This document shows positions 1-64,000 of a DNA stretch of 64,000 nucleotides, in pieces (position 1 is the first letter of the stretch; each line of letters opens with the position of its first letter). The stretch is from contig NZ_LMUR01000022.1 in assembly GCF_009765825.1 (NCBI RefSeq), positions 590,320-654,319 of the forward strand, in the 5' to 3' direction. The translations under genes were made by a program, and so were the position numbers. This stretch comes from Granulicella sp. L60 (GTDB taxonomy: Bacteria > Acidobacteriota > Terriglobia > Terriglobales > Acidobacteriaceae). Under the pieces are notes generated by a model. That model saw nothing but the letters and a program-made list of their open reading frames with translations, made no database searches and was not told the DNA's origin.

Positions 1-84
1 GGGGAGGGTGGCGGCGGCTCCTGCGGCGAGGGTGCCGAGGAGGAAGTGGCGGCGGTTTGGGTTGGGTTGGTTGTTGGTGGACAT
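1..84 (-). CDS. Tat-exported protein, N-terminal fragment
   Basis: This is the first 28 codons of a gene that runs off the left edge of the window. It starts at an ATG at 82-84. The peptide has an N-terminal stretch rich in Asn and Pro, then Arg-Arg-His-Phe-Leu-Leu-Gly followed by a run of Ala, Gly, Thr and Leu. This is a twin-arginine (Tat) signal peptide of the RRxFL type, so the product is probably folded in the cytoplasm and exported. The mature domain lies outside the window and its function cannot be told. The gene is on the same strand as the branching enzyme, with a repeat-bearing spacer between them. Confidence 0.6.
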   Translation of the reverse strand, partial: MSTNNQPNPNRRHFLLGTLAAGAAATLP

Positions 85-95
85 GCGTTGACGTG

Positions 96-262
96 ATTGC
101 TAGAGAAGGATAGGCAGAGGCAGCAACAACTGCAAAGGCAGCAGCAGATCCCTACGGAATGACAAACAAAAGGGCAGGCAAAAGCAACGACAATCGCAAC
201 AGCAAAGACAACCGCAGATCCCCTGCGGGGATGACAACAATGGGACAAGCAACGGTAAATAA
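96..262 (-). repeat. Dispersed intergenic repeat, copy 1
   Basis: The spacer after the stop codon of the branching-enzyme gene carries short units of the type GCAGATCCCTRCGG joined by stretches rich in CAA, GCAA and GACAA. One unit contains the perfect small palindrome ATCCCC-TGC-GGGGAT near 220. Similar sequence occurs at 11141-11310 and 27455-27536, each time just 3' of a minus-strand gene. A looser relative lies at 48185-48319. The element is non-coding; REP-like or 3'-end processing roles are possible but not shown. Confidence 0.6.
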
Positions 263-300
263 CGAATTACAACAACCGCGATGGCGGGACGACAGATGGG

Positions 301-2160
301 TTAGGCGGTGACGGCGGACTCGGTTTGGGATTCGATGCGGGTTTGGTGGGCTCCGGCTACCCATAGGCCGGGGTCGATGTCGGGAAAGACGCCGTCACGG
401 CGTTCGATCTCGGCGAGGCGGCCCTCTTCTTCGAGGTGGATGCTGCCGGTGGCGTCGAAGCTCTGCCAGATGGCCTTGATCTCGTTGAACTGGTCGTTGT
501 GGGTGAGGAAGCGGATCTCTGCGTAGTCGCGGGCGGCTCCGGTGGTGATGAGGAACTGCCAGTCGGAGGATTCGAGGAGCAGGAGTTCGCGGCAGAGCTG
601 CTGCATGATGCGAAGGCCCTGGGCGGAGTTGCGCCAGTGGCCGGCGGTGCAGACCTCGCGGGTGTACAGCTCGGCGGGATAGATGTGGGTGTAGGTCCAG
701 GAGGTCTCGGGATTCATCCAGACCTGGTTGTTGCCCTCAGCTCCCCAAGAGCCTTCGTGCATGGCGATGAAGCCAGCACGAGGATATTTTTCGAGGTATT
801 CAGAGCAGCTGATGAGCTGGATGCCGGTGTTGTAGTCGTGCAGATTGCGGGCGATGGCTTCGAGCCAGTAGGGGCCTTCGAACCACCAGTGGCCGAAGAG
901 CTCGGCGTCGAAGGGGGAGCATAGGATCGGCGGGATATTGTCGTTGAAGCCGGACTTGAGGGCCTCGTAGACGAGATGGACGAAGTGGGCGGCGTGAGAC
1001 TTGGTGCGCTCGATGGCTTCGAGCGGGTAGTAGGGCTGCTTGTCGCCCATGTCGACCTTGGGGCCGGTAACGCGCCAGTAGCGATGACCGCCGGGCCAGC
1101 GCTTCTTGTGGAAGTCGAGATAGACGCCGTCGCCTGGATACCCGGTGTCGCCGGACCAGACCTGAACGCCGGTGCGGGGGTCGCGGGGGAAGATGGTGGT
1201 GGCGAAGCGCTTGTCGGACGCGCCGTCGGGACCGTGGTAAGGACCATCGACGTAGTAGGGCTGGTAGAGCGAGCGGTAGTTGGCGTGGGTCATGCGCTCG
1301 GTCTGCTCGTCTGTGGGGACGGCTCCTTTGAGGAGTTCGTACGGCGAGGGAACGCGATGGCCTTCTTCGACGAGGTGAGTATCGACGAAGAAGAAGTCGA
1401 TGTCGGATTCGGAGAGGGCCTGCTCGACGCCGATGCGGTTGAAGCCGGGGGGCGTGGGAGTGCCGTCGGCGTTGGAGACAGGGTAGTTCCAGAAGCCGGC
1501 GGGACGGTAGCCGCACTCAGGTGCCCAGATGCCCTTGGGGTGTTTGCCGATGTGGCGGATGTGGGTGGAGACGGCGGTGCGGATCTGGGCGCGGACGCTC
1601 TCGTCGGTGCCGAGCAGAGGCATGTAGCCGTGGGTCGCACCGCAGGTGATGATGTCGATGAGGCCGATGTCGTTGAAGTGGCGGAAGCCGGCGATGATGC
1701 TGCCGTTGAAGTGATTGAAGTCTTCGAGGGCCTGGGAGAAGAAGCGATGCCAGAAGCGGGCGGTCTCGGCAAGATGAGTTTCGCCGGACTGGATGAAGAA
1801 GGCCTCGTCTTCGCGTGCGGCTACGATCTTGCGGGTGACGTAGTTGGGGAACTCGGCGATGAAGACAGGGTGCGAGAGCTGCTCGAGGAGGATGGGGGAG
1901 AGATTGAGATTGCAGTTGAAGCGGATGTTGTCGCGCTCAAGATTTTTGAGGACGCGGAGGAGCGGAAGATAGGTTTCGGCGGCTGCTTCGTGGAGCCACT
2001 CCATGCCATGGGGCCAGGTGCCGTGGTTGACCACGTAGGGAAGATGCGCGTGCAGGGTAAAGGTGAGGAATCCTGCTGGGCGGGACGCGTTATCGACCGA
2101 TGCCTTCGTCAAAGCGGAGTACCTCATTTGGAGATTTTCGGTAGGGGCAGCATGTGCCAC
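301..2160 (-). CDS. GH57 1,4-alpha-glucan branching enzyme
   Basis: The predicted protein is a glycoside hydrolase family 57 enzyme with the C-terminal DUF1957-type region, the architecture of GH57 glycogen branching enzymes. Such enzymes cut alpha-1,4 glucan chains and rejoin them through alpha-1,6 links in the cytoplasm. The N-terminal barrel strand LHAHLPYV is at about 36-43. The putative nucleophile is Glu215 in WAPECGYRP, and the acid/base is Asp418 in SPFDAELFGHWW. The tail contains a DWQFLITTG-type motif. The frame opens with GTG at 2160; an ATG at 2127 (MRYSAL) is an alternative, and neither has a clear SD. Length (619 residues) is a little above the usual 520-580. No other glycogen gene is adjacent. 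Confidence 0.88.
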   Translation of the reverse strand: MAHAAPTENLQMRYSALTKASVDNASRPAGFLTFTLHAHLPYVVNHGTWPHGMEWLHEAAAETYLPLLRVLKNLERDNIRFNCNLNLSPILLEQLSHPVFIAEFPNYVTRKIVAAREDEAFFIQSGETHLAETARFWHRFFSQALEDFNHFNGSIIAGFRHFNDIGLIDIITCGATHGYMPLLGTDESVRAQIRTAVSTHIRHIGKHPKGIWAPECGYRPAGFWNYPVSNADGTPTPPGFNRIGVEQALSESDIDFFFVDTHLVEEGHRVPSPYELLKGAVPTDEQTERMTHANYRSLYQPYYVDGPYHGPDGASDKRFATTIFPRDPRTGVQVWSGDTGYPGDGVYLDFHKKRWPGGHRYWRVTGPKVDMGDKQPYYPLEAIERTKSHAAHFVHLVYEALKSGFNDNIPPILCSPFDAELFGHWWFEGPYWLEAIARNLHDYNTGIQLISCSEYLEKYPRAGFIAMHEGSWGAEGNNQVWMNPETSWTYTHIYPAELYTREVCTAGHWRNSAQGLRIMQQLCRELLLLESSDWQFLITTGAARDYAEIRFLTHNDQFNEIKAIWQSFDATGSIHLEEEGRLAEIERRDGVFPDIDPGLWVAGAHQTRIESQTESAVTA

Positions 2161-2293
2161 GTCTGAGCGGGCTCTGCTGCGTCGAGTTTACACCAGCCTG
2201 AAGCGGGCGCCGTTCGCGTCTAAAAACTCCAAAGATAAACCTTCCGGTTCAACGCTGGAGACGCTGTTAATAGCTTTGATGCAAAGAACGCGC

Positions 2294-3418
2294 TTACTGC
2301 TGCGGAAGATTTGCCGGCCTAGGTTGAAGGTCGGGATTGGTGGTGGTGGTGTCGTTGTCCTTGACTGGAACTTTGAAAGACAGAGTGTTGGTGAGGTGGA
2401 AGCGTACGAGGGTTTCGGCTGGGATCTGGACCTGCTGACCGCGGGTGATCGTGTTGACGCCTGCGCCTGCACCGCCTCCGGCTGCGGCTCCGATGGCTGC
2501 GCCTTTGCCTCCGCCGAAGATGCCTCCGAGGATGGCTCCGACGGCTGCGCCTCCGCCTACCTTCTCGGCGGTGTTGGCTCCGCGGCCCTTGCCCTGAACG
2601 CTGTAGGGCTCGGTGGTGATGGCCATCTTTTCGCCGTGGCGATTGAGGGTGGTGAGCTCTACGGTGAGGAGCGAGCTGCCTTTGTAGTGGGCGGCCTCCT
2701 GCACGGCGGAGACGCGGCCGGAGACGGGCGTTCCCTGACGGACGGCGACGAGACCGTCGACCAGGACGTCGGTGGCAAGGACGCCGGTGAAGGTGTCACC
2801 CTGCTGGGTGGTGGCGCTGTCGAGGGTCTGGGTGATGCGGACGGGAAGGACGGTGTCCGGAGTGAGGGTGATGTTGTGGAAGGCCGGGGGTGGTGGAGGT
2901 GGTGGCGGTGGAGGTGGCGGCGGCGGGAGTTCCTGCGGGGGCGGCAGTGGAGCTGCTGCTGCTACTTCGGCGGGCGGAGGTGGTGGAGTCGGCTGCTTAC
3001 GGACTACCGGGGCGGGCTTGGGTTTGGCGACTGGCGTCTTTTTGGGTGTGACGGGGATTGGTGGCGGAGGTGGGGGCGGGATAACGGCGGCGGTTGCGGC
3101 TGGCGTGGGCGGTTGGACGGTGAGGTTGTTGACGACAGTCTTGATGCCGGGGACCTGGGAGGCGTCGGCTGCGGCGAGGGAACGGGCGGCTTCGTTGCTT
3201 ACGGTGCCGTTGAGGGTGGCGATGCGAGTTTGAACGGAGGACTGGATTGACTCGGCGCTGAGGGCGCCGTCGGAGGCGATGCGGCTTTGCAGGGCGGCGG
3301 TGAGGCTGGCGTCGTCGGTCGGCGGGGCGGTCTTGCATCCAGCGAAGCCGAGGACGAGCGAGAAGATGGCGGCGGCCATGATGACGCGGGGCGCGGAGGG
3401 AGATTTTTTGTCGTGCAT
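2294..3418 (-). CDS. BON-domain, glycine-zipper lipoprotein
   Basis: This 374-residue envelope protein starts at an ATG preceded by AAAGGAA. A signal peptide ends in the lipobox LGFAGC, so Cys28 would be lipidated. Residues about 38-100 form a BON domain (phospholipid-binding, OsmY type). Next comes a very Pro-rich linker (about 105-185), then a beta-rich region about 190-285 (DTVLPVRITQTLDS). A Gly/Ala-rich glycine-zipper segment lies about 290-335 and a short conserved C-terminal block follows. Linker plus zipper suggest an outer-membrane or periplasm-spanning structural role; the exact function is unknown. It is transcribed toward the branching enzyme, 133 bp away. Confidence 0.7.
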   Translation of the reverse strand: MHDKKSPSAPRVIMAAAIFSLVLGFAGCKTAPPTDDASLTAALQSRIASDGALSAESIQSSVQTRIATLNGTVSNEAARSLAAADASQVPGIKTVVNNLTVQPPTPAATAAVIPPPPPPPIPVTPKKTPVAKPKPAPVVRKQPTPPPPPAEVAAAAPLPPPQELPPPPPPPPPPPPPPAFHNITLTPDTVLPVRITQTLDSATTQQGDTFTGVLATDVLVDGLVAVRQGTPVSGRVSAVQEAAHYKGSSLLTVELTTLNRHGEKMAITTEPYSVQGKGRGANTAEKVGGGAAVGAILGGIFGGGKGAAIGAAAGGGAGAGVNTITRGQQVQIPAETLVRFHLTNTLSFKVPVKDNDTTTTNPDLQPRPANLPQQ

Positions 3419-3459
3419 GGTGGTTCCTTTCGTGCCTGGAACGATCTCGTACTGCGAAC

Positions 3460-3477
3460 ACTCTAAATGACTAGAGT
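3460..3477. promoter_or_regulatory. Perfect inverted repeat upstream of the BON lipoprotein gene
   Basis: ACTCTA-AATGAC-TAGAGT is a perfect 6-bp inverted repeat with a 6-bp spacer, 42-59 bp upstream of the lipoprotein start. Position and symmetry fit an operator, but no dedicated regulator gene is next to it. Chance occurrence cannot be excluded. Confidence 0.3.
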
Positions 3478-3922
3478 AATAAATCTGATGTTGCGTTGAG
3501 GGAAGGTTCAGAGTGGAGGTGCTCGCGCGCCACGAGTTATTGATTCATAGGGAACTGACTATGGGGCTTTGAGGCTAAGTTCTGTCATTGAATATGACGC
3601 AGCGGAGGATGGAAGGTGACAGATAAGTGTGGACGGCGAGTTGGATGGAGGAGATAGGTGGGAAGATCTACGGATGGGCGACAACAGAGTTGAATGTGGG
3701 CGGATTGGGAGGTTGATGGGAATGAGTTGGGGTTGGCGCAACCTAATTTGATACGCGGGCATCTTCTCCAGAAGAGTATTTGTGTGCGGTAGGGCGGAAT
3801 ATGAAGCTGGGTGCCGGAGCGAGGTTTCAAGCTTTCGTCTGGCGCCACTGAAGTGTTCGAATTTGAGATATAACAGCGGAGGAAGCAGATTCCGCATTTG
3901 ATGCCTGAACAGGAGAATGAGC
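3478..3922. other. Intergenic region between the BON and YtxH genes
   Basis: About 450 bp separate two divergent genes. Open frames on the minus strand across 3559-4170 are Ser/Pro-rich, overlap the YtxH gene antisense and match no family, so no gene is called. A TATAAC at 3869-3874 lies 48 bp before the YtxH start and could be its -10 element, without a convincing -35. The SD AGGAG at 3911-3915 belongs to the YtxH gene. Confidence 0.4.
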
Positions 3923-4318
3923 ATGTCCGATAATGACAACGATAGCGGCGTAAGTGGATTGGGATGGTTTCTTGCGGGACTTGGTGTAGGCGCGCTGGTA
4001 GGGGTTCTGTATGCGCCCAAGGCCGGTAAAGAGACACGCGAGGATCTGGTAGCGAGTGCTCTGGATGCGAAGGATCGGGCGGCGGTGCTGGCGCAACAGG
4101 CACAGGACCGGGCCGCAGACTTGACAGCGCAGGGTAAGCAGCAGGTAAACGAGTATGTGGACCGCGGCAAGGAGTACTATGAGCGCGGACGGACGCAGTG
4201 GTCCCAGTATGTCGAGAAGGGCAAGGGATTGGTGCAGGAGCAGCATGATAAAGTTTCCGCTGCCATCGACGCGGGTAAGGATGCGTACGCTAGCTCGACG
4301 GGCGAGTCGCACACATAA
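3923..4318 (+). CDS. YtxH domain membrane-anchored stress protein
   Basis: This is a small protein of about 131 residues with one N-terminal membrane segment (LGWFLAGLGVGALVGVLYAP), followed by KAGKETRE. That pairing is diagnostic of the YtxH/gas-vesicle-like family. The rest is a long, charged, Ala/Gln-rich amphipathic helix that should lie on the cytoplasmic face. Two ATGs are possible. The one at 3923 has AGGAG seven bases upstream, whereas the ATG at 3917 lies almost on the SD, so 3923 is preferred. The family is general-stress associated with no known activity. A strong hairpin follows 20 bp after the stop. Confidence 0.72.
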   Translation: MSDNDNDSGVSGLGWFLAGLGVGALVGVLYAPKAGKETREDLVASALDAKDRAAVLAQQAQDRAADLTAQGKQQVNEYVDRGKEYYERGRTQWSQYVEKGKGLVQEQHDKVSAAIDAGKDAYASSTGESHT

Positions 4319-4337
4319 CGATTGATTTCGCAGCAAT

Positions 4338-4371
4338 GGCCCGGTCAGCCTCTTCGGGTTGGCCGGGCCTT
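4338..4371 (+). terminator. Rho-independent-like terminator after the ytxH gene
   Basis: GGCCCGGTCAGCC and GGTTGGCCGGGCC form a 13-bp stem (two or three G-T pairs) around a 6-base loop TCTTCG, followed by TT. It sits directly after the YtxH stop and before the next gene on the same strand. The T-tract is short. Confidence 0.65.
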
Positions 4372-4423
4372 ATGATTGTTGCTCAGAGTTTTTCTGGAAG
4401 ATTTCTGGGAGAGAAGAGACGAT

Positions 4424-4996
4424 ATGGAAGCGATACGGATCGTAGGAATTTGGATGCAGGACCCGGACTCGCTTTCGTCCGGTAACTCGAAGCTGCTGAT
4501 GTTCTTCGTGGGGATGGTCGCGGTTGCGATGACGGGTCAGGCGATTGCCCTGATCGTGATGGCGATTGGCGCGGCGAAGGCGAGGAAGCGTGGGCTGGAG
4601 ATCGCGGAAGAAGTTCGCGCGAAGGCGATGCCTATCTTCCACGATGCGCATGAGATGATTCGCGACATGAGCCCGAAGATCAAGGTGATTACGGAGAACT
4701 TTGTGGAGACTAGCCATGTGGTGCGGGCGAAGGCTCAGGAGTTCGACGTGACCGCTGCTGATGTGAACGCGAAGACGCGGGCGCAGGTAGCTCGGGTAGA
4801 TGGCATCGTGACTTCGGCTTTGAATACGACTGCGGAGATCTCGGAGGCGATTCAGCGTGGCATCAAGATTCCGGTGCGCGAGGTGTCGGGTCTGCTCAAT
4901 GGGCTGAAGGCAGGGCTGGATGTGCTGGTTGGACGGGCGAAGGGCTTTGGCTCCGAGCGTACGAGTGCGCGCAGGGATGTAGATCAGGGCTGGTAA
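4424..4996 (+). CDS. DUF948-like membrane protein
   Basis: The predicted product has about 190 residues, a single membrane helix at about 23-50 (MFFVGMVAVAMTGQAIALIV) and a long Ala/Lys/Val-rich helical tail. In the tail, segments such as VRAKAQEFDVTAADVNAKTRAQ resemble the helical repeats of DUF948/YtxG-type proteins. The longest open frame begins at 4376, but the ATG at 4424 follows GGGAGAGAAGAG at a better distance and removes a non-conserved extension. The partnership with YtxH just upstream mirrors the Firmicute ytxG-ytxH pair. This suggests a shared envelope-stress role, which is inference from context. Confidence 0.55.
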   Translation: MEAIRIVGIWMQDPDSLSSGNSKLLMFFVGMVAVAMTGQAIALIVMAIGAAKARKRGLEIAEEVRAKAMPIFHDAHEMIRDMSPKIKVITENFVETSHVVRAKAQEFDVTAADVNAKTRAQVARVDGIVTSALNTTAEISEAIQRGIKIPVREVSGLLNGLKAGLDVLVGRAKGFGSERTSARRDVDQGW

Positions 4997-5027
4997 TTTT
5001 TCGAACAGTTTTTATAGTAAGTACGGG

Positions 5028-6146
5028 TTAGATAATCCAACCACCTCCGACCACCTCGTCTTCCTGATAGAAGACGGCGGACTGGCCGGGGGTGATTGCA
5101 CGTTGGGGCTCGTCGAAGAGGGCGCGGACGGTTTGGTCGTCGACGCGGGAGAGCGTGGCCATGGCCGGGGTGTGGCGATGGCGGACCTTGATGCTGACGC
5201 GGATGGGGTCGGTGAGCGTGGGGATGGAGATCCAGTTCAGGCGGTTGGCGCGGAGATCGCGGGAGAGGAGATCTTCGTCGGAGCCTACGGTGACTTTGTG
5301 GGAGTCGGGATGGATGGCGAGGACGTAGAGCGGATTGACGGAGGTGAGGCCGAGTCCTTTGCGCTGGCCTACGGTGAAGCTCTGGATGCCTTCGTGGTGG
5401 CCGAGGACCTCGCCGGTGGTGGTGACAAGCTCGCCTGAGGTGTCGGGGAGGTCTTCGCCCTGCTCGTCGAGGTAGGCCTTGAGGAAGGTGTTGTAGTCGC
5501 CGCCGGGGATGAAGCAGATCTCCTGGGAGTCGGACTTTTGCGCGACGGCGAGACCGGCTTCGGCGGCCATGATGCGGACGGCGGGCTTCTGCATCTCGCC
5601 GAGTGGAAAGAGGGTGCGGCTTAGCTGATCCTGCGTGAGGCCGAAGAGGAAGTAGGTCTGGTCTTTGGACTTGTCTTCGGGGCGGGCGAGGATCCAGCGC
5701 TGACGGGTTTCGTCGAAGTGATTGCGGGCGTAGTGTCCAGTGGCTATGCGGTCGGCGCCGATCTGGCGGGCGGTGGTGAGGAGCTGGTCGAACTTGAGGT
5801 GGTTGTTGCAGAGGGTACAGGGGATGGGGGTGCGGCCGGCGAGGTACTCGGCGACGAAGGGCTTGACTACGTCGGCTTCGAAGCGGTCCTGCTGGTTGAC
5901 GACGTAGTAGGGGATGTCGAGCTGCTCGGCTACGTGGCGCGCGTCGTAGACGTCGTCGATGGAGCAGCAGCGGCCCTGGACGGCTTCGGGCATGCCTTCG
6001 TGTCCGGCGAGGCGGCGCTGGTTCCAAAGCTGGAGGGTGAGGCCGACGAGTTCGTGGCCCTGGGAGCGCAGGAGTGCGGCGACGGCGGAGGAGTCGACTC
6101 CTCCGGACATGGCGACTGCGATCGTGTTGTTGGGCTCGGTGGGCAC
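5028..6146 (-). CDS. mnmA: tRNA-specific 2-thiouridylase MnmA
   Basis: MnmA adds sulfur to U34 of the wobble position in tRNA Lys, Glu and Gln. The PP-loop ATP-binding motif SGGVDSS lies at residues 14-20. The conserved PCTLCN motif holds the first catalytic Cys, and the second persulfide Cys sits in QEICFIPGGDY. The C-terminal beta-barrel ends in ITPGQSAVFYQ. The reading frame stays open to 6389, but that extension runs through a palindromic repeat and is unlike any MnmA. GTG at 6146 gives 372 residues, the normal length, and is the last start before the PP-loop strand. No strong SD is seen there. Confidence 0.93.
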   Translation of the reverse strand: MPTEPNNTIAVAMSGGVDSSAVAALLRSQGHELVGLTLQLWNQRRLAGHEGMPEAVQGRCCSIDDVYDARHVAEQLDIPYYVVNQQDRFEADVVKPFVAEYLAGRTPIPCTLCNNHLKFDQLLTTARQIGADRIATGHYARNHFDETRQRWILARPEDKSKDQTYFLFGLTQDQLSRTLFPLGEMQKPAVRIMAAEAGLAVAQKSDSQEICFIPGGDYNTFLKAYLDEQGEDLPDTSGELVTTTGEVLGHHEGIQSFTVGQRKGLGLTSVNPLYVLAIHPDSHKVTVGSDEDLLSRDLRANRLNWISIPTLTDPIRVSIKVRHRHTPAMATLSRVDDQTVRALFDEPQRAITPGQSAVFYQEDEVVGGGWII

Positions 6147-6188
6147 GCTGTCTTCTATTTTCGCAGATTTCGGGTTTTGGGATGATTT

Positions 6189-6382
6189 TGTCCTGCCGGA
6201 TGGGCCGCCTGCTCGGCGGGAGGTCACTTCGTGACTTGTATACCCCTTCGGGTGGTCCTCCCGTTGGTCGGCACGATGATGATTCCGACCAGCGGGAGGA
6301 CCTTTCCTGATGATGATTGCGTGACCGGTATACGCGTCACGAAGTGACCTCCCGCTGAGCAGGCGGCTCGTCCGGCAGGACA
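6189..6382. repeat. Large nested inverted repeat (REP/BIME-like) between mnmA and rpiA
   Basis: The outer arms at 6189-6235 and 6336-6382 are 47 bp each and complementary with only three mismatches. An inner pair at 6254-6271 and 6285-6302 (18 bp, one mismatch) sits inside them, around a core with GATGATGATT. Each outer arm also contains its own small hairpin GTCAC-GAA-GTGAC. Short GTATACC/GGTATAC arms lie between. The element fills the whole space between rpiA and mnmA, both transcribed leftward, so the mRNA could fold into a long stem. No transposase-sized gene is present; it could be a REP/BIME cluster or a MITE. Confidence 0.8.
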
Positions 6383-6389
6383 TGGTCAT

Positions 6390-7070
6390 TTAAGGGCGGT
6401 GCAGCTGTGTGATCTTGCCGTCGTGGGCGAGGATGACGACGCTTGCCATGTTGATGAAGAGGCCGTGCTCGACGATGCCGGGGGTGTCGCTGAGCTTGCG
6501 TGCGAGCGATGCAGGATCGGGGATCTGGCCGAAGTGGCAGTCCAGGATGTGATGGCCTTCGTCAGTGATGAAGGGACCGCCGGTGGGCAGCTGGCGTACG
6601 CTGACGGTTGCGCCGAGGGCTTCCATCTCTTTTTTGACGAGGGGTTGCGCGAAGGTGATGACCTCGATGGGTACGGGGAACTTGCCGAGGACGGCGACCT
6701 GTTTGCTGGAGTCGGTGACGATGACGAGCTGGCTGGAGGCGGAGGCGACGATCTTTTCGCGCAGCAGTGCGCCTCCTCCGCCTTTGATGAGGCAGAGTTG
6801 AGGATCGAACTCGTCGGCTCCGTCGATGGTCACGTCGATGTGCTGGACCTCTTCGAAGGTGGTGAGGGGAATACCGAGGCTTGAGGCGAGATCGCGGGTC
6901 TGCGATGAGGTTGGGATGCCACGGATGGCGAGGCCAGCCTTGACGCGTTCGCCGAGGAGACGAACGGCGTAGGCGGCGGTGGAGCCTGTGCCCAGGCCTA
7001 CGATGTTGCCGTCGCGGATGAAGCTAAGACTGGCGAGTGCGGCGGCTTCTTTTTCCTGATCGTTGGCCAT
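6390..7070 (-). CDS. rpiA: Ribose-5-phosphate isomerase A
   Basis: RpiA interconverts ribose 5-phosphate and ribulose 5-phosphate in the pentose phosphate pathway. The 226-residue product carries the RpiA signatures GLGTGSTAAYAV (about 25-36), the catalytic DGADEFD loop (about 83-89) and KGGGGALLREKI (about 95-106). The C-terminal half has the usual GIVEHGLFI motif. The ATG at 7070 has AGGAGAT about six bases upstream. The stop lies only a few bases from the inverted repeat that separates it from mnmA on the same strand. Confidence 0.95.
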   Translation of the reverse strand: MANDQEKEAAALASLSFIRDGNIVGLGTGSTAAYAVRLLGERVKAGLAIRGIPTSSQTRDLASSLGIPLTTFEEVQHIDVTIDGADEFDPQLCLIKGGGGALLREKIVASASSQLVIVTDSSKQVAVLGKFPVPIEVITFAQPLVKKEMEALGATVSVRQLPTGGPFITDEGHHILDCHFGQIPDPASLARKLSDTPGIVEHGLFINMASVVILAHDGKITQLHRP

Positions 7071-7379
7071 GACGCGTATCTCCTGCGAAGTAGGTTGCTG
7101 TTGCCATGATATTCGAGTCGCCGGATGGGCGTGAGGGATGCGAAATAAAGCTGAGCCTCAAACACTTTTTTGCGGTAGAGTAACGACATCATTCTCAAAT
7201 CTATCTGTGGCGTTTGGGTGCGCGGTTGCCGCGTTATCTGAGTTGCGATTCTTCTTTATTTCCGGTGGCTCTATCTTCCGGTAGTTGGGCTTCCTCTTTT
7301 CGGTTGTCCGATTGCTTGGCTGTTAAAGACGCCGTGTTGAACGAAGTGCAATTTCACTGGAGTCGGTCGGAGGAGTTGG
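7071..7379. other. Divergent intergenic region rpiA / amine oxidase
   Basis: This 309-bp region must hold promoters for both divergent genes. The rpiA SD is at its left edge and the amine oxidase SD (GGAGGAG) at its right edge. I see no open frame, repeat or clear -35/-10 pair. A T-run lies at about 7164-7170. Confidence 0.4.
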
Positions 7380-8963
7380 ATGGGAATTTCGCGGCGGGAT
7401 TTTCTGATGCGTGTTGGGCAGGCCGGTGGGTATGGCGCTGCATTTGCGACGATGCAGTCCTTGGGACTGATGCCGATGAAGGGTGCGCTGGCGGAGCCGA
7501 TTCAGGCGATGGCTGGGTCGGGCACGGGTGTGAAGGTCGTGGTGCTGGGCGGAGGCATCGGCGGACTGGTTTCAGCGTACGAGCTGAAGAAGCTTGGATA
7601 TGAGGTGACGGTGCTCGAGGCACGGGAGCGTCCGGGTGGGCGCAACTGGACGGGGCGTGACGGCACGGTGGTGGAGTTCGTGGATGGGACGAAGCAGAAG
7701 ATCAGCTGGGAAGATGGCAACTATCAAAATCTTGGGCCGGCGCGGCTGCCGAGTACGCATTGGACGATGTTGGGATACTGTCGCGAACTTGGTGTGCCGC
7801 TGGAGGTGGAGATCAATACTTCGCGTTCCACGCTGCTGCAGAACGATAAGGCGAATGGTGGAATGCCGGTACCGCAGAGGAAGGCGATCAACGACACGCG
7901 CGGGCATGTGTCGGAGTTGCTGTCGAAGTGCGTGGCGCAGGGTGCGCTGGATGCCGACGTGAGCAAGGAAGATCGCGAGCGGATGACGGCGTTTCTGAAG
8001 ATCTATGGTCCGCTGGATGCGCAGGGGAAGTATGTAGGGTCGGACAGGGCGGGTTTAAAGACGGCTCCGGGTGCGGGCGGACAGATGGCTGTTCCGGAGG
8101 CGCCGCTGGATATGCGGGTTTTGCTGGATGAAGACTTCTGGGAGGATCTGTTTGTCGAAGAGGACTGGGATTGGCAGGCGACGATGATGCAGCCTGTGGG
8201 AGGTATGGACCGGATCCCGTATGCGTTTGCAAAGTCGCTGGGGCCGATTGTGCAGTACAGCTCGCCGGTGACGGAGATTCGCAAGACGGCGAAGGGCGTT
8301 CGCGTCTCTTATACGCAGGACGGTTCGAGCAGGCAGGTGGAAGCTTCGTACTGCATCATCGCTCTACCGTTCTCGATGTTGAAGAAGATTCCAAATGATC
8401 TTTCGCCATCGTTCAAGAAGGTAGTGGAGGAGAGCAAGATGGGCGGCGGCTATAAGATCGCGTGGGAGAGCAGGCGGTTCTGGGAGCAGGACTACAACAT
8501 CTATGGCGGACTGTCGTACCTGATGGAGGGGCCGAGTCCGATATGGTATCCGTCGTCGCGGCTGATGCACCCAACGGGGATTGTGGTATCGGGTTACGAC
8601 GACGAGGTGGATAAGCCGTTTTACAAACTGACGATGCAGGAGAAGTTCGATGCTTCGCGAGCGTCGATGGAGAAGATTCACCCAGGACATGGCAAGGAGC
8701 TTAAGAACCCTGTGTTCTGCGGATGGCGACGGGTGAAGTGGAATGAAGGCTCGTGGATCGGCAGCTACGGTGGAGGGCCGAGTGGATACGATGTGATTAT
8801 CCAGGCGGATGGGCCTCTCTACTTCGCGGGCGATACGGCAAGCCATGTGGTGGGGTGGCAGGAGGGTGCGGCGCTGAGTGCGCGGCGAGCGGTGGGTATG
8901 ATCAGCGAGAAAGTGAGGATGGCGAAGATGTCCGGTGCCGCAGATGGTGCGGTGATGAGCTAA
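7380..8963 (+). CDS. Tat-exported flavin monoamine oxidase family protein
   Basis: This is an FAD-dependent amine oxidase of the monoamine/L-amino-acid oxidase superfamily, with 527 residues. It begins with a Tat signal (SRRDFLMRV, Arg5-Arg6), so the flavoprotein is likely exported folded. The FAD Rossmann motif GGGIGG is at 57-62, with EARERPGGRNWT at about 79-90 completing the dinucleotide fold. The C-terminal FAD motif is PLYFAGDTASHVVGWQEGAALSA. The SD is GGAGGAG, five bases before the ATG. A RidA-type protein follows about 30 bp downstream. RidA proteins destroy reactive enamines/imines, the product class of amine oxidases, so a two-gene unit is likely. The substrate is unknown. Confidence 0.85.
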   Translation: MGISRRDFLMRVGQAGGYGAAFATMQSLGLMPMKGALAEPIQAMAGSGTGVKVVVLGGGIGGLVSAYELKKLGYEVTVLEARERPGGRNWTGRDGTVVEFVDGTKQKISWEDGNYQNLGPARLPSTHWTMLGYCRELGVPLEVEINTSRSTLLQNDKANGGMPVPQRKAINDTRGHVSELLSKCVAQGALDADVSKEDRERMTAFLKIYGPLDAQGKYVGSDRAGLKTAPGAGGQMAVPEAPLDMRVLLDEDFWEDLFVEEDWDWQATMMQPVGGMDRIPYAFAKSLGPIVQYSSPVTEIRKTAKGVRVSYTQDGSSRQVEASYCIIALPFSMLKKIPNDLSPSFKKVVEESKMGGGYKIAWESRRFWEQDYNIYGGLSYLMEGPSPIWYPSSRLMHPTGIVVSGYDDEVDKPFYKLTMQEKFDASRASMEKIHPGHGKELKNPVFCGWRRVKWNEGSWIGSYGGGPSGYDVIIQADGPLYFAGDTASHVVGWQEGAALSARRAVGMISEKVRMAKMSGAADGAVMS

Positions 8964-8994
8964 CGATTTTTTGCAAGCAGACAGGGAGAGATGG

Positions 8995-9486
8995 ATGACG
9001 ATGAAGAAGATAGTGATGGCGGCGGTTCTGGTGTCTGCCGCGTGTGGGATGCAGGCGCAGGTTGTGGTGAAGCATCTGCAGCCGAACGAGAAGTCTCCGA
9101 TTGCGAACGGCGTGTGGGCGGGAGATACGCTTTATTTGAGCGGACAACTGGCCTCTCCGGTGACGGCTGCGGATGCGGCGAAGGGAACGGCCGCTGTGTA
9201 TGGCGACACGAAGACACAGTCGTTGAGCGCGTTGAATAAGATTCAGGCTTTGCTGAAGGAGCAGGGGCTGGATATGAAAGACGTGGTGAAGATGACGGTG
9301 TTTCTGGCAGGGGATCCGGCGATGGGAAACAAGCTGGACTTTGCCGGGCTGCAGGGAGCGTATACACAGTTCTTCGGGACGACGGATCAGCCAAATAAGC
9401 CGGCTCGCAGCGCGTTTCAGGTTGCTGCGCTGGCTGCTCCATGGGCTCTGGTTGAGATTGAAGTGATTGCGGTGAGAGGGAAGTAA
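8995..9486 (+). CDS. Exported RidA/YjgF family protein
   Basis: RidA proteins hydrolyse reactive enamine/imine intermediates to keto acids and ammonia. Here the RidA fold (SGQLASPV, FLAGDPAMGNKLDFAGLQGAYTQ region, PARSAFQVAALA) is preceded by a short signal peptide (KKIVMAAVLVSAACGMQAQ), so this member is probably periplasmic. The catalytic Arg of the family motif is kept in PARSAFQV. The frame is open from a TTG at 8971, but AGGGAGAG fits ATG 8995, or less well ATG 9001. Its position behind an exported amine oxidase suggests it quenches that enzyme's imine products outside the cytoplasm. Confidence 0.8.
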   Translation: MTMKKIVMAAVLVSAACGMQAQVVVKHLQPNEKSPIANGVWAGDTLYLSGQLASPVTAADAAKGTAAVYGDTKTQSLSALNKIQALLKEQGLDMKDVVKMTVFLAGDPAMGNKLDFAGLQGAYTQFFGTTDQPNKPARSAFQVAALAAPWALVEIEVIAVRGK

Positions 9487-9571
9487 TTTTGCGAATCATT
9501 TCACGCGAGCTGGACTTGTTGTGAGGCGAGATCTCTTTGTTGTGACGTATAACGCTTAATGGATCAATGAG

Positions 9572-9605
9572 AAAGAGCCAGAGGCTGAGAAGCTTCTGGC
9601 TCTTT
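9572..9605. terminator. Terminator hairpin between convergent genes
   Basis: AAAGAGCCAGA and TCTGGCTCTTT form a perfect 11-bp stem around GGCTGAGAAGCT, between the convergent ridA-like and small membrane protein genes. The outer A-T pairs provide a T-run on either strand, so it can serve both directions. Confidence 0.65.
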
Positions 9606-9669
9606 GTACTTGCGACAGATTAGTCCTGAAGCCGGAGAGCGTGGACGGTGTCGACGTCTCTCTGTCTTC

Positions 9670-9945
9670 TTACTTGGTGAGGTGCTGCCAGGCGTCGTAG
9701 GTGAAGATGCCGACGATGCCGGCGGTCATGGCTGCCGCGGCCACGCCGAGGACGCGGACGAACGGTTGAATTTGATTGACCTTGCGGACGATCTCGGTCT
9801 GGACTTGCTGCTCGTGGGTCGGGGCTTCGCTGAGGAAGAGCTGATCTTCTTCGTAGCGGGTCAACTGGCCCTTGTAGGCGAGGAGCGCGAGGAAGCAGGC
9901 CGCAATTGCCGCCCAGATGATCAAGAGAATGGGTAGAACGCTCAT
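9670..9945 (-). CDS. Small two-helix membrane protein, unknown function
   Basis: The predicted protein has 91 residues and two membrane helices: residues about 3-22 (LPILLIIWAAIAACFLALLA) and about 65-85 (VLGVAAAAMTAGIVGIF). Between them is a charged, Glu/Gln-rich loop of about 40 residues. The ATG at 9945 has GGAGGAAA seven bases upstream. The longer frame to 9960 would begin inside that SD and is rejected. I do not recognise the family. Codon use and the strong SD support a real gene. Another small membrane protein lies about 175 bp upstream on the same strand. Confidence 0.6.
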   Translation of the reverse strand: MSVLPILLIIWAAIAACFLALLAYKGQLTRYEEDQLFLSEAPTHEQQVQTEIVRKVNQIQPFVRVLGVAAAAMTAGIVGIFTYDAWQHLTK

Positions 9946-10119
9946 AGGGGTTTCCTCCACCCTGTGACAGGGCTGATGAAATCGGAAGGCTGCGCCCTCT
10001 GATGAAACGGATGTGTTTGCTCAGAGAACCGCAGGTCGTCCGCCGCCATCATACTCTCTGTCAAGGAGCACGAGACAGCTATTTCCGGGAGGGATAAGGC
10101 TCGACAGCAGCGCGGCTCG

Positions 10120-10293
10120 TTAGTGGCGTGAGGCCCAGTGGATGGCGATGGCGGCGATGACGGCGACAGTGGAGACGACGGCGCAGAGCATGATGACGAT
10201 GAACCAGGATGCGCGTCTTTCGGCCTGTGGGGAGGGCTTGGTGATGCCCATGGTGTTGATGAAGGCGTTGGCGATAAACTGCAGGATCTTCAT
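10120..10293 (-). CDS. Small single-helix membrane protein, unknown function
   Basis: The protein has 57 residues and starts at an ATG preceded by AAAGAAGAAAGC. The N-terminal part (KILQFIANAFINTMGIT) is followed by a basic, polar stretch containing QAERRASW. A strong membrane helix (FIVIMLCAVVSTVAVIAAIAIHW) then ends the protein. The frame is open to 10365, but the upstream part lacks an SD. The family is unknown. Its spacing and strand relative to the 91-residue membrane protein make a shared transcript possible. Confidence 0.5.
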   Translation of the reverse strand: MKILQFIANAFINTMGITKPSPQAERRASWFIVIMLCAVVSTVAVIAAIAIHWASRH

Positions 10294-10442
10294 GCTTTCT
10301 TCTTTCGTTATATGGGCGATGATAGCAGGGGTTGAATTGCTGAATCGGATGGGTGTGAATTGCATCTATAAGTCAGGGCTTGCCGCGACGGTGGCTGGCG
10401 CATACACTTAAAGATGTCTGAAGAAGACAAGGAGATCTGCCG

Positions 10443-10823
10443 ATGGCTACTGCAACCGTTACCCCCGAAGTTGTTGTTGGGACACCCGCTTCGACCACGC
10501 CTGTGACTCTGACCCCTGCCGCGATTGTTAAGGTTCGGGAGATTATGGCGACACAGAGCCCGGTACCTGCGGGTCTTCGGATTGGTGTTGTGGGTGGTGG
10601 ATGTTCTGGATTCCAGTACTCGATGTCGTTCGAGAACCAGAGCGGCATGATGGACAAGGTTTATAAGTTCGAGGATCTAAAGGTGTTTGTGGACGCTACC
10701 TCGGCAATGTATCTGAGCAACTGCACGGTGGACTATGTGGAGACGCTTGAGGCTGCCGGGTTCAAGTTCGAGAATGCCGCGGTGAAGTCGACCTGCGGTT
10801 GCGGTTCGAGCTTCAGCGTTTAG
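10443..10823 (+). CDS. Iron-sulfur cluster carrier, ErpA/IscA (HesB) family
   Basis: This A-type carrier of 126 residues delivers Fe-S clusters to apo-enzymes. The three ligand cysteines are present: Cys54 in GGGCSGFQYS, and Cys118 and Cys120 in the C-terminal STCGCGSSF. An N-terminal extension of about 20 Thr/Pro/Val-rich residues precedes the conserved domain. The SD AAGGAGA lies eight bases before the ATG. No other isc or suf gene is nearby, so its partner system cannot be read from context. A strong terminator follows directly. Confidence 0.88.
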   Translation: MATATVTPEVVVGTPASTTPVTLTPAAIVKVREIMATQSPVPAGLRIGVVGGGCSGFQYSMSFENQSGMMDKVYKFEDLKVFVDATSAMYLSNCTVDYVETLEAAGFKFENAAVKSTCGCGSSFSV

Positions 10824-10838
10824 TTTTAAATTGCAGAA

Positions 10839-10868
10839 AAAGTCCCTGGCTGGTGCCGGGGACTTTTT
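10839..10868 (+). terminator. Rho-independent terminator after the erpA-like gene
   Basis: AAAGTCCCTGGC and GCCGGGGACTTT form a 12-bp stem (one G-T pair) around TGGT, followed by a run of T. It begins 16 bp after the stop codon. Confidence 0.85.
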
Positions 10869-11140
10869 TGCGTTTAACGGGTGTTTTTTGAGGGTGTTTT
10901 GGGAAAAGACCTTGCTACGCGGTGGTTTTTGGGTGGTGAGTTGTGGTGATTCGTGTGGTGGTGATGGTCTTTTGGCAGGCGTCTTTTGTAGGCCGAAAGA
11001 TACGCCACGGTTTCAGGTTTATTTTTAGGGGGTTGCTGCGAGGGTGGTTTCGAGGTCGAAGGCGAGGTATTAGGCACTCTGTTTATGGATTACGGGTGTG
11101 ATTGAAGTTGTGCCGCTTCAAAGATTGGGCTATCCGGTTT
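10869..11140. other. Intergenic region with no supported gene
   Basis: This stretch is rich in GGTGGT and TTTT runs on the plus strand. The only open frame (minus strand, 10874-11077) encodes a His/Lys/Pro-rich peptide without a start signal or family match and is not called. The dispersed repeat begins at its right end. Confidence 0.4.
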
Positions 11141-11310
11141 GCTGAAGACAGGCAAAGGCAGAAGCAGATCCCTGCGGGACGACAGACAAGGGACAGGCAA
11201 CGGCAAGGACAAGAACAACCGCTGATCCCTACGGGAACAAACAAAAGTACAAACAAAAAGGACAGGCACCTACAACCGCAGATCCCTTGTGGGGATGACA
11301 AGCGAAAGGT
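11141..11310 (-). repeat. Dispersed intergenic repeat, copy 2
   Basis: This segment has the same type of units as 96-262: AGGCAAAGGCAGAAGCAGATCC near 11153, a TGATCCCTACGGG unit near 11222, and a GATCCCTTGTGGGGAT hairpin near 11284, joined by ACAAAC/GACAGGCA linkers. It begins at the stop codon of the minus-strand TetR gene and extends away from it, the same relation to a gene end as the other copies. Confidence 0.6.
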
Positions 11311-11865
11311 TTAGGACAAGAGGGCGGGTAGCTCGTCGAGAGATTTGCGAAAGGCTTTGGTGTCGCCGAGGACGCGGCCGACGATGAGGGATCCTTCGAT
11401 CTGGATGATGGCTTGTTCGGCTCTCTTGCGGGCCTCGGCGCTGGGCAGACCGCTCTCTTTTGCGATGTCGGTGAAGGCTTTGATCCAGGCCTGAAGTGCG
11501 TCTTTGAGGGCGCCGGCGAGTTCGGGGCTGCCGCCAGCGAGGGAGAGCACCTCGAAGGCGCAGGGAAGGGTGCCGTCGTCGTAACAAGCTCGCAGCTGCT
11601 CGATGGCGGTGCGAAGTTTTTTGCGGGGATCTCCCGGCTCTTTGAGGGGCTCGAAGACGTTCTGCCGCAGCCATGCGTGCGTTCCCTGGGCTACCGCAAG
11701 TGCAATCTGCTCCTTTCCTCCGGGGAAGCGGTGGTACAGGCTCGCCTTCTCGAGTCCGGTCGCCTCTGAGAGGCGTGCGAGGCTGGTTCCTTCGAAGCCG
11801 TACGTACGAAACACTCCGGCAGAACGGATGAGGAGCTGCTCGTCGCTGATGGTCGAGTGCGCCAT
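11311..11865 (-). CDS. TetR family transcriptional regulator
   Basis: The 184-residue protein has a TetR-type helix-turn-helix at about 5-52 (LIRSAGVFRTYGFEGTSL, then ATGLEKASLYHRFPGGKE). The ligand/dimerisation region resembles the YxaF/LmrA C-terminal type. It is divergent from an AhpD-like gene, and two related palindromic sites lie in the shared intergenic region. It therefore probably represses itself and that gene, with release by an electrophile or peroxide-type inducer. The inducer is inference from the AhpD-like neighbour. Confidence 0.85.
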   Translation of the reverse strand: MAHSTISDEQLLIRSAGVFRTYGFEGTSLARLSEATGLEKASLYHRFPGGKEQIALAVAQGTHAWLRQNVFEPLKEPGDPRKKLRTAIEQLRACYDDGTLPCAFEVLSLAGGSPELAGALKDALQAWIKAFTDIAKESGLPSAEARKRAEQAIIQIEGSLIVGRVLGDTKAFRKSLDELPALLS

Positions 11866-11916
11866 GTTGGATCTCCCTTCGCTTCGACTTTCTTCGTTCC
11901 CGCTTCTTTAGAGTAT

Positions 11917-11996
11917 CCCGATCGTTCGTTCGCTTCATTTTCGAGGGACAGTGTCAATAAGCAAAGAATCTCTGAAACTTTACCGATCGTTCGGTA
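11917..11996. promoter_or_regulatory. Two candidate TetR operators
   Basis: TACCGA-TCGT-TCGGTA at 11981-11996 is a perfect 6-bp inverted repeat with a 4-bp centre. A second, imperfect match (CCCGATCGTTCGTT) lies at 11917-11930. Both share CCGATCGTTCG. They sit between the divergent TetR and AhpD-like genes, where an autoregulated TetR repressor would bind. Confidence 0.6.
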
Positions 11997-12058
11997 TCAA
12001 ACGGGATGAGTCAGAAGTTGAGGCTTGCAGCTCAATCGAATCAACGAGGAGAAATTTT

Positions 12059-12604
12059 ATGTCGCGTCTTTCCGCTATCGATCCAAATGTTGCAACCGGT
12101 AAGGCAAAGGATCTGCTTACCGCTGTCCACGGCAAGCTCGGAATTATTCCAAACATGACGAAGGTGATGGCAAACTCGCCTGCTGTGCTGGAGGGGTATC
12201 TGGGGTTGAGTGGTGCGCTGAGCCACGGTCTGCTGGACGCCAAGACGCGGGAGGAGCTTGCCCTGGTGACGGCGCAGGAGAATCATTGCGATTATTGCCT
12301 CTCGGCTCATTCGGCTATCGGGAAGATGGTTGGGCTGACGCCGGAGCAGATTGGCGAGGCTCGCAATGGACATGGACAAGATGCGCGCATTACCGCTGCG
12401 CTCACGTTTACGCGTCGTGTCCTGGAGACTCGTGGAGAGATAAGCGATGAGGATCTGGCTGCGGTTCGCGCGGCTGGTTTCAACGATGGTGAGGTGGCGG
12501 AGATTATCGCTCACGTTGCGCTGAACGTGTTGACGAACTACTTCAACAAGGCGGCGCAGGTGGAGATTGATTTTCCGAAGGTTTCGTTCGCTAAGGCAGG
12601 CTGA
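12059..12604 (+). CDS. AhpD-like carboxymuconolactone decarboxylase family protein
   Basis: The 181-residue product belongs to the CMD/AhpD superfamily, many members of which are peroxidatic or thiol-disulfide proteins. The redox motif HCDYCLSAH, with two Cys separated by two residues followed by His, is at about 80-88. The flanking helices (VTAQENHCDYC and ITAALTFTRRVLETRGEISDEDL) match peroxidase-related members. The frame is open from 11951, but GAGGAGA seven bases before ATG 12059 decides the start. It is divergent from, and probably controlled by, the TetR gene through the sites at 11917-11996. Confidence 0.8.
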   Translation: MSRLSAIDPNVATGKAKDLLTAVHGKLGIIPNMTKVMANSPAVLEGYLGLSGALSHGLLDAKTREELALVTAQENHCDYCLSAHSAIGKMVGLTPEQIGEARNGHGQDARITAALTFTRRVLETRGEISDEDLAAVRAAGFNDGEVAEIIAHVALNVLTNYFNKAAQVEIDFPKVSFAKAG

Positions 12605-12740
12605 CGATTGGTTGGGCCGCGTGGCCCGCGTATCGGAGAGAGCTTCTCCGGTGCGCGGCCTGCGAAGCTTAGTGGCTTACGGAAACTTTGGCTGGTGCTT
12701 TGAAGCTCTTGGCAGATGCGATAGCTTACACTCAAGCCAC

Positions 12741-13637
12741 ATGCTCAACCGGGGCTATGCCTATACCTCCATCATCAGCAGCAAAGATCATGGACGAACC
12801 CTGCTCTCGCACCTGGCAAGCCTTTACCCGCACTCAACCCTACAAGCCTGGCAACAAAATCTGGACAACGGCGAAGTCACCGTCAACGGCGTCATCGCCA
12901 ACGGAAGCGAATCGCTCACTTCAGGCCAAACGCTTGTCTGGAACCGTCCCCCGTGGATCGAACCAGACTCTCCTCAGCACTTCGAGGTTTTGTTTGATGA
13001 CGCCCATCTGTTGGCCGTCAACAAACCCAGTGGGCTGCCGACCTTGCCCGGTGGCGGCTTCATGGAAAACACTCTGCTGCGCCTGGTGAAAAAGCAAAGC
13101 CCCAACGCAAACCCTGTCCACCGGTTGGGCCGAGCCACTAGCGGCATCGTCCTCTTCGCCAAGACACCGCAGGCGGCCTCGAAGCTAACTGCAGACTGGA
13201 ACACACTCAGAGTTCAAAAGGTCTACCGGGCGCTGGCTCAAGGCGTTGCACAGCAGGACGCCTACGAAATTCTCACGCCTATCGGCCTCGTCCCGCACCC
13301 GCTGATCGGTTCGGTGTGGGCAGCCAGCCCAAGTGGCAAGCCGTCGAAGTCATTGGCGAAGGTGGTCTCACGCACGACAAGCACCACTACATTTGAGGTA
13401 AGCCTATATTCAGGCCGCCCTCATCAGATCAGAATCCATCTGGCATCTATCGGCCATCCGCTGGTAGGCGATCCTCTGTATGGCTTGAGCGGCCAGCCTC
13501 TCGAAGATCTCCCCGGCCTGCCGGGCGATGGAGGATATCTTCTGCACGCTCAATTTCTAAGGTTCCAGCACCCCATCACCGGAGAACAGATCGATCTTGA
13601 GGCAGCTCTGCCGTCGGGATTCGCCTTGCATCTTTAG
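12741..13637 (+). CDS. RluA-like pseudouridine synthase family protein
   Basis: This RluA-family protein of about 298 residues would isomerise uridine in rRNA or tRNA. It has an S4-like N-terminus (LDNGEVTVNG), the LLAVNKPSGLPTLPGG strand, and the C-terminal SGRPHQIRIHLASIGHPLVGDPLYG block. In motif II, normally HRLDxxTSG with the catalytic Asp, this protein reads HRLGRATSG, so Gly stands where Asp is expected. The frame opens at 12567, but the first 58 residues are not family-like and ATG 12741 gives a normal length. Codon use (many C-ending codons, ACC, CCA) differs from its neighbours and hints at a separate origin. Confidence 0.75.
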   Translation: MLNRGYAYTSIISSKDHGRTLLSHLASLYPHSTLQAWQQNLDNGEVTVNGVIANGSESLTSGQTLVWNRPPWIEPDSPQHFEVLFDDAHLLAVNKPSGLPTLPGGGFMENTLLRLVKKQSPNANPVHRLGRATSGIVLFAKTPQAASKLTADWNTLRVQKVYRALAQGVAQQDAYEILTPIGLVPHPLIGSVWAASPSGKPSKSLAKVVSRTTSTTTFEVSLYSGRPHQIRIHLASIGHPLVGDPLYGLSGQPLEDLPGLPGDGGYLLHAQFLRFQHPITGEQIDLEAALPSGFALHL

Positions 13638-13949
13638 GTTCACGCGGAGATCAAATTTAGATGGCCGTTGAAAGCTGTGCGATCACGCCATTCGAAATTC
13701 TCATAAAGCGAGTTTCGTAACACTTCGATATGGGTGGTTGAGGGAACACACGCGCCGATCTTTTCTGCGCTGCACGGATAGATCCCCTGACGTCGGCTTG
13801 TGGGTGGTCATTCGCGAGAGCGTTTAGAGCGTTGGGTTTGATTGTCGGTTGTGGCTGGGGTGAGGAGTGATAAAGGCGTGCTGCGCGCACGGCGCGATCT
13901 GCCATCGAGGCAGACGCGCCCTTGGCGCCTATCTTGCTAGTGGTTGGCG
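13638..13949. other. Convergent intergenic region with a hairpin
   Basis: No gene is supported in this stretch. At 13891-13920, GGCGCG-A-TCTGCC and GGCAGACGCGCC can pair as a 12-bp stem with one bulged A and loop ATCGA. It lies 30 bp past the stop of the leftward MFS gene, as a terminator would, but lacks a T-run. Confidence 0.4.
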
Positions 13950-15587
13950 CTAGTGATTGGCGGAGGGGCCGCCGGCTGGTTTGAAGCTCTTGGTGAGCAG
14001 GACGATGGGGGCGGCGACGAGGGTGATGACGCCGATGATGTGGAAGCAGTCCATGAAGGCGAGGAGCTGGGTCTGGGCGTGGAGCTCGTTGTAGACGCGA
14101 CCGTAGGCGGCGGTGACGGCGTCGGCAGGGGAGAAGCCGTGGGATTGCAGGTAGGCGGAGGTCTGGCGGATGTTCTGCTGGAGGGCTCCATTTGAAGCTG
14201 CGATGTTGGAACCGACGCGCTCCTGGTGGAAACTTTGGCGGCGGTCGGAGACGGTGGTGATGAAGGCGATGCCGAAGCTACCGCCCCAGTTGCGGAAGAA
14301 GTTGGTGAGGGACGAGGCCTTGTTGTTCTGCGCGGGGCTGAGCTGCGAGTAGGCAATGACGGAGAGCGGGACGAAGAAGAATCCGTAGCCGAGACCCTGG
14401 AGGGCGCGGGCGAGGGCGTAGTGCTTGTAGTCGGTGTCGAGGTTGAAGTGGGCGTAGTGGAGGAAGGACATCCCGACGATCATGACAGCTCCGAAGAGCA
14501 GGATGCGGGGCTTGACGATGCCGCGCTGGACGAGCTGCGCGCCTACGGGGGCTAAGAAGGTGATGACGAGTGCGCCGGGCCCGAGGACGAGGCCTGCGTC
14601 GATGGCGCGGTAGCCGTAGAGGGACTGGAGGAGCTGCGGGATCATGGTCGTTGAAGCGAAGAGGCCGAAGCCGAAGATGAAGTAGAAGAAGTTGGCGATG
14701 GCGAAGTTGCGGACTTTGAGGAGGCGGAAGTCGATGATGGGGTCGGGGACGTGGAGCTCCCAGAAGACGGCGGCGGTGAGGCAGCCGATGCCGACGACGA
14801 AGCACCCGATGATGAAGTGGGAGCCGAACCAGTCGTCGATCTGGCCGCGGTCGAGGAGGACTTCGAGGGCCGCGGAGCCGAGGCCGACGAGGGCGATGCC
14901 GATGCCGTCGACGCGGAGCTTGCCGTTGACACGGACGGTCTTGCGCTCTTCGGCGTAGGCGGGTGGGTCGTGGACGAAGCGGTTGGTGAGGAAGAGGGAG
15001 AGGAGGCCGACGGGGATGTTGATGAAGAAGACCCAGCGCCAGTTGTAGTTGTCGGTGATCCAGCCGCCGAGGACGGGGCCGATGGCGGGGGCGGTGACGA
15101 TGGCGACGGTGTAGAGGGCGAAGGCAGAGGCGCGTTTGGCGGGAGGGAAGGCGTCTACGAGGATGGCTTGCTCTACCGGGGCGAGGCCGCCTCCGCCGAT
15201 GCCTTGAAGGACTCGGGAGAGGAGCATGATGCCGAGGGTCGGGGCGATGCCGCAGAAGAAGGAGGTGATGGTGAAGAGGGTGACGCAGGCCATGTAGTAG
15301 GTCTTGCGTCCGAAGACGCGGGAGAGCCAGGCGGACATGGGAAGGACGACGGCGTTGGCGACGAGATAGGTGGTGAGGATCCAGGTGACTTCGTCGTAGG
15401 AGCGGCCGAGACCGCCGGCGATGTAGGGGAGGGAGACGTTGGCGATGGAGGTGTCGAGCAGCTCCATGAAGGTGGCGAGGGTGACGGTGAGGGCGATCAC
15501 CCAGGGGTTGATTAACGGGCGCAAGGGCGCGGAGGCTTTGGCGGGCGGGATAGCCTGGACCGGGTTGCTGAGGGTGGCGGTGGCCAT
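13950..15587 (-). CDS. DHA2 family MFS drug exporter (EmrB/QacA type)
   Basis: The 545-residue protein is a 14-helix major facilitator of the DHA2 (EmrB/QacA) group, which exports drugs by proton antiport. Motif D1 (ELLDTSIANVSLPYIAGGL) is in the first helix at about 42-60. Motif A (SRVFGRKTYY) lies between helices 2 and 3. Motif C (ATAPAIGPVLGGWITDNYNWRW type) is in helix 5 at about 167-186. The SD GGAGGAG precedes the ATG. No EmrA-type adaptor or outer-membrane channel is next to it. It is divergent from a TetR regulator with a palindromic operator between, a classic repressor/exporter pair. Confidence 0.9.
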   Translation of the reverse strand: MATATLSNPVQAIPPAKASAPLRPLINPWVIALTVTLATFMELLDTSIANVSLPYIAGGLGRSYDEVTWILTTYLVANAVVLPMSAWLSRVFGRKTYYMACVTLFTITSFFCGIAPTLGIMLLSRVLQGIGGGGLAPVEQAILVDAFPPAKRASAFALYTVAIVTAPAIGPVLGGWITDNYNWRWVFFINIPVGLLSLFLTNRFVHDPPAYAEERKTVRVNGKLRVDGIGIALVGLGSAALEVLLDRGQIDDWFGSHFIIGCFVVGIGCLTAAVFWELHVPDPIIDFRLLKVRNFAIANFFYFIFGFGLFASTTMIPQLLQSLYGYRAIDAGLVLGPGALVITFLAPVGAQLVQRGIVKPRILLFGAVMIVGMSFLHYAHFNLDTDYKHYALARALQGLGYGFFFVPLSVIAYSQLSPAQNNKASSLTNFFRNWGGSFGIAFITTVSDRRQSFHQERVGSNIAASNGALQQNIRQTSAYLQSHGFSPADAVTAAYGRVYNELHAQTQLLAFMDCFHIIGVITLVAAPIVLLTKSFKPAGGPSANH

Positions 15588-15630
15588 GGTTAGCGAATCT
15601 CCTCCAGAGCCGGATGACAGGGCTCGTACA

Positions 15631-15652
15631 AAAGAGACTGGATGGTCTCTTT
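15631..15652. promoter_or_regulatory. Candidate TetR operator
   Basis: AAAGAGAC-TGGATG-GTCTCTTT is a perfect 8-bp inverted repeat with a 6-bp spacer in the region between the divergent exporter and TetR genes. The AGAC/GTCT arms resemble operators of other TetR repressors that control efflux or electrophile response. Confidence 0.7.
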
Positions 15653-15740
15653 AAGCATCTGATTCCTGAGAAGGGCACTTCGGTGCGGATTTGGTTGGAT
15701 TTTCTTGCTGGTAGGATTTCGGAGGGTGGCTGGAGGGGAT

Positions 15741-16325
15741 ATGAACAAGGGTGAGCTGACGCGGCAACGGATTATCGAAGAGGCTGCGCCGATCTTCAAT
15801 CAGCGGGGATTCGCTGGGTGCTCGATGCAGGACGTGCTGGAGGCGACGGGGCTGGAGAAGGGTGGGGTGTATCGGCACTTTGCCAGTAAGGAAGAGCTGG
15901 CGGCGGAGGCGTTTCAGTATGCCTGGGGGCGGGTGGTGAAGGAGCGGCGGCAGGGGCAGGATGCGATCCCGGGCGCGGTGGGGAAGCTGATTTATACGGT
16001 GAGGCGCTTTGTGGAGACGCCGGGTGTGCTTCCGGGGGGATGTCCGCTGATGAATACGGCGATTGATGCGGATGATGGGAATCCGGTGCTGCGCGGCCTG
16101 GTTTGTGCGGCGATGGAGGATTGGAAGGCGCGGCTTGCAAGCATTGTGGAGGAGGGGATTGCGCGTGGGGAGATTCGGGTGGGGGTGGTGCCGCGACGGG
16201 TTGCGAACACGATGATTGCGGCGCTGGAGGGGGCGCTGATGATCAGCCGGTTGGAGGGGAATCGAACGGCGGTGCAGGATGCGGGTGAGGCGCTGGAGTT
16301 GATACTGGGTGGGCTTGCGGCTTGA
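15741..16325 (+). CDS. TetR family transcriptional regulator
   Basis: This TetR regulator has about 194 residues. The helix-turn-helix spans about 8-55 (QRIIEEAAPIFNQRGFAGCSM, then ATGLEKGGVYRHFASKEEL). The C-terminal region contains PGGCPLMNTAIDADDGNP, typical of the TetR_C_6/YcdC-like group. The frame is open from 15705, but GGAGGGG directly before ATG 15741 and removal of a non-conserved extension favour that start. It most likely represses the divergent DHA2 exporter through the 15631-15652 palindrome. Confidence 0.85.
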   Translation: MNKGELTRQRIIEEAAPIFNQRGFAGCSMQDVLEATGLEKGGVYRHFASKEELAAEAFQYAWGRVVKERRQGQDAIPGAVGKLIYTVRRFVETPGVLPGGCPLMNTAIDADDGNPVLRGLVCAAMEDWKARLASIVEEGIARGEIRVGVVPRRVANTMIAALEGALMISRLEGNRTAVQDAGEALELILGGLAA

Positions 16326-16342
16326 TGGTGCTTGGAGGCGAG

Positions 16343-16372
16343 AAAAATCCCCGATTGATGTCGAGGATTTTC
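16343..16372 (+). terminator. Terminator-like hairpin after the tetR gene
   Basis: AAAATCC-CCGA and TCGA-GGATTTT can pair with one internal mismatch around TTGATG, followed by CTTGTT. It lies 20 bp after the TetR stop codon and before gspF. Confidence 0.45.
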
Positions 16373-16456
16373 TTGTTCGTCCCGCCTCAGAAACAATCTT
16401 CGGGAACGTCTAAGATGGACAGGTGAGTCTTAGCTGGGACGGGTGCCGTAGGGTTT

Positions 16457-17659
16457 ATGACTGAGTTTGTGGTGAAGCTGGCGGATGAGCGGGGGAGGGT
16501 GCAGGAGCAGAGTCATGCGGCTGCTACCGCGGAGGAGCTGCGGGCCCGGTTTACGCAGGCGGGCTACTACGTCTATTCGGTGAAGGCGCGGAGCGTGCTG
16601 GGGTCGGGTTCGAAGAAGAAGGTGAAGCTGGAGACGTTCCTGATCTTCAACCAGCAGTTTTTGACGCTGATCAAGGCGGGGCTGCCGATTCTGGGGTCGC
16701 TGGAGCTGCTGGCGCGGCGGCAGAAGCTGCCGAACTTTCGGGCGCAGTTGGAGGATGTGACGACGCGGGTGAAGACGGGTGAGTCGATCTCGGAGGCGTT
16801 CGAGGCGCAGGGCGGGTTTCCGATTGTGTATACGACGACGCTGCTGGCGGGGGAGCGGTCGGGAAATCTGGAAGAGGTGTTGCAGCGGTTTCTGGACTTT
16901 CAGAGGGTGTCGCTTACGTTTCGGAAGAAGTTGAAGGCGAGTCTGATCTATCCGGCGCTGCTGGTCATCATGGTGATTGGGCTGTTCATCTTTTTGATCA
17001 CGTTTGTGGTGCCGAGGTTTGCGCAGTTGTATGACCAGCTGGGGACGAAGCTGCCGGGGTTGACGGTGTTTCTGCTGAATCTTGGAAAACAGGCGCAGAG
17101 CTATGGAGTGTATGCGGCTGCGGTGGTGGGGGCGGTTGGATTTTTGATCTATCGGTGGTCGAAGACGGATGCGGGGGCGAATCTGATCGATAAGATTCGG
17201 ATCTCGCTGCCGGTGTTTGGGCCGGTGTGGCTGAAGTACCAGGTGGGGCTGTTTTCAAGGACGCTGTCTACGCTGCTGACGGGCGGGCTGCCGCTGGTGC
17301 CGTCGCTGGAGACGGCGGCGAAGTCGATCGATTCGCGGCAGATTGCGTTGGCGGTGCATCGGTCGGTGGAGACGGTGCGCGAGGGTAAGGGGCTGTCGGT
17401 GAGTTTGCAGGCGACGAAGGTGTTTCCGGAGTTGGCGATCGAGATGATCGAGGTGGGCGAGTCGACGGGTGCGCTGCCGCAGATGTTGAACTCGGTGGCG
17501 GAGTTCTTTGAAGAGGATGTGCAGACGAACCTGACGGCGGCGATGAGTCTGATTGAGCCGGCGATTCTGATCATGATGGGGCTGGTGGTGACGACGATTT
17601 TGATTGCGTTGTATCTGCCGATCTTCAGTTTGAGCGCGGGAACGGGCAGCGGGCAGTAA
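16457..17659 (+). CDS. gspF: Type II secretion / type IV pilus inner-membrane platform protein
   Basis: This GspF/PilC homologue of 400 residues is the inner-membrane platform that couples the assembly ATPase to pseudopilin addition. Two T2SSF domains are visible, at about 68-190 and 270-390. Each has the conserved helical core (FLTLIKAGLPILGSLELL; FSRTLSTLLTGGLPLVPSLE) and GE-x-SG motif (AGERSGNLEEVL; IEVGESTGALPQML). Three membrane segments lie at about 165-190, 218-240 and 365-390. The ATPase gene lies 2.1 kb downstream on the same strand, with lipoprotein, exported-protein and hdeD genes between. Confidence 0.9.
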   Translation: MTEFVVKLADERGRVQEQSHAAATAEELRARFTQAGYYVYSVKARSVLGSGSKKKVKLETFLIFNQQFLTLIKAGLPILGSLELLARRQKLPNFRAQLEDVTTRVKTGESISEAFEAQGGFPIVYTTTLLAGERSGNLEEVLQRFLDFQRVSLTFRKKLKASLIYPALLVIMVIGLFIFLITFVVPRFAQLYDQLGTKLPGLTVFLLNLGKQAQSYGVYAAAVVGAVGFLIYRWSKTDAGANLIDKIRISLPVFGPVWLKYQVGLFSRTLSTLLTGGLPLVPSLETAAKSIDSRQIALAVHRSVETVREGKGLSVSLQATKVFPELAIEMIEVGESTGALPQMLNSVAEFFEEDVQTNLTAAMSLIEPAILIMMGLVVTTILIALYLPIFSLSAGTGSGQ

Positions 17660-17698
17660 CGGCGGTTACAATTCGTCCAGCGACGGAGGTGTGTGCCT

Positions 17699-18379
17699 GT
17701 GGTCTCTGGAATTGGGATTCGACGATATTCGCTGGGGCGGATGGCGGCGCTGGGGCTGGTGGCGGTGCTGCTGGGTGGGTGTACGAGCTCGTACTACAAG
17801 GCGATGAAGACGTTTGGGCGCGAGAAACGGGACATTCTGGTGTCGCGGGTGAAGGACTCGAAGAAGGATCAGCTGCAGGCGAAGGAGCAGATCAAGACGA
17901 CGATGGAGTCGTTCCAGGAGCTGACGGGGTTTCAGGGTGGGTCGCTCGAGAAGAACTACAAGAAGCTGAATGGAGAGTACGAAAAGGCTGCGGACAGTGC
18001 GCAGAAGCTGCATAACCGGATCGACTCGATCGATCAGGTGTCGAACGATCTCTTCAAGGAGTGGCAGAAGGAGATCGACGGGATGGAGAACAAGAAGCTG
18101 AAGGCGCAGTCGGCGGTGATGTTGCGGCAGTCCCGGTTGAGTGAGGCTTCGTATGTGAAGTCGATGCGGCAGACGGAGGCTCGCATGACACCGGTGATTA
18201 CGGCGTTTCGGGACCAGGTGACGTTTCTGAAGCACAATCTGAATGCGCGGGCGATTGGGTCGCTGAAGGGGACCTCGGCGAAGATGTCGACGGATGTGGA
18301 TGTGTTGATGGTGAGTCTGGATGGGTCGATGGCGCAGGCGGATTCTTTGATTGCTTCGCTGAATGCGGATCAGCCTTAG
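17699..18379 (+). CDS. DUF2959-type lipoprotein
   Basis: This is a lipoprotein of about 226 residues. Its signal peptide ends in VLLGGC (Cys27), followed by a wholly helical, Lys/Gln/Glu-rich body (KTFGREKRDILVSRVKD, LNGEYEKAADSAQKLHNRID) typical of DUF2959. The family has no known activity; a coiled-coil periplasmic protein is likely. Two GTG codons are possible. GTG 17699 lies eight bases after GGAGGT, while 17693 is too close to it, so 17699 is chosen. The gene lies between gspF and the ATPase gene on the same strand, so a link to the secretion system is possible but unproven. Confidence 0.7.
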   Translation: MVSGIGIRRYSLGRMAALGLVAVLLGGCTSSYYKAMKTFGREKRDILVSRVKDSKKDQLQAKEQIKTTMESFQELTGFQGGSLEKNYKKLNGEYEKAADSAQKLHNRIDSIDQVSNDLFKEWQKEIDGMENKKLKAQSAVMLRQSRLSEASYVKSMRQTEARMTPVITAFRDQVTFLKHNLNARAIGSLKGTSAKMSTDVDVLMVSLDGSMAQADSLIASLNADQP

Positions 18380-18399
18380 ATTTCAAGCTGGAGGAGACT

Positions 18400-18918
18400 G
18401 TGTCTCTCAGGGGCAGAGTTAAGCGGATCTTGATCGTAGGTTGTTTCGGTTCGATGATCGTCGTTCCGTTTGCAGGATTCGGTCAGGCAGAGACGGAGGG
18501 GTCTGACACCTTGGTGACCTCGCATCTCGCTGCGCCGATAAAGGAACGTATCTATCGGGAGTTGAAGGAAGAGTTTAGTGACGGCGGCGGTCTGGAACGA
18601 TCCGTGCTGGACGCTTTCCCGCTGAAGATGATCAAACTAGGTCCGAATGGAAAACAGGGGATACGTATTTGGGGCAGCGGGAAAGACGGTGTACTGGTAT
18701 GCGGTGCGACGGGGAACTGCCCGGTCTGGGTGTTTGATCCAAAGACGGGCGATCTTTTGTTGTCGGCAAATGGGTGGGAGCTCACCTTGGAGAGCACGCG
18801 TCACAATGGCCGCTATGACTTTGTGACGCGACACAATATGAGCGCAGACACGGGTATTCGTGACTGGTACCAGTTTGATGGGCACGTCTACAAGCAGGTC
18901 CGGGAGACAGAGTATTAG
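18400..18918 (+). CDS. Exported protein of unknown function
   Basis: The 172-residue protein has a typical signal peptide (RILIVGCFGSMIVVPFAGFGQA). The mature domain contains a beta-rich segment (GIRIWGSGKDGVLVCGATGNCPVWVFDPKTGDLL) in which two Cys, five residues apart, may form a disulfide. The GTG start is preceded by GGAGGAG at a good distance and follows the DUF2959 gene by 20 bp, so the two are probably cotranscribed. I do not recognise the domain. Confidence 0.6.
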   Translation: MSLRGRVKRILIVGCFGSMIVVPFAGFGQAETEGSDTLVTSHLAAPIKERIYRELKEEFSDGGGLERSVLDAFPLKMIKLGPNGKQGIRIWGSGKDGVLVCGATGNCPVWVFDPKTGDLLLSANGWELTLESTRHNGRYDFVTRHNMSADTGIRDWYQFDGHVYKQVRETEY

Positions 18919-18922
18919 GCTG

Positions 18923-19486
18923 CTAGGCGATGCGGTTGAGGACGCGTTTGGCGGCGAGTGAGAGCATGAGGCGGGAGAAACCGCTGAAGATCATGCTGAA
19001 GCCGACGAGCGTGCCGATGACCCAGACGGAGCTGGCGGGCCAGGAGCGCCAGATCATGATGGCGAGGATGAGGGTGATGACGCCGTCGACGACGAGCCAG
19101 CCTGCGCCGTGACGGGGGCGGAGCTGGAAGAACTGGATGAATTCGACGATGGCCTCGAAGAAGAGGTAGCAGGCGAGGATGAGGGTGAGGGCCAGGAGCG
19201 CGTCGAGCGGGTGGAGGATGAGGTAGACGCCGGTGAAGAGGTAGACGGCGCCGATGAGAAGCTCCCAGATGCGGCCGCCGGTGGTGTGGGTCTTGAAGGC
19301 GAAGACGAGGTGGGTGATGCCGCTGAAGATCATGGCCCAGCCGAAGAAGAGGGTGATGGCGATGCCGGAGAGCGAGGGAATGAGAACGGCGAAGAGGCCG
19401 GCTACGATGAGCAGGATGCTGAGGGCGATGGACCAGTTGACGGCTTTGGGGGCGAGTGCGGAGAGGGTGGCGGGTGCGGTGCTCAT
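18923..19486 (-). CDS. HdeD family membrane protein
   Basis: The 187-residue DUF308/HdeD protein has six predicted membrane helices arranged as repeated two-helix units, for example LSILLIVAGLFAVLIPSL followed by LFFGWAMIFSGITHLVFAF. HdeD of Escherichia coli is linked to acid resistance at high cell density; the molecular role is unknown. ATG 19486 has AGGAG six bases upstream. The gene is convergent with the exported-protein gene (4-bp gap) and divergent from gspE, so it interrupts the secretion locus on the opposite strand. Confidence 0.85.
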   Translation of the reverse strand: MSTAPATLSALAPKAVNWSIALSILLIVAGLFAVLIPSLSGIAITLFFGWAMIFSGITHLVFAFKTHTTGGRIWELLIGAVYLFTGVYLILHPLDALLALTLILACYLFFEAIVEFIQFFQLRPRHGAGWLVVDGVITLILAIMIWRSWPASSVWVIGTLVGFSMIFSGFSRLMLSLAAKRVLNRIA

Positions 19487-19746
19487 GGTGTGCTCCTGAT
19501 GGGTTTCCTAGTGTGCTCGCGGGGGGAGCGTGTTGAGGGGCTTGAGCTTATGCCGGGAGGATACCATAGGAGCCGATTGTGCTGAATAATAAGAGATGTT
19601 CCCGATGCGAGTGAGTGATGGGATTGAGTTTTGCCGTTTATCTTGACCGAGGCTGGTGTGTGGTCGTAGGCGGGGCGGCTTTGACGCGCAGGTTAAATGA
19701 CGCGAAGGTGTGAGTAACAGTTGCAGGGAAGAGGAGTCTTACGCAT

Positions 19747-21381
19747 ATGGCAATAGCACCGTTGGCGATACCGATCAATGAGGCGGGGATGGGCGAGGTG
19801 GAGCGGGCGCAGCTTCTGGCCCGGCGCTACCATGCTGACTTCGTAGACCTGAAGAACTTCAAGATCTCGCATGAGCTGTTCAAGAGCGTGCCGGTGGACA
19901 TGATGTTCCGGTACAACTTTGTGCCGCTGGAGCAGATGGAGGGGCGGCTGGCGATTGCGGTGTCCGATCCTTCGAAGCTGATGGTGCTGGACGAGATCTC
20001 GGGGCTGCTGGGGCAGCGGCTGGCGACGCGGGTGGCGACGCTGAGCCAGATCACGGAGCTGTTGAAGAAGACGGAGCAGAGCCAGCGCGTGTTGGATGAG
20101 GCGAGCGAAGGGCTTGCGTTCGACGTGTTGACTGGGGATGACAACCAGGACTCGAATATCTCGATTGAGCGGCTTACGGGCGAGGACGATATCTCGCCGA
20201 TTATCCGGCTGGTGGATACGACGATCTTTACGGCGCTGGAGCGTAGAGCGAGCGATATTCACCTGGAGACGTTCGACGATTCGCTGCTGGTGAAGTACCG
20301 GATCGACGGTGTGCTGCAGCAGGCGATGGCTCCGATTGCGCGGGAGCATCACCAGACGATTCTTTCTCGTATCAAGGTTATGTCGGAGCTGGATATCGCG
20401 GAGCGGCGCGTGCCGCAGGATGGACGGTTTCGGGTTCGGTACAAGGGTAGGCTGATCGACTTTCGCGTGTCGATTATGCCGACGGTGCATGGCGAGAACG
20501 CTGTGTTGCGCGTGCTCGATAAAGAGTCGATGTCGGAGAAGTTCAAGTCGCTGTCGCTGGATGTGGTGGGTTTTGCGGCGAAGGATCTGGAGCGGTTTCG
20601 GCGGTACATCAAAGAGCCGTACGGGATGGTGTTGGTGACCGGGCCTACGGGTTCGGGTAAGACGACGACGCTGTATGCGGCGTTGAACGAGATCAAGTCC
20701 GAGGAAGACAAGATCATCACGATCGAAGACCCGGTGGAGTATCAGATTCGCGGGATTACGCAGATTCCGGTGAACGAGAAGAAGGGTTTGACGTTTGCGC
20801 GAGGGTTGCGGTCGATCCTGCGGCATGACCCGGACAAGATTCTGGTTGGAGAGATCCGAGATGCGGAGACGGCGCAGATTGCGATCAACTCCGCGCTGAC
20901 GGGGCATCTTGTGTTTACTACAGTACACGCGAATAACGTGGTGGATGTGCTGGGGCGGTTTTTGAATATGGGAGTTGAGCCTTATAACTTCGTCTCGGCG
21001 CTGAACTGCATTTTGGCGCAGCGGCTGGTGCGGCAGGTGTGTGAATTTTGCGTGAAGGATGTGCACTACAGCGACGCCGAGTTGCAGGCGAGCGGGCTGG
21101 ATCTGCAGGAGTGGCGGGGCTTCAACTTTCGCGAGGGACCGGGCTGTATCGAGTGCAATGGGACCGGGTTTCGTGGACGGTCGGCGATTCATGAGCTGTT
21201 GGAGCTGGATGACGAGATTCGCGAGATGCTGCTGGCGAAGAAGCCGGGAAGCGAGATTCGGAAGAAGGCAAAGCAGAAGGGAATGGCGTTTTTGAGGGAC
21301 TCGGCGCTGGAGCGGGTGAGAGACGGAATTACGACGTTGAAGGAGATCAACAAGGTTACGTTCATCGAGGCGGGCCGGTAA
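19747..21381 (+). CDS. gspE: Secretion/pilus assembly ATPase GspE/PilB
   Basis: This 544-residue hexameric ATPase powers pseudopilus or pilus extension. An N-terminal GspE_N domain spans about 10-110. The catalytic domain has Walker A GPTGSGKTT at 299-307, the Asp box around 325-330 (TIEDPVEYQ), Walker B ILVGEIRD at about 365-372 and the His box THVHANN-like FTTVHANN at 390-397. A tetracysteine zinc site is intact (Cys432, Cys435, Cys467, Cys470). It starts the gspE-pilM-pilN-pilO-pilP-pseudopilin run. The domain set fits GspE and PilB equally; the pilMNO neighbours lean toward the pilus lineage. Confidence 0.93.
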   Translation: MAIAPLAIPINEAGMGEVERAQLLARRYHADFVDLKNFKISHELFKSVPVDMMFRYNFVPLEQMEGRLAIAVSDPSKLMVLDEISGLLGQRLATRVATLSQITELLKKTEQSQRVLDEASEGLAFDVLTGDDNQDSNISIERLTGEDDISPIIRLVDTTIFTALERRASDIHLETFDDSLLVKYRIDGVLQQAMAPIAREHHQTILSRIKVMSELDIAERRVPQDGRFRVRYKGRLIDFRVSIMPTVHGENAVLRVLDKESMSEKFKSLSLDVVGFAAKDLERFRRYIKEPYGMVLVTGPTGSGKTTTLYAALNEIKSEEDKIITIEDPVEYQIRGITQIPVNEKKGLTFARGLRSILRHDPDKILVGEIRDAETAQIAINSALTGHLVFTTVHANNVVDVLGRFLNMGVEPYNFVSALNCILAQRLVRQVCEFCVKDVHYSDAELQASGLDLQEWRGFNFREGPGCIECNGTGFRGRSAIHELLELDDEIREMLLAKKPGSEIRKKAKQKGMAFLRDSALERVRDGITTLKEINKVTFIEAGR

Positions 21382-21456
21382 GAGGGCGTTGCACTGGATG
21401 TGGGGATTGGGAGTTTGTTTTCAGGCAAGGTAGTGAGCAAGGTAGTCTAGGACGGC

Positions 21457-22578
21457 ATGGATTTTTTACCGAAGACATTAGGGACGCGGCCTCGGCTTGC
21501 AGTGGAGATTCGACCGGAGGGTGTGGTGGCGGCGCGGGCTGAGGACGCGTCTGCGCTGCTGACGTCTGTGGCTCGGGCAGACCTGGCGGAGGGTGCGGTT
21601 GCGCCGGGGCTGAAGGGCGGCAATATCGTTGATAAGGCGGCGGTGACGGCGGCGGTGCGGAAGGTACTGGATGCTGTCTCCGGACGTGGCCTGGAACGGG
21701 GAGAGCGGACGGGCGGACGGCTGCGGGATGCGACTCTGGTGGTGCCGGACTCTGCGGCGCGCGTGCTGTTTGTCGACTTCGATCAGTTGCCTGCGAAGGT
21801 GGCGGAGGCGCTGCCGGTGGTGCGATTCCGGTTGAAGAAGCTGCTGCCGTTCGATGCGGACGACGCGGTGGTGAGCTATCAGGTGATGTCGAATGAGAAG
21901 GGTTTGGTGAAGCTGCTGGCGGTGGCGATGCCGCGGGCTGTGCTGGAAGAGTATGAGGGCGTGGTGATGGCGGCGGGGTATCTGCCGGGAGCGGTGCTGC
22001 CGAGTACGTTGGCTGCGCTGGCGGGGCTGGCTGAGGTAGAGGCGCCGTCGCTGGTGGTAAACGCAGGGATGGGCGCGGTGACGACGGCGATTGTGCAGGG
22101 TGGGACGCTGATGCTGCACCGGTCTGTTGATATGAGTTCGGCGGCAGATGTGCCGGTGGCGATTGCGGCTGCCATTCCGCTGGTGGACCGTGAGAGCACG
22201 GCGCAGGAGTGGGCACAGCAGGAGCCGCTGGGGCCGGGTGGATGGGATAGGTTCGATGCAGCGGCTGCGATGCAGACGTCGGTGTTAGAGACGGCGCTGC
22301 TGCGGGACGCCGAGGTGAGCGCGACGGCTCGGGAGGTGGCGCAGGGAGTGAGTGTGGCTGCGGCTTACTTCGAGGACTCGTTGCAACACGCTCCGGAGGA
22401 GTTGCTGGTGGCGGGAACGCTGGGTGCGGAGGCGCTGGCCGGGCTGATGGATGAGAGCGGGCTGGAGGGGCTGGTGGTGCGCGAGATAGTGGATGCCAGC
22501 ATGATGGAGGCCGGAGCGGTGACGGCGAGCGTACCGCGTGGATGGCTGGCTGGTGTGCGGGGGGCGTTGAGGAACTGA
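21457..22578 (+). CDS. PilM/GspL-like actin-fold assembly protein
   Basis: The 373-residue cytoplasmic protein has the ASKHA actin-like layout of PilM and the GspL cytoplasmic domain. An opening strand (RLAVEIRPEGVVAARAED) is followed by a DFDQLP/RFRLKKLLPFDADD segment, characteristic of PilM-like proteins in Acidobacteriota. A third domain begins near VNAGMGAVTTAIVQGG. The ATP-binding residues are poorly conserved, so nucleotide binding is uncertain. Its stop overlaps the start of the next gene by one base (TGATG). It would bind the N-terminus of the PilN-like protein at the inner membrane. Confidence 0.7.
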   Translation: MDFLPKTLGTRPRLAVEIRPEGVVAARAEDASALLTSVARADLAEGAVAPGLKGGNIVDKAAVTAAVRKVLDAVSGRGLERGERTGGRLRDATLVVPDSAARVLFVDFDQLPAKVAEALPVVRFRLKKLLPFDADDAVVSYQVMSNEKGLVKLLAVAMPRAVLEEYEGVVMAAGYLPGAVLPSTLAALAGLAEVEAPSLVVNAGMGAVTTAIVQGGTLMLHRSVDMSSAADVPVAIAAAIPLVDRESTAQEWAQQEPLGPGGWDRFDAAAAMQTSVLETALLRDAEVSATAREVAQGVSVAAAYFEDSLQHAPEELLVAGTLGAEALAGLMDESGLEGLVVREIVDASMMEAGAVTASVPRGWLAGVRGALRN

Positions 22579-23366
22579 TGAAGATCTCTGTCAATCTCGC
22601 GACCAGGCCGTTTGTAGAGCTTCGTCCTCTGTTTGCGCGGCTGCGGCTGGCGATGGGGGTGCTGGCGCTGCTGGCTGTGGCGTTTGGGTTTGCGCTGCAC
22701 TCGCTGAACGCGAAGGCGGCGGTGGCGCGGGCGGAGATGGATGCGCTGAAGGCGAAGACGCTGCGGTTTCAGCAGGAGCGGATGGCGAACGAGGCGAGGA
22801 TGCGGCAGCCGCAGAATATGGCGGTGCTGGAGCGCTCGCAGTTTTTGAACGCAGTGTTTGCGCGGAAGAGCTTTAGCTGGACGGCGGTGATGATGGATCT
22901 CGAAAAGGTGCTGCCGGTGGGGGTGCAGCTGACGAGCATCGAGCCGGTGATTACGAAGGAAGGCGATGTGAACATCCGGCTGCGCGTGAGCGGGGATAGA
23001 GAGCGGGCGGTGCAGCTGGTGAGGAATCTGGAGACGTCGCAGAGGTTCCTGTCGCCGCGGCTGGCGTCGGAGCAGGCGCAGGCGCAGGAGACGGGACGCA
23101 ATGCCGCGGTGGCGCAGGTGATCGCTCCGGGAGCGGTGCAGTTCGAGATTTTGAGTGGGTATAACCCGCTGCCGCCAGCGCCTGTGAAGACGGCGAAGCT
23201 GGAGGGACGGGAGAAGGATTCGAGCGTTGCGCCGGATCGGAAGGCGCCGGTGAAGAAGACGCCGAAGAGTGTGCGGAGTTCTGGAGCGCATGGAGTGCAG
23301 GCTGGCTCGGCTGCACCGGCTACTCGCTCGAATGCACCCGCGGCTGCGAAGGGTGGCGTGCGATGA
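22578..23366 (+). CDS. PilN-like inner-membrane assembly protein
   Basis: The protein has about 262 residues. The short cytoplasmic N-terminus MKISVNLATRPF is the hallmark PilN sequence that docks on PilM. A membrane helix (RLAMGVLALLAVAFGFALHSL) and a coiled-coil region (about 45-95) follow, then a ferredoxin-like periplasmic domain (VLPVGVQLTSIEPVITKEGDVNIRLRV). The C-terminal 70 residues are Pro/Lys/Ala-rich and probably disordered. The start overlaps the PilM-like stop and the end overlaps the PilO-like start (ATGA), so translation is probably coupled. Confidence 0.75.
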   Translation: MKISVNLATRPFVELRPLFARLRLAMGVLALLAVAFGFALHSLNAKAAVARAEMDALKAKTLRFQQERMANEARMRQPQNMAVLERSQFLNAVFARKSFSWTAVMMDLEKVLPVGVQLTSIEPVITKEGDVNIRLRVSGDRERAVQLVRNLETSQRFLSPRLASEQAQAQETGRNAAVAQVIAPGAVQFEILSGYNPLPPAPVKTAKLEGREKDSSVAPDRKAPVKKTPKSVRSSGAHGVQAGSAAPATRSNAPAAAKGGVR

Positions 23367-24121
23367 CGGTGATTACAGAGAAGCGCTCTGCACGGTCGTT
23401 GCGTTCTTTGGCGACGCATCAGTGGGTGGAGAAGACGCGGAGGCTGGCGACGCTGCTGAATCTGCATATCGCGGGCGTGGCGGTGCTTGGGCTGGTGAAT
23501 TTGTACCTGCTGGCGCACATGGCGTTTGCGTGGCACGCGGCGAGTGGAGAGAATGCGGCGGCGATCGCGGACCAGACGGTTGCGATGAAGACGGCGGAGA
23601 TTGCGAGACGGCCGCTGGAGGGGTTGGACGAGAAGCTGGCGCAGGCGACCAAGGACGCGGATAAGTTTTATAAGCAGCGGCTGCCGTATGCGAACTCCGA
23701 GGTGGCGGGTGAGCTGGGAGCGTTGACGAAGAAGCAGGGCGTGAAGCTGACGCGGGTGCAGTATGCGTATGCTCCGGTGATGACGGGGACGGCGGGCGAG
23801 CTGATCGAGTCTCGGATGGATGCGAGTTTGAGTGGCGACTATCGGCCGCTGATGCTGTTTATCAACTCGCTGGAGCGGGACAAGGTATTTTTTCTGATAC
23901 GCGCGGTGAGTTTGACGGGGCAGCAGAGCGGGACGGTGGGTCTGCGGCTGGGGTTGACGACGTTCCTGCGGTCGCCGGTGGGGATTGAGAGCTCGGATAA
24001 GAGTGTAGTGGCGGGTTCGGCGGATGCGGCTTCGGCAGATGGTCCGGATAGTGCGGCAGCGGCTGGGACTCAATCTGGTACAACAGCGGGGACGGCGGCT
24101 GGGACTGGGGGGCGGCGATGA
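23363..24121 (+). CDS. PilO-like inner-membrane assembly protein
   Basis: The 252-residue bitopic protein has a basic cytoplasmic N-terminus, one membrane helix (LHIAGVAVLGLVNLYLLAHM), a helical stalk (about 60-120) and an alpha/beta periplasmic domain (VKLTRVQYAYAP, then SLSGDYRPLMLFINSLERDKVFFLI). The phrase from LSGDY to LERD is typical of PilO/GspM. The C-terminal 40 residues are Ala/Gly/Ser/Thr-rich. It should pair with the PilN-like protein. Both ends overlap the neighbouring genes by 4 bp. Confidence 0.72.
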   Translation: MTVITEKRSARSLRSLATHQWVEKTRRLATLLNLHIAGVAVLGLVNLYLLAHMAFAWHAASGENAAAIADQTVAMKTAEIARRPLEGLDEKLAQATKDADKFYKQRLPYANSEVAGELGALTKKQGVKLTRVQYAYAPVMTGTAGELIESRMDASLSGDYRPLMLFINSLERDKVFFLIRAVSLTGQQSGTVGLRLGLTTFLRSPVGIESSDKSVVAGSADAASADGPDSAAAAGTQSGTTAGTAAGTGGRR

Positions 24122-24750
24122 TCAGGCTGACTCCGGATCAACAGAAGAAGGGCGCGATCATGGCTGGGTTTGCGCTGCTGGCAGGCGGGATCTTGTACTA
24201 CCAGCTGCGGGATGACAGTCCGGTTGCTCCGTCGCCTGCGCCTGTGATTGTGACGGCGCCGACATCTGCGGGTGCAGCGCCTGCGCTGAAGGCGGGTGGC
24301 TTAGTGCCTGTGGGGACGGCGGCGAAGAATCTGGGGACGACCTCGGCGCAGCTCGATCCGACGTTGCGTATGGAGGCGATGCTGGTGACGGAGTCGCTGG
24401 TGTACTCGGGCAGCGGGCGGAATATCTTTTCGGCGAGTTCGGTGCCGGTGGAGCTGCCGAAGCCGATTGCTTCGGTGAGGACGAAGGGGGCGGCGGCTCC
24501 GGCGGGGCCTCCACCTCTGCCTCCCGGGCCGCCGCCACCACCGCCGATCGATCTGAAGTTTTTTGGTACGGCGACGGCTGCGAATGGGACGCGGAGGGCG
24601 TTTCTGCTGCATGGGGACGATGTGTTTCTGGCGTCGGATGGCGATATCGTGCAGCGGAAGTATAAGGTGGTGACGATCTCGGCCAACTCCATTGTGGTGG
24701 AGGATATGGCGAACAATAACCGGCAGACGCTTCCGCTGCTGGCGCGTTGA
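24118..24750 (+). CDS. PilP/GspC-like periplasmic assembly protein
   Basis: This 210-residue protein has an N-terminal membrane helix (IMAGFALLAGGILYY), an Ala/Pro/Thr-rich linker, a Pro tract near residues 130-142, and a C-terminal beta domain (IDLKFFGTATAANGTRRAFLLHGDDVFLASDGDIVQRKYKVVTI). The C-terminal domain resembles the homology region shared by PilP and GspC, which links the inner-membrane complex to the secretin. No secretin gene follows in this window. The assignment rests on position after PilMNO and this domain. Confidence 0.6.
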   Translation: MIRLTPDQQKKGAIMAGFALLAGGILYYQLRDDSPVAPSPAPVIVTAPTSAGAAPALKAGGLVPVGTAAKNLGTTSAQLDPTLRMEAMLVTESLVYSGSGRNIFSASSVPVELPKPIASVRTKGAAAPAGPPPLPPGPPPPPPIDLKFFGTATAANGTRRAFLLHGDDVFLASDGDIVQRKYKVVTISANSIVVEDMANNNRQTLPLLAR

Positions 24751-24760
24751 GGTGGGTTGG

Positions 24761-25963
24761 ATGAGGATGGGCCGCTCAGCACGGAGAGGAGAACGGCACA
24801 GAGATTTGTGTGCTCGGGTGGCTCCTGGTCTGCGCGGTGGATGTGGCGGGACGGGGCAGGGTGAAGACGGGTTCATGCTGGTGGGGCTGGTGGTCGCGGT
24901 CTTTCTTATTCTGCTGGTGTTGAGTATCGCTGCGCCGAAGGTTGCGGATGAGTTGAAGCGGGAGCGTGAGGTGGAGGCGGTACACCGGGCGAACCAGTAT
25001 GTGCGGGCGATCCAGCTGTACTACAGGAAGAGTGGGACGTATCCGGCGACGATGGAAGCGTTGGAGAAGACCAACAATATACGGTATCTGCGACAGCGGT
25101 ATGTGGACCCGATGACGGGGAAGTCGGACTGGAGACTGATCCACGTGGGCGAGGCGAAGACGACGGTGAAGGGGTTCTTTGGGCAGCCGCTGACTGGAAT
25201 GGCTCCGGGGCTGGGTTCGGCTGCGGGGATGGCTTCGCAGGGGCCTGCGGGCGCGGGAGCGGCGGGTAACAGCTCCGGCTCGGCGTTTGGGGGTTCTTCG
25301 GGGTCTAGCTCGTTCGGATCGTCTTCTGCGGGGAGTAGTTCGTTCGGCTCTTCGTCCGGCTCCGGTTCCTTTGGGTCGTCATCGTTTGGATCGTCTTCGA
25401 GTGGCTCTAGTTCGTTTGGTTCGAGTTCGTATGGCTCTTCGTCGTCGGGTACGGGAGGAATTGGCGGGACTTCGTCTGGTACTGGTTCGACTGGAACTAC
25501 TGGTGGGACTGGGACCGATAGTTCGGGGACGGGCTCTTCGTCGGGGATTGCCAGTCAGTCGGCGACGAGCTTCACGGGGACTTCGGCGCCGTTTGTTGGG
25601 GTGGGCATTCCGAAGGAGGGCGACTCGATCATCGTGGTGAATGAGCAGAAGACCTATGCAACGTGGGAGTTTCTCTACGATCCTCGGATTGAACAGTTGA
25701 AGGCGCAGGCGGCGGCGATGGGCGGCGGGGCCTCTTCGGGGAGTGGGTCGAGTCTGGGGTCGGCGTCGGGGATGAGCTCGTTCGGCTCTTCGGGGACGAG
25801 TGGGAGCAGTTCGGGATTCGGGTCTTCAAGTGGGTTTGGATCGAGTTCGTCCGGCTCCAGCTCTGGATTTGGGTCGAGTTCTCCGAGTTCGGGGTTTGGG
25901 TCTGGTTCGTCGGGGTCTTCTTCGCCTACTTCTCCGACCACGAGTCCGCAGCCACAACAGTAG
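24761..25963 (+). CDS. Pseudopilin-like protein with Gly/Ser/Phe-rich tracts
   Basis: The product has about 400 residues. A prepilin peptidase-type site GEDG-FMLVGLVV (Phe38 would be +1) precedes a hydrophobic helix and a GspG-like stalk (KREREVEAVHRANQYVRAIQLYYRKSG, in two parts) with the PATMEAL-type loop. Position +5 is Gly, not the usual Glu, and the 37-residue leader is long. Residues about 148-276 and 321-400 are low-complexity FGSSS/GSSSG repeats. Between them lies a conserved-looking block (FVGVGIPKEGDSIIVVNEQ, then YATWEFLYDP). The start at ATG 24761 follows TGAGGTGGG; the frame is open from 24692. It closes the gspE operon. Confidence 0.7.
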   Translation: MRMGRSARRGERHRDLCARVAPGLRGGCGGTGQGEDGFMLVGLVVAVFLILLVLSIAAPKVADELKREREVEAVHRANQYVRAIQLYYRKSGTYPATMEALEKTNNIRYLRQRYVDPMTGKSDWRLIHVGEAKTTVKGFFGQPLTGMAPGLGSAAGMASQGPAGAGAAGNSSGSAFGGSSGSSSFGSSSAGSSSFGSSSGSGSFGSSSFGSSSSGSSSFGSSSYGSSSSGTGGIGGTSSGTGSTGTTGGTGTDSSGTGSSSGIASQSATSFTGTSAPFVGVGIPKEGDSIIVVNEQKTYATWEFLYDPRIEQLKAQAAAMGGGASSGSGSSLGSASGMSSFGSSGTSGSSSGFGSSSGFGSSSSGSSSGFGSSSPSSGFGSGSSGSSSPTSPTTSPQPQQ

Positions 25964-25982
25964 GGAGTTCGATCTTCGTGAT

Positions 25983-27137
25983 TTATTTTGGTGGGTTAGC
26001 GATGGTGCGGAGGCGGCCGATGCGTCCGTGCGGGCCTACGACGAAGGGGAGCGAGAGGGCGTTCCAGTTTTTGTCGGCGTCGGCCGGGTCGTAGTTGGAA
26101 GGCTTCAGGGGGTGCCAGTTCTTGCCGTCGTCGGTGGAGATGTCGGTGCCGTTGGGGCCTACGGTGATCCAGAGTTTTTGGGTGGGGTCGTAGGCTACGG
26201 AGGAGCGGTAGCCGTGGGGTGGGGTTTGGGCGGGTTGCAACGCTCCCAATGCGCGGTCTTTGTGGGCGGCAGTTTTTACTGCCGATTCAGGTTGCTTATA
26301 GTCGCCTCCAACCGCCATGATCCAGTGCTCATTTTCGGCGATGGAAAAGATGCCACCCGTTTCCGTCTGCGGAAATGGCGATTCTTTTGCCCACCACATG
26401 TTCAGATTCTGTTGCGAGGGTACCTGTGCGCAGTGACAGGGGACGATTCCATCATTACTTGGGAAGATGAGGGTAGACCCACTCTTGCCTCCGGTAGCCA
26501 AGACAGCGTTGAATGGATCTTGCGCAATCAGCGATGAATTACTTGCTGCAAAGGCAGATACATCATCGCCGAAGGCAAGTTCCTTGATCTTCTGTTCCCA
26601 TGAAATCCAGGTTTTGCCTCCATCCAATGTTTGCTTGAATACCAGACGCTTTTTCTCTGAACCGGCTACATGGACAGGGTCGCCTAATAGAAAACCATGA
26701 AGTTTGTCGGCGAATTGAATTGCGTCCCAAAAGCCTTCTTTGTCGGGGTTGGTGAAGAGGAGGTGCCAGCTTTGGCAGCCGTCGGTGGTTTTGTAGAGGC
26801 GGGACTGGTCGCCGGGGCCGGAGGACATGACGATGGCGGTGTTTTCGTCGAAGCCTCGGATGCCGCGGAAGTCGAGTTTTTCTGCGTCGGGGGGGATGGA
26901 GCAGGTCTGCCAGAGGTAGCCGCCGTCTTCGCTGCGGAGGACGGTGCCGTTGGTGCCGCTGGCCCAGACGGCTCCGCCGCCGGCGTTGTAGACGCCGCGA
27001 AGGTTGGCGGTGGTGTGGGTGTCTTCGATGTCCCACTGGGCGTGGGCGCGGGTGGCGAAAAAGAGTGCGGTCAGGAGGATGAGGCGTGTGGGCGTGCTGG
27101 TTTTTCGATGCTGCGGACCCTTGATTCTGCTCTGCAT
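25983..27137 (-). CDS. Exported BNR-repeat (YCF48-like) protein
   Basis: This is a secreted beta-propeller protein of about 384 residues. A signal peptide (LILLTALFFATRAHA) is followed by repeats with Asp-box character (GTNGTVLRSEDGGYLWQ, LYKTTDGCQSWH, FKQTLDGGKTWISW, DISTDDGKNWH), as in YCF48/HCF136 and sialidase-like propellers. The ATG at 27137 has GGGGGAAG upstream; a longer frame to 27173 is less likely. The middle part, about 26240-26740, is visibly richer in A+T and uses different codons from both ends while keeping the frame, so the gene looks mosaic. No ligand can be inferred. Confidence 0.72.
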   Translation of the reverse strand: MQSRIKGPQHRKTSTPTRLILLTALFFATRAHAQWDIEDTHTTANLRGVYNAGGGAVWASGTNGTVLRSEDGGYLWQTCSIPPDAEKLDFRGIRGFDENTAIVMSSGPGDQSRLYKTTDGCQSWHLLFTNPDKEGFWDAIQFADKLHGFLLGDPVHVAGSEKKRLVFKQTLDGGKTWISWEQKIKELAFGDDVSAFAASNSSLIAQDPFNAVLATGGKSGSTLIFPSNDGIVPCHCAQVPSQQNLNMWWAKESPFPQTETGGIFSIAENEHWIMAVGGDYKQPESAVKTAAHKDRALGALQPAQTPPHGYRSSVAYDPTQKLWITVGPNGTDISTDDGKNWHPLKPSNYDPADADKNWNALSLPFVVGPHGRIGRLRTIANPPK

Positions 27138-27229
27138 GTACTGCTTCCCCCCACCCCTGCCTATATGGTGCAAAGTCTTCGAAGCAGACGGTTTAGCGTT
27201 GGACTTGCGCGTCTTTTGGCCTAACGTCG

Positions 27230-27253
27230 GAAGCCCGGCGCGGGCCGGGCTTC
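27230..27253. terminator. Perfect hairpin upstream of the BNR gene
   Basis: GAAGCCCGGC-GCGG-GCCGGGCTTC is a perfect 10-bp stem with a 4-base loop, followed on the plus strand by a T-rich stretch. It lies about 95 bp upstream of the leftward BNR gene, so it could end rightward read-through or act in that gene's leader. Confidence 0.5.
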
Positions 27254-27454
27254 GGTTCCTTCTTCTCTTTATATTTTATCAGCGGTGTCAATACTCTGAG
27301 GGGTGGGGGCGGGTCTTCGACAGTGGCGTGATGAGATCAGTGGGAGCGTGCGGTTCTGGATGCTCCGATACTTTTTATCCAATGGCTTCAAACTGGGCTG
27401 CGGGCTAGGCTGTGTATCGACAGCGTCACCTGCAAAGGTTGGAGTATCTGGCTT

Positions 27455-27536
27455 GAGGAAGAACAGGCAGAGACAGAAGCAGATCCCTGCGGGAGGACAA
27501 ACAAAGGGACACAAACAGAAGGACAGAACAAACCAG
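27455..27536 (-). repeat. Dispersed intergenic repeat, copy 3
   Basis: This short copy has the unit AGGCAGAGACAGAAGCAGATCC followed by CTGCGGGAGGACAAACAAAG, closely matching 11146-11190 and the 96-200 region. It lies 28 bp past the stop of the leftward zinc-ribbon gene, the same geometry as copies 1 and 2. Confidence 0.6.
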
Positions 27537-27563
27537 GGCTGGAATATGGCGATAACCCTAGAG

Positions 27564-27725
27564 CTATTTCTCCGGGTACTCTGAGGCCTGGGTCGTTCCG
27601 GGGGGGCGTTTTTCGACGAGAGGCTGGTTGCAGAGTCTGCACTTGCGGTCTCTTATCTGGTCCGGTTCTCTGGGGACTGTCTCTGACTTGCCACAGGTTG
27701 TACATGTGAGAACGACGGTGTGCAT
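27564..27725 (-). CDS. Small zinc-ribbon protein
   Basis: This is a 53-residue open frame on the minus strand (ATG at 27723-27725, TAG at 27564-27566). It has two Cys pairs, TCTTCGKSE at about 7-15 and RKCRLCNQP at about 27-35, spaced as in a treble-clef or rubredoxin-like zinc ribbon. CGGAG lies seven bases upstream of the ATG. A Pro/Glu-rich tail follows the second pair. The sequence has no other recognisable domain; a nucleic-acid or protein-binding role is possible. It is easily missed because of its length. Confidence 0.6.
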   Translation of the reverse strand: MHTVVLTCTTCGKSETVPREPDQIRDRKCRLCNQPLVEKRPPGTTQASEYPEK

Positions 27726-28027
27726 GATGACTCCGATGCGATGGCTGTTTCTATGCGGCTCACGTCCTCGTTTGGGTCGTTATGGCACGGAGTCATGGCA
27801 TAGTGAGTTGGATGTGAGTGGCGGGTTACAGGATGTCGGGTGGACTGGCAGTTTCGGGGGGCTTCCTTTCCATACTTTCAAGGGTGAGTGACTGCGATTT
27901 CATTACGAGGGGCGATATGTAGCAAAAGTTTGCCTATGGAGGGCAATATTTTGCCCAGCCGGAGGGTCTTCGCGGCGTATGGCTCCTGAGGTTGGCGCCA
28001 AATCACAGATGATTGCGATTTCCGGTT
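27726..28027. promoter_or_regulatory. Intergenic region with two inverted repeats upstream of the PEP-CTERM gene
   Basis: No gene is supported here. GCAAA-AG-TTTGC at 27922-27933 and GGGCAA-TATT-TTGCCC at 27941-27956 are perfect inverted repeats eight bases apart, about 70-105 bp upstream of the sigma-54-like promoter. That is where an activator of a sigma-54 promoter would bind. The activator is not in the window. Confidence 0.4.
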
Positions 28028-28043
28028 TGGCGCTTTGATTGCT
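28028..28043 (+). promoter_or_regulatory. Sigma-54 (-24/-12) promoter candidate
   Basis: TGGCGCTTTGATTGCT matches the RpoN consensus TGGCACNNNNNTTGCW except for the fifth base, with the required spacing between the GG and GC pairs. It lies 36 bp before the PEP-CTERM start codon, leaving room for a transcription start at about 28054 and the SD GAGGAG at 28065-28070. Confidence 0.6.
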
Positions 28044-28078
28044 TTCTCTTCTTGCAGAACCCTAGAGGAGCAACAAAT

Positions 28079-28633
28079 ATGCGTTCCACATCTATCTTCC
28101 GTAAGACTGTACTACTCAACCCCTGCCTTGGTCTCCTGTTCGCTGCTGTTGTCCTGCTTGCGTTGGCTCCTCGTGCTCTTCATGCGGACACCATCACGTA
28201 CGATGTGACCCTGACTCCGAATCCGGGTTCTGCGTATGGTGGTGTCGGCGTTTTGACGCTGGATGCTGCGCCGAGCGCTACCGGTCTTTCCGTGTACACG
28301 GCGACGACTGGACTCGAGGGCCTGAGCTTCACCATCGATCACCAGACGTTCACCCTGGCGGGCGATACGAGCGCGCTGGTGGAGTTTCTGAACGGATCCA
28401 TCTACGACATTACGTTCGCGGAACAGATAGGCAACAGCCCGTACCGCTTCGATCTGCAGACCAGCGGCGTCTATGCTTTCTACTACAACAATGAGCTGTC
28501 CGAGTCGTCGGGGACGTTCAGCGCGAGCGTTGCTCCGAATGCTTCGCCGGTGCCTGAACCTTCGTCGCTTGCACTCTTCGGAACGGGAGTTCTGGGAGTG
28601 GCGGGTGCGGCTCGCCGCAAGTTTCTGGCGTAG
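28079..28633 (+). CDS. PEP-CTERM sorting domain protein
   Basis: This 184-residue exported protein has an N-terminal signal peptide (NPCLGLLFAAVVLLALAPRALHA) and a PEP-CTERM tail. The tail holds VPEPSSLALFGTGVLG, then AGAARRKFLA: the PEP motif, a hydrophobic helix and a basic end. Exosortase would cleave at PEP and deliver the protein to the surface or exopolysaccharide matrix. The mature domain is beta-rich and unrecognised. The ATG at 28079 has GAGGAG eight bases upstream; the longer frame from 28013 is rejected. No exosortase gene is in the window. A sigma-54-like promoter precedes it and a very strong hairpin follows. Confidence 0.85.
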   Translation: MRSTSIFRKTVLLNPCLGLLFAAVVLLALAPRALHADTITYDVTLTPNPGSAYGGVGVLTLDAAPSATGLSVYTATTGLEGLSFTIDHQTFTLAGDTSALVEFLNGSIYDITFAEQIGNSPYRFDLQTSGVYAFYYNNELSESSGTFSASVAPNASPVPEPSSLALFGTGVLGVAGAARRKFLA

Positions 28634-28638
28634 GTAAG

Positions 28639-28698
28639 AGCTCTCCTAATGCGGAAAGGCCACCTCTTTCGAGGCGGCCTTTCCGCATTAGGAGAGCT
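28639..28698. terminator. Long perfect hairpin after the PEP-CTERM gene
   Basis: Positions 28639-28661 and 28676-28698 are perfectly complementary over 23 bp (AGCTCTCCTAATGCGGAAAGGCC and its complement). A further short ACCTC/GAGGC pairing lies around TTTC in the loop. It begins five bases after the stop codon. It ends only five bases before the partial tRNA copy, so it marks the last host sequence before the island. Confidence 0.75.
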
Positions 28699-28703
28699 GA
28701 TTC

Positions 28704-28755
28704 AAGATTGGTGCGCCCGGAAGGATTCGAACCTCCGACCCTTTGGTTCGAAGCC
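28704..28755. repeat. Attachment-site repeat, left (partial tRNA-Arg 3' half)
   Basis: These 52 bp are identical to 36525-36576. They carry the complement of the tRNA-Arg 3' part: CCA end, acceptor strand, T arm and half of the anticodon arm, plus six bases beyond the CCA. After 28755 the sequence no longer matches tRNA, so this copy is a truncated tRNA and not a gene. It is what tyrosine-recombinase integration at a tRNA 3' end leaves at the far end of an island. Confidence 0.85.
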
Positions 28756-29407
28756 GTAGGGGGCTAAACAATCCCACTACATCAGGAGATATCAAGAGGT
28801 AATAGATAGCGGTGTTTGTGCTGGTTTCTCGTTGCTTATAGATGTCTGGTCGTATCAGCTTCTATCAAGAGAGTTCCCACAGAATCTCCACATAATTGCC
28901 GGACGTCGTGTTTGCAGTGTGACGAATCTTTGGCTTGAGTTCAAGCTCTCCGACTGCGATCCAATCTTACTGAGGGTCTTTCCTTTGGAGGTCGCTCAAC
29001 TCCGGGTGATTTCTTAGGTGGATCGAGAGGCGATCATATGGCTGGTTTTTTCAGGCCTGACGAACATGATCGGCGGGACGGTGCGTCAGGTGGTGTGGCT
29101 GGGAATACTTCTGATTGTTCATTCGGCGACTTGGTGGATGCGCCGGCGACGAGGTGTGCTTCTAGCTGGGGGTCTTTTGTGGCTGATCGGCTGCGTCTGA
29201 GGCCGTGCCACGCTATACACTGCGAGCTGAAAATCCCAAGTCCAAATCCCCCAAATGCGAAGAGGAGGAGCTGTTCTCATTTTGCTTTAGATGGTGCGGA
29301 GTTAATGAGGGCAAATATTCACAAGACGAAATACAAAGGGAGAGCGCCAAAACAATCAATAGTCATGAGCATCTACTGAGTAAAGCTGTGTTGATGCTTA
29401 TAACTCT
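28756..29407. other. Left end of the island: short frames, no recognised gene
   Basis: This 650-bp, A+T-richer stretch lies between the left repeat and the first desaturase gene. One plus-strand frame is open from 28760 to 29200 except for a TAG at 29015-29017. Its first part is hydrophilic (about 85 codons), and the second has two hydrophobic segments. A further frame at 29205-29432 runs into the desaturase start. None has a convincing SD or family match, so decayed mobile-element genes are possible. The operon promoter must lie here. Confidence 0.4.
29018..29200 (+). CDS. Possible small membrane protein in the island (hypothetical)
   Basis: This 60-codon frame starts at a GTG directly after the TAG of the preceding frame. 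Two hydrophobic segments (IIWLVFSGLTNMIGG and VWLGILLIVHSATWW) are followed by RRRR and a last hydrophobic stretch. No SD is clear and no family is recognised. It could be a real small membrane protein, or the 3' half of a gene broken by the TAG at 29015. Confidence 0.25.
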   Translation: MDREAIIWLVFSGLTNMIGGTVRQVVWLGILLIVHSATWWMRRRRGVLLAGGLLWLIGCV

Positions 29408-30991
29408 ATGCATAGTAATCTTACGAAGTTAAGTTCTTCGCGCGTCGTCATTGTCGGGGCAGGACCGGGAGGGTTGGCGGCTGCGTTACTGCTGGCTAAG
29501 TCCGGAGTGCACGTTACTATCGTGGAAAAACGCGATCAGGTTGGCGGTAGAACATCTACGATCGAACGCGATGGGTTCAAATTCGACGTAGGTCCAACGT
29601 TCTTTTTATATCCAACCGTATTAAGAGAGATATTCAAGACTATCGGCTACGATCTGGATGTTGAAGTGCCGATGACTCGGCTAGATCCGCAGTACAGGCT
29701 GGTCTTCGGTGCAGGCGGAGAGCTTCTGGCGACGCCGGATGCCGATCGAATGATGAAGGCGGTAGCCACGATTTCACCGGCTGACGCAACCCGTCTGAAA
29801 GCGTTCATGGAGCAGAATCGAAAGAAGCTCACGAGTTTCATGCCAGTTCTGCAATCTCCCTTCGAGAGCTGGAAGGATCTAGCGACGCCGAAGATGATGA
29901 AGTTATTGCCACTACTGGCTCCATGGAGATCTTTGGACCAGGATCTACAGCGGCACTTTAAAGACGAGCGGATTCGACTTGGCTTCAGCTTTCAGTCGAA
30001 GTATCTCGGGATGAGTCCATTTCAGTGCCCGAGTCTATTTTCTATTCTTTCGTTTCTTGAGTATGAGCATGGAGTGTTCCATCCGACTGGCGGATGTGGA
30101 GCCATAACGCGGGCCATGGCGAGGATCGCTCGAGAGATGGGCGTTGAGATACTGCTGAATGAGCCGGTAGAGCGGGTGCTGGTCGAGAACGGCGAGGCGA
30201 TTGGTGTGAAGACGGTGCATCGCAGCCTGCCTGCAGATGCAGTGGTGATCAACGCAGACTTTGCGGGCGCGATGCAAAAGATGGTGCCGAATCATCTGCG
30301 AAAGCGATGGAAGGATAAGACGCTGGCCAAGAAGGACTATTCCTGCTCGACCTTCATGATGTACTTGGGCATCGACGGACGCTATGACGATGTGTCGCAT
30401 CACACAATCTATTTAGCCGAGAACTATCGACAGAACCTAAAAGATATTGAAACACTGCATCGGCTATCGGACAATCCATCTTTCTACGTCCAGAACGCTA
30501 GCGTGACCGATTCGACGCTTGCACCAAGAGGAAAGAGCACCCTTTATGTGCTATTTCCCGTTACCCATGAGATTGGGCGGGAAGAGGGCAGTACCGTGAA
30601 CTGGGAAAAAGAGACGCCTCGATTCCGAAGACTTGCTCTCGAGCAGTTGGAGAAGATCGGCATCACGGATGTGGAGCGGCGAATACGGACGGAGAAGATT
30701 ATGACTCCATCGGGCTGGAGCAGCGAGTTCAATCTATACAAGGGTGCGACGTTTAGCATGGCACACTCGCTTAAGCAGATGCTTCACCTGCGCCCGCACA
30801 ATCGTTTCGAAGACATAGGGCAGATGTATCTTGTGGGGGGAGGGACTCACCCAGGCAGCGGATTGCCTGTGATCTTTGAGTCAGCCCGAATCACATCGCG
30901 GTTGCTGCTACAGGATTTGAAGATTGAGCCGCAGTGGGAGTCGGCGTCGATGGGAGTCTCTGACGATGAATTAGTCGGAGTGGCGTCTTAG
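29408..30991 (+). CDS. CrtI/CrtN-family carotenoid desaturase (first)
   Basis: The 527-residue FAD enzyme belongs to the phytoene/dehydrosqualene desaturase superfamily. The N-terminal dinucleotide fold has VGAGPGG at 16-22, Glu40 binding the ribose and VGGRTSTIERDGFKFDVGPTF (in two parts), the family's second motif. The C-terminal FAD motif YLVGGGTHPGSGLPVI lies at about 480-495. Membrane association is expected. As the first gene of an operon with aldehyde dehydrogenase, acyltransferase and glycosyltransferase genes, it most likely desaturates a C30 backbone (CrtN role). A C40 substrate cannot be excluded from sequence. The start is ATG 29408 without a strong SD. Confidence 0.85.
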   Translation: MHSNLTKLSSSRVVIVGAGPGGLAAALLLAKSGVHVTIVEKRDQVGGRTSTIERDGFKFDVGPTFFLYPTVLREIFKTIGYDLDVEVPMTRLDPQYRLVFGAGGELLATPDADRMMKAVATISPADATRLKAFMEQNRKKLTSFMPVLQSPFESWKDLATPKMMKLLPLLAPWRSLDQDLQRHFKDERIRLGFSFQSKYLGMSPFQCPSLFSILSFLEYEHGVFHPTGGCGAITRAMARIAREMGVEILLNEPVERVLVENGEAIGVKTVHRSLPADAVVINADFAGAMQKMVPNHLRKRWKDKTLAKKDYSCSTFMMYLGIDGRYDDVSHHTIYLAENYRQNLKDIETLHRLSDNPSFYVQNASVTDSTLAPRGKSTLYVLFPVTHEIGREEGSTVNWEKETPRFRRLALEQLEKIGITDVERRIRTEKIMTPSGWSSEFNLYKGATFSMAHSLKQMLHLRPHNRFEDIGQMYLVGGGTHPGSGLPVIFESARITSRLLLQDLKIEPQWESASMGVSDDELVGVAS

Positions 30992-32490
30992 TGATGCTAA
31001 TGAATGTGATGGGTGCGGATGCGGCTCGCGAGATGATGGATGACGCAGATAAAGCTGCGGTGGATGTGTTCGACCTGTCCTCACTTCGTAAGGCGCAGCG
31101 TGTGTGGGATGGAGTGCCTATTCGAAAGCGCCTCGACGTATTGAGGCGTGCGAGATTTGCGATGTCTCAGATGGCTCGCGCATTTTCCGAAGCAATACCC
31201 TGGGAGTTGACGAGAACACCGGCGGATACGAGGGTAGCTGAGGGGCTTCCGTTGCTAGCTGCATGCCGGTTCCTGGAATGTAATGCAGAAAAGATCTTGC
31301 GTGCTCGACATCTGGGTAGACGGGGACTTCCGGTATGGCTGGCGGGACTAGATAGCGAGGTGCGGCGTGTACCTCACGGGGTCGTACTCGTGCTGGGGCC
31401 TTCGAACTACCCGTTGTTTCTTCCTGGCGTGCAGGCGCTGCAGGCTATAGCCGCGGGTAATGCTGTCGTGTGGAAGCCCGGAAAGGGCGGCGTAGCGGTG
31501 GCGATGCTATTTGCGGAAGCTCTTTATGGCGCAGGACTACCGCGTGAGTTGCTGATGGTCACGGAGGATTCGGTTGAGGCGGGCGAGCAGGCGTTGCGTT
31601 CTTCCGTGGATAAGGTTGTGTTCACTGGCTCGGCTGAAAATGCCAGGACGGTATTGCGGGAGTGTTCGGCAAGACTGATCCCATGTGTGGTGGAGGCCTC
31701 CGGGTGCGATGCGGTTATTGTGTTGCCATCGGCAGATACTGGGCGCGTGGTGAAGGCACTGGCGTTCGGTATGCGTCTCAACGGATCGGCTACGTGCATG
31801 GCTCCGAGAAGGGTGCTGCTGGTGAACGCATCTGAGGATCGGAAGAGGTCGCTTGTGGGTGGATTAGTTGCAGCGTTCGGTGAGGTTGAGAGCACGAGAG
31901 TTGCAGACGATACGCGATTGATTCTGTATGAGTTTTTGCATGAGGCTAAGCTACAAGGCGCTGCGGTAGTTGGCGCGGTTGATATAGAGCAGAGGCCCAT
32001 TTTGGTGACTGAGGCAAGACCCGAGATGCGGCTTGCGAGGTCGGACATATTTGCCCCCGTGCTCTCCATGATCGACATTGGGAGCGAGATGGAGTTGCTG
32101 GCGGCACAAGAGATTTGTCCGTTTGGACTGACGGCTTCGGTGTTTGGAGAGGAGCGCGAGGCTCGGCGTGTTGCGGAGATGCTTCACGTAGGTACGGTTC
32201 TTATCAACGATGTCATCGTCGGGACGGCAGATCCACGTGTTCCGTTTGGTGGCCGCAGAGAGAGTGGATTTGGAGTGACACGTGGCAGGGAGGGTCTTCT
32301 GGAAATGACTGCTGCGAAGGTAGTTTCTGTGCAGCGTAATAAGTCTCTTCGTACTTATGAGGCGACCGGCAAGGTACATGCGGAGCTGTTTGACGGGATC
32401 ATCCATGCGATGTACTCGCAGGAACCAGGCCAGCGGTGGAGCGGAGTGAGACAGGCGATACGAAGTGCAAGACGGCTTGGACCTAAGTAA
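30991..32490 (+). CDS. Aldehyde dehydrogenase, carotenoid-aldehyde type
   Basis: This NAD(P)-dependent aldehyde dehydrogenase has 499 residues. Catalytic residues are present in degenerate motifs: Asn139 in GPSNYP, Glu235 in VVEASGCD and Cys269 in NGSATCMAP. The fold also keeps FTGSAENART (Rossmann) and PFGGRRESGFGV near the C-terminus. The start GTG overlaps the desaturase stop by one base, with GGAG ten bases upstream. In C30 carotenoid pathways an aldehyde dehydrogenase (AldH/CrtNc type) oxidises the terminal aldehyde to a carboxylic acid. The operon position supports that role here. Confidence 0.82.
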   Translation: MMLMNVMGADAAREMMDDADKAAVDVFDLSSLRKAQRVWDGVPIRKRLDVLRRARFAMSQMARAFSEAIPWELTRTPADTRVAEGLPLLAACRFLECNAEKILRARHLGRRGLPVWLAGLDSEVRRVPHGVVLVLGPSNYPLFLPGVQALQAIAAGNAVVWKPGKGGVAVAMLFAEALYGAGLPRELLMVTEDSVEAGEQALRSSVDKVVFTGSAENARTVLRECSARLIPCVVEASGCDAVIVLPSADTGRVVKALAFGMRLNGSATCMAPRRVLLVNASEDRKRSLVGGLVAAFGEVESTRVADDTRLILYEFLHEAKLQGAAVVGAVDIEQRPILVTEARPEMRLARSDIFAPVLSMIDIGSEMELLAAQEICPFGLTASVFGEEREARRVAEMLHVGTVLINDVIVGTADPRVPFGGRRESGFGVTRGREGLLEMTAAKVVSVQRNKSLRTYEATGKVHAELFDGIIHAMYSQEPGQRWSGVRQAIRSARRLGPK

Positions 32491-32507
32491 TGACAGAAAG
32501 GTGCGGC

Positions 32508-34028
32508 ATGAAGGTTGGTGTGATCGGAAGTGGACTGGCCGGGTTGGCTGCAGCTTGTACGCTGGCCGCGCGCGGACATAGGGTGGAGGTGTTCGAGAAG
32601 AACTCTTGGCTGGGTGGGAAGGCTGCACAGTTGCGGACGAAAGGTTTCCGGTTCGATATGGGCCCGACGATCCTGATTCAGCCTTCCGTGTTGCGAAAGA
32701 TCTTCGAAGAGGCTGATCGACGCATGGAAGACTATGTTCCGATGATACGACTCGATCCACAGTGGAGGTGTTTCTTCGAGGATGGAACGCGATTGGATCT
32801 ACGCGATGATGCAGAGAAGATGGCGGCGCAGTTGGAGTCGATATGGCCTCGGATGGGCGCGGGCTATTTGAAGTTTCTAGAGACATCGGAGCAGTTGCAT
32901 TCCATCAGTGAACGGTTCTTCTTTTGGAGGTCGATTGGATCGATGAAGGACACGATGAATGTGGCTGGGGCGTTCGACATCAAGGTCCTAAAAGATGTAA
33001 TGCGGATGCGGCTGGGCAAGACGGTGGCGGGGACGATTCGTGAGTACATCCCTGATGCAAATGTGGCGCAGATGCTGGACCATTTTGTGCAGTATGTGGG
33101 GAGTTCGCCTGATGCATCACCGGCGATTCTTTGTGCGATCGGACACATGCAGATGGAAGAGGGGATCTGGTATCCGCTGGGAGGAACGCGCACAGTGCCG
33201 GAGGGTCTGGTGAAGCTGGCTGTAGAACTGGGCGTGGTATTCCATACTGAGACGGATGTGTCTCAGATTCTGACCGACGCTCCCCGACATGGTGGACGGA
33301 CCGGCGGTAGTGTTACAGGTCTGCTGACAACGCGTGGTGAGACGCATCGCTTCGATGCGGTGGTATCGAACGAAGATGCGGTGAGGACTCATCGGGAGCT
33401 GCTGGGCGGAGATGCGGCGCGGGAGTTTGAACATAAACGTAGTTATGAGCCTGCGTGCTCAGGCGTTGTGCTTTATCTGGGTCTGAACAGGCGCTATGAG
33501 CATCTGGCGCATCATGACTTCGTGTTCTCGCGTGATCCGCAGGAGGAGTTTCACTCGATCTATGAACGGGGTGAGCCCGCGCCGGATCCGACGTGCTATC
33601 TGGCAGCTACTGCAGCCACAGATCCGACGAGCGCTCCAGAGGGTGGCGAGTCGCTATATGTGTTGGTACATACTCCCTATCTGCGTGAACATCATGACTG
33701 GAAGAAGATGTTACCCGAGTATCGACAGGTGATTCTGGATAAGTTGAAGCGAACGGCTGGACTTGAAGATATTGAAGAGCGCATTGTGTTTGAAGATGCA
33801 CTGACGCCGCAGGATATTCATGAACGTTATCGGGTTTTGAATGGAGCGATCTATGGAATATCGAGCCATGGTGTGTTCCATGGTGCATTCAAGCCGGCGA
33901 ATCGCAGCAGGGAACTGGCTGGAATGTACCTTGCAGGTGGAGCGGCACATCCAGGGCCCGGAATGCCGATGGTAATTATGTCGGGATGGATTGCGGCAGA
34001 TGCTTTGGATCACGATGCGCAGGGTTGA
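32508..34028 (+). CDS. CrtI/CrtP-family carotenoid oxidoreductase (second)
   Basis: This second CrtI-superfamily flavoprotein has about 506 residues. The N-terminal VIGSGLAG motif is at 5-12, Glu30 ends the second strand, and KGFRFDMGPTILIQPSVL and the C-terminal YLAGGAAHPGPGMPMV motif are all present. It is clearly divergent from the first copy. In staphyloxanthin-type clusters the second homologue (CrtP) oxidises the terminal methyl group of the desaturated backbone to an aldehyde. That is the best guess here because the aldehyde dehydrogenase lies next to it. The frame opens at 32490, overlapping the preceding stop (TAATG); ATG 32508 has AAAGG eight bases upstream and is preferred. Confidence 0.82.
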   Translation: MKVGVIGSGLAGLAAACTLAARGHRVEVFEKNSWLGGKAAQLRTKGFRFDMGPTILIQPSVLRKIFEEADRRMEDYVPMIRLDPQWRCFFEDGTRLDLRDDAEKMAAQLESIWPRMGAGYLKFLETSEQLHSISERFFFWRSIGSMKDTMNVAGAFDIKVLKDVMRMRLGKTVAGTIREYIPDANVAQMLDHFVQYVGSSPDASPAILCAIGHMQMEEGIWYPLGGTRTVPEGLVKLAVELGVVFHTETDVSQILTDAPRHGGRTGGSVTGLLTTRGETHRFDAVVSNEDAVRTHRELLGGDAAREFEHKRSYEPACSGVVLYLGLNRRYEHLAHHDFVFSRDPQEEFHSIYERGEPAPDPTCYLAATAATDPTSAPEGGESLYVLVHTPYLREHHDWKKMLPEYRQVILDKLKRTAGLEDIEERIVFEDALTPQDIHERYRVLNGAIYGISSHGVFHGAFKPANRSRELAGMYLAGGAAHPGPGMPMVIMSGWIAADALDHDAQG

Positions 34029-34050
34029 TTCGTTCTGGATGAGGAATTCT

Positions 34051-34899
34051 ATGCGCGTTCCAGTTATTTCGACGATAACTCTCCGATTTTTTCGAAGGAT
34101 AGTGCGGGGCTGTCTTCGGCGGCACTTTCATGGAGTGCGGGCGAGCGGGGCAGAGAGGTTTGCTGAGCTGGGCGTACCAAATACTGGCCCCGTGATTGTC
34201 TATGCAAATCACGGTTCGTGGTGGGACCCTATGGTGTCTATCTATCTTGCCGAAAGACTGATGACGAGACGCCAGCACTATGCACCTATGGATGCAGCGG
34301 CATTAGAGCGATATGGGATCTTGAAACGTGTGGGGATGTTTGGTGTCAAGATGAACTCCACATTGGGAGCTATGGAGTTCTTGAAGACCAGCGAGGCAAT
34401 TCTCGGGGTAGGTGGTGTGCTTTGGATTACTCCCCAGGGACGTTTTGTCGATACGAGATCGAGGCCGCTAGAGTTCAAGCACGGTCTAGCCACCTTGGCG
34501 ACAAGAGTAGCGAATAGCACCGGGCGGTGCACGATGATTCCTTTGGCAATTGAATATACCTTCTGGGATGAGCGGCTGCCAGAGTGTCTGCTTTTGTTTG
34601 GGAAGCCGGTGAAGGTGGAGGCGGGACAGAGTGCAGATATGGTGCACCGACGTACGTTGGAGTCGCTGGAACTTGCGATGGATGAGCTAGCTGCGATGGG
34701 GATGGGACGCGATGCGAGCCGGTTCGACACCCTAACTCAAGCGAGGGTAGGTACTGGCGGATGTTATGGATGGTGGGAAAAGCTCAGAGGGCTTTCTGCG
34801 CGACGTGCCTATCATGCGGAAGATGTAGTAAGCATCGATCGTAAAGTAAATCGCAAAGAGAATCTTGATACGCACAAGGTGCGGCGCGAGAATGTTTGA
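34051..34899 (+). CDS. PlsC-like acyltransferase (CrtO-like role)
   Basis: The protein of about 282 residues is of the lysophosphatidic-acid acyltransferase (PlsC) type. The catalytic motif HX4D is NHGSWWDP (His54, Asp59), and a second block TPQGRFVDTRSRPLEFKHG resembles the substrate-binding motif. An N-terminal hydrophobic/basic segment may sit on the membrane. The ATG at 34051 has AGGAA seven bases upstream; earlier in-frame ATGs overlap the desaturase end. In C30 carotenoid clusters an acyltransferase attaches a fatty acid to the sugar, and the operon context points to that job. Confidence 0.75.
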   Translation: MRVPVISTITLRFFRRIVRGCLRRHFHGVRASGAERFAELGVPNTGPVIVYANHGSWWDPMVSIYLAERLMTRRQHYAPMDAAALERYGILKRVGMFGVKMNSTLGAMEFLKTSEAILGVGGVLWITPQGRFVDTRSRPLEFKHGLATLATRVANSTGRCTMIPLAIEYTFWDERLPECLLLFGKPVKVEAGQSADMVHRRTLESLELAMDELAAMGMGRDASRFDTLTQARVGTGGCYGWWEKLRGLSARRAYHAEDVVSIDRKVNRKENLDTHKVRRENV

Positions 34900-36025
34900 A
34901 GCGTTTGTTATCGCGACCATGTTGTGTTCGCTTGCGCCAGCGGTCTTGTTCTGCGTGAATTGGCGTCGATATCTGCCTCCGCCCAAGGCTGTGGGAGACC
35001 CGGTGCCTTCCGTTTCAGTTCTCATCCCGGCTCGGAATGAAGAGTCTGGGATCCAAGCAGCTGTGGAGAGTGCGCTTAGAAGCAAGGGTGTGGTATTCGA
35101 GGTGATCGTGATGGACGACGGCTCGACAGATCGAACGGCTGAGCTTGTCCAGCAGATGGCGGAGGCGGACAGAAGGATTAAATTGCGGCATGCCCCTGCG
35201 TTGCCGGCGAAGTGGAATGGGAAGCAGCATGCATGTTGGATGCTTGCTGGTGTGGCGCAGTACGACTTGCTCTGTTTTGTCGATGCAGATGTGAGACTGG
35301 AGTCCGAGTGTCTGGCGAGGATGGCGGCGATGCTGCAGCATGGCGGGCAGGGGTTGGTGAGCGGGTTTCCCCGGCAAGAGACGAAGACGTGGCTAGAATG
35401 GCTCATGCTGCCACTTATCCACTTCGTCTTGCTTGGCTTTTTGCCGGTTGAAAGAATGAGGCGTACGACTGACCCATCGTTCGCAGCGGGCTGTGGTCAA
35501 TTTATGCTCGTGCGACGCGAAGATTATTTTGCGTGTGGGGGGCATCGTGAGATCAGTGCGACGATGCACGACGGACTTCTATTGCCTAAGCTATTCCGCC
35601 GACATGGATTTCGGACAGATCTTGCCGACTTGACCTCATTAGCAACCTGCAGGATGTATCAGAGTGCGGGGCAGGTGTGGCAGGGACTGGCGAAGAATGC
35701 GACAGAGGGCATGGCAGATCCAGCGCGGATTGTGCCTATCAGCCTACTGCTGCTGATGGGCCAGGTGCTGCCGTTCGTGCTGGCTGGATGGCTATGTCTA
35801 GAGAGTAAAGCTTCAGCTGCGACCGTCGTATATGTTCTGATTGCGATTGCCGGAGCTTGGCTACCTCGAACTCTGGCAAGCTGGAGGTTCAAGCAGGATT
35901 GGCGAAGTGCGCTGCTGCACCCATTGGGAATTTTGATGATGCTGGCAATGCAGTGGTATGCGCTGGGTCGAAAACTCATGGGCAGCGCTGTGAGTTGGCG
36001 GGAGCGTTCCTACCTGGAGGATTAA
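34892..36025 (+). CDS. Family 2 glycosyltransferase (CrtQ-like role)
   Basis: The 377-residue membrane glycosyltransferase is of the GT-A type. An N-terminal hydrophobic helix is followed by SVLIPARNEE at about 42-51, the nucleotide-sugar motif DDGSTD at 75-80 and the metal-binding DAD at 131-133. Two or three C-terminal membrane helices (about 285-365) precede the tail VSWRERSYLED. The start overlaps the acyltransferase gene by 8 bp, so translation is coupled. CrtQ of the staphyloxanthin pathway esterifies the carotenoic acid with glucose; the operon suggests this activity. A homologue with the same architecture lies at 38170-39249, outside the island. Confidence 0.82.
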   Translation: MFEAFVIATMLCSLAPAVLFCVNWRRYLPPPKAVGDPVPSVSVLIPARNEESGIQAAVESALRSKGVVFEVIVMDDGSTDRTAELVQQMAEADRRIKLRHAPALPAKWNGKQHACWMLAGVAQYDLLCFVDADVRLESECLARMAAMLQHGGQGLVSGFPRQETKTWLEWLMLPLIHFVLLGFLPVERMRRTTDPSFAAGCGQFMLVRREDYFACGGHREISATMHDGLLLPKLFRRHGFRTDLADLTSLATCRMYQSAGQVWQGLAKNATEGMADPARIVPISLLLLMGQVLPFVLAGWLCLESKASAATVVYVLIAIAGAWLPRTLASWRFKQDWRSALLHPLGILMMLAMQWYALGRKLMGSAVSWRERSYLED

Positions 36026-36123
36026 TCGATGGCTGATCTGCGCCAGCTCTGACAATCAGGTGCAGTCGCCGTGAACATCCCTCTAGTAGATTGCTCGCCG
36101 TCTGGGACCAGGTTAGCGTGGTC

Positions 36124-36279
36124 TCACTGATACAGTTCCAGCATGCATCTGCCTTCGCAGAACCATTGATTGTCGTGGGTCAGATCACGGTAGATCCCCA
36201 GAATAGCTATCCCCTGCAACGGCTTATTCATCAACAGCATCGCCTCGGGTTTATATTCTCCCTTGCCCCTTAGCGTCAT
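36124..36279 (-). CDS. Hypothetical 51-residue protein at the right island end
   Basis: This short minus-strand frame (ATG at 36277-36279, TGA at 36124-36126) reads like protein: basic N-terminus, then MLLMNKPLQGIAILGIYRD and NQWFCEGRCMLELYQ, with two Cys four residues apart. No SD is clear and no family is recognised. It could be a real small gene or the remains of a larger one at the island edge. The plus-strand frame across the same bases looks less protein-like. Confidence 0.3.
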   Translation of the reverse strand: MTLRGKGEYKPEAMLLMNKPLQGIAILGIYRDLTHDNQWFCEGRCMLELYQ

Positions 36280-36286
36280 GGCTGGC

Positions 36287-36481
36287 ATGAATAAAAAGCT
36301 CATTGCTAGAGAGTGGCTATTTTTGATGGGCGGAGTGGTCGCGGGCCTGCTGCTGCTGAATCTTACTCAGAATTCGATAAAAGACGATGGCGATGCTTGG
36401 GAAGCTTCTATTACTCCATATGTTTTATTCCAAATTGTCCGGTCGATAGGATGGGCCGTAAATACGATCAGAGCAAAATAG
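36287..36481 (+). CDS. Small membrane protein at the right island end (hypothetical)
   Basis: This 64-residue frame has a basic start (MNKKLIAREW), one clear membrane helix (LFLMGGVVAGLLLLNLT), a polar linker and a second hydrophobic segment (YVLFQIVRSIGWAV). ATG 36278 is an alternative start. The stop lies 43 bp before the right attachment repeat. No family is recognised. A+T-rich codon use fits the island, not the host flank. Confidence 0.4.
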   Translation: MNKKLIAREWLFLMGGVVAGLLLLNLTQNSIKDDGDAWEASITPYVLFQIVRSIGWAVNTIRAK

Positions 36482-36524
36482 CTATGGTGTTTCAAGTATG
36501 TTTATGCCTCTGCAAGCTCTTGAT

Positions 36525-36576
36525 AAGATTGGTGCGCCCGGAAGGATTCGAACCTCCGACCCTTTGGTTCGAAGCC
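36525..36576. repeat. Attachment-site repeat, right (inside tRNA-Arg)
   Basis: This is the intact-side copy of the 52-bp direct repeat. It covers six bases beyond the CCA end and the tRNA from the CCA to the anticodon arm (36525-36576). It is identical to 28704-28755. Confidence 0.85.
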
Positions 36577-36606
36577 AAATGCTCTATCCAGCTGAGCTAC
36601 GGGCGC
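36530..36606 (-). tRNA. tRNA-Arg (anticodon TCG)
   Basis: The minus strand reads GCGCCCG for the acceptor 5' strand, a GCTC-AGCTGGATA-GAGC D arm, and an anticodon arm TTTGG-CTTCGAA-CCAAA with anticodon TCG. The T arm GGAGG-TTCGAAT-CCTTC follows, then CGGGCGC, discriminator A and an encoded CCA. All stems pair. TCG reads the Arg codon CGA. Its 3' half is duplicated at 28704-28755, marking it as the integration site of the island on its 3' side. Confidence 0.95.
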
Positions 36607-36662
36607 GGGATGACGTGAAGATGTCGCTTGCTAAAAATAGCGAATCCTTTGCGTTTCTGCAA

Positions 36663-36935
36663 CTAGGCGGATGCCGCGGCTGGTGGTGGAGGTGGAGGAG
36701 GCGCGGGTGCGGAGAGGGGCACAGTCTCGACGATGTCGAGGCCGGCGCGGCGCAGGAGCTGGTGGATGACCGGCTCTGTGAGGCGGCTGGCGTCGAACTC
36801 AACGCGGACGGTCTTCTTGGCCTCGTTGAACTCTATGAGGCGTACGCCGTAGACCTCGCGCACCCTGGCCATGGCGAGGGTCGCTGACTCGGTGGGAGGG
36901 ACGCCGTAGCGGTAGAGAACGTCTAGCTGGGTCAT
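36663..36935 (-). CDS. Heavy-metal-associated-like small protein without CxxC
   Basis: The 90-residue protein has a beta-alpha-beta pattern resembling an HMA (heavy-metal-associated) domain: MARVREVYGVRLIEFNEAKKTVRVEFD, then LTEPVIHQLLRRAGLDIVE. The metal-binding CxxC of true HMA domains is absent. The last 15 residues are a Pro/Ala tail. Such degenerate HMA domains may bind other ligands or proteins. It is host-type sequence just 5' of the tRNA, on the same strand. Confidence 0.5.
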   Translation of the reverse strand: MTQLDVLYRYGVPPTESATLAMARVREVYGVRLIEFNEAKKTVRVEFDASRLTEPVIHQLLRRAGLDIVETVPLSAPAPPPPPPPAAASA

Positions 36936-36996
36936 GGGTTGATGATATCAGCGGTGCGGGTGCAGGGGTAGGCGATGGTTTCCTTAGAATGGGGGG

Positions 36997-37650
36997 ATGG
37001 GATTATCAGAGTCGTCGGAAAGAATAGGGGCATTGCGTTTGCCGGAGGTGTCGGCGCTGGCTTTGGCGGAGGGGACTTTCTCGGCGCTGATCTTTGACTG
37101 TGACGGGACGCTGGTGGATACGGCGCCGGCGCATCTGCGGGCGTTGCAGGTGGGGTTGGCGGCGCTTGAGCTGACGATGACGCCGGAGTGGTATTACCCG
37201 CGGGGCGGACTGACTCCGGATGCAATGTGGGGTGAGTATGAGGCACATGTGGGGGTGGCTCGCCTTCCGCGGGAGAGCTTGAACCAGCGGTATACAGCGG
37301 CGTTTCAGGAGGGGTTGGATCGGCTGGAGGAGGTGACGGTGATCGCAGAGGTTGCGCGTGCGTGGCATGGCAGGGTCCCGATGGCGGTGGCGTCGAATGG
37401 GCGGCGGTTGAACGTGGAGGCGAGTCTGAGAGCGACGAAGCTGCTTGGCTTGTTCGACTGGGTGGTGGCTGCGGAGGATGTGAGGCACGGGAAGCCGGAG
37501 CCGGATGTGTTTCTGGAGGCGGCGCGGCGGATGAAGGTCGAGCCGGAGGGATGCATCGTGTTTGAGGACTCGAATGAGGGGCTGGAGGCTGCGCGGCGGG
37601 CAGGGATGCGGGCGATCGATATTCGCGAGTTCTTTCGGCCGGAGCGGTAG
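36997..37650 (+). CDS. HAD superfamily phosphatase/phosphomutase (beta-PGM-like)
   Basis: The 217-residue HAD subfamily IA hydrolase has motif I FDCDGTLVDT at about 33-42 with the nucleophilic Asp. Motif II is AVASNGRR, motif III is the Lys in HGKPEPDVFLEA, and motif IV is the acidic pair in VFEDSNEGLEAA. The cap helices after motif I match the beta-phosphoglucomutase/phosphatase type. The substrate cannot be told from sequence. The ATG follows GGGGGG closely. It is convergent with the tlpA-like gene (6-bp gap). Confidence 0.85.
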   Translation: MGLSESSERIGALRLPEVSALALAEGTFSALIFDCDGTLVDTAPAHLRALQVGLAALELTMTPEWYYPRGGLTPDAMWGEYEAHVGVARLPRESLNQRYTAAFQEGLDRLEEVTVIAEVARAWHGRVPMAVASNGRRLNVEASLRATKLLGLFDWVVAAEDVRHGKPEPDVFLEAARRMKVEPEGCIVFEDSNEGLEAARRAGMRAIDIREFFRPER

Positions 37651-37656
37651 GGCGGG

Positions 37657-38139
37657 CTACATTCTGGCGAGGTAGTTGGCGATCTCGGGGCTGGTCCAGT
37701 CCTGGGCGTTGACGAACTTGCGGCGGAGGACGCCCTGGCGGTCGATGATGTAGGTCTCGGGGATCTGGACGGTGCCGTAGAGGGAGTCGACCTTGTGGTT
37801 CTGGTCGCGGACGGTGAGGAGATCGACGTGGTGCTCGATGAGGAAGCGATGGTAAACGTCGGGGTCCTCGTCCCAGGAGACGGCGATGATGGCGAGGTTG
37901 GGCTGCTGGCGCTGGAGGGCGAGGAGGCTGGGGAGCTCTTCGATGCAGGGTGCGCACCAGGTGGCCCAGAGGTTGAGGACGACGACGCGGCCACGGAGCT
38001 TGCTAAGGTCGACGGTCTGGGTGCCGTCGCTGAGGACGAACTGGGGGGCGGGCTTGTCGATGTTGCCGGGATGGCTTCCTCGGTCGCAGCCGGTGATCAG
38101 CAGTAATCCCACGAACAGAGTTACACAGACTTTACGCAC
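37657..38139 (-). CDS. TlpA/ResA-like thioredoxin-fold lipoprotein
   Basis: This membrane-anchored periplasmic thiol-disulfide protein has the thioredoxin motif WATWCAPCIEE. The lipobox LLITGC follows a hydrophobic signal peptide. The family reduces or oxidises periplasmic cysteines, for example in cytochrome c maturation. The later motifs GTVQIPETYIID (cis-Pro) and DRQG fit TlpA/ResA. The frame opens at GTG 38151, but an AGGAA touches that codon. GTG 38139 has GGAG six bases upstream and keeps the full signal peptide, so it is chosen. No cytochrome gene is adjacent. Confidence 0.8.
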   Translation of the reverse strand: MRKVCVTLFVGLLLITGCDRGSHPGNIDKPAPQFVLSDGTQTVDLSKLRGRVVVLNLWATWCAPCIEELPSLLALQRQQPNLAIIAVSWDEDPDVYHRFLIEHHVDLLTVRDQNHKVDSLYGTVQIPETYIIDRQGVLRRKFVNAQDWTSPEIANYLARM

Positions 38140-38155
38140 AGTAGGCTCCACTTCC

Positions 38156-38161
38156 TATAAT
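38156..38161 (+). promoter_or_regulatory. TATAAT -10 element, possible leaderless mRNA
   Basis: A perfect TATAAT lies eight bases before the GTG start codon of the glycosyltransferase gene, with a weak TTTACG 19 bp upstream as -35. Transcription would begin at or next to the start codon, giving a leaderless message. This agrees with the lack of an SD. Confidence 0.4.
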
Positions 38162-38169
38162 ACGAAGTC

Positions 38170-39249
38170 GTGACCTTTGATGAGAACGCTAATTCGATAG
38201 AAGTGCCTGAGCTTGAACTTTCGGTCATTATTCCTGCACGCAACGAGGAGCGCTCGCTGGGTGCTTGCATGGCTTCGCTGCTGCGGCAGTCGGAGCCGGG
38301 CTTTGCGCTGGGACAGCAGTGGGAGGTGATCGTCGTCGATGACGATTCGACCGATAGGACGCGGGAGATCGCGGTTGAGGCTGCGGGTGGGCAGGATGGG
38401 GTGGTGGTGATGGATGCTCCGACGCTGGATGTGACGGCGAATGGAGGATTTACGGGCAAGAATAACGCCTGCTGGGCGGCGGCGCAGGTGGCTCGGGGGC
38501 GGCATTTGCTTTTTACCGATGCGGATACGGTGCATGAGACGAACGATATCTCGCGGTCGTTGCGGGAGGCGGAGAGGCATAAGGCGGTGCTGCTTTCTTA
38601 CTCGCCGAGGCAGATTGTGAAGGGTTTCTGGCAGCATGCGGTGATGCCGCTGGTGTTTTCGGAGCTGGCGTCGGTGTATCCGCCGAAGCAGGTGAATGAC
38701 CCTGTGAGCAGGCTGGCGGCGGCGAATGGGCAGTTCTTGATGGTGGAGCGGGATGCGTATTTTTCGGTGGGCGGGCATCGCGCGGTGGGGACAAATGTTC
38801 TGGAGGATGTGGCGCTGGCGCATGCTATTAAGCGCGGGCCGCGGGTAATTCGATTTCGGTACGCTCCGGAGGCGCTTTCGACGCAGATGTATCGGACGAC
38901 GCCGGAGATGATCGAGGGATGGACGAAGAATCTTGCGCTGCTGTTTCCGAAGCCGGTGATGCTGGCGCTGTGGCGGATTCTGGATGTGCTGCTGTTCTTT
39001 GGGCTGCCATTGATTGCGGGTGGGGTTTATTGGCTTTTGCCGTGGCAGAGGAGCGTCATCCTGCTGCTGTGGGTGCGAACGCTGTGGCGGTTCTATTCAC
39101 GCGTGGCGCGGTCGAACTTTCCGGCGTTCGATGTGGGGATTTCGATTCTCGGGGTTCCGCTGTTTGTTTATCTATTGATTCGCAGTGCTGTGCATCATCG
39201 CATCAAAAAGAGTGTGAGTTGGAAGGGACGAAGTTATAAGGTCAGTTAG
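38170..39249 (+). CDS. Family 2 glycosyltransferase, membrane-anchored
   Basis: The 359-residue GT-A glycosyltransferase has SVIIPARNEE at about 18-27, DDDSTD at 57-62, the FTDADT metal site at about 116-121, and two or three C-terminal membrane helices (about 270-340) ending in VSWKGRSYKVS. Layout and tail match the island glycosyltransferase (VSWRERSY). Hopanoid-associated (HpnB-like) and carotenoid (CrtQ-like) members share this form. GTG 38170 is used because the conserved first strand begins 17 residues later and no ATG lies between; GTG 38203 is an alternative. No SD is seen. The tlpA-like gene is divergent. Confidence 0.78.
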   Translation: MTFDENANSIEVPELELSVIIPARNEERSLGACMASLLRQSEPGFALGQQWEVIVVDDDSTDRTREIAVEAAGGQDGVVVMDAPTLDVTANGGFTGKNNACWAAAQVARGRHLLFTDADTVHETNDISRSLREAERHKAVLLSYSPRQIVKGFWQHAVMPLVFSELASVYPPKQVNDPVSRLAAANGQFLMVERDAYFSVGGHRAVGTNVLEDVALAHAIKRGPRVIRFRYAPEALSTQMYRTTPEMIEGWTKNLALLFPKPVMLALWRILDVLLFFGLPLIAGGVYWLLPWQRSVILLLWVRTLWRFYSRVARSNFPAFDVGISILGVPLFVYLLIRSAVHHRIKKSVSWKGRSYKVS

Positions 39250-39306
39250 AAGTCCACACGTTGCATCCACCTCGTTTTCTGTGCGTCTAACTAGATTGGG
39301 ATATAC

Positions 39307-39717
39307 ATGATTTTTCTTACACGCAAGGCCGAATTTTCTTCTGCGCACTTCTATTGGAACGATGCCTGGTCGCCGGAGGAGAACCTGCGGGTCTTCGGCA
39401 AGTGCTCGAATCGCAACGGCCACGGTCACAATTACACGCTGGAGGTGACGGTGGCGGGAACGGTGGATCCGGTGTCGGGGTTTGTGGTGGATCTGAAGGA
39501 GTTGAAAGAGATTCTGGAGCAGGAGGTGGTCAGCGTCTACGATCATCGGCACTTGAATCTTGAGGTGCCTGAGTTTGCGACGATGATTCCTACGACTGAG
39601 AATATCGCTACCGCGATCTGGCGGCGGCTGGATAACAAGATTCCTCATGCGAAGCTGCACCGGGTGAGGGTCTACGAGATGCCTGACCTGTTTGCGGACT
39701 ATTATGGTGAGCCATGA
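39307..39717 (+). CDS. 6-pyruvoyl-tetrahydropterin synthase family protein (first copy)
   Basis: The 136-residue protein has the PTPS/QueD T-fold. Zinc ligands are His14 (SSAHFYW) and His39 and His41 in GKCSNRNGHGHNY. Cys33 is the catalytic residue. The spacing Cys-x5-His-Gly-His is that of true PTPS enzymes; QueD has Cys-x3-His-Gly-His. The motif DPVSGFVVDLKELK and the catalytic YDHRHLN are present. It overlaps the second copy by 4 bp and lies in an operon with folE, which supplies dihydroneopterin triphosphate. A biopterin-like or other pterin product is likelier than queuosine, as no other que gene is near. Confidence 0.85.
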   Translation: MIFLTRKAEFSSAHFYWNDAWSPEENLRVFGKCSNRNGHGHNYTLEVTVAGTVDPVSGFVVDLKELKEILEQEVVSVYDHRHLNLEVPEFATMIPTTENIATAIWRRLDNKIPHAKLHRVRVYEMPDLFADYYGEP

Positions 39718-40157
39718 AGGTTTACCTTTCACGCAGGTACCACTTCAGCGCATCGCATCGTCTGCATACGGAGGCTTACGATGCGGCGACGAATGCAGCC
39801 GTGTTCGGCAAGTGTAATCATCCACACGGACACGGGCATAACTACACGGTTCAGGTTACGGTGAGTGGGCAGGTTGATCCGGTGACGGGAATGGTGTGCG
39901 ATCTTGGTGAGCTGGATGGCTTTGCACAAACAAATCTACTGGGCCGGTTTGATCATACGAATTTGAATACGCTGGATTGCTTTGAAGACATGGTCTCGAC
40001 GACGGAGAATCTGAGTATCGAGATCTTTCGGATCTTCCAGGGATTTACCGCTGCTCATCTGGAGCGGGTTCATGTTGAAGAGACGAGCAACAACTCGTTT
40101 GACTATGCCGGCGACGACTATGCCGGTGACGCTGTTCCTGCACCGGGGACGATCTAA
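39714..40157 (+). CDS. 6-pyruvoyl-tetrahydropterin synthase family protein (second copy)
   Basis: This 147-residue paralogue of the preceding gene keeps His15 (SASHRL), Cys34 and His40/His42 in [13 protein letters not shown]. The [13 protein letters not shown] strand and FDHTNLN are also conserved. A Gly/Ala/Asp-rich C-terminal tail of about 18 residues with a repeated YAGDDYAGD is additional. All catalytic residues are kept in both copies, so they may make different pterins or form a mixed hexamer. The start is within ATGA of the first copy's stop. Confidence 0.83.
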
Positions 40158-40171
40158 GAAAGGCACCTTCT

Positions 40172-40780
40172 ATGCCACGTACGTCGGCTGCTGTTGAACC
40201 ATCTTTGCTTGAGAGTACTTCTACGCAGGACCTATATCGCGAACTGCTGGTGCGTATCGGCGAGGACCCTGAGCGGGACGGCCTGCTACGCACGCCGGAG
40301 CGCATGGAGAAGTCCATGGCGTTTCTGACGCGCGGCTACACGATGGACGTAACGGAGGTGCTGCACAATGCGCTGTTCGACGTCGATTACGATGAGATGG
40401 TCATCGTGAAGGATATCGAGTTTTTTTCGCAGTGCGAGCATCATCTGCTGCCCTTTTTCGGCAAGGCGCACATTGCGTATGTGCCGAATGGAAAAGTGAT
40501 TGGGTTGAGCAAGATTCCGCGGCTGGTGGATGTGTTTGCGCGGAGGCTGCAGGTGCAGGAGCGTCTGACGCGACAGATCGGCGATGCGATTACGGAGGCG
40601 ATTCATCCGCAGGGCGTGGCCGTGATTCTGGAGGCGCAGCATCTTTGCATGATGATGCGTGGGGTGGAGAAGCAGCACTCGCATACGGTGACTTCGGCGA
40701 TGCTTGGTGTGTTCAAGACGCAGCTGCAGACGCGGAACGAGTTTCTTTCGCTGGTGCGGCGGCAGGGAAGCGGCGTCTAG
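40172..40780 (+). CDS. folE: GTP cyclohydrolase I
   Basis: FolE converts GTP to 7,8-dihydroneopterin triphosphate, the entry to folate and tetrahydropterins. The 202-residue product has zinc ligands Cys88 and His91 ([10 protein letters not shown]) and Cys159 ([11 protein letters not shown]). The [23 protein letters not shown] block is intact (two parts). AAAGG lies about eight bases before the ATG. It follows the PTPS pair by 14 bp, so the three genes make a pterin operon, with truB 26 bp further on. Confidence 0.95.
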
Positions 40781-40806
40781 CTTGCAGCGGGTAGACTAGA
40801 AGTTGC

Positions 40807-41679
40807 ATGAATGGTCTTCTTGTACTTGATAAACCCTGTGGCGTCACCTCGCATGATGTCGTTTCGATCGTTCGGCGCGCTACCGGCGAGAAGTCGATAG
40901 GACACCTCGGCACTCTGGACCCCATGGCTACGGGGGTGTTGCCGCTGCTGCTGGGGAAGTACACGCGGCTGGCGCAGTTTTTTGGGCAGGCTGCGAAAGA
41001 GTACAGCGGGCATATTCGCTTTGGATTCGCGACAGATAGTTTTGATGCCGAGGGAGTGGCGTCGTCTGCTGCGATGCCTTTGACGCGATCTTTCGATGAG
41101 TTGCGTGCGATGAGCTGCAGGTTTCGTGGAGAGATGGACCAGATGCCGCCGATCTTTTCGGCGAAGAAGATCAATGGGGTGGCTGCACACAAGCTGGCAC
41201 GGGCCGGGGTGGAGGTTGCGGTGAAGCCAGCGCGGATTACGATTCATCACTTCGAGTTAACGGGGCTGGAGGGTGATACGGCGGCGTTCACCATGGAGGT
41301 TTCGGCTGGCGGGTATGTTCGTTCGGTCGCGCATGAGTTGGGAGAGATGGCTGGGTGTGGAGCGCATCTTTCGAGTCTTCGGCGGGTGAGGGCGGGGGCT
41401 TTTACGCTGGGGCAGGCGATTACTGTGGATCAGTTGAAGCAGGCTTCTGTTGGTGAGCTGGAGGCGTTGTTGCCGCATCCGCGGCTGTTGTTGCCGGAGA
41501 TGCCGGCGGTGACGGTGGACGATCAGTTGGCGGGGCGGCTGCGGAATGGGATGCAGGTGAATCTGCCGGATTTTTCGGATGCGCCGTTGATCAAGGTGTT
41601 TACGAGTCCGACGGATTTGTTGGCGATTGCGCGGCGGGTTGCGGGGACGCTGATGCAGCCTATTGTCGTGCTGGGTTAG
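40807..41679 (+). CDS. truB: tRNA pseudouridine-55 synthase
   Basis: TruB isomerises U55 in the T loop of tRNAs. The 290-residue protein opens with GLLVLDKPCGVTSHDVV and has the catalytic Asp38 in GTLDPMATGVLPL, the YSGHIRFG strand, and SAGGYVRSVAHELGE. A C-terminal PUA-like part (VDDQLAGRLRNGMQV) is shorter than in the Escherichia coli enzyme. It follows folE on the same strand, so transcription from the pterin operon is likely. Confidence 0.95.
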   Translation: MNGLLVLDKPCGVTSHDVVSIVRRATGEKSIGHLGTLDPMATGVLPLLLGKYTRLAQFFGQAAKEYSGHIRFGFATDSFDAEGVASSAAMPLTRSFDELRAMSCRFRGEMDQMPPIFSAKKINGVAAHKLARAGVEVAVKPARITIHHFELTGLEGDTAAFTMEVSAGGYVRSVAHELGEMAGCGAHLSSLRRVRAGAFTLGQAITVDQLKQASVGELEALLPHPRLLLPEMPAVTVDDQLAGRLRNGMQVNLPDFSDAPLIKVFTSPTDLLAIARRVAGTLMQPIVVLG

Positions 41680-41715
41680 GGATTTGCTCTTAGCAACGGG
41701 TGTATGGCTGGTGGC

Positions 41716-42438
41716 TCAGTTCTTTTTTAGAAGAGGAGTGATGAAAGGCAGGACGTTGTTAGCGACGATCTTGTTTCCCTGGGCGGTGGCGTGGGTGCGG
41801 TCGCGCTGCATCATGCCGTCTACGCCGAAGACGTCTTTCAGGAGGAAGGGCAGGAGGGGGACGTTGTATTTTTTCGCGAGCAGGGCGTAGGTGGCGTTGA
41901 ACTGCTGGATGTAGTCGGGGCCGTAGTCGGGCGGGAGGGAGATGCCGGCGAGTACGACGCGGGTTCCGCTGGACTTGAGGGTGGAGACGATCTTGTCGAG
42001 GTTGGCGCGGGAGTCCTGGATGCGGAGGCCGCGGAGGCCGTCGTTGCCGCCGAACTCGACGACGACGACGGCGGGCTTGAGGGCGAGGATGGTGTCGAGG
42101 CGGTCGACGCCGTCTTTGGTGGTGTTGCCGCTGATGCCTTCATTTACGACGCGATAGTGGTATCCGCCGGCGTCGAGATCTTGCTGGAGATAGTCGGGGT
42201 AGGTCTCGCCGGGATCGGTGCCGAAGCCAGCGGTGAGGCTGTCGCCGAAGCAGACGATGAGGGGGCGTTTGTCGTTGGCCGGGGCTACATTTGGCGGTGC
42301 GACGGGAGATTCTGCACCGGGAAGGGTCTTGCTGGAGTCTAACTGCTCAGCCTGCTTTGCCGTGCTGTCGGTGCGGCAGGCGGTGAGGGAGAGCGCGACG
42401 ACCGCTAGAATAGCTATGGAAGATGGAGTCCTGCGCAT
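41716..42438 (-). CDS. SGNH/GDSL esterase lipoprotein (TesA-like)
   Basis: The 240-residue lipoprotein (signal peptide ending LSLTAC, Cys21) has an SGNH-hydrolase domain. Block I is CFGDSLTAGFG with Ser67, block II Gly is in EGISGNTT, block III Asn in FGGNDGLRG, and block V Asp and His in DRTHAT. TesA-type enzymes act as thioesterase, arylesterase and lysophospholipase in the periplasm. It is divergent from an ABC transporter pair, the same arrangement as tesA with ybbA-ybbP in Escherichia coli. Confidence 0.87.
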   Translation of the reverse strand: MRRTPSSIAILAVVALSLTACRTDSTAKQAEQLDSSKTLPGAESPVAPPNVAPANDKRPLIVCFGDSLTAGFGTDPGETYPDYLQQDLDAGGYHYRVVNEGISGNTTKDGVDRLDTILALKPAVVVVEFGGNDGLRGLRIQDSRANLDKIVSTLKSSGTRVVLAGISLPPDYGPDYIQQFNATYALLAKKYNVPLLPFLLKDVFGVDGMMQRDRTHATAQGNKIVANNVLPFITPLLKKN

Positions 42439-42489
42439 TCCTACAAAGTATCAAATTGCATTGCTGCCGCAGAAGGAGAACCCCCGCAG

Positions 42490-43230
42490 TTGACGATATC
42501 GAGTGCAATGATCCGAGTTGAGGGCCTTCGCAAGTCGATCCGCAATGGAGCGCGGACCGTGGATATTTTGAAGGGGCTGGACTTCACGATTCCGCAGGGA
42601 CAGTTTGCGGCGATTATGGGTTCGAGCGGAAGCGGCAAGTCTACGCTGCTGGGGCTGCTGGCGGGACTGGATACGCCGAGTGAGGGGAATGTTTTTTTGA
42701 ATGGAACGGCGATCAGTTATCTGCCGGAGGATAAGCTGGCGCAGGTTCGCGGGAAGACGATTGGGTTTGTGTTTCAGTCGTATCAGCTAATTCCTACTCT
42801 GACGGCGCTCGAGAATGTTTTGCTGCCGCATGAGTTGAATGCGGATGCGAAGGAGGACGGGCTGGGCCGGGCGCGGGAGTTGCTGGTGAGCGTGGGGCTG
42901 GGGGATCGGATGGATCATTATCCGGTGCAGCTTTCGGGTGGAGAGCAGCAGAGGGTGGCGCTGGCGCGGGCTTTTATTCTGCGGCCCCCGATTGTGCTGG
43001 CGGATGAGCCTACGGGAAATCTAGATACGACCAATGGGGCGCATGTGCTGGAGCTGCTGCTGAATCTGAATCGTACGGAGGGGACGACGCTGGTGCTGGT
43101 GACGCATGATCCGGTGCTGGCGACGTATGCGAACCGACGGATTGTGCTGCGGGATGGGTTGGTGGTGGGGGATGAGATGAATGCGAGTCCGGCAGAGGCT
43201 CCGCGTGAAGCTGCGCTGAGTGAAGGCTGA
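42490..43230 (+). CDS. ABC transporter ATPase, YbbA/LolD family
   Basis: This 246-residue ATPase belongs to the MacB/LolD/YbbA group. Walker A GSSGSGKST is at 44-52, the Q-loop is FQSYQLIP, the signature LSGGEQQRVALARA lies at about 148-161, Walker B is IVLADEPTGNLD and the switch His is in VTHDP. TTG 42490 has AAGGAG eleven bases upstream; ATG 42508 is an alternative. Its stop overlaps the permease start by one base. With the permease it forms a lipid- or lipoprotein-handling or mechanotransmission-type transporter; the substrate is not known. Confidence 0.9.
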   Translation: MTISSAMIRVEGLRKSIRNGARTVDILKGLDFTIPQGQFAAIMGSSGSGKSTLLGLLAGLDTPSEGNVFLNGTAISYLPEDKLAQVRGKTIGFVFQSYQLIPTLTALENVLLPHELNADAKEDGLGRARELLVSVGLGDRMDHYPVQLSGGEQQRVALARAFILRPPIVLADEPTGNLDTTNGAHVLELLLNLNRTEGTTLVLVTHDPVLATYANRRIVLRDGLVVGDEMNASPAEAPREAALSEG

Positions 43231-45812
43231 TGGGGGCGCTGTCGTACCGGTCAGCCGCCAAGATTGCTGCGCGCGAGATGCATTCGTCGCGGGGAAAGTT
43301 TTTCTTTGTCATTCTGTCGGTAGCGATTGGGGTGGCTGCGCTGACGGGGGTTCGCGGGTTCTCTTCTTCGTTTCGAGCTTCGCTGTTGAATCGGGCTCGG
43401 AGCATTATGGCTGCGGATCTTTCGGCGCGGATGTTTTCGCAGCCGACGCCTGAAGAGCAAAAGGGATTGGATGAGATTGCGGCGAGCGGCGTTGAGATTA
43501 CGCCGGTGACGGAGCTGCTGTCGATGGCTTCGGCGGCGAAGACGCTGGATCCGCTGCTGGTGTCGATGAAGGCGGTGGACCCGTCGATGTATCCGTTCTA
43601 CGGGGAGGTGGAGCTTGCGCAGGGTGGGAGACTGAGCGCGGTGCTAATGCCGGATACCGTGGTGGTGGCGGACGATCTGCTGGTGCGGCTGAATCTGAAG
43701 GTTGGGGATGAGTTGAAGATCGGCACGAAGCTGTTTCGGATCGCTTCGGTGGTGGTGAACGAGCCGGACCGGCTTTCGGGCAACTTTGCGGCGGGGCCGC
43801 GGGTGCTGATTACGCGGGAGGGGCTGGAGGCGAGTGGGCTCTTGGCGCCGGGGAGTCATGCGGGGCAGCGGTACTTGTTCAAGGTGCCCAGGCCGCGGAG
43901 TGGAGCGCTGATCTCGGATGCGGCGGTCGCGGATTTGAAGGCGCGGTTGGAAAAGCTCCTGCCAGAGGCACAAATTATTGACTATCGCGAGACGAATCCG
44001 GCGTTGACGCAGGGGCTGGATCGGGCGACGAGTCTGCTGTCGCTGATGAGCTTGGTGGCACTGGTGTTGGGAGCGATTGGCGTGGCGATGGCAATGCGAG
44101 CGCACCTGCAACAGAGGCTGGATACGATTGCGATCATGAAGTCGCTGGGTGCGCGGTCGGGGCAGATCATGAAGATCTATCTGCTGCAGACGCTACTGCT
44201 GGGGCTGGTGGGGGGACTGCTCGGGGTGGCTCTGGGCGTGGGGGTGCAGCTGGCGTTTCCTTATCTGTTGGCGAAGCTGATCAACGTGGACACGGACTTT
44301 CATATTCAGATGGTGACGGTGGTGACGGGGCTGGTCGCGGGGATTCTTACGACGCTTCTGTTTACGCTGCCTCCGCTGCTGGATATTCGAGGGGTACGTC
44401 CGATTTTGATCTTGCGGCGGGCGGTAGAGGATAACGACGATCCGTTTGTGACGGCGATTCGGCGAAAGATTACGAAGAACCTGGCGCAGATCGGGGCCGC
44501 GGTGCTGATTCTGCTGGGGCTGGCTGCGATTGCGACTACGCTGAGCGATTCGGCTGTGGTGGGGAGGGTGTTTTCGCTGGGGCTGGTGGCGGTGCTTGGA
44601 GTGTTGCTGGGTGCTTCGGCGGCTGTGCTTGCAGGGCTGAAGTATTTTCTTTCGAAGACAAGACCGCATCTGCCCTCTTCGCTTCGGCATGGGCTGGCGA
44701 ATCTGTATCGTCCGGGAAATCCTTCGGCTGCGCTGCTGGCGGCGCTGGGGATGGGGGTGATGCAGATTATGACTGTGTACCTGGTGCAGCAGGCTGTGGT
44801 GACGGAGTTGCATATCTCAGCTGCGCCGAATCTGCCGAATGTTTTTCTGATCGACATTGCGAACAACGAGGTGGATGGCGTGCGAGCGCTGTTGAAGGGG
44901 GAGCACAGCGTTACGGCTGCTCCGGAGCTGTTGCCGGTGGTGTCTTCACGGATTATCAACATCGATGGGGTGCCTGCGGATCAGGCGAAGCTGAAGAACT
45001 TTCCCAAGCGAATGCTGCGGTCGATCAATCTGACGTGGTCGGACGATGTGCCGCCGGGAACGAAGACGATGGAGGGGAGTTGGTGGGGAGCTGGCGAACG
45101 CGGCGTGGTGGTGGCGTTGGATGAGCGGCAGGCTGAACGGCTGGGGGTGAAGGTGGGGTCGCATATTACATTTGCAGCGCAGGATAAACAGATGGTGGCG
45201 ACGGTGGTGGCGCTGACGAAGTCGGATGGACAGCACGCTTATTCGCGGGCAGAGTTTGTGTTGCCGCCGACGGCGCTGGCTGGTCTGCCGGTGGTCTGGT
45301 ATGGAGGGGTGCATGCGGACCCGGCGCATGTGGGAGATCTGCAGCGCGCGTTGTATAAGGCGTATCCGACGGTGACGGTGATCAATGTGGCGCAGGCGCT
45401 GGAGACGGTGAGGGCAGTGGTGATTCAGATCACGTACGTGATTCAGTTCCTGGCTGCGTTCTCGATCTTTGCGGGGATTGTGATTCTGGCGAGTTCGATT
45501 GCGGGTACGCGGTATCGGAGGATTCGCGAGGTGGTGGTGCTGAAGACGCTGGGAGCTACGCGGGCGCGGATTGCCACGGTTTTTTCGATTGAGTTTGCGG
45601 TGCTGGGCTTGGTTGCGGGTTTTGTGGGAATCGCGTTTGCGAATGTGATTGCGAAGGTGCTGCTGAATCGGCTGACGGTGGCGTATCACTTTCAATGGAT
45701 GTGGACGCTGGGAGCCCTGCTGGGTACGGCGGCGCTGACGGTGGTGACGGGGTGGGCGGCGAGTCATCGCATCCTGGGGCAGAAGCCGCTGGAGGTGCTG
45801 CGGGAGGAGTAG
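43230..45812 (+). CDS. ABC transporter permease, YbbP/FtsX family
   Basis: The 860-residue permease has two FtsX-like modules. Membrane segments lie near 25-45, 270-300, 320-350 and 365-390, a second set near 420-480, and a final FtsX domain near 740-855. Large periplasmic domains occupy about 60-260 and about 520-730. Conserved phrases include MKSLGARSGQIMKIYL and LKTLGATRARIATVF, the coupling-helix motif that contacts the ATPase. Double-length permeases with this layout are YbbP type. It overlaps the ATPase gene by one base. Confidence 0.9.
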   Translation: MGALSYRSAAKIAAREMHSSRGKFFFVILSVAIGVAALTGVRGFSSSFRASLLNRARSIMAADLSARMFSQPTPEEQKGLDEIAASGVEITPVTELLSMASAAKTLDPLLVSMKAVDPSMYPFYGEVELAQGGRLSAVLMPDTVVVADDLLVRLNLKVGDELKIGTKLFRIASVVVNEPDRLSGNFAAGPRVLITREGLEASGLLAPGSHAGQRYLFKVPRPRSGALISDAAVADLKARLEKLLPEAQIIDYRETNPALTQGLDRATSLLSLMSLVALVLGAIGVAMAMRAHLQQRLDTIAIMKSLGARSGQIMKIYLLQTLLLGLVGGLLGVALGVGVQLAFPYLLAKLINVDTDFHIQMVTVVTGLVAGILTTLLFTLPPLLDIRGVRPILILRRAVEDNDDPFVTAIRRKITKNLAQIGAAVLILLGLAAIATTLSDSAVVGRVFSLGLVAVLGVLLGASAAVLAGLKYFLSKTRPHLPSSLRHGLANLYRPGNPSAALLAALGMGVMQIMTVYLVQQAVVTELHISAAPNLPNVFLIDIANNEVDGVRALLKGEHSVTAAPELLPVVSSRIINIDGVPADQAKLKNFPKRMLRSINLTWSDDVPPGTKTMEGSWWGAGERGVVVALDERQAERLGVKVGSHITFAAQDKQMVATVVALTKSDGQHAYSRAEFVLPPTALAGLPVVWYGGVHADPAHVGDLQRALYKAYPTVTVINVAQALETVRAVVIQITYVIQFLAAFSIFAGIVILASSIAGTRYRRIREVVVLKTLGATRARIATVFSIEFAVLGLVAGFVGIAFANVIAKVLLNRLTVAYHFQWMWTLGALLGTAALTVVTGWAASHRILGQKPLEVLREE

Positions 45813-45918
45813 CGATGGTTGCTTCGGAGCGAAGCCTTCTTTTCTTCTCTATCATGCGGGTGGGGTGGTGAGGATTGTAGGATAGGTTCTGAGTGTGATT
45901 TCAACTTCCGGGTGGTGC

Positions 45919-47091
45919 ATGAAGGTAGAGAGAGAGACGGCGCTGCGGGCGCATGAGCAGCGTTTTCGAGAGGCAGGGCGAGTGTTTGGCGCTCCGGCAC
46001 GGGTGAATTTGATTGGAGAGCACACCGACTATACGGGTGGGCTGGTGATGCCGATGGCGATCGGGTTTCGGACGGAGGCGGTGGTGAGCGGGCGATCGGA
46101 TGGCCGCGCGGTTTTCTATTCGGAGAACTTTGGCGAAGAGGCTTCGTTCGAGATCGCTTCGATGGGGCGGTCTCCGGAGGGACGTTGGAGCGACTACCCT
46201 GCGGGCGTGCTTTGGTGTCTTCGTGAGGAGGGCATCGAGGTTGGCGGCTTCAATATGACGCTGGTGGGAGATGTGCCGCTGGGTGCGGGGCTGAGCTCGT
46301 CGGCGTCGGTGGAGGTGGCTACGGCGATGGCGCTGCTGGCGCATGCGGGTGCTTCGTTGCCGATGGAGAAGATTGCGACGCTGTGCCGTCGGGCAGAGAA
46401 CGAGTATGTCGGCGCGAAGAGCGGGATTATGGATCAGTTCGTCGTCGTGGGCGCTGTGGCGGAGAGGGCGATGCTGCTGGATTGCCGGTCGCTGGAGTAT
46501 GAGTTGCTGCCGCTGCCGGCGCAGGTGCGGGTGGTGATCTGCAACTCGATGGTGAAGCATGCGGTGGCGACGGGAGAGTATGGCGACCGGCGCGACGAGG
46601 TGGAGGCAGGACAGGCGGTGCTCCGGAAACGGCTTGGGATTGAACTGCTGCGGGATGCTACGGTCGCGGACCTGGAGGCATGCAGAGATGAGATGTCTGC
46701 GGCGAGTTTTGCGCGGTGCCGACATATTATTACCGAGAATGGGCGGGTTGTGATGGCGAAGGAGGCTCTGTTGCGTGGTGATGTCGAGCGGTTTGGAAGG
46801 TTGATGGTGGAGGCACATGCGAGTATGCGTGACGACTTTGCGGCGAGCTGCGAGGAGGTCGATGTGTTGGTGGAGATTGCGATGCGGCAGGAGGGGTGCT
46901 ACGGGGCGCGGATTACCGGGGGCGGGTTTGGCGGCTGCACGGTGAACGTGGTTCGCGCGGCGGATGCGGAGCCGTTTGTGGAGGCGCTCCGGGGCGAGTA
47001 CGCGGAGAAGACTGCAATCGCGGCGGAGTGTTTCGTGTGTGCGCCGGGGGATGGTGCGTTGGCGATGGCGGCACAGGAGGTGGGACGATGA
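45919..47091 (+). CDS. galK: Galactokinase
   Basis: GalK phosphorylates galactose to galactose 1-phosphate (Leloir pathway). The GHMP-kinase protein of about 390 residues has the galactokinase signature APARVNLIGEHTDYTGG near 25-40, the ATP motif PLGAGLSSSASVEVA and the C-terminal GGGFGGCTVNVV. The catalytic Asp is in SGIMDQFV. The frame opens at GTG 45895; ATG 45919 (MKVERE) follows GGGTGG and gives the usual length. The stop overlaps the galT start (ATGA). Confidence 0.93.
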   Translation: MKVERETALRAHEQRFREAGRVFGAPARVNLIGEHTDYTGGLVMPMAIGFRTEAVVSGRSDGRAVFYSENFGEEASFEIASMGRSPEGRWSDYPAGVLWCLREEGIEVGGFNMTLVGDVPLGAGLSSSASVEVATAMALLAHAGASLPMEKIATLCRRAENEYVGAKSGIMDQFVVVGAVAERAMLLDCRSLEYELLPLPAQVRVVICNSMVKHAVATGEYGDRRDEVEAGQAVLRKRLGIELLRDATVADLEACRDEMSAASFARCRHIITENGRVVMAKEALLRGDVERFGRLMVEAHASMRDDFAASCEEVDVLVEIAMRQEGCYGARITGGGFGGCTVNVVRAADAEPFVEALRGEYAEKTAIAAECFVCAPGDGALAMAAQEVGR

Positions 47092-48140
47092 ATCCTTTGG
47101 CGCAGACCAATCCTCATCGCAGGTTCAATCCGTTGAAGCGGGAGTGGGTGTTGGTGTCGCCGAACCGCACGCAGAGGCCGTGGCAGGGACAGATGGAGAA
47201 GCCTGCGGCTCCGGCTGCGCTGACCTATGATCCGGACTGCTATCTGTGCCCAGGGAATATGCGGGCTGGAGGGGCTCGGACGGATAAATACACGAGCACG
47301 TATGTCTTTGAGAACGACTATGCGGCGTTGAAGGCGGATGCTCCGCGGTTTTCGAGCGATGAGGGCGGCAAGGGGCTGCTGGTGGCAGAGGGCGAGAGCG
47401 GACTGTGCCGGGTGATCTGCTTTTCACCGCGGCACGATCTTACGCTGGCGAAGATGTCGGTGGAGGAGATTCGCGCCGTGGTGGATGTGTGGGCCGAGCA
47501 GTATCGGGAGCTTGGTGCGCGGGATGACATTGGGTATGTGCAGGTGTTTGAAAATCGCGGGGCGATGATGGGTGCGAGCAATCCGCATCCGCATGGGCAG
47601 ATATGGGCGAGCAGGTCGGTGCCGAATGAACTGGTGGCCGAGCTCGCGGGGCAGAGGGCCTACTTCGCGGAGAAGAACGAGGTGCTGCTGTGCGCGTATC
47701 TCGGGTTGGAAGAGGCTGCGGGTGAGCGCGTGGTTGCGGCGAATGCGAGCTTTGTGGCGGTGGTGCCGTACTGGGCGGTGTGGCCGTTTGAGGTGATGAT
47801 TCTGCCGCGTCGCCGTGTAGCGCAGCTGCAGGATCTGACGGAGGCGGAGCGGTCGGACTTTGCGGCGATCTTAAGGACTGTGACGGCTACGTACGATGAG
47901 GTGTTCGATACGCCGTTTCCTTATTCGATGGGACTGCATCCGGCGCCGTGCGATGGAGAGGAGCATCCGGAGTGGCAGTTTCATGTTCACTTCTATCCAC
48001 CGCTGCTGCGTTCGGCGACCATTCGTAAGTTCATGGTTGGGTTCGAGCTGCTGGGCGGGCCGCAGAGGGATATTACGCCGGAGTCTGCGGCTGAGGTGTT
48101 GCGGCAGGCTGGGACGCGGGTAGGTACTTCGCGTGGTTGA
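47088..48140 (+). CDS. galT: Galactose-1-phosphate uridylyltransferase
   Basis: GalT exchanges UMP between UDP-glucose and galactose 1-phosphate. The 350-residue protein has a zinc site Cys51/Cys54 (DCYLCPGN), the substrate loop FENDYAAL and the active-site His-Pro-His at 167-169 in SNPHPHGQIW, where His169 is uridylylated. The C-terminal half keeps EWQFHVHFYPPLLRS. A reading frame extends upstream inside galK, but the ATG at 47088 overlapping the galK stop and the family length fix the start. No galE or mutarotase gene is adjacent. Confidence 0.94.
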   Translation: MNPLAQTNPHRRFNPLKREWVLVSPNRTQRPWQGQMEKPAAPAALTYDPDCYLCPGNMRAGGARTDKYTSTYVFENDYAALKADAPRFSSDEGGKGLLVAEGESGLCRVICFSPRHDLTLAKMSVEEIRAVVDVWAEQYRELGARDDIGYVQVFENRGAMMGASNPHPHGQIWASRSVPNELVAELAGQRAYFAEKNEVLLCAYLGLEEAAGERVVAANASFVAVVPYWAVWPFEVMILPRRRVAQLQDLTEAERSDFAAILRTVTATYDEVFDTPFPYSMGLHPAPCDGEEHPEWQFHVHFYPPLLRSATIRKFMVGFELLGGPQRDITPESAAEVLRQAGTRVGTSRG

Positions 48141-48184
48141 GGGTCTCTCTTTGAGAGGCGCTGCTCTGGCCGTGATTAGAGCAG

Positions 48185-48319
48185 TTTCGCAGTTGGTGTA
48201 GAGCAACAGCAAGTGCAAAGGCGCAATACAGGGGTTCTTCCCCTTCGACACGCTCAGGGTCAGAATGACGACCCTCTAAATCAGAATGACGACCTTCTCA
48301 ATCTGAAGGTCGTCATTCT
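48185..48319. repeat. Repeat/hairpin region between galT and deoA
   Basis: The convergent spacer holds AGCAACAGCAAGTGCAAAGGCG-type sequence resembling the linkers of the dispersed repeat. A direct repeat TCAGAATGACGACC follows (near 48270 and 48281). A perfect 15-bp stem lies at 48283-48297 and 48305-48319 (AGAATGACGACCTTC and its complement) around TCAATCT. The hairpin can end transcription from both sides. The segment lies just 3' of the leftward deoA gene, as the other repeat copies lie 3' of minus-strand genes. Confidence 0.6.
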
Positions 48320-48361
48320 CAAATAGGCGATTAGTGGCTCTAGAGCGGAAGCGAAGAGGCT

Positions 48362-49753
48362 CTAGTTCGGCTTTTTGACTACTTCGTGGATGAGGGGTTG
48401 GAGCTGGGGTGGGGTGGCGGAGATTTGTAACGTCTTCCGGAGCATATCCTCGGGTTCGTCGAGGAGGGATGGGTCTTCGGCGAAGAGGGTGATGAGGGGC
48501 TGATTGGCTTCGAGGCGGTCGCCTAGCTTGGCGTGCATCTCGATACCGGCGTGGGCGCTGACGGGATCGCCGGGTTTGGTGCGGCCTGCGCCGAGGCGTT
48601 GGACGGCCCAGCCGACTTGTTTGCAGTCCATGGAGGCGAGGTAGCCGGAGTGCGGGGCGGTGATGGTGCGAGTGGCGGTGGACTTGTGGTGGGCGGCGGG
48701 ATCCATGAAGATGGCGGTGTCGCCGCCTTGTGCTGTGACGATTCTGAGCCAGGCCTTGTAGGCTTCGCCGGAGAGAAGGATCTCGTCGGAGAGGCTGGCT
48801 CCGGCCTCGGGGGTGTCGGCGCGACCGGCGAGGTGGAGCATCCAGCCGGCGAGGATGTTGGAGAGTTGAATGATGTCGCGCGACATTGGATGGCGTGTTT
48901 CTTTGTGCGTGGCGCGCATGATGTCGATGCACTCCCAGACTTCGACCCAGTTGCCGGAGAAGCGGCCGAGGGGTTCGTCCATGCTGGTGAGGAGGGCGAC
49001 GGTGCGCGTGCCGGAGGCCTCGCCGGTCTGAACCATGAGTTCGGCGAGGAGTCTGGACTTTTCGTAGGTGGGCATGAAGGCGCCGCTGCCGACCTTGACG
49101 TCGAGGACGAGGGCGTTGAGGTCTTCGGCGAGTTTCTTGCTCATGATGCTGGCGGTGATGAGGAAGGGGGACTCGACGGTGCCGGTGTGGTCGCGGAGCC
49201 CGTAGAGGATGCGGTCGGCGGGGACGATGCGCGGGGTCTGGCCGATGAGGGCTGCGCCGCATTTTTTTAATACGTCGGCTAGTTGGGTGAGGTTGAGCTG
49301 GGTGTTGAAGCCGGGGATGGTCTCGAGCTTGTCGAGGGTGCCACCGGTGTGGCCTAAGGAACGGCCGCTGATCATGGGAACGCAGATGCCGGGGATGCCT
49401 GCGGGGGTGGGCGAGGCAAGGCCGGCGGCGGCGAGTATGGGGGCGATGAGGAGAGAGGTCTTGTCGCCTACTCCGCCGGTGGAGTGCTTGTCGATGGTAA
49501 ACGTGTGGAGGGGTGCGGCGTCGAAGGTGTCGCCGGAGGTGCGCATGGCAGAGGTGAGGGTGGCGAGCTCCTGCGGGTTGAGGCCGCGTTGGAAGACGGC
49601 CATGAGGAAGCTGGCGATCTGGGCGTCGGTGATGAGTTGCTTTTCTGTGGTGCGATCGACGATGGCGCGGATGAGGGCGTGGATCTCGGCGTCGGTGAGG
49701 GCGAGTCCGTCGCGCTTGTGCAGGATGATGTCGATGGGGTGGATGGTGGTCAT
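48362..49753 (-). CDS. deoA: Thymidine/pyrimidine-nucleoside phosphorylase
   Basis: This 463-residue nucleoside phosphorylase II family member cleaves thymidine (and uridine in some members) with phosphate to base and (deoxy)ribose 1-phosphate. The family signature spans 89-101 (KHSTGGVGDKTSL, phosphate-binding). MISGRSLGHTGGTLDKLE follows, and an N-terminal helical bundle with KRDGLALTDAEI is present. It lies 18 bp downstream of cdd, giving a pyrimidine salvage unit in which Cdd makes (deoxy)uridine for this enzyme. Confidence 0.92.
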   Translation of the reverse strand: MTTIHPIDIILHKRDGLALTDAEIHALIRAIVDRTTEKQLITDAQIASFLMAVFQRGLNPQELATLTSAMRTSGDTFDAAPLHTFTIDKHSTGGVGDKTSLLIAPILAAAGLASPTPAGIPGICVPMISGRSLGHTGGTLDKLETIPGFNTQLNLTQLADVLKKCGAALIGQTPRIVPADRILYGLRDHTGTVESPFLITASIMSKKLAEDLNALVLDVKVGSGAFMPTYEKSRLLAELMVQTGEASGTRTVALLTSMDEPLGRFSGNWVEVWECIDIMRATHKETRHPMSRDIIQLSNILAGWMLHLAGRADTPEAGASLSDEILLSGEAYKAWLRIVTAQGGDTAIFMDPAAHHKSTATRTITAPHSGYLASMDCKQVGWAVQRLGAGRTKPGDPVSAHAGIEMHAKLGDRLEANQPLITLFAEDPSLLDEPEDMLRKTLQISATPPQLQPLIHEVVKKPN

Positions 49754-49771
49754 GATCGGGTTGTCATTTGG

Positions 49772-50194
49772 TTATGAGTTGTTGAGCAGGAAGGCGTGGG
49801 GGAGCAGGTCGGCGATGGTGGTTTGGGCTGTGCCGTCTGCGCCGGGGAAGAAGACGATGGTGTCGGGGGTGCTGAACTCGTGGATGGTCTGGCGGCAGGC
49901 TCCGCAGGGCTGGCTGGCGGTGGCGTTGAGGTTGACGACGGTGATGGCGCGGATGCGGATGCCGGGGCCGTGGAGGGCGACGGCGGAGGCGATGGCGGAC
50001 TGCTCGGCGCAGACGGTGAGGCGGTAGGAGGCGTTTTCGACGTTGCAGCCGGTGACGATCCCTCCGCTGGTGAGAAGGAGCGCGGCGCCGACGCGGAAGT
50101 GGCTGTAGGGCGCGTAGGCGTGGTGAGCGGTGGCGGTGGCGTGATGCTCTAGCTCGGCGATCTGTGCGGCGGTGAGGCTGGGAGAAGACGACAT
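49772..50194 (-). CDS. cdd: Cytidine deaminase
   Basis: Cdd deaminates cytidine and deoxycytidine to uridine and deoxyuridine. The 140-residue, homotetramer-type protein has zinc ligands Cys62 (in VCAEQ) with catalytic Glu64, and Cys97 and Cys100 in QPCGACRQ. The substrate loop is in FRVGAALL and TGCNVENASY. It is the first gene of the cdd-deoA pair. Confidence 0.93.
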   Translation of the reverse strand: MSSSPSLTAAQIAELEHHATATAHHAYAPYSHFRVGAALLLTSGGIVTGCNVENASYRLTVCAEQSAIASAVALHGPGIRIRAITVVNLNATASQPCGACRQTIHEFSTPDTIVFFPGADGTAQTTIADLLPHAFLLNNS

Positions 50195-50279
50195 GATGTG
50201 GTGAGGCTATCGGGTGTGAGGGGAGGATAGCAAGTGGCGGTGCGCTAATGGTTATAGCTCTGCGCCCGATATAGGAGAT

Positions 50280-52481
50280 GTGGACGACCTGACTAAAGAA
50301 TTTATCGCAGAGAGCCAGGAGGGTCTGGACCGGATGGAACGGTGCCTGACCGAACTGGAGACGCGGCCTGATGACGCGGAGTTGCTGGGCGAGATCTTTC
50401 GCGCGGTGCATACGATCAAGGGGACGACGGGATTTCTTGGCTTCGACCGGCTGGAGAAGCTGGCGCACTCGGGAGAACATCTGCTGGGCTCGCTGCGCGA
50501 TGGGAGACTGACGGTGACGTCGGACCTGATCAGCGGGCTGTTGCGGCTGATGGATGGGCTGCGCGCGATTCTGGTGCTGATCGAAGAGACGGGTGGCGAG
50601 GGAACGCGGGCGGGCGACGAGGATGGGGAGTTGATCGCAGAGCTGGCTGAGTTGAATGGGCAGATGCCTGCTGAACATGTCGAGGAGCGGGAGTCTGGGC
50701 TGGAGATTGCGCTCGTCGAGGGCACTCGAACGTCTGAGGCTCCGGTGGCCACGATGCCGGTTGCAGGCGCGGCTGGGCCAGTGCTGGAGAAGACAAGCGG
50801 TGGTGGCGGCGATAAGACGCTGCGTATAGACGTCGATGTGTTGAACCGCATGATGAACCTGGTGGGCGAGCTGGTGCTGACGAGAAACCAGATGTTGCAG
50901 AGCGGGATGGAGGCGGCGAACTTTCCTGAGTTGGCGCGGCGGCTGGATAGTGTGACGGCGGACCTTCGCGAGACCGTGATGCAGGCGAGGATGCAGCCGG
51001 TTGGGAATCTGTTTGGGAAGTTTCCTCGGATGGTTCGGGATCTCTCGCGGACGTGTGGGCGCGAGGTGCGGGTTGAGTTCAGCGGGCAGGAGACGGGACT
51101 GGATAAGAGTCTGCTGGAGGCGATCAAAGATCCGCTGACGCATGCGGTGAGGAATGCGGTCGATCATGGGATTGAATCGCCGGCGGATCGGGTTCTGGCG
51201 GGGAAGGCGGCGGAGGGTTGTCTTCGGCTGCGGGCGTTCCATGAGAGCGGCTCGGTGGTGATCGAGGTGGCTGATGACGGCGCCGGGATTCCGACGGAGC
51301 GGGTGTTGCAGAAGGCGATCGAACGCAACCTGGTAACGGCGGAGCAGGCCGCGGAGATGTCCGAACGCGAGGTGCTGCAGCTGATCTTTCTGCCGGGATT
51401 TTCTACTGCGGCGGCGGTGACGACGGTTTCGGGCCGTGGCGTCGGCATGGATGTGGTGCGGGCGAATGTCGAGAAGGTGGGCGGGAGCGTCGAGCTGGAG
51501 TCACGCAAAGGACTGGGTACAACGCTACGCCTGCGGGTGCCACTGACGCTGGCGATTGTCCCGTCGCTTGTGGTGCGCAGCGGAGGACACAGCTTCGCGC
51601 TGCCGCAGAGTGCGCTGGTGGAGCTGGTGGATATACCGCAGCGGGAGTTCGCGCAGGTGGTACAGCGGATTGGGTCTTCGGAGCTGTTTCGACTGCGGGA
51701 GCGATTGCTGCCGATGGTGTGGCTAGACAGGTTGCTTGGGCTTGAGACGGAATCTCCTGAGACGTCGAAGGGACATTACCTGGCGGTGCTGGAAGCGGAG
51801 GGCTGCAGGTATGGGCTGGTGGTGGACGATCTGATGTCGCCGGAGGAGATTGTGGTGAAGCCGCTGTCGCCCGTGCTGCGTGAGATCGGGCTGTTCTCCG
51901 GAGCGACGGTGCTGGGTAATGGGACTCTGGCTTTGATTCTGGATATTGGGGCGACGGCGGCGCGTGCCGGGGTGAAACCGGTCGAGGAAGAGAGTGGAGA
52001 CGCGGAGGCGAGCGAGTCTAGCAAGACGAAGGGCGCAGGGAGGGCGGAGGCCTCGTTCCTGATCTTCGCAGACGGTGCTCGCGGACGGACGGCGCTACCG
52101 CTGAATGTGGTGGAGCGGATTGAGAGCGTGCCGCTGAGCCAGATCGAGTATGCGGGGGGACGTCCTCTGTTGCAGTATCGCGGTGAGCTGTTGCCGCTGA
52201 AGGATGACGGCGGTGTGCTGGCGGAGCTGGAGTTGGAACAGCGGGCAGGCGAAGAGGTGTTGGTGACGGTGCTGATCTGCGGCGGCCGAGTGGCGGGTGG
52301 AGTGCAGCGGGTGGGCATGGTGGTGCGGAAGGTGCTCGATGTATCCGATGGCACGCTGCTGGATGCGGATGCCGCCGAAGGGATGGAGCTGGCGATGGTC
52401 AAGGACAGGGTCACAATGGTTCATCGCGAGTCGGGCATGAGTGTTGGGACGGGTGCAGCGGCATGGCAGGAGGTTGCGTGA
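50280..52481 (+). CDS. cheA: Chemotaxis histidine kinase CheA
   Basis: The 733-residue kinase has an N-terminal Hpt domain with phospho-acceptor His44 (AVHTIKGTTGF). A short linker (about 105-175) carries no recognisable P2 domain. The dimerisation helices (about 180-240) and the ATPase follow: N box 288-299 (HAVRNAVDHGIE), G1 DDGAGI 332-337, G2 GRGVGMDVV 385-393. A CheW-like domain lies at about 425-560, and a second CheW-like segment at about 590-720 (SFLIFADGARGRTALPLNVV). The start is GTG 50280 after AGGAG. It heads the operon cheA-cheW-cheY-cheB-cheR. Confidence 0.93.
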   Translation: MDDLTKEFIAESQEGLDRMERCLTELETRPDDAELLGEIFRAVHTIKGTTGFLGFDRLEKLAHSGEHLLGSLRDGRLTVTSDLISGLLRLMDGLRAILVLIEETGGEGTRAGDEDGELIAELAELNGQMPAEHVEERESGLEIALVEGTRTSEAPVATMPVAGAAGPVLEKTSGGGGDKTLRIDVDVLNRMMNLVGELVLTRNQMLQSGMEAANFPELARRLDSVTADLRETVMQARMQPVGNLFGKFPRMVRDLSRTCGREVRVEFSGQETGLDKSLLEAIKDPLTHAVRNAVDHGIESPADRVLAGKAAEGCLRLRAFHESGSVVIEVADDGAGIPTERVLQKAIERNLVTAEQAAEMSEREVLQLIFLPGFSTAAAVTTVSGRGVGMDVVRANVEKVGGSVELESRKGLGTTLRLRVPLTLAIVPSLVVRSGGHSFALPQSALVELVDIPQREFAQVVQRIGSSELFRLRERLLPMVWLDRLLGLETESPETSKGHYLAVLEAEGCRYGLVVDDLMSPEEIVVKPLSPVLREIGLFSGATVLGNGTLALILDIGATAARAGVKPVEEESGDAEASESSKTKGAGRAEASFLIFADGARGRTALPLNVVERIESVPLSQIEYAGGRPLLQYRGELLPLKDDGGVLAELELEQRAGEEVLVTVLICGGRVAGGVQRVGMVVRKVLDVSDGTLLDADAAEGMELAMVKDRVTMVHRESGMSVGTGAAAWQEVA

Positions 52482-53014
52482 GACTAGGGGAGTGGGACAG
52501 GGCGGACGAGATACAGGATGAAGACGATGCTGTGTCTCTTTGTTCGCTGTATGCGGGTAGCGAGAGTTTTGGTATCGATACGAACAAGATCCGTGAGGTG
52601 TTGGGGGAGCGTGAGCTTCAACGGGTGCCGATGTCGCCCGCGTTTATCGCAGGCGTGGTGCCGTATCGGGGTGAGGTGTTGACCACGGTGAACCTGCGTG
52701 CGCTGCTGGGGATGGAGGAGCATGCGGGACGTTGTTGTGTGCTGGTGATGGAGGATGATGGCGCGGGAGAACGTTTTGGGCTAGTGGTAGATGCAGTCGG
52801 TGGAGTGGTGACGGTGAGCCGCAGAAAGCTCGAAGCGAATCCGTGCACGCTGGAGGCTCGCGGCAGATGGTTGTTTGACGGTGCTTACAAGATGGAGACC
52901 GGTCTGATGATTCGCCTGGATCCGATGAAGCTGTGTCCGTCGCGGCTGTCGGAGACTGGGTTGTTTCGACCGAGTATGAATGGAGGTACGGATGCGAGCC
53001 CTGATCGTCGATGA
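52478..53014 (+). CDS. cheW: Chemotaxis coupling protein CheW
   Basis: The CheW-type protein of about 178 residues links receptors to CheA. The fold is recognisable from LCSLYAGSESFGIDTNKIREVL through VPMSPAFIAGVVPYRGEVLTTVNLRALL to the FGLVVDAVGGV strand. An ATG at 52463 lies in frame, but GTG 52478 follows AGGAGG and overlaps the cheA stop (GTGA), so coupled translation from 52478 is chosen. The C-terminal part (about 150-178) is not conserved and overlaps cheY. Confidence 0.88.
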   Translation: MRLGEWDRADEIQDEDDAVSLCSLYAGSESFGIDTNKIREVLGERELQRVPMSPAFIAGVVPYRGEVLTTVNLRALLGMEEHAGRCCVLVMEDDGAGERFGLVVDAVGGVVTVSRRKLEANPCTLEARGRWLFDGAYKMETGLMIRLDPMKLCPSRLSETGLFRPSMNGGTDASPDRR

Positions 53015-53363
53015 TTCCAGTTTTATCCGTGAGTATCTGCGACATCTGCTGCACCGGATGGGAGTTGTGTGCAAAGAGGCTGTGGACGGTAGCGATGCGC
53101 TGAGTGTGTTGGCCGCTGAGCAGGACTTCGACCTGATGCTGCTGGATGTGAATATGCCGGTGATGAATGGGTTGGAGTGTGTGAAGGCGCTGCGCGCGGC
53201 GAGGCTCGGTCCTGAGATGAAGGTGATGATGGTGACGACCGAGGCGGATCACTCGTTCATTGCTACGGCGCTGGATAATGGCGCGGACGAGTTTCTGATG
53301 AAGCCGTTTACTCCGGAGAGCCTTCGCGAGAAGATGCTTCTGCTTGGATTTATCGCTGCTTGA
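52992..53363 (+). CDS. cheY: Response regulator, CheY type
   Basis: This is a single receiver domain of 123 residues. The acidic pocket is Asp7-Asp8 (IVDDSS), the phospho-acceptor Asp52 (LLDVNMPVMNG), the conserved Thr in MVTTEA and Lys in LMKPFT. There is no output domain, so it acts by binding a partner (flagellar motor or another effector). ATG 52992 has GGAGGT four bases upstream and lies inside the cheW end (23-bp overlap). Confidence 0.9.
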   Translation: MRALIVDDSSFIREYLRHLLHRMGVVCKEAVDGSDALSVLAAEQDFDLMLLDVNMPVMNGLECVKALRAARLGPEMKVMMVTTEADHSFIATALDNGADEFLMKPFTPESLREKMLLLGFIAA

Positions 53364-53389
53364 GAACAGACATATAAAGGAACTTCAGC

Positions 53390-54616
53390 ATGGAGATGAA
53401 GCAGGAACGGCCCATCCGCGTCCTGGCTGCGGACGATTCGGCGGTGATGCGGGGGATTATGGCGAAGCTGTTTGGCACTCATGCGCAGGATCGGCTGAGT
53501 GAGCTTCCGCGCATGGAGCTGTGCGGCATGGCACGGGATGGGATGGAGTGCCTGGAGTCGGTGAAGCAGCTTCAGCCGGATGTGTTGGTTCTGGATCTTG
53601 AGATGCCGAAGCTGAATGGCCTGGATGTGCTGGACCGGCTGCGGGCGGATCACTCGAAGCTGCCGGTGATTATGTGCAGCTCGTATACCGAGTATGGTGC
53701 GCGTTCCACGCTTGAGGCACTGGCGAGGGGAGCTTCGGACTATGTGACCAAGCCGGCGGAGCAGCGGGATTTTGCCTCGGCGATGCAATCCCTTTCACGT
53801 CAGTTGTTGCCACGAATTGCTGCACTGGCGAAGGACACTGTTCGAAAGGGAGAGGTGAGGGCTGGCTCGTCGATCGGGATCCCGACAGCGGGGTTGAAGG
53901 TAACATCGACGACAAAGCCTCTTTCACCGATAGAGGTGATTGTGATCGGCCTATCTACAGGGGGGCCGGCTGCGCTGGAGCAGCTGCTCCCAAGCTTGCC
54001 GGCGGATTTTCCTGTGCCAGTGTTGATTGTGCAGCACATGCCGAAGTTGTTTACCGGGGCGCTGGCGGAACGGCTGGATCGGTGCTGTGCGCTGCGTGTG
54101 GAGCAGGCTTACGACGACGCGATGATCCGTCCGGGAACGATATGGTTGGCTCCGGGCGACGCGCATATGGAGGTGGCGCCGCGACGGAAGATGGCTGGTG
54201 AGGAAGGGGGAGTCACGGGGATGCGCGGGGGCAGGGTGCGGCTGCATCAGCAGGAGCCTCTCAACCACTGCAGGCCTTCGGTGGACTACCTTTTCTACTC
54301 TGCAGCACGGATGTACGGTGCGGGGGCGTTGGCGCTAATGATGACTGGCATGGGATCGGACGGGCTGGATGGGGCACGGGCCGTACATGAAGGCGGAGGG
54401 GTGGTGCTGGCCCAGGATGAGGCGAGTTCCGCGGTGTGGGGCATGCCGGGGCGGGTGTCGGAGGCTGGGATTGCGGACGCGACGCTGCCGCTGTCGGCGA
54501 TCGCAGGGGCGCTGCGCCAGAGAGTGAGTGGGGAGTGGGTGACGAAGCATGAGACAGGGAGCCGGCATCCTGCGGTAGAGACGGCGCGAAGGGAGGTGCA
54601 GCATGGCCTGCTCTGA
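53390..54616 (+). CDS. cheB: Chemoreceptor glutamate methylesterase CheB
   Basis: The 408-residue two-domain protein removes methyl groups from receptor glutamates. The receiver domain has Asp69 (VLDLEMPKLNG) and Lys121 (YVTKPAE). The methylesterase domain has Ser189 (IGLSTGGPAAL), His216 (VQHMP) and the Asp of MMTGMGSDGLDGA. AAAGGAA precedes the ATG. It overlaps cheR by 14 bp. A CheB/CheR pair implies methylated receptors encoded elsewhere. Confidence 0.93.
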   Translation: MEMKQERPIRVLAADDSAVMRGIMAKLFGTHAQDRLSELPRMELCGMARDGMECLESVKQLQPDVLVLDLEMPKLNGLDVLDRLRADHSKLPVIMCSSYTEYGARSTLEALARGASDYVTKPAEQRDFASAMQSLSRQLLPRIAALAKDTVRKGEVRAGSSIGIPTAGLKVTSTTKPLSPIEVIVIGLSTGGPAALEQLLPSLPADFPVPVLIVQHMPKLFTGALAERLDRCCALRVEQAYDDAMIRPGTIWLAPGDAHMEVAPRRKMAGEEGGVTGMRGGRVRLHQQEPLNHCRPSVDYLFYSAARMYGAGALALMMTGMGSDGLDGARAVHEGGGVVLAQDEASSAVWGMPGRVSEAGIADATLPLSAIAGALRQRVSGEWVTKHETGSRHPAVETARREVQHGLL

Positions 54617-55430
54617 TTCAGACTACGCCTATCTGCGAGAGCTTGTGCTGGAGCAGTCTTCGAACCAGATTGATCCGTCGCGCAACGCTCTGTTCGATAC
54701 GAGGTTGACGCCGATTGCGCGTATCTCGGGAGCATCGAACCTCGAGAGTTTTGTGGGCATGTTGAAGGCGGGGCGGCCGGCGCATCTTCATCGCGCGGTG
54801 GCGGAGGCCATGACGATTAATGAGACGAGCTTCTTTCGCGACGTGAAGCCGTACGATATGCTGCGCGCGGTGATTCTGCCGAGGCTGATCGAGCAGCGGA
54901 TGAAGGAGCGGCGGCTGCGGATATGGAGCGCGGCGAGTTCGACCGGGCAGGAGGCTTACAGCATTGCAATGCTAATCGTGGAGCATTTTCCTGATATCGC
55001 GCACTGGGATGTGAAGATCATCGGAACCGATATCTCTCGACAGGTGTTGGAGTACGCGCAGAGGGGGAGATACAGGCGGCTAGAGGTTAATCGCGGGTTG
55101 CCAGCGCGGATGTTGCTGAAGTACTTTGTGCGCGATGGGGAGGAGTGGGAGGTGAGCGATAAAGTTCGATCGATGTGTGAGTTTCAGTATGCGAATCTTT
55201 GTGCGCCGCTGCCACGGTTGGCGGTGTTCGACCTTGTGATGCTGAGAAATGTGTTGTTGTATTTCTCGCAGAACGATCGGACTCATCTCTTCGGCGATGT
55301 TCATCGGAAGATGAGTCCGAGTGGGTATCTTGTGTTGGGGAATGCGGAGCAAGCGGAGGACTCTACCGATCTGTTTGAAGTGGAGTTTGCGGCGAACTGC
55401 TATTTTTACCGGCCGGTGAACGGATCGTGA
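54603..55430 (+). CDS. cheR: Chemoreceptor methyltransferase CheR
   Basis: The 275-residue S-adenosylmethionine-dependent methyltransferase modifies receptor glutamates. The N-terminal helical domain contains NETSFFRD. The SAM motif I is IWSAASSTGQEAYSIAM, with IGTDISRQVLEYAQRGRY and the later VMLRNVLLYFS typical of CheR. GGAGG lies eight bases before the ATG. It is the last gene of the chemosensory operon. No tetratricopeptide extension is present. Confidence 0.93.
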   Translation: MACSDSDYAYLRELVLEQSSNQIDPSRNALFDTRLTPIARISGASNLESFVGMLKAGRPAHLHRAVAEAMTINETSFFRDVKPYDMLRAVILPRLIEQRMKERRLRIWSAASSTGQEAYSIAMLIVEHFPDIAHWDVKIIGTDISRQVLEYAQRGRYRRLEVNRGLPARMLLKYFVRDGEEWEVSDKVRSMCEFQYANLCAPLPRLAVFDLVMLRNVLLYFSQNDRTHLFGDVHRKMSPSGYLVLGNAEQAEDSTDLFEVEFAANCYFYRPVNGS

Positions 55431-55538
55431 TCTTTTTCGTGAGATAGGAAGCCGGACATGGAAGGACCGGCTTGCATCCTATACTTATGCGGCTATGTGC
55501 GGGCTGTCTATGCATCCGGCTGCTGAGAGTATAGAGAG

Positions 55539-58500
55539 ATGATGCGGCGAAGTGCTTCCAGTTCGAAGAAAAAAATGAGTGCTGAGGGTGCTGGCTTGGT
55601 CGAGCCCCCACAGGATCTTGCGGCTGCGGGCAATGCGGCGTTGGCGCTGTTTCATCCGATTACGGCGAAGTGGTTTCGGGCGGTGTTCGATGGTCCGACT
55701 GCTCCGCAGGTGGAGGGGTGGCCGGCGATTGCGCGTGGAGAGTCGACGCTGATTCTTGCGCCGACTGGAACGGGCAAGACGCTGACGGCGTTTCTGTGGT
55801 GTCTCGATAAGCTGATGATGCGGACTGCACCTGAGCAGGGGCGTGGATGCCGGGTGGTGTATCTTTCGCCGCTGAAGGCGTTGGCTGCGGACGTGGAGCG
55901 TAACCTGCGTTCGCCGTTGGTAGGCATTGCGAATATGGCGAAGCGGGAGGGCATCGAGGTGCGGATGCCTGAGATCAGCGTACGCACGGGGGATACGTCG
56001 CCGAAGGAGCGGGCGCGGTTCAAGAGGCATCCTGGGAACATCTTGATTACGACGCCGGAGAGTCTTTACTTGTTGCTGACGTCAGAGGCGGGCGAGGCGC
56101 TGCGGTCGGTGGAGACGGTGATCGTGGATGAGATTCACGCCCTTGTACCGAGTAAGCGCGGGGCACATATGGCGCTGTCGCTGGAGCGGCTAGAGGCACT
56201 GACGGGGAGAAAGTTGCAGCGAATCGGGCTCTCTGCGACGCAGAGACCGCTGGAAGAGGTGGCGCGGTTTCTGGGTGGTGCAGAGGCTTCGGAGTATGTA
56301 GGTGATATCGATACAAATGTGAGTCAGCAGTTGGAGGTCGAGGCGGAGACGAATAGCGTGCTGATGGAGGTTGCAGGGCGCGAGGGAAGCGCGGTTGAGA
56401 GTGGGGTAGGTGCGCCGCGGTTTCGGCCGGTAACGGTGGTGAATGCCGGAGCTAGGAAGTTGCTGGAGCTTACGGTGGAGGTTCCGGTTGAGGATATGGC
56501 GCGACTGGGGGAGATTCAGGAGCAGCCGAGTGGGCCAGCTTCGCAGGGGCCTAAGCGAACGTCCATCTGGCAGTCGATTCATCCGCGGTTGCTGGAGATC
56601 ATCCAGGGGCGGACGTCGACGCTGATCTTTGTGAATGCGCGGCGGGTGGCAGAGCGGCTTGCGGGGGCTTTGAACGAGCTTGCAGGAGAGCAGATTGCAC
56701 GGGCGCACCATGGCTCGTTGGCGGCTACGCAGAGGACTGAGATTGAGGAGTTGTTGAAGGCTGGGAAGATCAAGGCGCTGGTGGCGACTTCGTCGTTGGA
56801 GCTTGGGATCGATATGGGGGCGATCGACCTGGTAATTCAGATTGAGGCTCCTCCAAGCGTGGCGAGTGGAATGCAGCGCATTGGAAGGGCGGGGCACCAG
56901 GTGGGTGCGCCTTCGCATGGAATTATCTTTCCGAAGTATCGGGCTGATCTGATTGCATGTGCAGCGGTGACGCGGGCGATGCATGAAGGACATGTGGAGT
57001 CAACGCGGTTTTTGAGGAATCCGCTGGATGTGCTGGCGCAGCAGATGGTCGCGGTGATTGCGCATCCACCGTTGAACGTTGCGGATGCTGAGCGGCGAAC
57101 GAAACATACGTCGGAAGAAGAGGAAAGCCCGGGGATTAGTTACGCCGCTCTGTTTGCACTGGTTCGGAGTGCGGCGCCGTTTGCGGGGTTGAGCCAGAGT
57201 GCGTTCGATGGTGTGCTGGATATGCTTGCGGGGCGGTATCCGTCGGACGAGTTTGCGGAGTTGCGGCCGCGGATTACGTGGGACAGGACGAGGAACTGGA
57301 TTACTCCGAGAGCGGGGGTGAAGCGAATTGCGATTCTGAATGGAGGGACGATTCCGGATCGCGGGACGTATGGAGTTTTTCTTGCAGGGCAGAGAAGCAA
57401 GCCGGTGCGGGTGGGTGAGCTGGATGAGGAGATGGTGTTCGAGAGCAGGACTGGCGACACGTTTATTCTGGGGGCGTCGGCGTGGCGGATCGATGAGATT
57501 ACGCATGATCGCGTGTTGGTGACGCCGGCTCCGGGCGAGGCGGGGAAGATGCCGTTCTGGCATGGGGACCAGGCGGGAAGGCCGCTGGAGTTTGGACGGA
57601 GGATTGGCACGCTGGTTCGGGAGTTGCGGGACGCGCCGCGAAACGTTGCGGTGGCGAGACTGACGACGGAGCACGATTTGCAGCCGGGTGCGGCGGAGAA
57701 TGTGCTGCGGTATCTGGCCGATCAGGAGCTCGCTACTGTTGTGGTTCCCGATGACCGAAATATTGTGATTGAGCGGGTGAGGGATGAGCTGGGCGACTGG
57801 CGCGTGTGTGTGCTGACGCCGTTTGGTAGCAGAGTGCATGCGCCGTGGGCGATGGCGGTGACGGCGAAGTTGCGTGCTGTGAGTGGGCAGGAGGTGGAGA
57901 CGATGTGGTCGGAGGATGGCTTTGTGCTGCGCTTTCCTGAGACCGAGGAGGCTCCTGCTGTCGAGCCGATTTTGATGGAGGCGGAAGAGGCTGCGGAGCT
58001 GGTACTGCGACAGTTGGGATCGACTGCTTTATTTGCGGCAAAGTTTCGTGAGAGTGCGGCCAGGGCTTTGTTGCTGCCGAGACGGCGGGCGGATGGGCGG
58101 ACGCCGTTGTGGCAGCAGAGGAAGCGGGCGTATGACCTTTTGAGTGTGGCCAGTAGATATGCGAGCTTTCCGATTTTACTGGAGGCGTACCGCGAGTGTT
58201 TGCGGGATGTGTTTGATATGCCCGCTCTGATGGAGACGCTGCGGGGGATTGGGAGCCGGTCGTTGCGGGTGCATACGGTGGATTCGCGGACGCCTTCGCC
58301 GTTTGCCTCGGCGTTGCTGTTCAGCTATGTGGCGAACTACATCTATGACGGTGATGCGCCGTTGGCGGAGAGGCGGGCGCAGGCGCTTTCGATCGATCAG
58401 GATCAACTGCGGGAGTTGATGGGGGATGCGGATCTTCGGGAGCTGCTGGACGTCCATGCGATTGAAGAGACGGAGGAGCAGTTGCAGTGCCTGGCGGAGA

Positions 58501-60389
58501 CGTACCGTGCGCGAAACATGGATGGGGTGCATGATGTGTTGCTGCGGATCGGTGATTTGACTTGGGGAGAGTTGCGTCTGCGATGTGTAACGGACGAGGT
58601 TGCAGATTCAGTGGTGAAGCTGATGCGGGCGCGGCGGGTGTTGGAGATTCAGATCGCGGGTGAGAGACGGGTGATTGCGGTGGAAGATTCGGCGCGATAC
58701 CGGGATGCGCTGGGCGTGCCGTTGCCGCCGGGACTTCCTTCCGTTTTTTTGCAGGAGGTGCCGGATGCGGCGGTCGATCTGCTGCGGCGGTATGCGCGGA
58801 CGCATGGGCCGTTTACGATACATGAGGCTGCGGTGCGGTTTGGCCTGCCGGTAGATGGCGTGGAGTCGGTGTTGCAGCGGCTTGTGCAGGCTGGAAGGAT
58901 CGTTGAGGGAGGGTTTCGGCCGGGAGGTATTCACCGGGAGTGGTGCGATAACGAGGTGCTGCGGTCGATCCGGCGGCGGTCGTTGGCACGGCTGTGCAAG
59001 GAGGTTGAGCCGGTGGAGCAGAGGACGCTGGCGAGGCTGTTTACGCGTTGGCAGGGAGTGGTGCAGCCGAGGCGGGGGTTGGATGCGCTGCTGGATGTGA
59101 TCGAGAATCTACAGGGCGCGCCGCTGCCGGCTTCCATCTTGGAGAGGGAGATCTTGCCTGCGCGGCTGGTGGGGTATAAGGCATCCGACTTGGATACGTT
59201 GATTGCTGCGGGTGAGGTGGTTTGGGTTGGGTTCGACCCGATTGGCGAGAGGGATGGCAGGATTGGGCTGTATCTTGCGGAGAAGCTGACGGCGCTTTGG
59301 CCGATCGCTCCTGCACAACCGGTCGAGCGGGCGTTGCGGGATGAGGCTGGAAAGATCATCGTCGCGTCGGTGGCTGAGGTTAGCAAAGAAGCGGAGATCG
59401 TTGAGTATCTGAAGGGACGCGGAGCTTCGTTTTTTCAGGACCTTCATGACGGTATAGGTGGCGGCTATCCGGGGGAGACGCTAGAGGCGTTATGGAATCT
59501 GGTTTGGAAGGGGATGCTGACTAACGATGGCATGGCTGCGCTGCGAGCGTATTGCGAGAGGCCTGCGGCTAGTGGGTCGCGGAAGCCGGCGCGGAGGGTG
59601 CATCAGCAGGCTGGAGGCTTTCGTTCGCGGCGGACGACTCCGCCGACGGCGCAGGGACGATGGGCGCTAAATGCGGCGGCGTTTATGACGGACCGATCGC
59701 CTACGGAGTGGAGTCACGCGATGGCGCAGCAGTTGTTGACGCGGTATGGATTGGTGTTTCGCGAGACGGCGCATGCGGAGAACCTGCCGGGCGGGTTTTC
59801 GGCGATCTATGACGTGATGAAGGCTCTGGAGGAGAGTGGGAAGGTTCGGCGTGGATACTTTGCGGCGGATCTTGGGGCGACGCAGTTTGCGATGCCTGCG
59901 GCAGTGGATTTGTTGCGCACTCTGCGCGTGCCGCAGCAGGGAGACAATGGGGAGATGCTGCAGCTGGCGGCTACCGACCCGGCGAATCCATACGGCGCGT
60001 TGTTGCGTTGGCCGGCGGCTCCGGATGCAGGGTCGTCGCTGACAAGGAGTGTGGGGGCGAGGGTGATTCTTTGCGATGGGGCGGTGGTGGGCTATCTGCG
60101 GAGAGGGAATCCGAATCTGCAGGTATTTTTGCCGGAGGAGGAGCCGCAGATGTCGCAGGTGGCACGGAGTGTGGCGGAGTTTCTGGTGTCGCGGGTGCAT
60201 GAGGATGAGGATGCGAGTGGTCGGGGTGGGATGTTGATCGCTTCTGTAAATGGTGTTGCGGTGGCGGAGCATTGGATGGCGCGGTTCTTGTTGGATGCGG
60301 GGTTTGCGGCGGGGGCGATGGGATTCAACGTGAGGCGCGGGTTGCCGCCGCTGCCGGGTGGGCGTGGCGAGGTGAGGGTGAATGCCTGA
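55539..60389 (+). CDS. lhr: Lhr-type large DEAD/DEAH-box helicase
   Basis: This 1616-residue ATP-dependent DNA helicase belongs to the Lhr family. The superfamily 2 core has Walker A LAPTGTGKT around 73-81, Walker B VDEIH at 196-200, motif III GLSATQRP and motif VI QRIGRAGHQVG near 445-455. The winged-helix and Lhr core domain follow. The long C-terminal extension (about 880-1616) makes it a full-length Lhr. Lhr translocates 3'-5' on single-stranded DNA and is linked to DNA repair. The gene overlaps a Nei-type glycosylase gene by 8 bp, the pairing also known from actinobacteria. Confidence 0.92.
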   Translation: MMRRSASSSKKKMSAEGAGLVEPPQDLAAAGNAALALFHPITAKWFRAVFDGPTAPQVEGWPAIARGESTLILAPTGTGKTLTAFLWCLDKLMMRTAPEQGRGCRVVYLSPLKALAADVERNLRSPLVGIANMAKREGIEVRMPEISVRTGDTSPKERARFKRHPGNILITTPESLYLLLTSEAGEALRSVETVIVDEIHALVPSKRGAHMALSLERLEALTGRKLQRIGLSATQRPLEEVARFLGGAEASEYVGDIDTNVSQQLEVEAETNSVLMEVAGREGSAVESGVGAPRFRPVTVVNAGARKLLELTVEVPVEDMARLGEIQEQPSGPASQGPKRTSIWQSIHPRLLEIIQGRTSTLIFVNARRVAERLAGALNELAGEQIARAHHGSLAATQRTEIEELLKAGKIKALVATSSLELGIDMGAIDLVIQIEAPPSVASGMQRIGRAGHQVGAPSHGIIFPKYRADLIACAAVTRAMHEGHVESTRFLRNPLDVLAQQMVAVIAHPPLNVADAERRTKHTSEEEESPGISYAALFALVRSAAPFAGLSQSAFDGVLDMLAGRYPSDEFAELRPRITWDRTRNWITPRAGVKRIAILNGGTIPDRGTYGVFLAGQRSKPVRVGELDEEMVFESRTGDTFILGASAWRIDEITHDRVLVTPAPGEAGKMPFWHGDQAGRPLEFGRRIGTLVRELRDAPRNVAVARLTTEHDLQPGAAENVLRYLADQELATVVVPDDRNIVIERVRDELGDWRVCVLTPFGSRVHAPWAMAVTAKLRAVSGQEVETMWSEDGFVLRFPETEEAPAVEPILMEAEEAAELVLRQLGSTALFAAKFRESAARALLLPRRRADGRTPLWQQRKRAYDLLSVASRYASFPILLEAYRECLRDVFDMPALMETLRGIGSRSLRVHTVDSRTPSPFASALLFSYVANYIYDGDAPLAERRAQALSIDQDQLRELMGDADLRELLDVHAIEETEEQLQCLAETYRARNMDGVHDVLLRIGDLTWGELRLRCVTDEVADSVVKLMRARRVLEIQIAGERRVIAVEDSARYRDALGVPLPPGLPSVFLQEVPDAAVDLLRRYARTHGPFTIHEAAVRFGLPVDGVESVLQRLVQAGRIVEGGFRPGGIHREWCDNEVLRSIRRRSLARLCKEVEPVEQRTLARLFTRWQGVVQPRRGLDALLDVIENLQGAPLPASILEREILPARLVGYKASDLDTLIAAGEVVWVGFDPIGERDGRIGLYLAEKLTALWPIAPAQPVERALRDEAGKIIVASVAEVSKEAEIVEYLKGRGASFFQDLHDGIGGGYPGETLEALWNLVWKGMLTNDGMAALRAYCERPAASGSRKPARRVHQQAGGFRSRRTTPPTAQGRWALNAAAFMTDRSPTEWSHAMAQQLLTRYGLVFRETAHAENLPGGFSAIYDVMKALEESGKVRRGYFAADLGATQFAMPAAVDLLRTLRVPQQGDNGEMLQLAATDPANPYGALLRWPAAPDAGSSLTRSVGARVILCDGAVVGYLRRGNPNLQVFLPEEEPQMSQVARSVAEFLVSRVHEDEDASGRGGMLIASVNGVAVAEHWMARFLLDAGFAAGAMGFNVRRGLPPLPGGRGEVRVNA

Positions 60390-61293
60390 AGGGGACACCA
60401 TCTATCGGGCTGCGCGGGCGCTGCAGAAGGCTTTGGGTGGGAAGGTAGTAACCGGGTTTGAGACGGGGCTGGCTAAGTTGGCTCGGGTTAATGATGATTC
60501 TCCGCTGGTGGGTCGTGTGGTGGAGAAGGTGGAGTCGCGGGGCAAGTGGTGTTTGATTTTTTTCTCGGGCGATTTGATTCTGGTCACGCATATGTTGATG
60601 AGCGGAAGCTGGCATCTGTACCGCACGGGAGAGAAATGGTGGATGGGTCGCGAGAGGATGCGCGTGGTGATTCGCACGGCCGATTGGGAGGCGGTGGGGT
60701 TCAATATTCCGGTGGCGGAGTTCCACACGGTGCGGTCGCTGGAGCGGAGTGATCAGGTGCCTAAGCTGGGGCCGGATATTCTTTCGGAGGAGTTTACTAT
60801 TGGGCGCGGGGTGGAGCGGCTGGCTGCTTATGGGAGAGAGAATCCTGAGGCGGAGATTGCGGTGGTGTTGTTGAATCAGCGGGTGCTGGCGGGGCTAGGG
60901 AATGTTTATAAGAGCGAGGTTGCATTTGCCGCTGGAGTGAATCCATTTCGCGCGATGAGGACGATTACGCCGCGCGAGATGGAGGTGATGGTGGAGGTAT
61001 CGCAGCGATACATGAAGGCGAATGTGGTGGATGGAGCGGGGGACGGGATTGTGACTTACTCGGGGAACCGCCGAACGACACACTCGTCGAACCGGGAGGA
61101 GAGGCTTTGGGTGTATGGGCGGCAGGGGCAGGAGTGTAGACGGTGTGGGACGCTGGTGATGATGAGGAAGCAGGGAGTGCAGGCGCGGTCGACGTATTGG
61201 TGCCCGGAGTGTCAGCCGTGGGTTGGGATGGGTGAGACGGCTGCTCCGGTAGGGAAGACAGTAGTCACGCGGCGCGGGAAGATTGGGTGCTAG
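60382..61293 (+). CDS. nei: Nei/Fpg-family DNA glycosylase
   Basis: The 303-residue base-excision enzyme has the N-terminal PEGDTIYRAARAL (catalytic Pro after Met removal and Glu3), which is the Nei (endonuclease VIII) form. The helix-two-turn-helix includes LNQRVLAGLGNVYKSEV. The C-terminal zinc finger has four cysteines (CRRCG, then WCPECQ). It removes oxidised bases and nicks the strand. Overlap with lhr points to joint expression and a shared repair task. Confidence 0.92.
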   Translation: MPEGDTIYRAARALQKALGGKVVTGFETGLAKLARVNDDSPLVGRVVEKVESRGKWCLIFFSGDLILVTHMLMSGSWHLYRTGEKWWMGRERMRVVIRTADWEAVGFNIPVAEFHTVRSLERSDQVPKLGPDILSEEFTIGRGVERLAAYGRENPEAEIAVVLLNQRVLAGLGNVYKSEVAFAAGVNPFRAMRTITPREMEVMVEVSQRYMKANVVDGAGDGIVTYSGNRRTTHSSNREERLWVYGRQGQECRRCGTLVMMRKQGVQARSTYWCPECQPWVGMGETAAPVGKTVVTRRGKIGC

Positions 61294-61305
61294 CGGTAGA
61301 GCGAA

Positions 61306-63891
61306 TTATTGAGGTGGGGGCGCGGGTTGAGGCTGTTTGTCTTTGCCTCCGCCGAAGATCTTCTGCAGGAAGTTTTTCTTCTTTGGCTGGGCGGGTTGTG
61401 TTGCGTCGGGAGCGTTGCCGTCGGGGGGAGTGTTGGGCACGGTTCTAACGATGGGTGCGGCTGGAGTGGGCACGGATGGGTTGGTGTCCGGGGCGGATGG
61501 CTTGCTGCCTCCGATGCCGAAGATCTTCTGGATGAAGTTCTGCGGATTTTCGCCCATCTGGCTGCAGGTGTTGACAGGAGCGGTGCCGTCGAGGAAGGCG
61601 ACATAGAAGCTGTTGCTGGGGCAGGTTGGGTCGGCGAGCAGGCTGCTGGGTTTGTCGATGCGGGCGACGGTGACGCCTTGTGGCGGGGTGAACGATTTCA
61701 CGTCGGAGTACTGGGGGAGTTGGATGGCGCGCTTCATGAACTCAGCCCATATCGGAGCGGCGGCGTGTGCGCCTTCGATCTTGACGTCGGTGTAGTCGTC
61801 GTTGCCGACCCAGATGATGCAGATGAGGTTGGAGGTGTATCCGGCAAACCATGCGTCGTGGCTGGTGCCGGTCTTGCCAGCGCCAGGACCTACGAAGCCA
61901 TGTTGGCGGACGGCTGCTGCGGTGCCGTAGGTCATCGCTCCTTCGAGTAGAGACTGGGTGAGGTACGCGGCGCGGGGATCCATCACCTGCTTCGCCTCGG
62001 GGGAGAAGTCGGAGACGATATCGCCGTTGGGGTTGCGAACGGAGGCCAGCATCCAGGGAGTGAGGTGGACGCCGTTGTTTGCGAAGACGGTATAGGCGCC
62101 AGCCATATCGATCGGCGTGGCGTTGTAGGAGCCGAGGGAGACCGACGGTGTGCCGCGGGCGTTGGTGATGCCGGAGGCGCGGGCGAGGGCGGCGACGTTG
62201 TCAAAGCCGACCTTTTGGCCGAGCTCGATGGTGGCGTTGTTGAGCGAGTGGGCCAGTGCGTAGGCTGCGGTGACTTCGCCGCGGAAGTCACCTTTGAAGT
62301 TGTTGGGAGTGTAGGTCTGGCGACCGTTGTCGTAAGTGAAGGTGGTGGGCTCGTCTTCGAGTTGGGTGAGCGCGGTAAAGACGCCGCTGTCGCCGAGCGA
62401 CATGTTATTGAGGCTGGTGTTATAGGCCGCCGCGTAGACGAAGGGTTTGAAGATGGAGCCGGTCGGTCGCTCGGAGACGGCGTGGTTGAGCTGCGATACG
62501 CCGTAGTTGCGGCCGCCGACGAGAGCGAGGATCTGTCCGGTGTGCGGATTGATGGCGACGAGGGCGACCTGCGGATAGGTGATGGGGCCGGGCTCTTCGC
62601 CCTTGGGGGTTTTGTGTTGCTTGCGGACGATCTCGTCCACGTTGCGCATGCCGACCTCGACGGCTTCGGAGGCGGCGCGCTGAAGGTCGGGGTCGAGCGA
62701 GGTATAGATGCGGAGGCTTTGGTGAGAGAGGTCCTGATCGCCGATGCGTTTGACGAGCTGATCGTGGACGAGATCGACGAAGTAGGGAGCTTCGCTGCCG
62801 TCGATATTGGGTGGTGCGAGGCGAAGGGGTTCGGCTTTGGCGCGGTTCGCTTCGCTCTCGGTGAGAGCGCCGGTCTCGACCATAGAGTCTAGGACGAGGT
62901 TGCGACGTTCCATGGAACGCTCGGGGTGCCGGTAGGGGTTGAGGCGGCTGGGGGATTGAATGGTGCCGGCGAGGAGGGCGCACTCGGCGGTGTCGAGCTG
63001 GGAGAGATTCTTGCCGAAGAAGGTCTGGGCGGCCTCGCCAAAGCCGTTGATGGCGTAGCTGCCGCGCTGGCCGAGGTTGATCTGGTTGGCATACATCTCG
63101 AAGATCTGCTTCTTGTTGAAGCGGGCTTCGAGCTGGAAGGTGATCATGATCTCGCGGAGCTTGCGCGTGATCTTTTTCTCCGGAGAGAGGAAGAAGCCGC
63201 GGGCCAGTTGCTGGGTGAGGGTGGAGCCGCCGCAGCTCATGTGGTGCGAGACGATGTCTTCGAAGCCGCACTTGGCGGTGCGGAGATAGTTGATGCCGCC
63301 GTGCTCGAAGAAGCTGCGGTCTTCGATGGCGATGACGGCCTGGACGAGGTGCGGGGGGATCTCGTTGTAGCTGACGAGGCGGCGCTTGGTGCGGTTCTTG
63401 TCTTCGGAGAGGGCGGTGATGAGCTGGGGCTCGAGCTCGTAGGCGCTGAGCGCGACGCCGTTTTCTGCGGTGATGCTTTGGACGACCCCCCCCTCGGTGT
63501 TGATGGTTGCGCCGTCGGTGGTGTGGAAGCTCTCGGCGCCGGGCTTGATGAAGATGTTGTCGCCGTTGAGCTGGAAGGTACCGAGCTGTGGATTGGCGTT
63601 GTAGCCAGCGTGGCGGAGGTCGGTAGCGATGGCGGAGGCGGAGAGCTTCTGGCCGTCGCGGACCTCGCGCGGTGCCGCATAGATCTGCGAGACGCTGGCG
63701 AAGATGGGGCCGGCGGCGAGGCGGTCGTCGACGACCTGCTGGTAGTGATAGTAGAAGTAGCCGAAGACAGAAGCGCCGATGACCAGGACGGCAAGTGCCG
63801 CGATGAGTGCGACGCGCAGAAGTTTGGAATGAAAGCTCGAAGACTTCAGAGCGTTACGCGCGGTGTCGCCATATTTGAGTTTGACTGCCAA
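61306..63891 (-). CDS. Class A penicillin-binding protein (PBP1 type)
   Basis: The 861-residue bifunctional cell-wall synthase has an N-terminal membrane helix (about 26-48) and a UB2H-like region (about 60-150). The GT51 glycosyltransferase has Glu190 in [11 protein letters not shown] and later the [11 protein letters not shown] motif. The transpeptidase has Ser479-x-x-Lys482 (TGSIFKPF), SLNN and KTGTS. The presence of UB2H suggests the PBP1B lineage. The C-terminal 90 residues are Pro/Lys-rich with a repeated NF(I/L)QKIFG motif. The start is TTG 63891 with a weak GAAAGA. It is convergent with nei (12-bp gap). Confidence 0.92.
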
Positions 63892-64000
63892 TGTTTGTCT
63901 TTCTTTGACGTTTAGAGAGCGGTTGCAGGAAGCGGGTTGCGCAGCGTCGAGGTGATTTGGGAGGTTACCCTGGACGTGATGTCTTGGATGGAGACTTCTT

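Follow-up and report, generated by a model that had tools for sequence, protein, structure and literature searches.

A 52-bp direct repeat, identical at 52 of 52 positions, encloses 7.8 kb of lower-G+C DNA in the 64,000-nucleotide stretch of the Granulicella sp. L60 genome analysed here (hereafter, the window), and the five enzyme genes of one intact operon are all that is recognised between the two copies (Table 1). The right copy belongs to an intact tRNA-Arg(TCG), the sole tRNA that ARAGORN finds in the window, whose 3' end points towards the island. The left copy extends from the anticodon stem to the encoded CCA plus 5 bp, and the 5' half of the gene is missing.

Table 1. Features of the island, its borders and its right flank, in window coordinates
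Feature	Position	Strand	Evidence or remark
28-nt near-perfect inverted repeat, terminator-like hairpin	28639..28698		arms 28639-28666/28671-28698, 96% complementary; just outside left repeat
Left end repeat (attL-like), orphan 3' half of tRNA-Arg(TCG) including CCA + 5 bp	28704..28755	-	identical to 36525-36576
Left island end, no recognised gene	28756..29407		49.2% G+C
crtN-like C30 carotenoid desaturase (CrtI family), 527 aa	29408..30991	+	TIGR02734, 527.9 bits (cut-off 238.1)
aldH-like aldehyde dehydrogenase, 499 aa	30991..32490	+	PF00171, E=3.7e-70
crtP/crtNb-like carotenoid oxidase (CrtI family), 506-512 aa depending on start codon	32490..34028	+	TIGR02734, 406.6 bits
PlsC-like acyltransferase	34033..34899	+	PF01553, E=1.4e-9; start codon uncertain, open frame from 33991
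Family-2 glycosyltransferase	34892..36025	+	HpnB/CruG-like (NCBIfam scores under the cut-offs); open frame from 34865 with uncertain start
Right island end, no recognised gene	36026..36513		48.9% G+C over 36026-36524
Integrase-footprint-like motif ATCAAGAGCTT	36514..36524	-	touches outer edge of right repeat
Right end repeat (attR-like), 3' part of intact tRNA gene	36525..36576	-	repeat search
tRNA-Arg(TCG), intact	36530..36606	-	ARAGORN
Conserved chromosomal right flank	36663..41679		adjoins same tRNA in relatives

Borders, composition and cargo of the island

The repeat is matched nowhere else in the 5.9-Mb genome, even when up to three mismatches are allowed, and a chance origin of such a 52-mer is negligible; its 47-nt tRNA core has no exact match in viral contigs. 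The G+C content is 54.0% between the repeats, against 59.9% in the left flank and 61.0% in the right flank; the operon itself has 54.9%, and the two island ends outside it are lower still. The GC3 values of the operon genes (54.7-61.1) likewise compare with 58.1-91.0 in 16 flank genes. An earlier note on this DNA, made from its letters alone, had described the exact repeat, the intact tRNA around the right copy, the truncated 3' half on the left and the segment of about 7.8 kb with lower G+C, and all of these were borne out by the repeat search, by ARAGORN and alignment, and by base composition. Its view of the locus as a tRNA-bounded island that carries a pigment operon and no integrase also stands. 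Four marks of a tRNA-integrated island are found here: tRNA 3' repeats at the borders, an intact rebuilt tRNA, atypical composition, and absence from the same tRNA in relatives.

In a whole-genome scan, there was no PF00589 (integrase) match on the window's contig, and a comparison of 43 integrase-region ORFs, opposite-strand frames included, with the island gave nothing better than E=0.004. No conjugation or relaxase gene is recognised between the repeats. The 11-bp footprint-like motif at the right repeat differs at one position from the consensus of four other tRNA-Arg(TCG) flanks, including the integrase-occupied one in genome G002, a consensus that was initially drawn with the window's own copy among its rows; the counterpart at the left repeat has five mismatches. 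Among nine tRNA sites beside the genome's own integrases, three fit the motif with at most one mismatch (chance 0.0022 per site), and six have at least two mismatches.

The operon is of the squalene-based C30 carotenoid type, and the homologues of CrtN, AldH, CrtP, the acyltransferase and the glycosyltransferase are all present, in the order crtN-aldH-crtP-acyltransferase-glycosyltransferase, which also occurs outside the phylum. The window's genome (G000) has a tandem pair of SQS_PSY genes at C20:475978-477665 and no third one; for HpnE there is a short match only, at C20:477752, directly after the pair. In the related genome G025, the corresponding pair scores 297.2 for HpnC (above the cut-off of 250.45) and at best 226.9 for HpnD (below the cut-off of 278.6). 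This squalene-synthase-type gene pair is kept in all genomes tested. To judge from the genes, the operon would convert squalene, presumably supplied by HpnC/HpnD-like enzymes with genes in another part of the genome, to a glycosylated, acylated C30 carotenoid.

The tRNA-Arg(TCG) site in related genomes

On its right side, the tRNA adjoins a conserved set of genes, which we take to be HMA-like, HAD, TlpA-like, GT2b, two QueD-like, FolE-like and TruB-like genes. In the 11 loci compared that have this right flank, the same tRNA is found without the operon, and those relatives that carry the operon have it elsewhere. The earlier note had named a close relative with the operon at this place and no flanking repeat as evidence against its reading; no relative examined has the operon there at all.

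The 3' side of the tRNA varies between species. In 17 loci with both tRNAs, 77 bp to 12.5 kb separate it from a tRNA-Arg(ACG), which lies on another contig in the window's genome. In G002, a Phage_integrase gene adjoins tRNA-Arg(TCG); it may be broken, because its frame ends before its similarity does. Four genomes of the window's clade (G066, G014, G032 and G025) have one common gene set at the tRNA, and therefore the differences at this site are not all separate inserts. The left side has also been rearranged, since the pilus/YCF48 block to the left of the island is located elsewhere in relatives; an exact two-sided empty site was found in no relative. The earlier note had expected the PEP-CTERM gene and the tRNA to be neighbours in genomes lacking the operon. 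No orthologue of the window's PEP-CTERM protein was found at the tRNA-Arg(TCG) loci of 22 relatives, but three of these loci have a PEP-CTERM gene of another type turned towards the 3' end of the tRNA, as in the window, at 112 bp (G001), 637 bp (G029) and 1076 bp (G073); these genes are like the window's in the C-terminal signal only, or are unmatched.

The ancestral site of the operon and its relocated copies

Within the genus, the operon is an old element rather than a foreign one, and is ancestral at another site. This home site holds it in 16 of the 23 placed carriers, with the same five genes in the same order as in the window and with crtP 79-88% identical. Where both neighbours are kept, a purine-nucleoside-permease gene flanks the operon on one side and a weakly PIG-L-like gene on the other, and, in contrast to the window's copy, the operon is not at a tRNA. 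At least one of these neighbours is common to 7 of 18 loci outside the 24 carriers. A closed home site is seen in 12 genomes, namely 10 of the 11 clade members in the tree (G018 is left out of the count), together with G084 and G085, which lie outside that tree.

In the window's clade, seven carriers have the operon at six sites, with only the operon in common, and it is absent from 6 of 11 clade genomes (G018, G077, G002, G072, G014 and G032). Two of the six new sites are at tRNAs, among them a tRNA-Gln insertion in G066 and G084. No common mobile backbone was found around the relocated operons: between their carriers, DNA homology ends at most 192 bp before crtN and at most 41 bp after the last gene. 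The unit that moved is the operon. The window's flank ORFs, compared with nine further carrier loci, match nothing beyond the operon, except for a glycosyltransferase paralogue that hits the operon's gene of that type. A search for repeats of at least 20 nt bracketing the operons of G025, G029, G036, G078 and G066 within 20 kb found only imperfect pairs, none like the window's, and a search for a tRNA-Gln fragment to the left of the G066 operon gave no match longer than 10 nt within 6 kb. Separately, it is disfavoured that the six clade carriers, G029 among them, form one lineage (AU p=0.030), the group tested having been named after a smaller tree had already been seen.

Origin of the operon copy and comparison with known systems

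With good confidence, we regard the locus as a decayed tRNA-Arg(TCG) island, its integrase since lost, that carries a genus-old operon relocated at a later time. A tyrosine integrase would have inserted a small genomic island at the 3' end of the tRNA, probably recently, rebuilding the tRNA on the right while a 52-bp duplicate of its 3' portion stayed on the left; the integrase gene would then have been lost and the island would have decayed. Before the diversification of the window's clade, the operon would have disappeared from its ancestral place; later it would have been brought to tRNA-Arg(TCG), presumably from a different genomic location or from a close relative.

That the operon arrived on the tRNA-Arg island from a close relative in the same genus has, in our view, an even chance. 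The patchy presence in the clade, at differing sites and with the operon alone in common, points this way, as does the operon's G+C content of 54.9%, which is below that of its own flanks and resembles the 54.2% of the G025 operon. Operon exchange between species is clear, as judged from operon/core distance ratios, for G025/G066 (4.30) and for G029 against clade members (3.7-7.5). However, over the concatenated proteins no other operon of the 22 compared comes closer than 77%, and the window's copy has the tree position expected under descent: the operon tree, G000,(G078,(G025,(G066,G084))), with support of 100/100, has the same order as the core tree within the sampling.

Because the window's copy groups with its clade (100/100), vertical descent with relocation within the genome is a serious candidate too, at somewhat below an even chance. 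The operon would have left its home site in the ancestor of the clade, would have been captured by an integrase-bearing element, or excised together with one, and would have been re-inserted at tRNA-Arg(TCG). The ratios of the window's genome (1.41-1.90, except for 3.68 against G029) are near those of 36 home-site pairs (1.20-1.76, median 1.33), but against the nine home carriers three of them lie above the home maximum and every one lies above the home median. Moreover, the exchanges involving G025/G066 and G029 lie within the same clade, and, as the operon is missing from more than half of the clade genomes, vertical descent needs many losses.

It is unlikely that an older tRNA island was already present and that the operon entered it later by transposition or illegitimate recombination. 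The unit common to the relocated genomes does stop at the operon edges, with no common vehicle, and the other four of the six new sites have no tRNA in the stretches compared; nevertheless, nothing else is recognisable between the repeats, and the repeat listing, whose scope excludes very short target repeats, has no direct repeat closely bracketing the operon. An assembly error or gene conversion, by which the left tRNA fragment would be artefactual or its identity uninformative on age, is highly improbable: the genome is in 22 contigs with a contamination estimate of 2.79%, and a 52-bp repeat can mislead short-k assemblies, but both copies lie inside one 848-kb contig with different sequences outside each, and the right side matches relatives. 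A distant donor of the whole trait, in another family or phylum, was rejected as still less probable from the operon tree and the nearest copies, since, despite the G+C content below that of the flanks and the gene order found outside the phylum, the closest copies are in the same genus, copies outside the 24 carriers are at most 79% identical in crtP among the best 80 loci listed, and the window's copy nests within its own clade.

The earlier note had held that the pigment trait was acquired as one unit, and had named a gene tree of vertical inheritance as evidence to the contrary. The operon did move as a unit. Acquisition from outside is not upheld, with the operon ancestral elsewhere in the genus, the window's copy grouping with its own clade, and the distances at or slightly above the range of home pairs; the tree is largely of the kind that the note had named, being consistent with descent within the genus.

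Beyond the decayed island itself, the operon may by now be nomadic in the window's clade, a view to which we give about the same weight as to its denial. In other words, it would have vanished on one occasion from a site that is conserved throughout the genus and further afield, and would have been put back several times from close relatives, at different sites and by different vehicles, including integrases at tRNA-Arg and possibly at tRNA-Gln, with the squalene-synthase-type pair staying in place. If this is true, the clade offers a natural series in which one complete pathway was gained, lost and relocated. The locus links a compact pigment pathway of distinct composition to one particular integration site, and the comparison set is unusually complete, with the ancestral site occupied, the ancestral site closed, and six new sites. 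Therefore, the loss and regain of whole pathways among close species become testable, as does a role of habitat or light in favouring regain.

Genomic islands borne by tRNAs that have lost their integrase are a familiar kind of element. The window's island resembles them in its pair of tRNA 3' repeats, rebuilt tRNA, lower G+C content and species-variable site, and differs from typical examples in its very small size (7.8 kb), a cargo of one biosynthetic operon, and no mobility gene. The island itself is of a familiar type, and the moving operon is the noteworthy part. No description of this island was found in the titles and abstract openings searched or in passages of PMC2889829 and PMC10448405.

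According to passages of PMC10448405, the C30 carotenoid genes of Methylobacterium extorquens AM1 encode CrtN, CrtP, an acyltransferase and a glycosyltransferase, all of which have homologues in the window's operon, and squalene comes from HpnC/D/E encoded elsewhere. In the four Methylobacterium/Methylorubrum loci that we tested, crtP, plsC and the glycosyltransferase gene lie together, crtN is several kb away or unlisted, and aldH is absent among the matches listed, whereas the window has all five genes, including aldH, in one operon. The photosynthesis gene cluster of Bradyrhizobium is likewise light-related and, according to the title of PMC7656271, bears a genomic-island hallmark; its pathway is a different one.

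The Island at tRNA-Arg(TCG)

The analysis confirmed the island, which belongs to a known kind. The earlier note had described it as bounded by an exact 52-bp repeat, with an intact tRNA-Arg(TCG) on the right and a truncated tRNA 3' half on the left, and sequence comparison bore this out; with up to 3 mismatches allowed, the repeat has just these two matches in the whole genome. What the left copy retains is the stretch from the anticodon stem to the encoded CCA plus 5 bp, without the 5' half. Because this copy no longer yields a tRNA but is still identical at 52 of 52 positions, the data suggest that the insertion is recent, unless gene conversion maintains the left copy. The island's immediate left neighbour is a PEP-CTERM protein gene; between this gene and the left tRNA fragment there is a 28-nt near-perfect inverted repeat (window positions 28639-28698).

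The repeats enclose five intact, closely spaced genes, and the island ends, 650 bp to the left and 500 bp to the right of this operon, contain no recognised gene. Two further claims of the note, the lower G+C and the loss of any integrase, were confirmed. The G+C content is 54.0% in the island vs 59.9% in the left and 61.0% in the right flank, and GC3 is 54.7-61.1% in the operon genes vs 58.1-91.0% in 16 flank genes. A PF00589 scan of the whole genome gave 26 Phage_integrase matches (loci L033-L058), none of them on this contig, and comparison of the island with 43 ORFs from integrase regions gave no match better than E = 0.004. A tRNA was found at nine of the 20 integrase loci scanned (Phe, Met, Leu, Asp, Gln, Met, Cys, Ala, and Ala).

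Among 24 rows of tRNA-Arg(TCG) 3' flanks, which include the window's left copy (itself without the pattern), five have ATCAANNRCTT 2-5 nt past the tRNA, a pattern drawn after the rows had been viewed, the window's among them; it occurs in 0 of 20 tRNA-Arg(ACG) flanks (mean in shuffled flanks, 0.004). A cleaner test took the consensus of the four matching rows other than the window's and applied it to the nine tRNAs near integrase genes of the window's own genome: three sites fit with no more than one mismatch (chance 0.0022 per site), and six do not. Against this consensus, the window's right copy differs at one position and its left copy at five. The motif may represent the tRNA-side trace of the integrase attachment arm of an element that has lost its integrase.

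Features of the island and PEP-CTERM genes near tRNA-Arg(TCG) in other genomes (window positions unless a locus is named)
Feature	Position	Strand	Remark
Left repeat copy	28704-28755		exact 52-bp direct repeat
Operon gene 1		plus	CrtI-family desaturase (crtN)
Operon gene 2		plus	aldehyde dehydrogenase (aldH)
Operon gene 3		plus	second CrtI-family enzyme (crtP)
Operon gene 4		plus	PlsC-like acyltransferase
Operon gene 5		plus	family-2 glycosyltransferase (GT2)
Footprint-like motif ATCAAGAGCTT	36514-36524		directly outside right repeat
Right repeat copy	36525-36576		exact 52-bp direct repeat; 3' part of intact tRNA-Arg(TCG)
tRNA-Arg(TCG), intact	36530-36606	minus	3' end faces island
PEP-CTERM gene, G001	L140 14129-14830		112 bp from tRNA-Arg(TCG)
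PEP-CTERM gene, G029	L199 5123-5782		637 bp from tRNA-Arg(TCG)
PEP-CTERM gene, G073	L138 6836-7477		1076 bp from tRNA-Arg(TCG)

The Same tRNA Site in Relatives

To the right of the tRNA, the series HMA-HAD-TlpA-GT-QueD-QueD-FolE-TruB is kept in relatives, adjoining the same tRNA-Arg(TCG), and individual loci may miss genes. On the 3' side, tRNA-Arg(ACG) follows after 77 bp to 12.5 kb (17 loci with both tRNAs), and the gene content between the two varies among many loci, one set being common to G066, G014, G032, and G025. In the window's genome (G000), tRNA-Arg(ACG) lies on another contig, among its usual neighbours; three genomes have the two tRNAs split between contigs (G000, C19/C20; G002, C9/C3; G029, C33/C54). 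The same tRNA-Arg(TCG) in G002 has a Phage_integrase gene beside it (locus L196 on C9, about 13.05-14.17 kb; tRNA at 14330-14406). This gene may be broken near its end, since the open frame ends before the similarity to the G018 integrase does, and no tRNA-Arg fragment was found on its far side within 14 kb. A permease-like and FAD-enzyme-like gene pair, named by eye, is located near the relocated operon in G025 (L120, 17235-19990) and also at the tRNA-Arg site in G078 (L193, 13787-16836).

On the left, the earlier note predicted that the PEP-CTERM gene and tRNA-Arg would be neighbours in relatives lacking the operon. A PEP-CTERM gene faces the tRNA-Arg(TCG) 3' end within 1.1 kb in three of 22 loci, and a fourth lies 7.9 kb away in G078. 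The G073 and G029 proteins match that of the window solely in the C-terminal 25-29 residues and the G001 protein was not matched to it, so orthology to the window's gene is not established. The window's pilus block and YCF48-like gene have different neighbours in relatives, and one of these neighbours sits on a third contig in G000. I read this flank as agreeing with the prediction partly and in kind, with different PEP-CTERM genes, plus a rearrangement further left.

Home Site, New Sites, and Descent of the Operon

The surprise is comparative: a pathway with a putative ancestral address, lost there in one clade, is found again at several new addresses in that clade, one of which is this tRNA-Arg(TCG). 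Carriers, defined by a crtP match at E ≤ 1e-200, make up 24 of the 62 genomes sampled in the genus; one (G071) has the operon on a 3.2-kb contig and is not placeable, and 16 of the 23 placed carriers share one chromosomal neighbourhood. The comparison also set the window's flanks against those of the carriers. Because at least one neighbour from the shared site also adjoins the operon in 7 of 18 Acidobacteriota-type loci outside the 24 carriers (one of the 18 has a record title naming another phylum), I take it as the ancestral home.

The other seven carriers use six unrelated sites: G000, G025 (taken as Edaphobacter lichenicola M8US30), G029 (taken as Granulicella sp. S190), G036, G078, and a site shared by G066 and G084, whose flank proteins are 99-100% identical with one exception of 84%. 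The core-gene tree places G000, G025, G029, G078, and G066 together in a clade of eleven. Ten of these eleven genomes (G018 left out), and also G084 and G085 from outside the tree, have a closed home site, in which the genes on either side of the operon in home carriers match 33-164 bp apart; the seven junctions compared look alike. The stretches examined in six other genomes (G036, G026, G001, G023, G069, and G075) do not show the pair side by side.

In G066 and G084, a tRNA-Gln(CTG) (L258, 13043-13116, and L259, respectively) lies about 0.4 kb from the operon, towards which its 3' end points, and the tRNA-Gln(CTG) of the window's own genome has an integrase nearby. As a second case of tRNA insertion this is only suggestive, because in G066 neither a repeat on the left of the operon within 6 kb nor a footprint motif at the tRNA was found. 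A type III restriction-like gene is on the opposite side of this operon. The operon stretches examined in the other 20 placed carriers contain no tRNA.

The operon tree places the window's copy as sister to (G078,(G025,(G066,G084))) (100/100); this group sits with G007 and G036, in broad agreement with the core tree. The ratio of operon to core distance is 1.20-1.76 (median 1.33) in 36 pairs of home carriers, and 1.41-1.90 for the window's copy against carriers with core data, except 3.68 against G029. It reaches 4.30 for G025-G066 and 3.7-7.5 for G029 against other clade members, and is about 1.0 for G078 against G025 and against G066. Tree and ratios point clearly to exchange between species for some clade members and fit either of two routes for the window's copy, inheritance combined with relocation or gain from a close relative. 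A single group of all six clade carriers was disfavoured (AU p=0.030). With the earlier claim of acquisition as one unit, the data agree in a single respect, namely that the operon moved whole.

Pathway and Predicted Product

Of 17 loci tested, six have the complete order crtN-aldH-crtP-plsC-GT2 (Acidipila rosea, Acidicapsa dinghuensis, Granulicella paludicola, two further Acidobacteriota MAGs, and one Verrucomicrobiales MAG). Three relatives without the main operon, G014, G023, and G009 (L132, L133, and L134), have another, divergent crtN/aldH/crtP-like cluster, with 35-37% identity in crtP.

Since no synthase gene is among the five of the operon and the only SQS_PSY genes in the window's genome are two in tandem away from it (G000:C20:475978-477665), the operon would be a plug-in diverting squalene to a predicted product. 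SQS_PSY genes are present in 21 of 21 genomes tested, operon carriers or not; the G025 pair scores as HpnC, over the cut-off, and best as HpnD, below the cut-off. Four Methylobacterium/Methylorubrum loci retain crtP-plsC-GT2, and one report (PMC10448405) describes how, in M. extorquens AM1, homologous genes lead to a glycosylated, acylated C30 diapolycopenedioic acid, with squalene supplied by HpnC/D/E.
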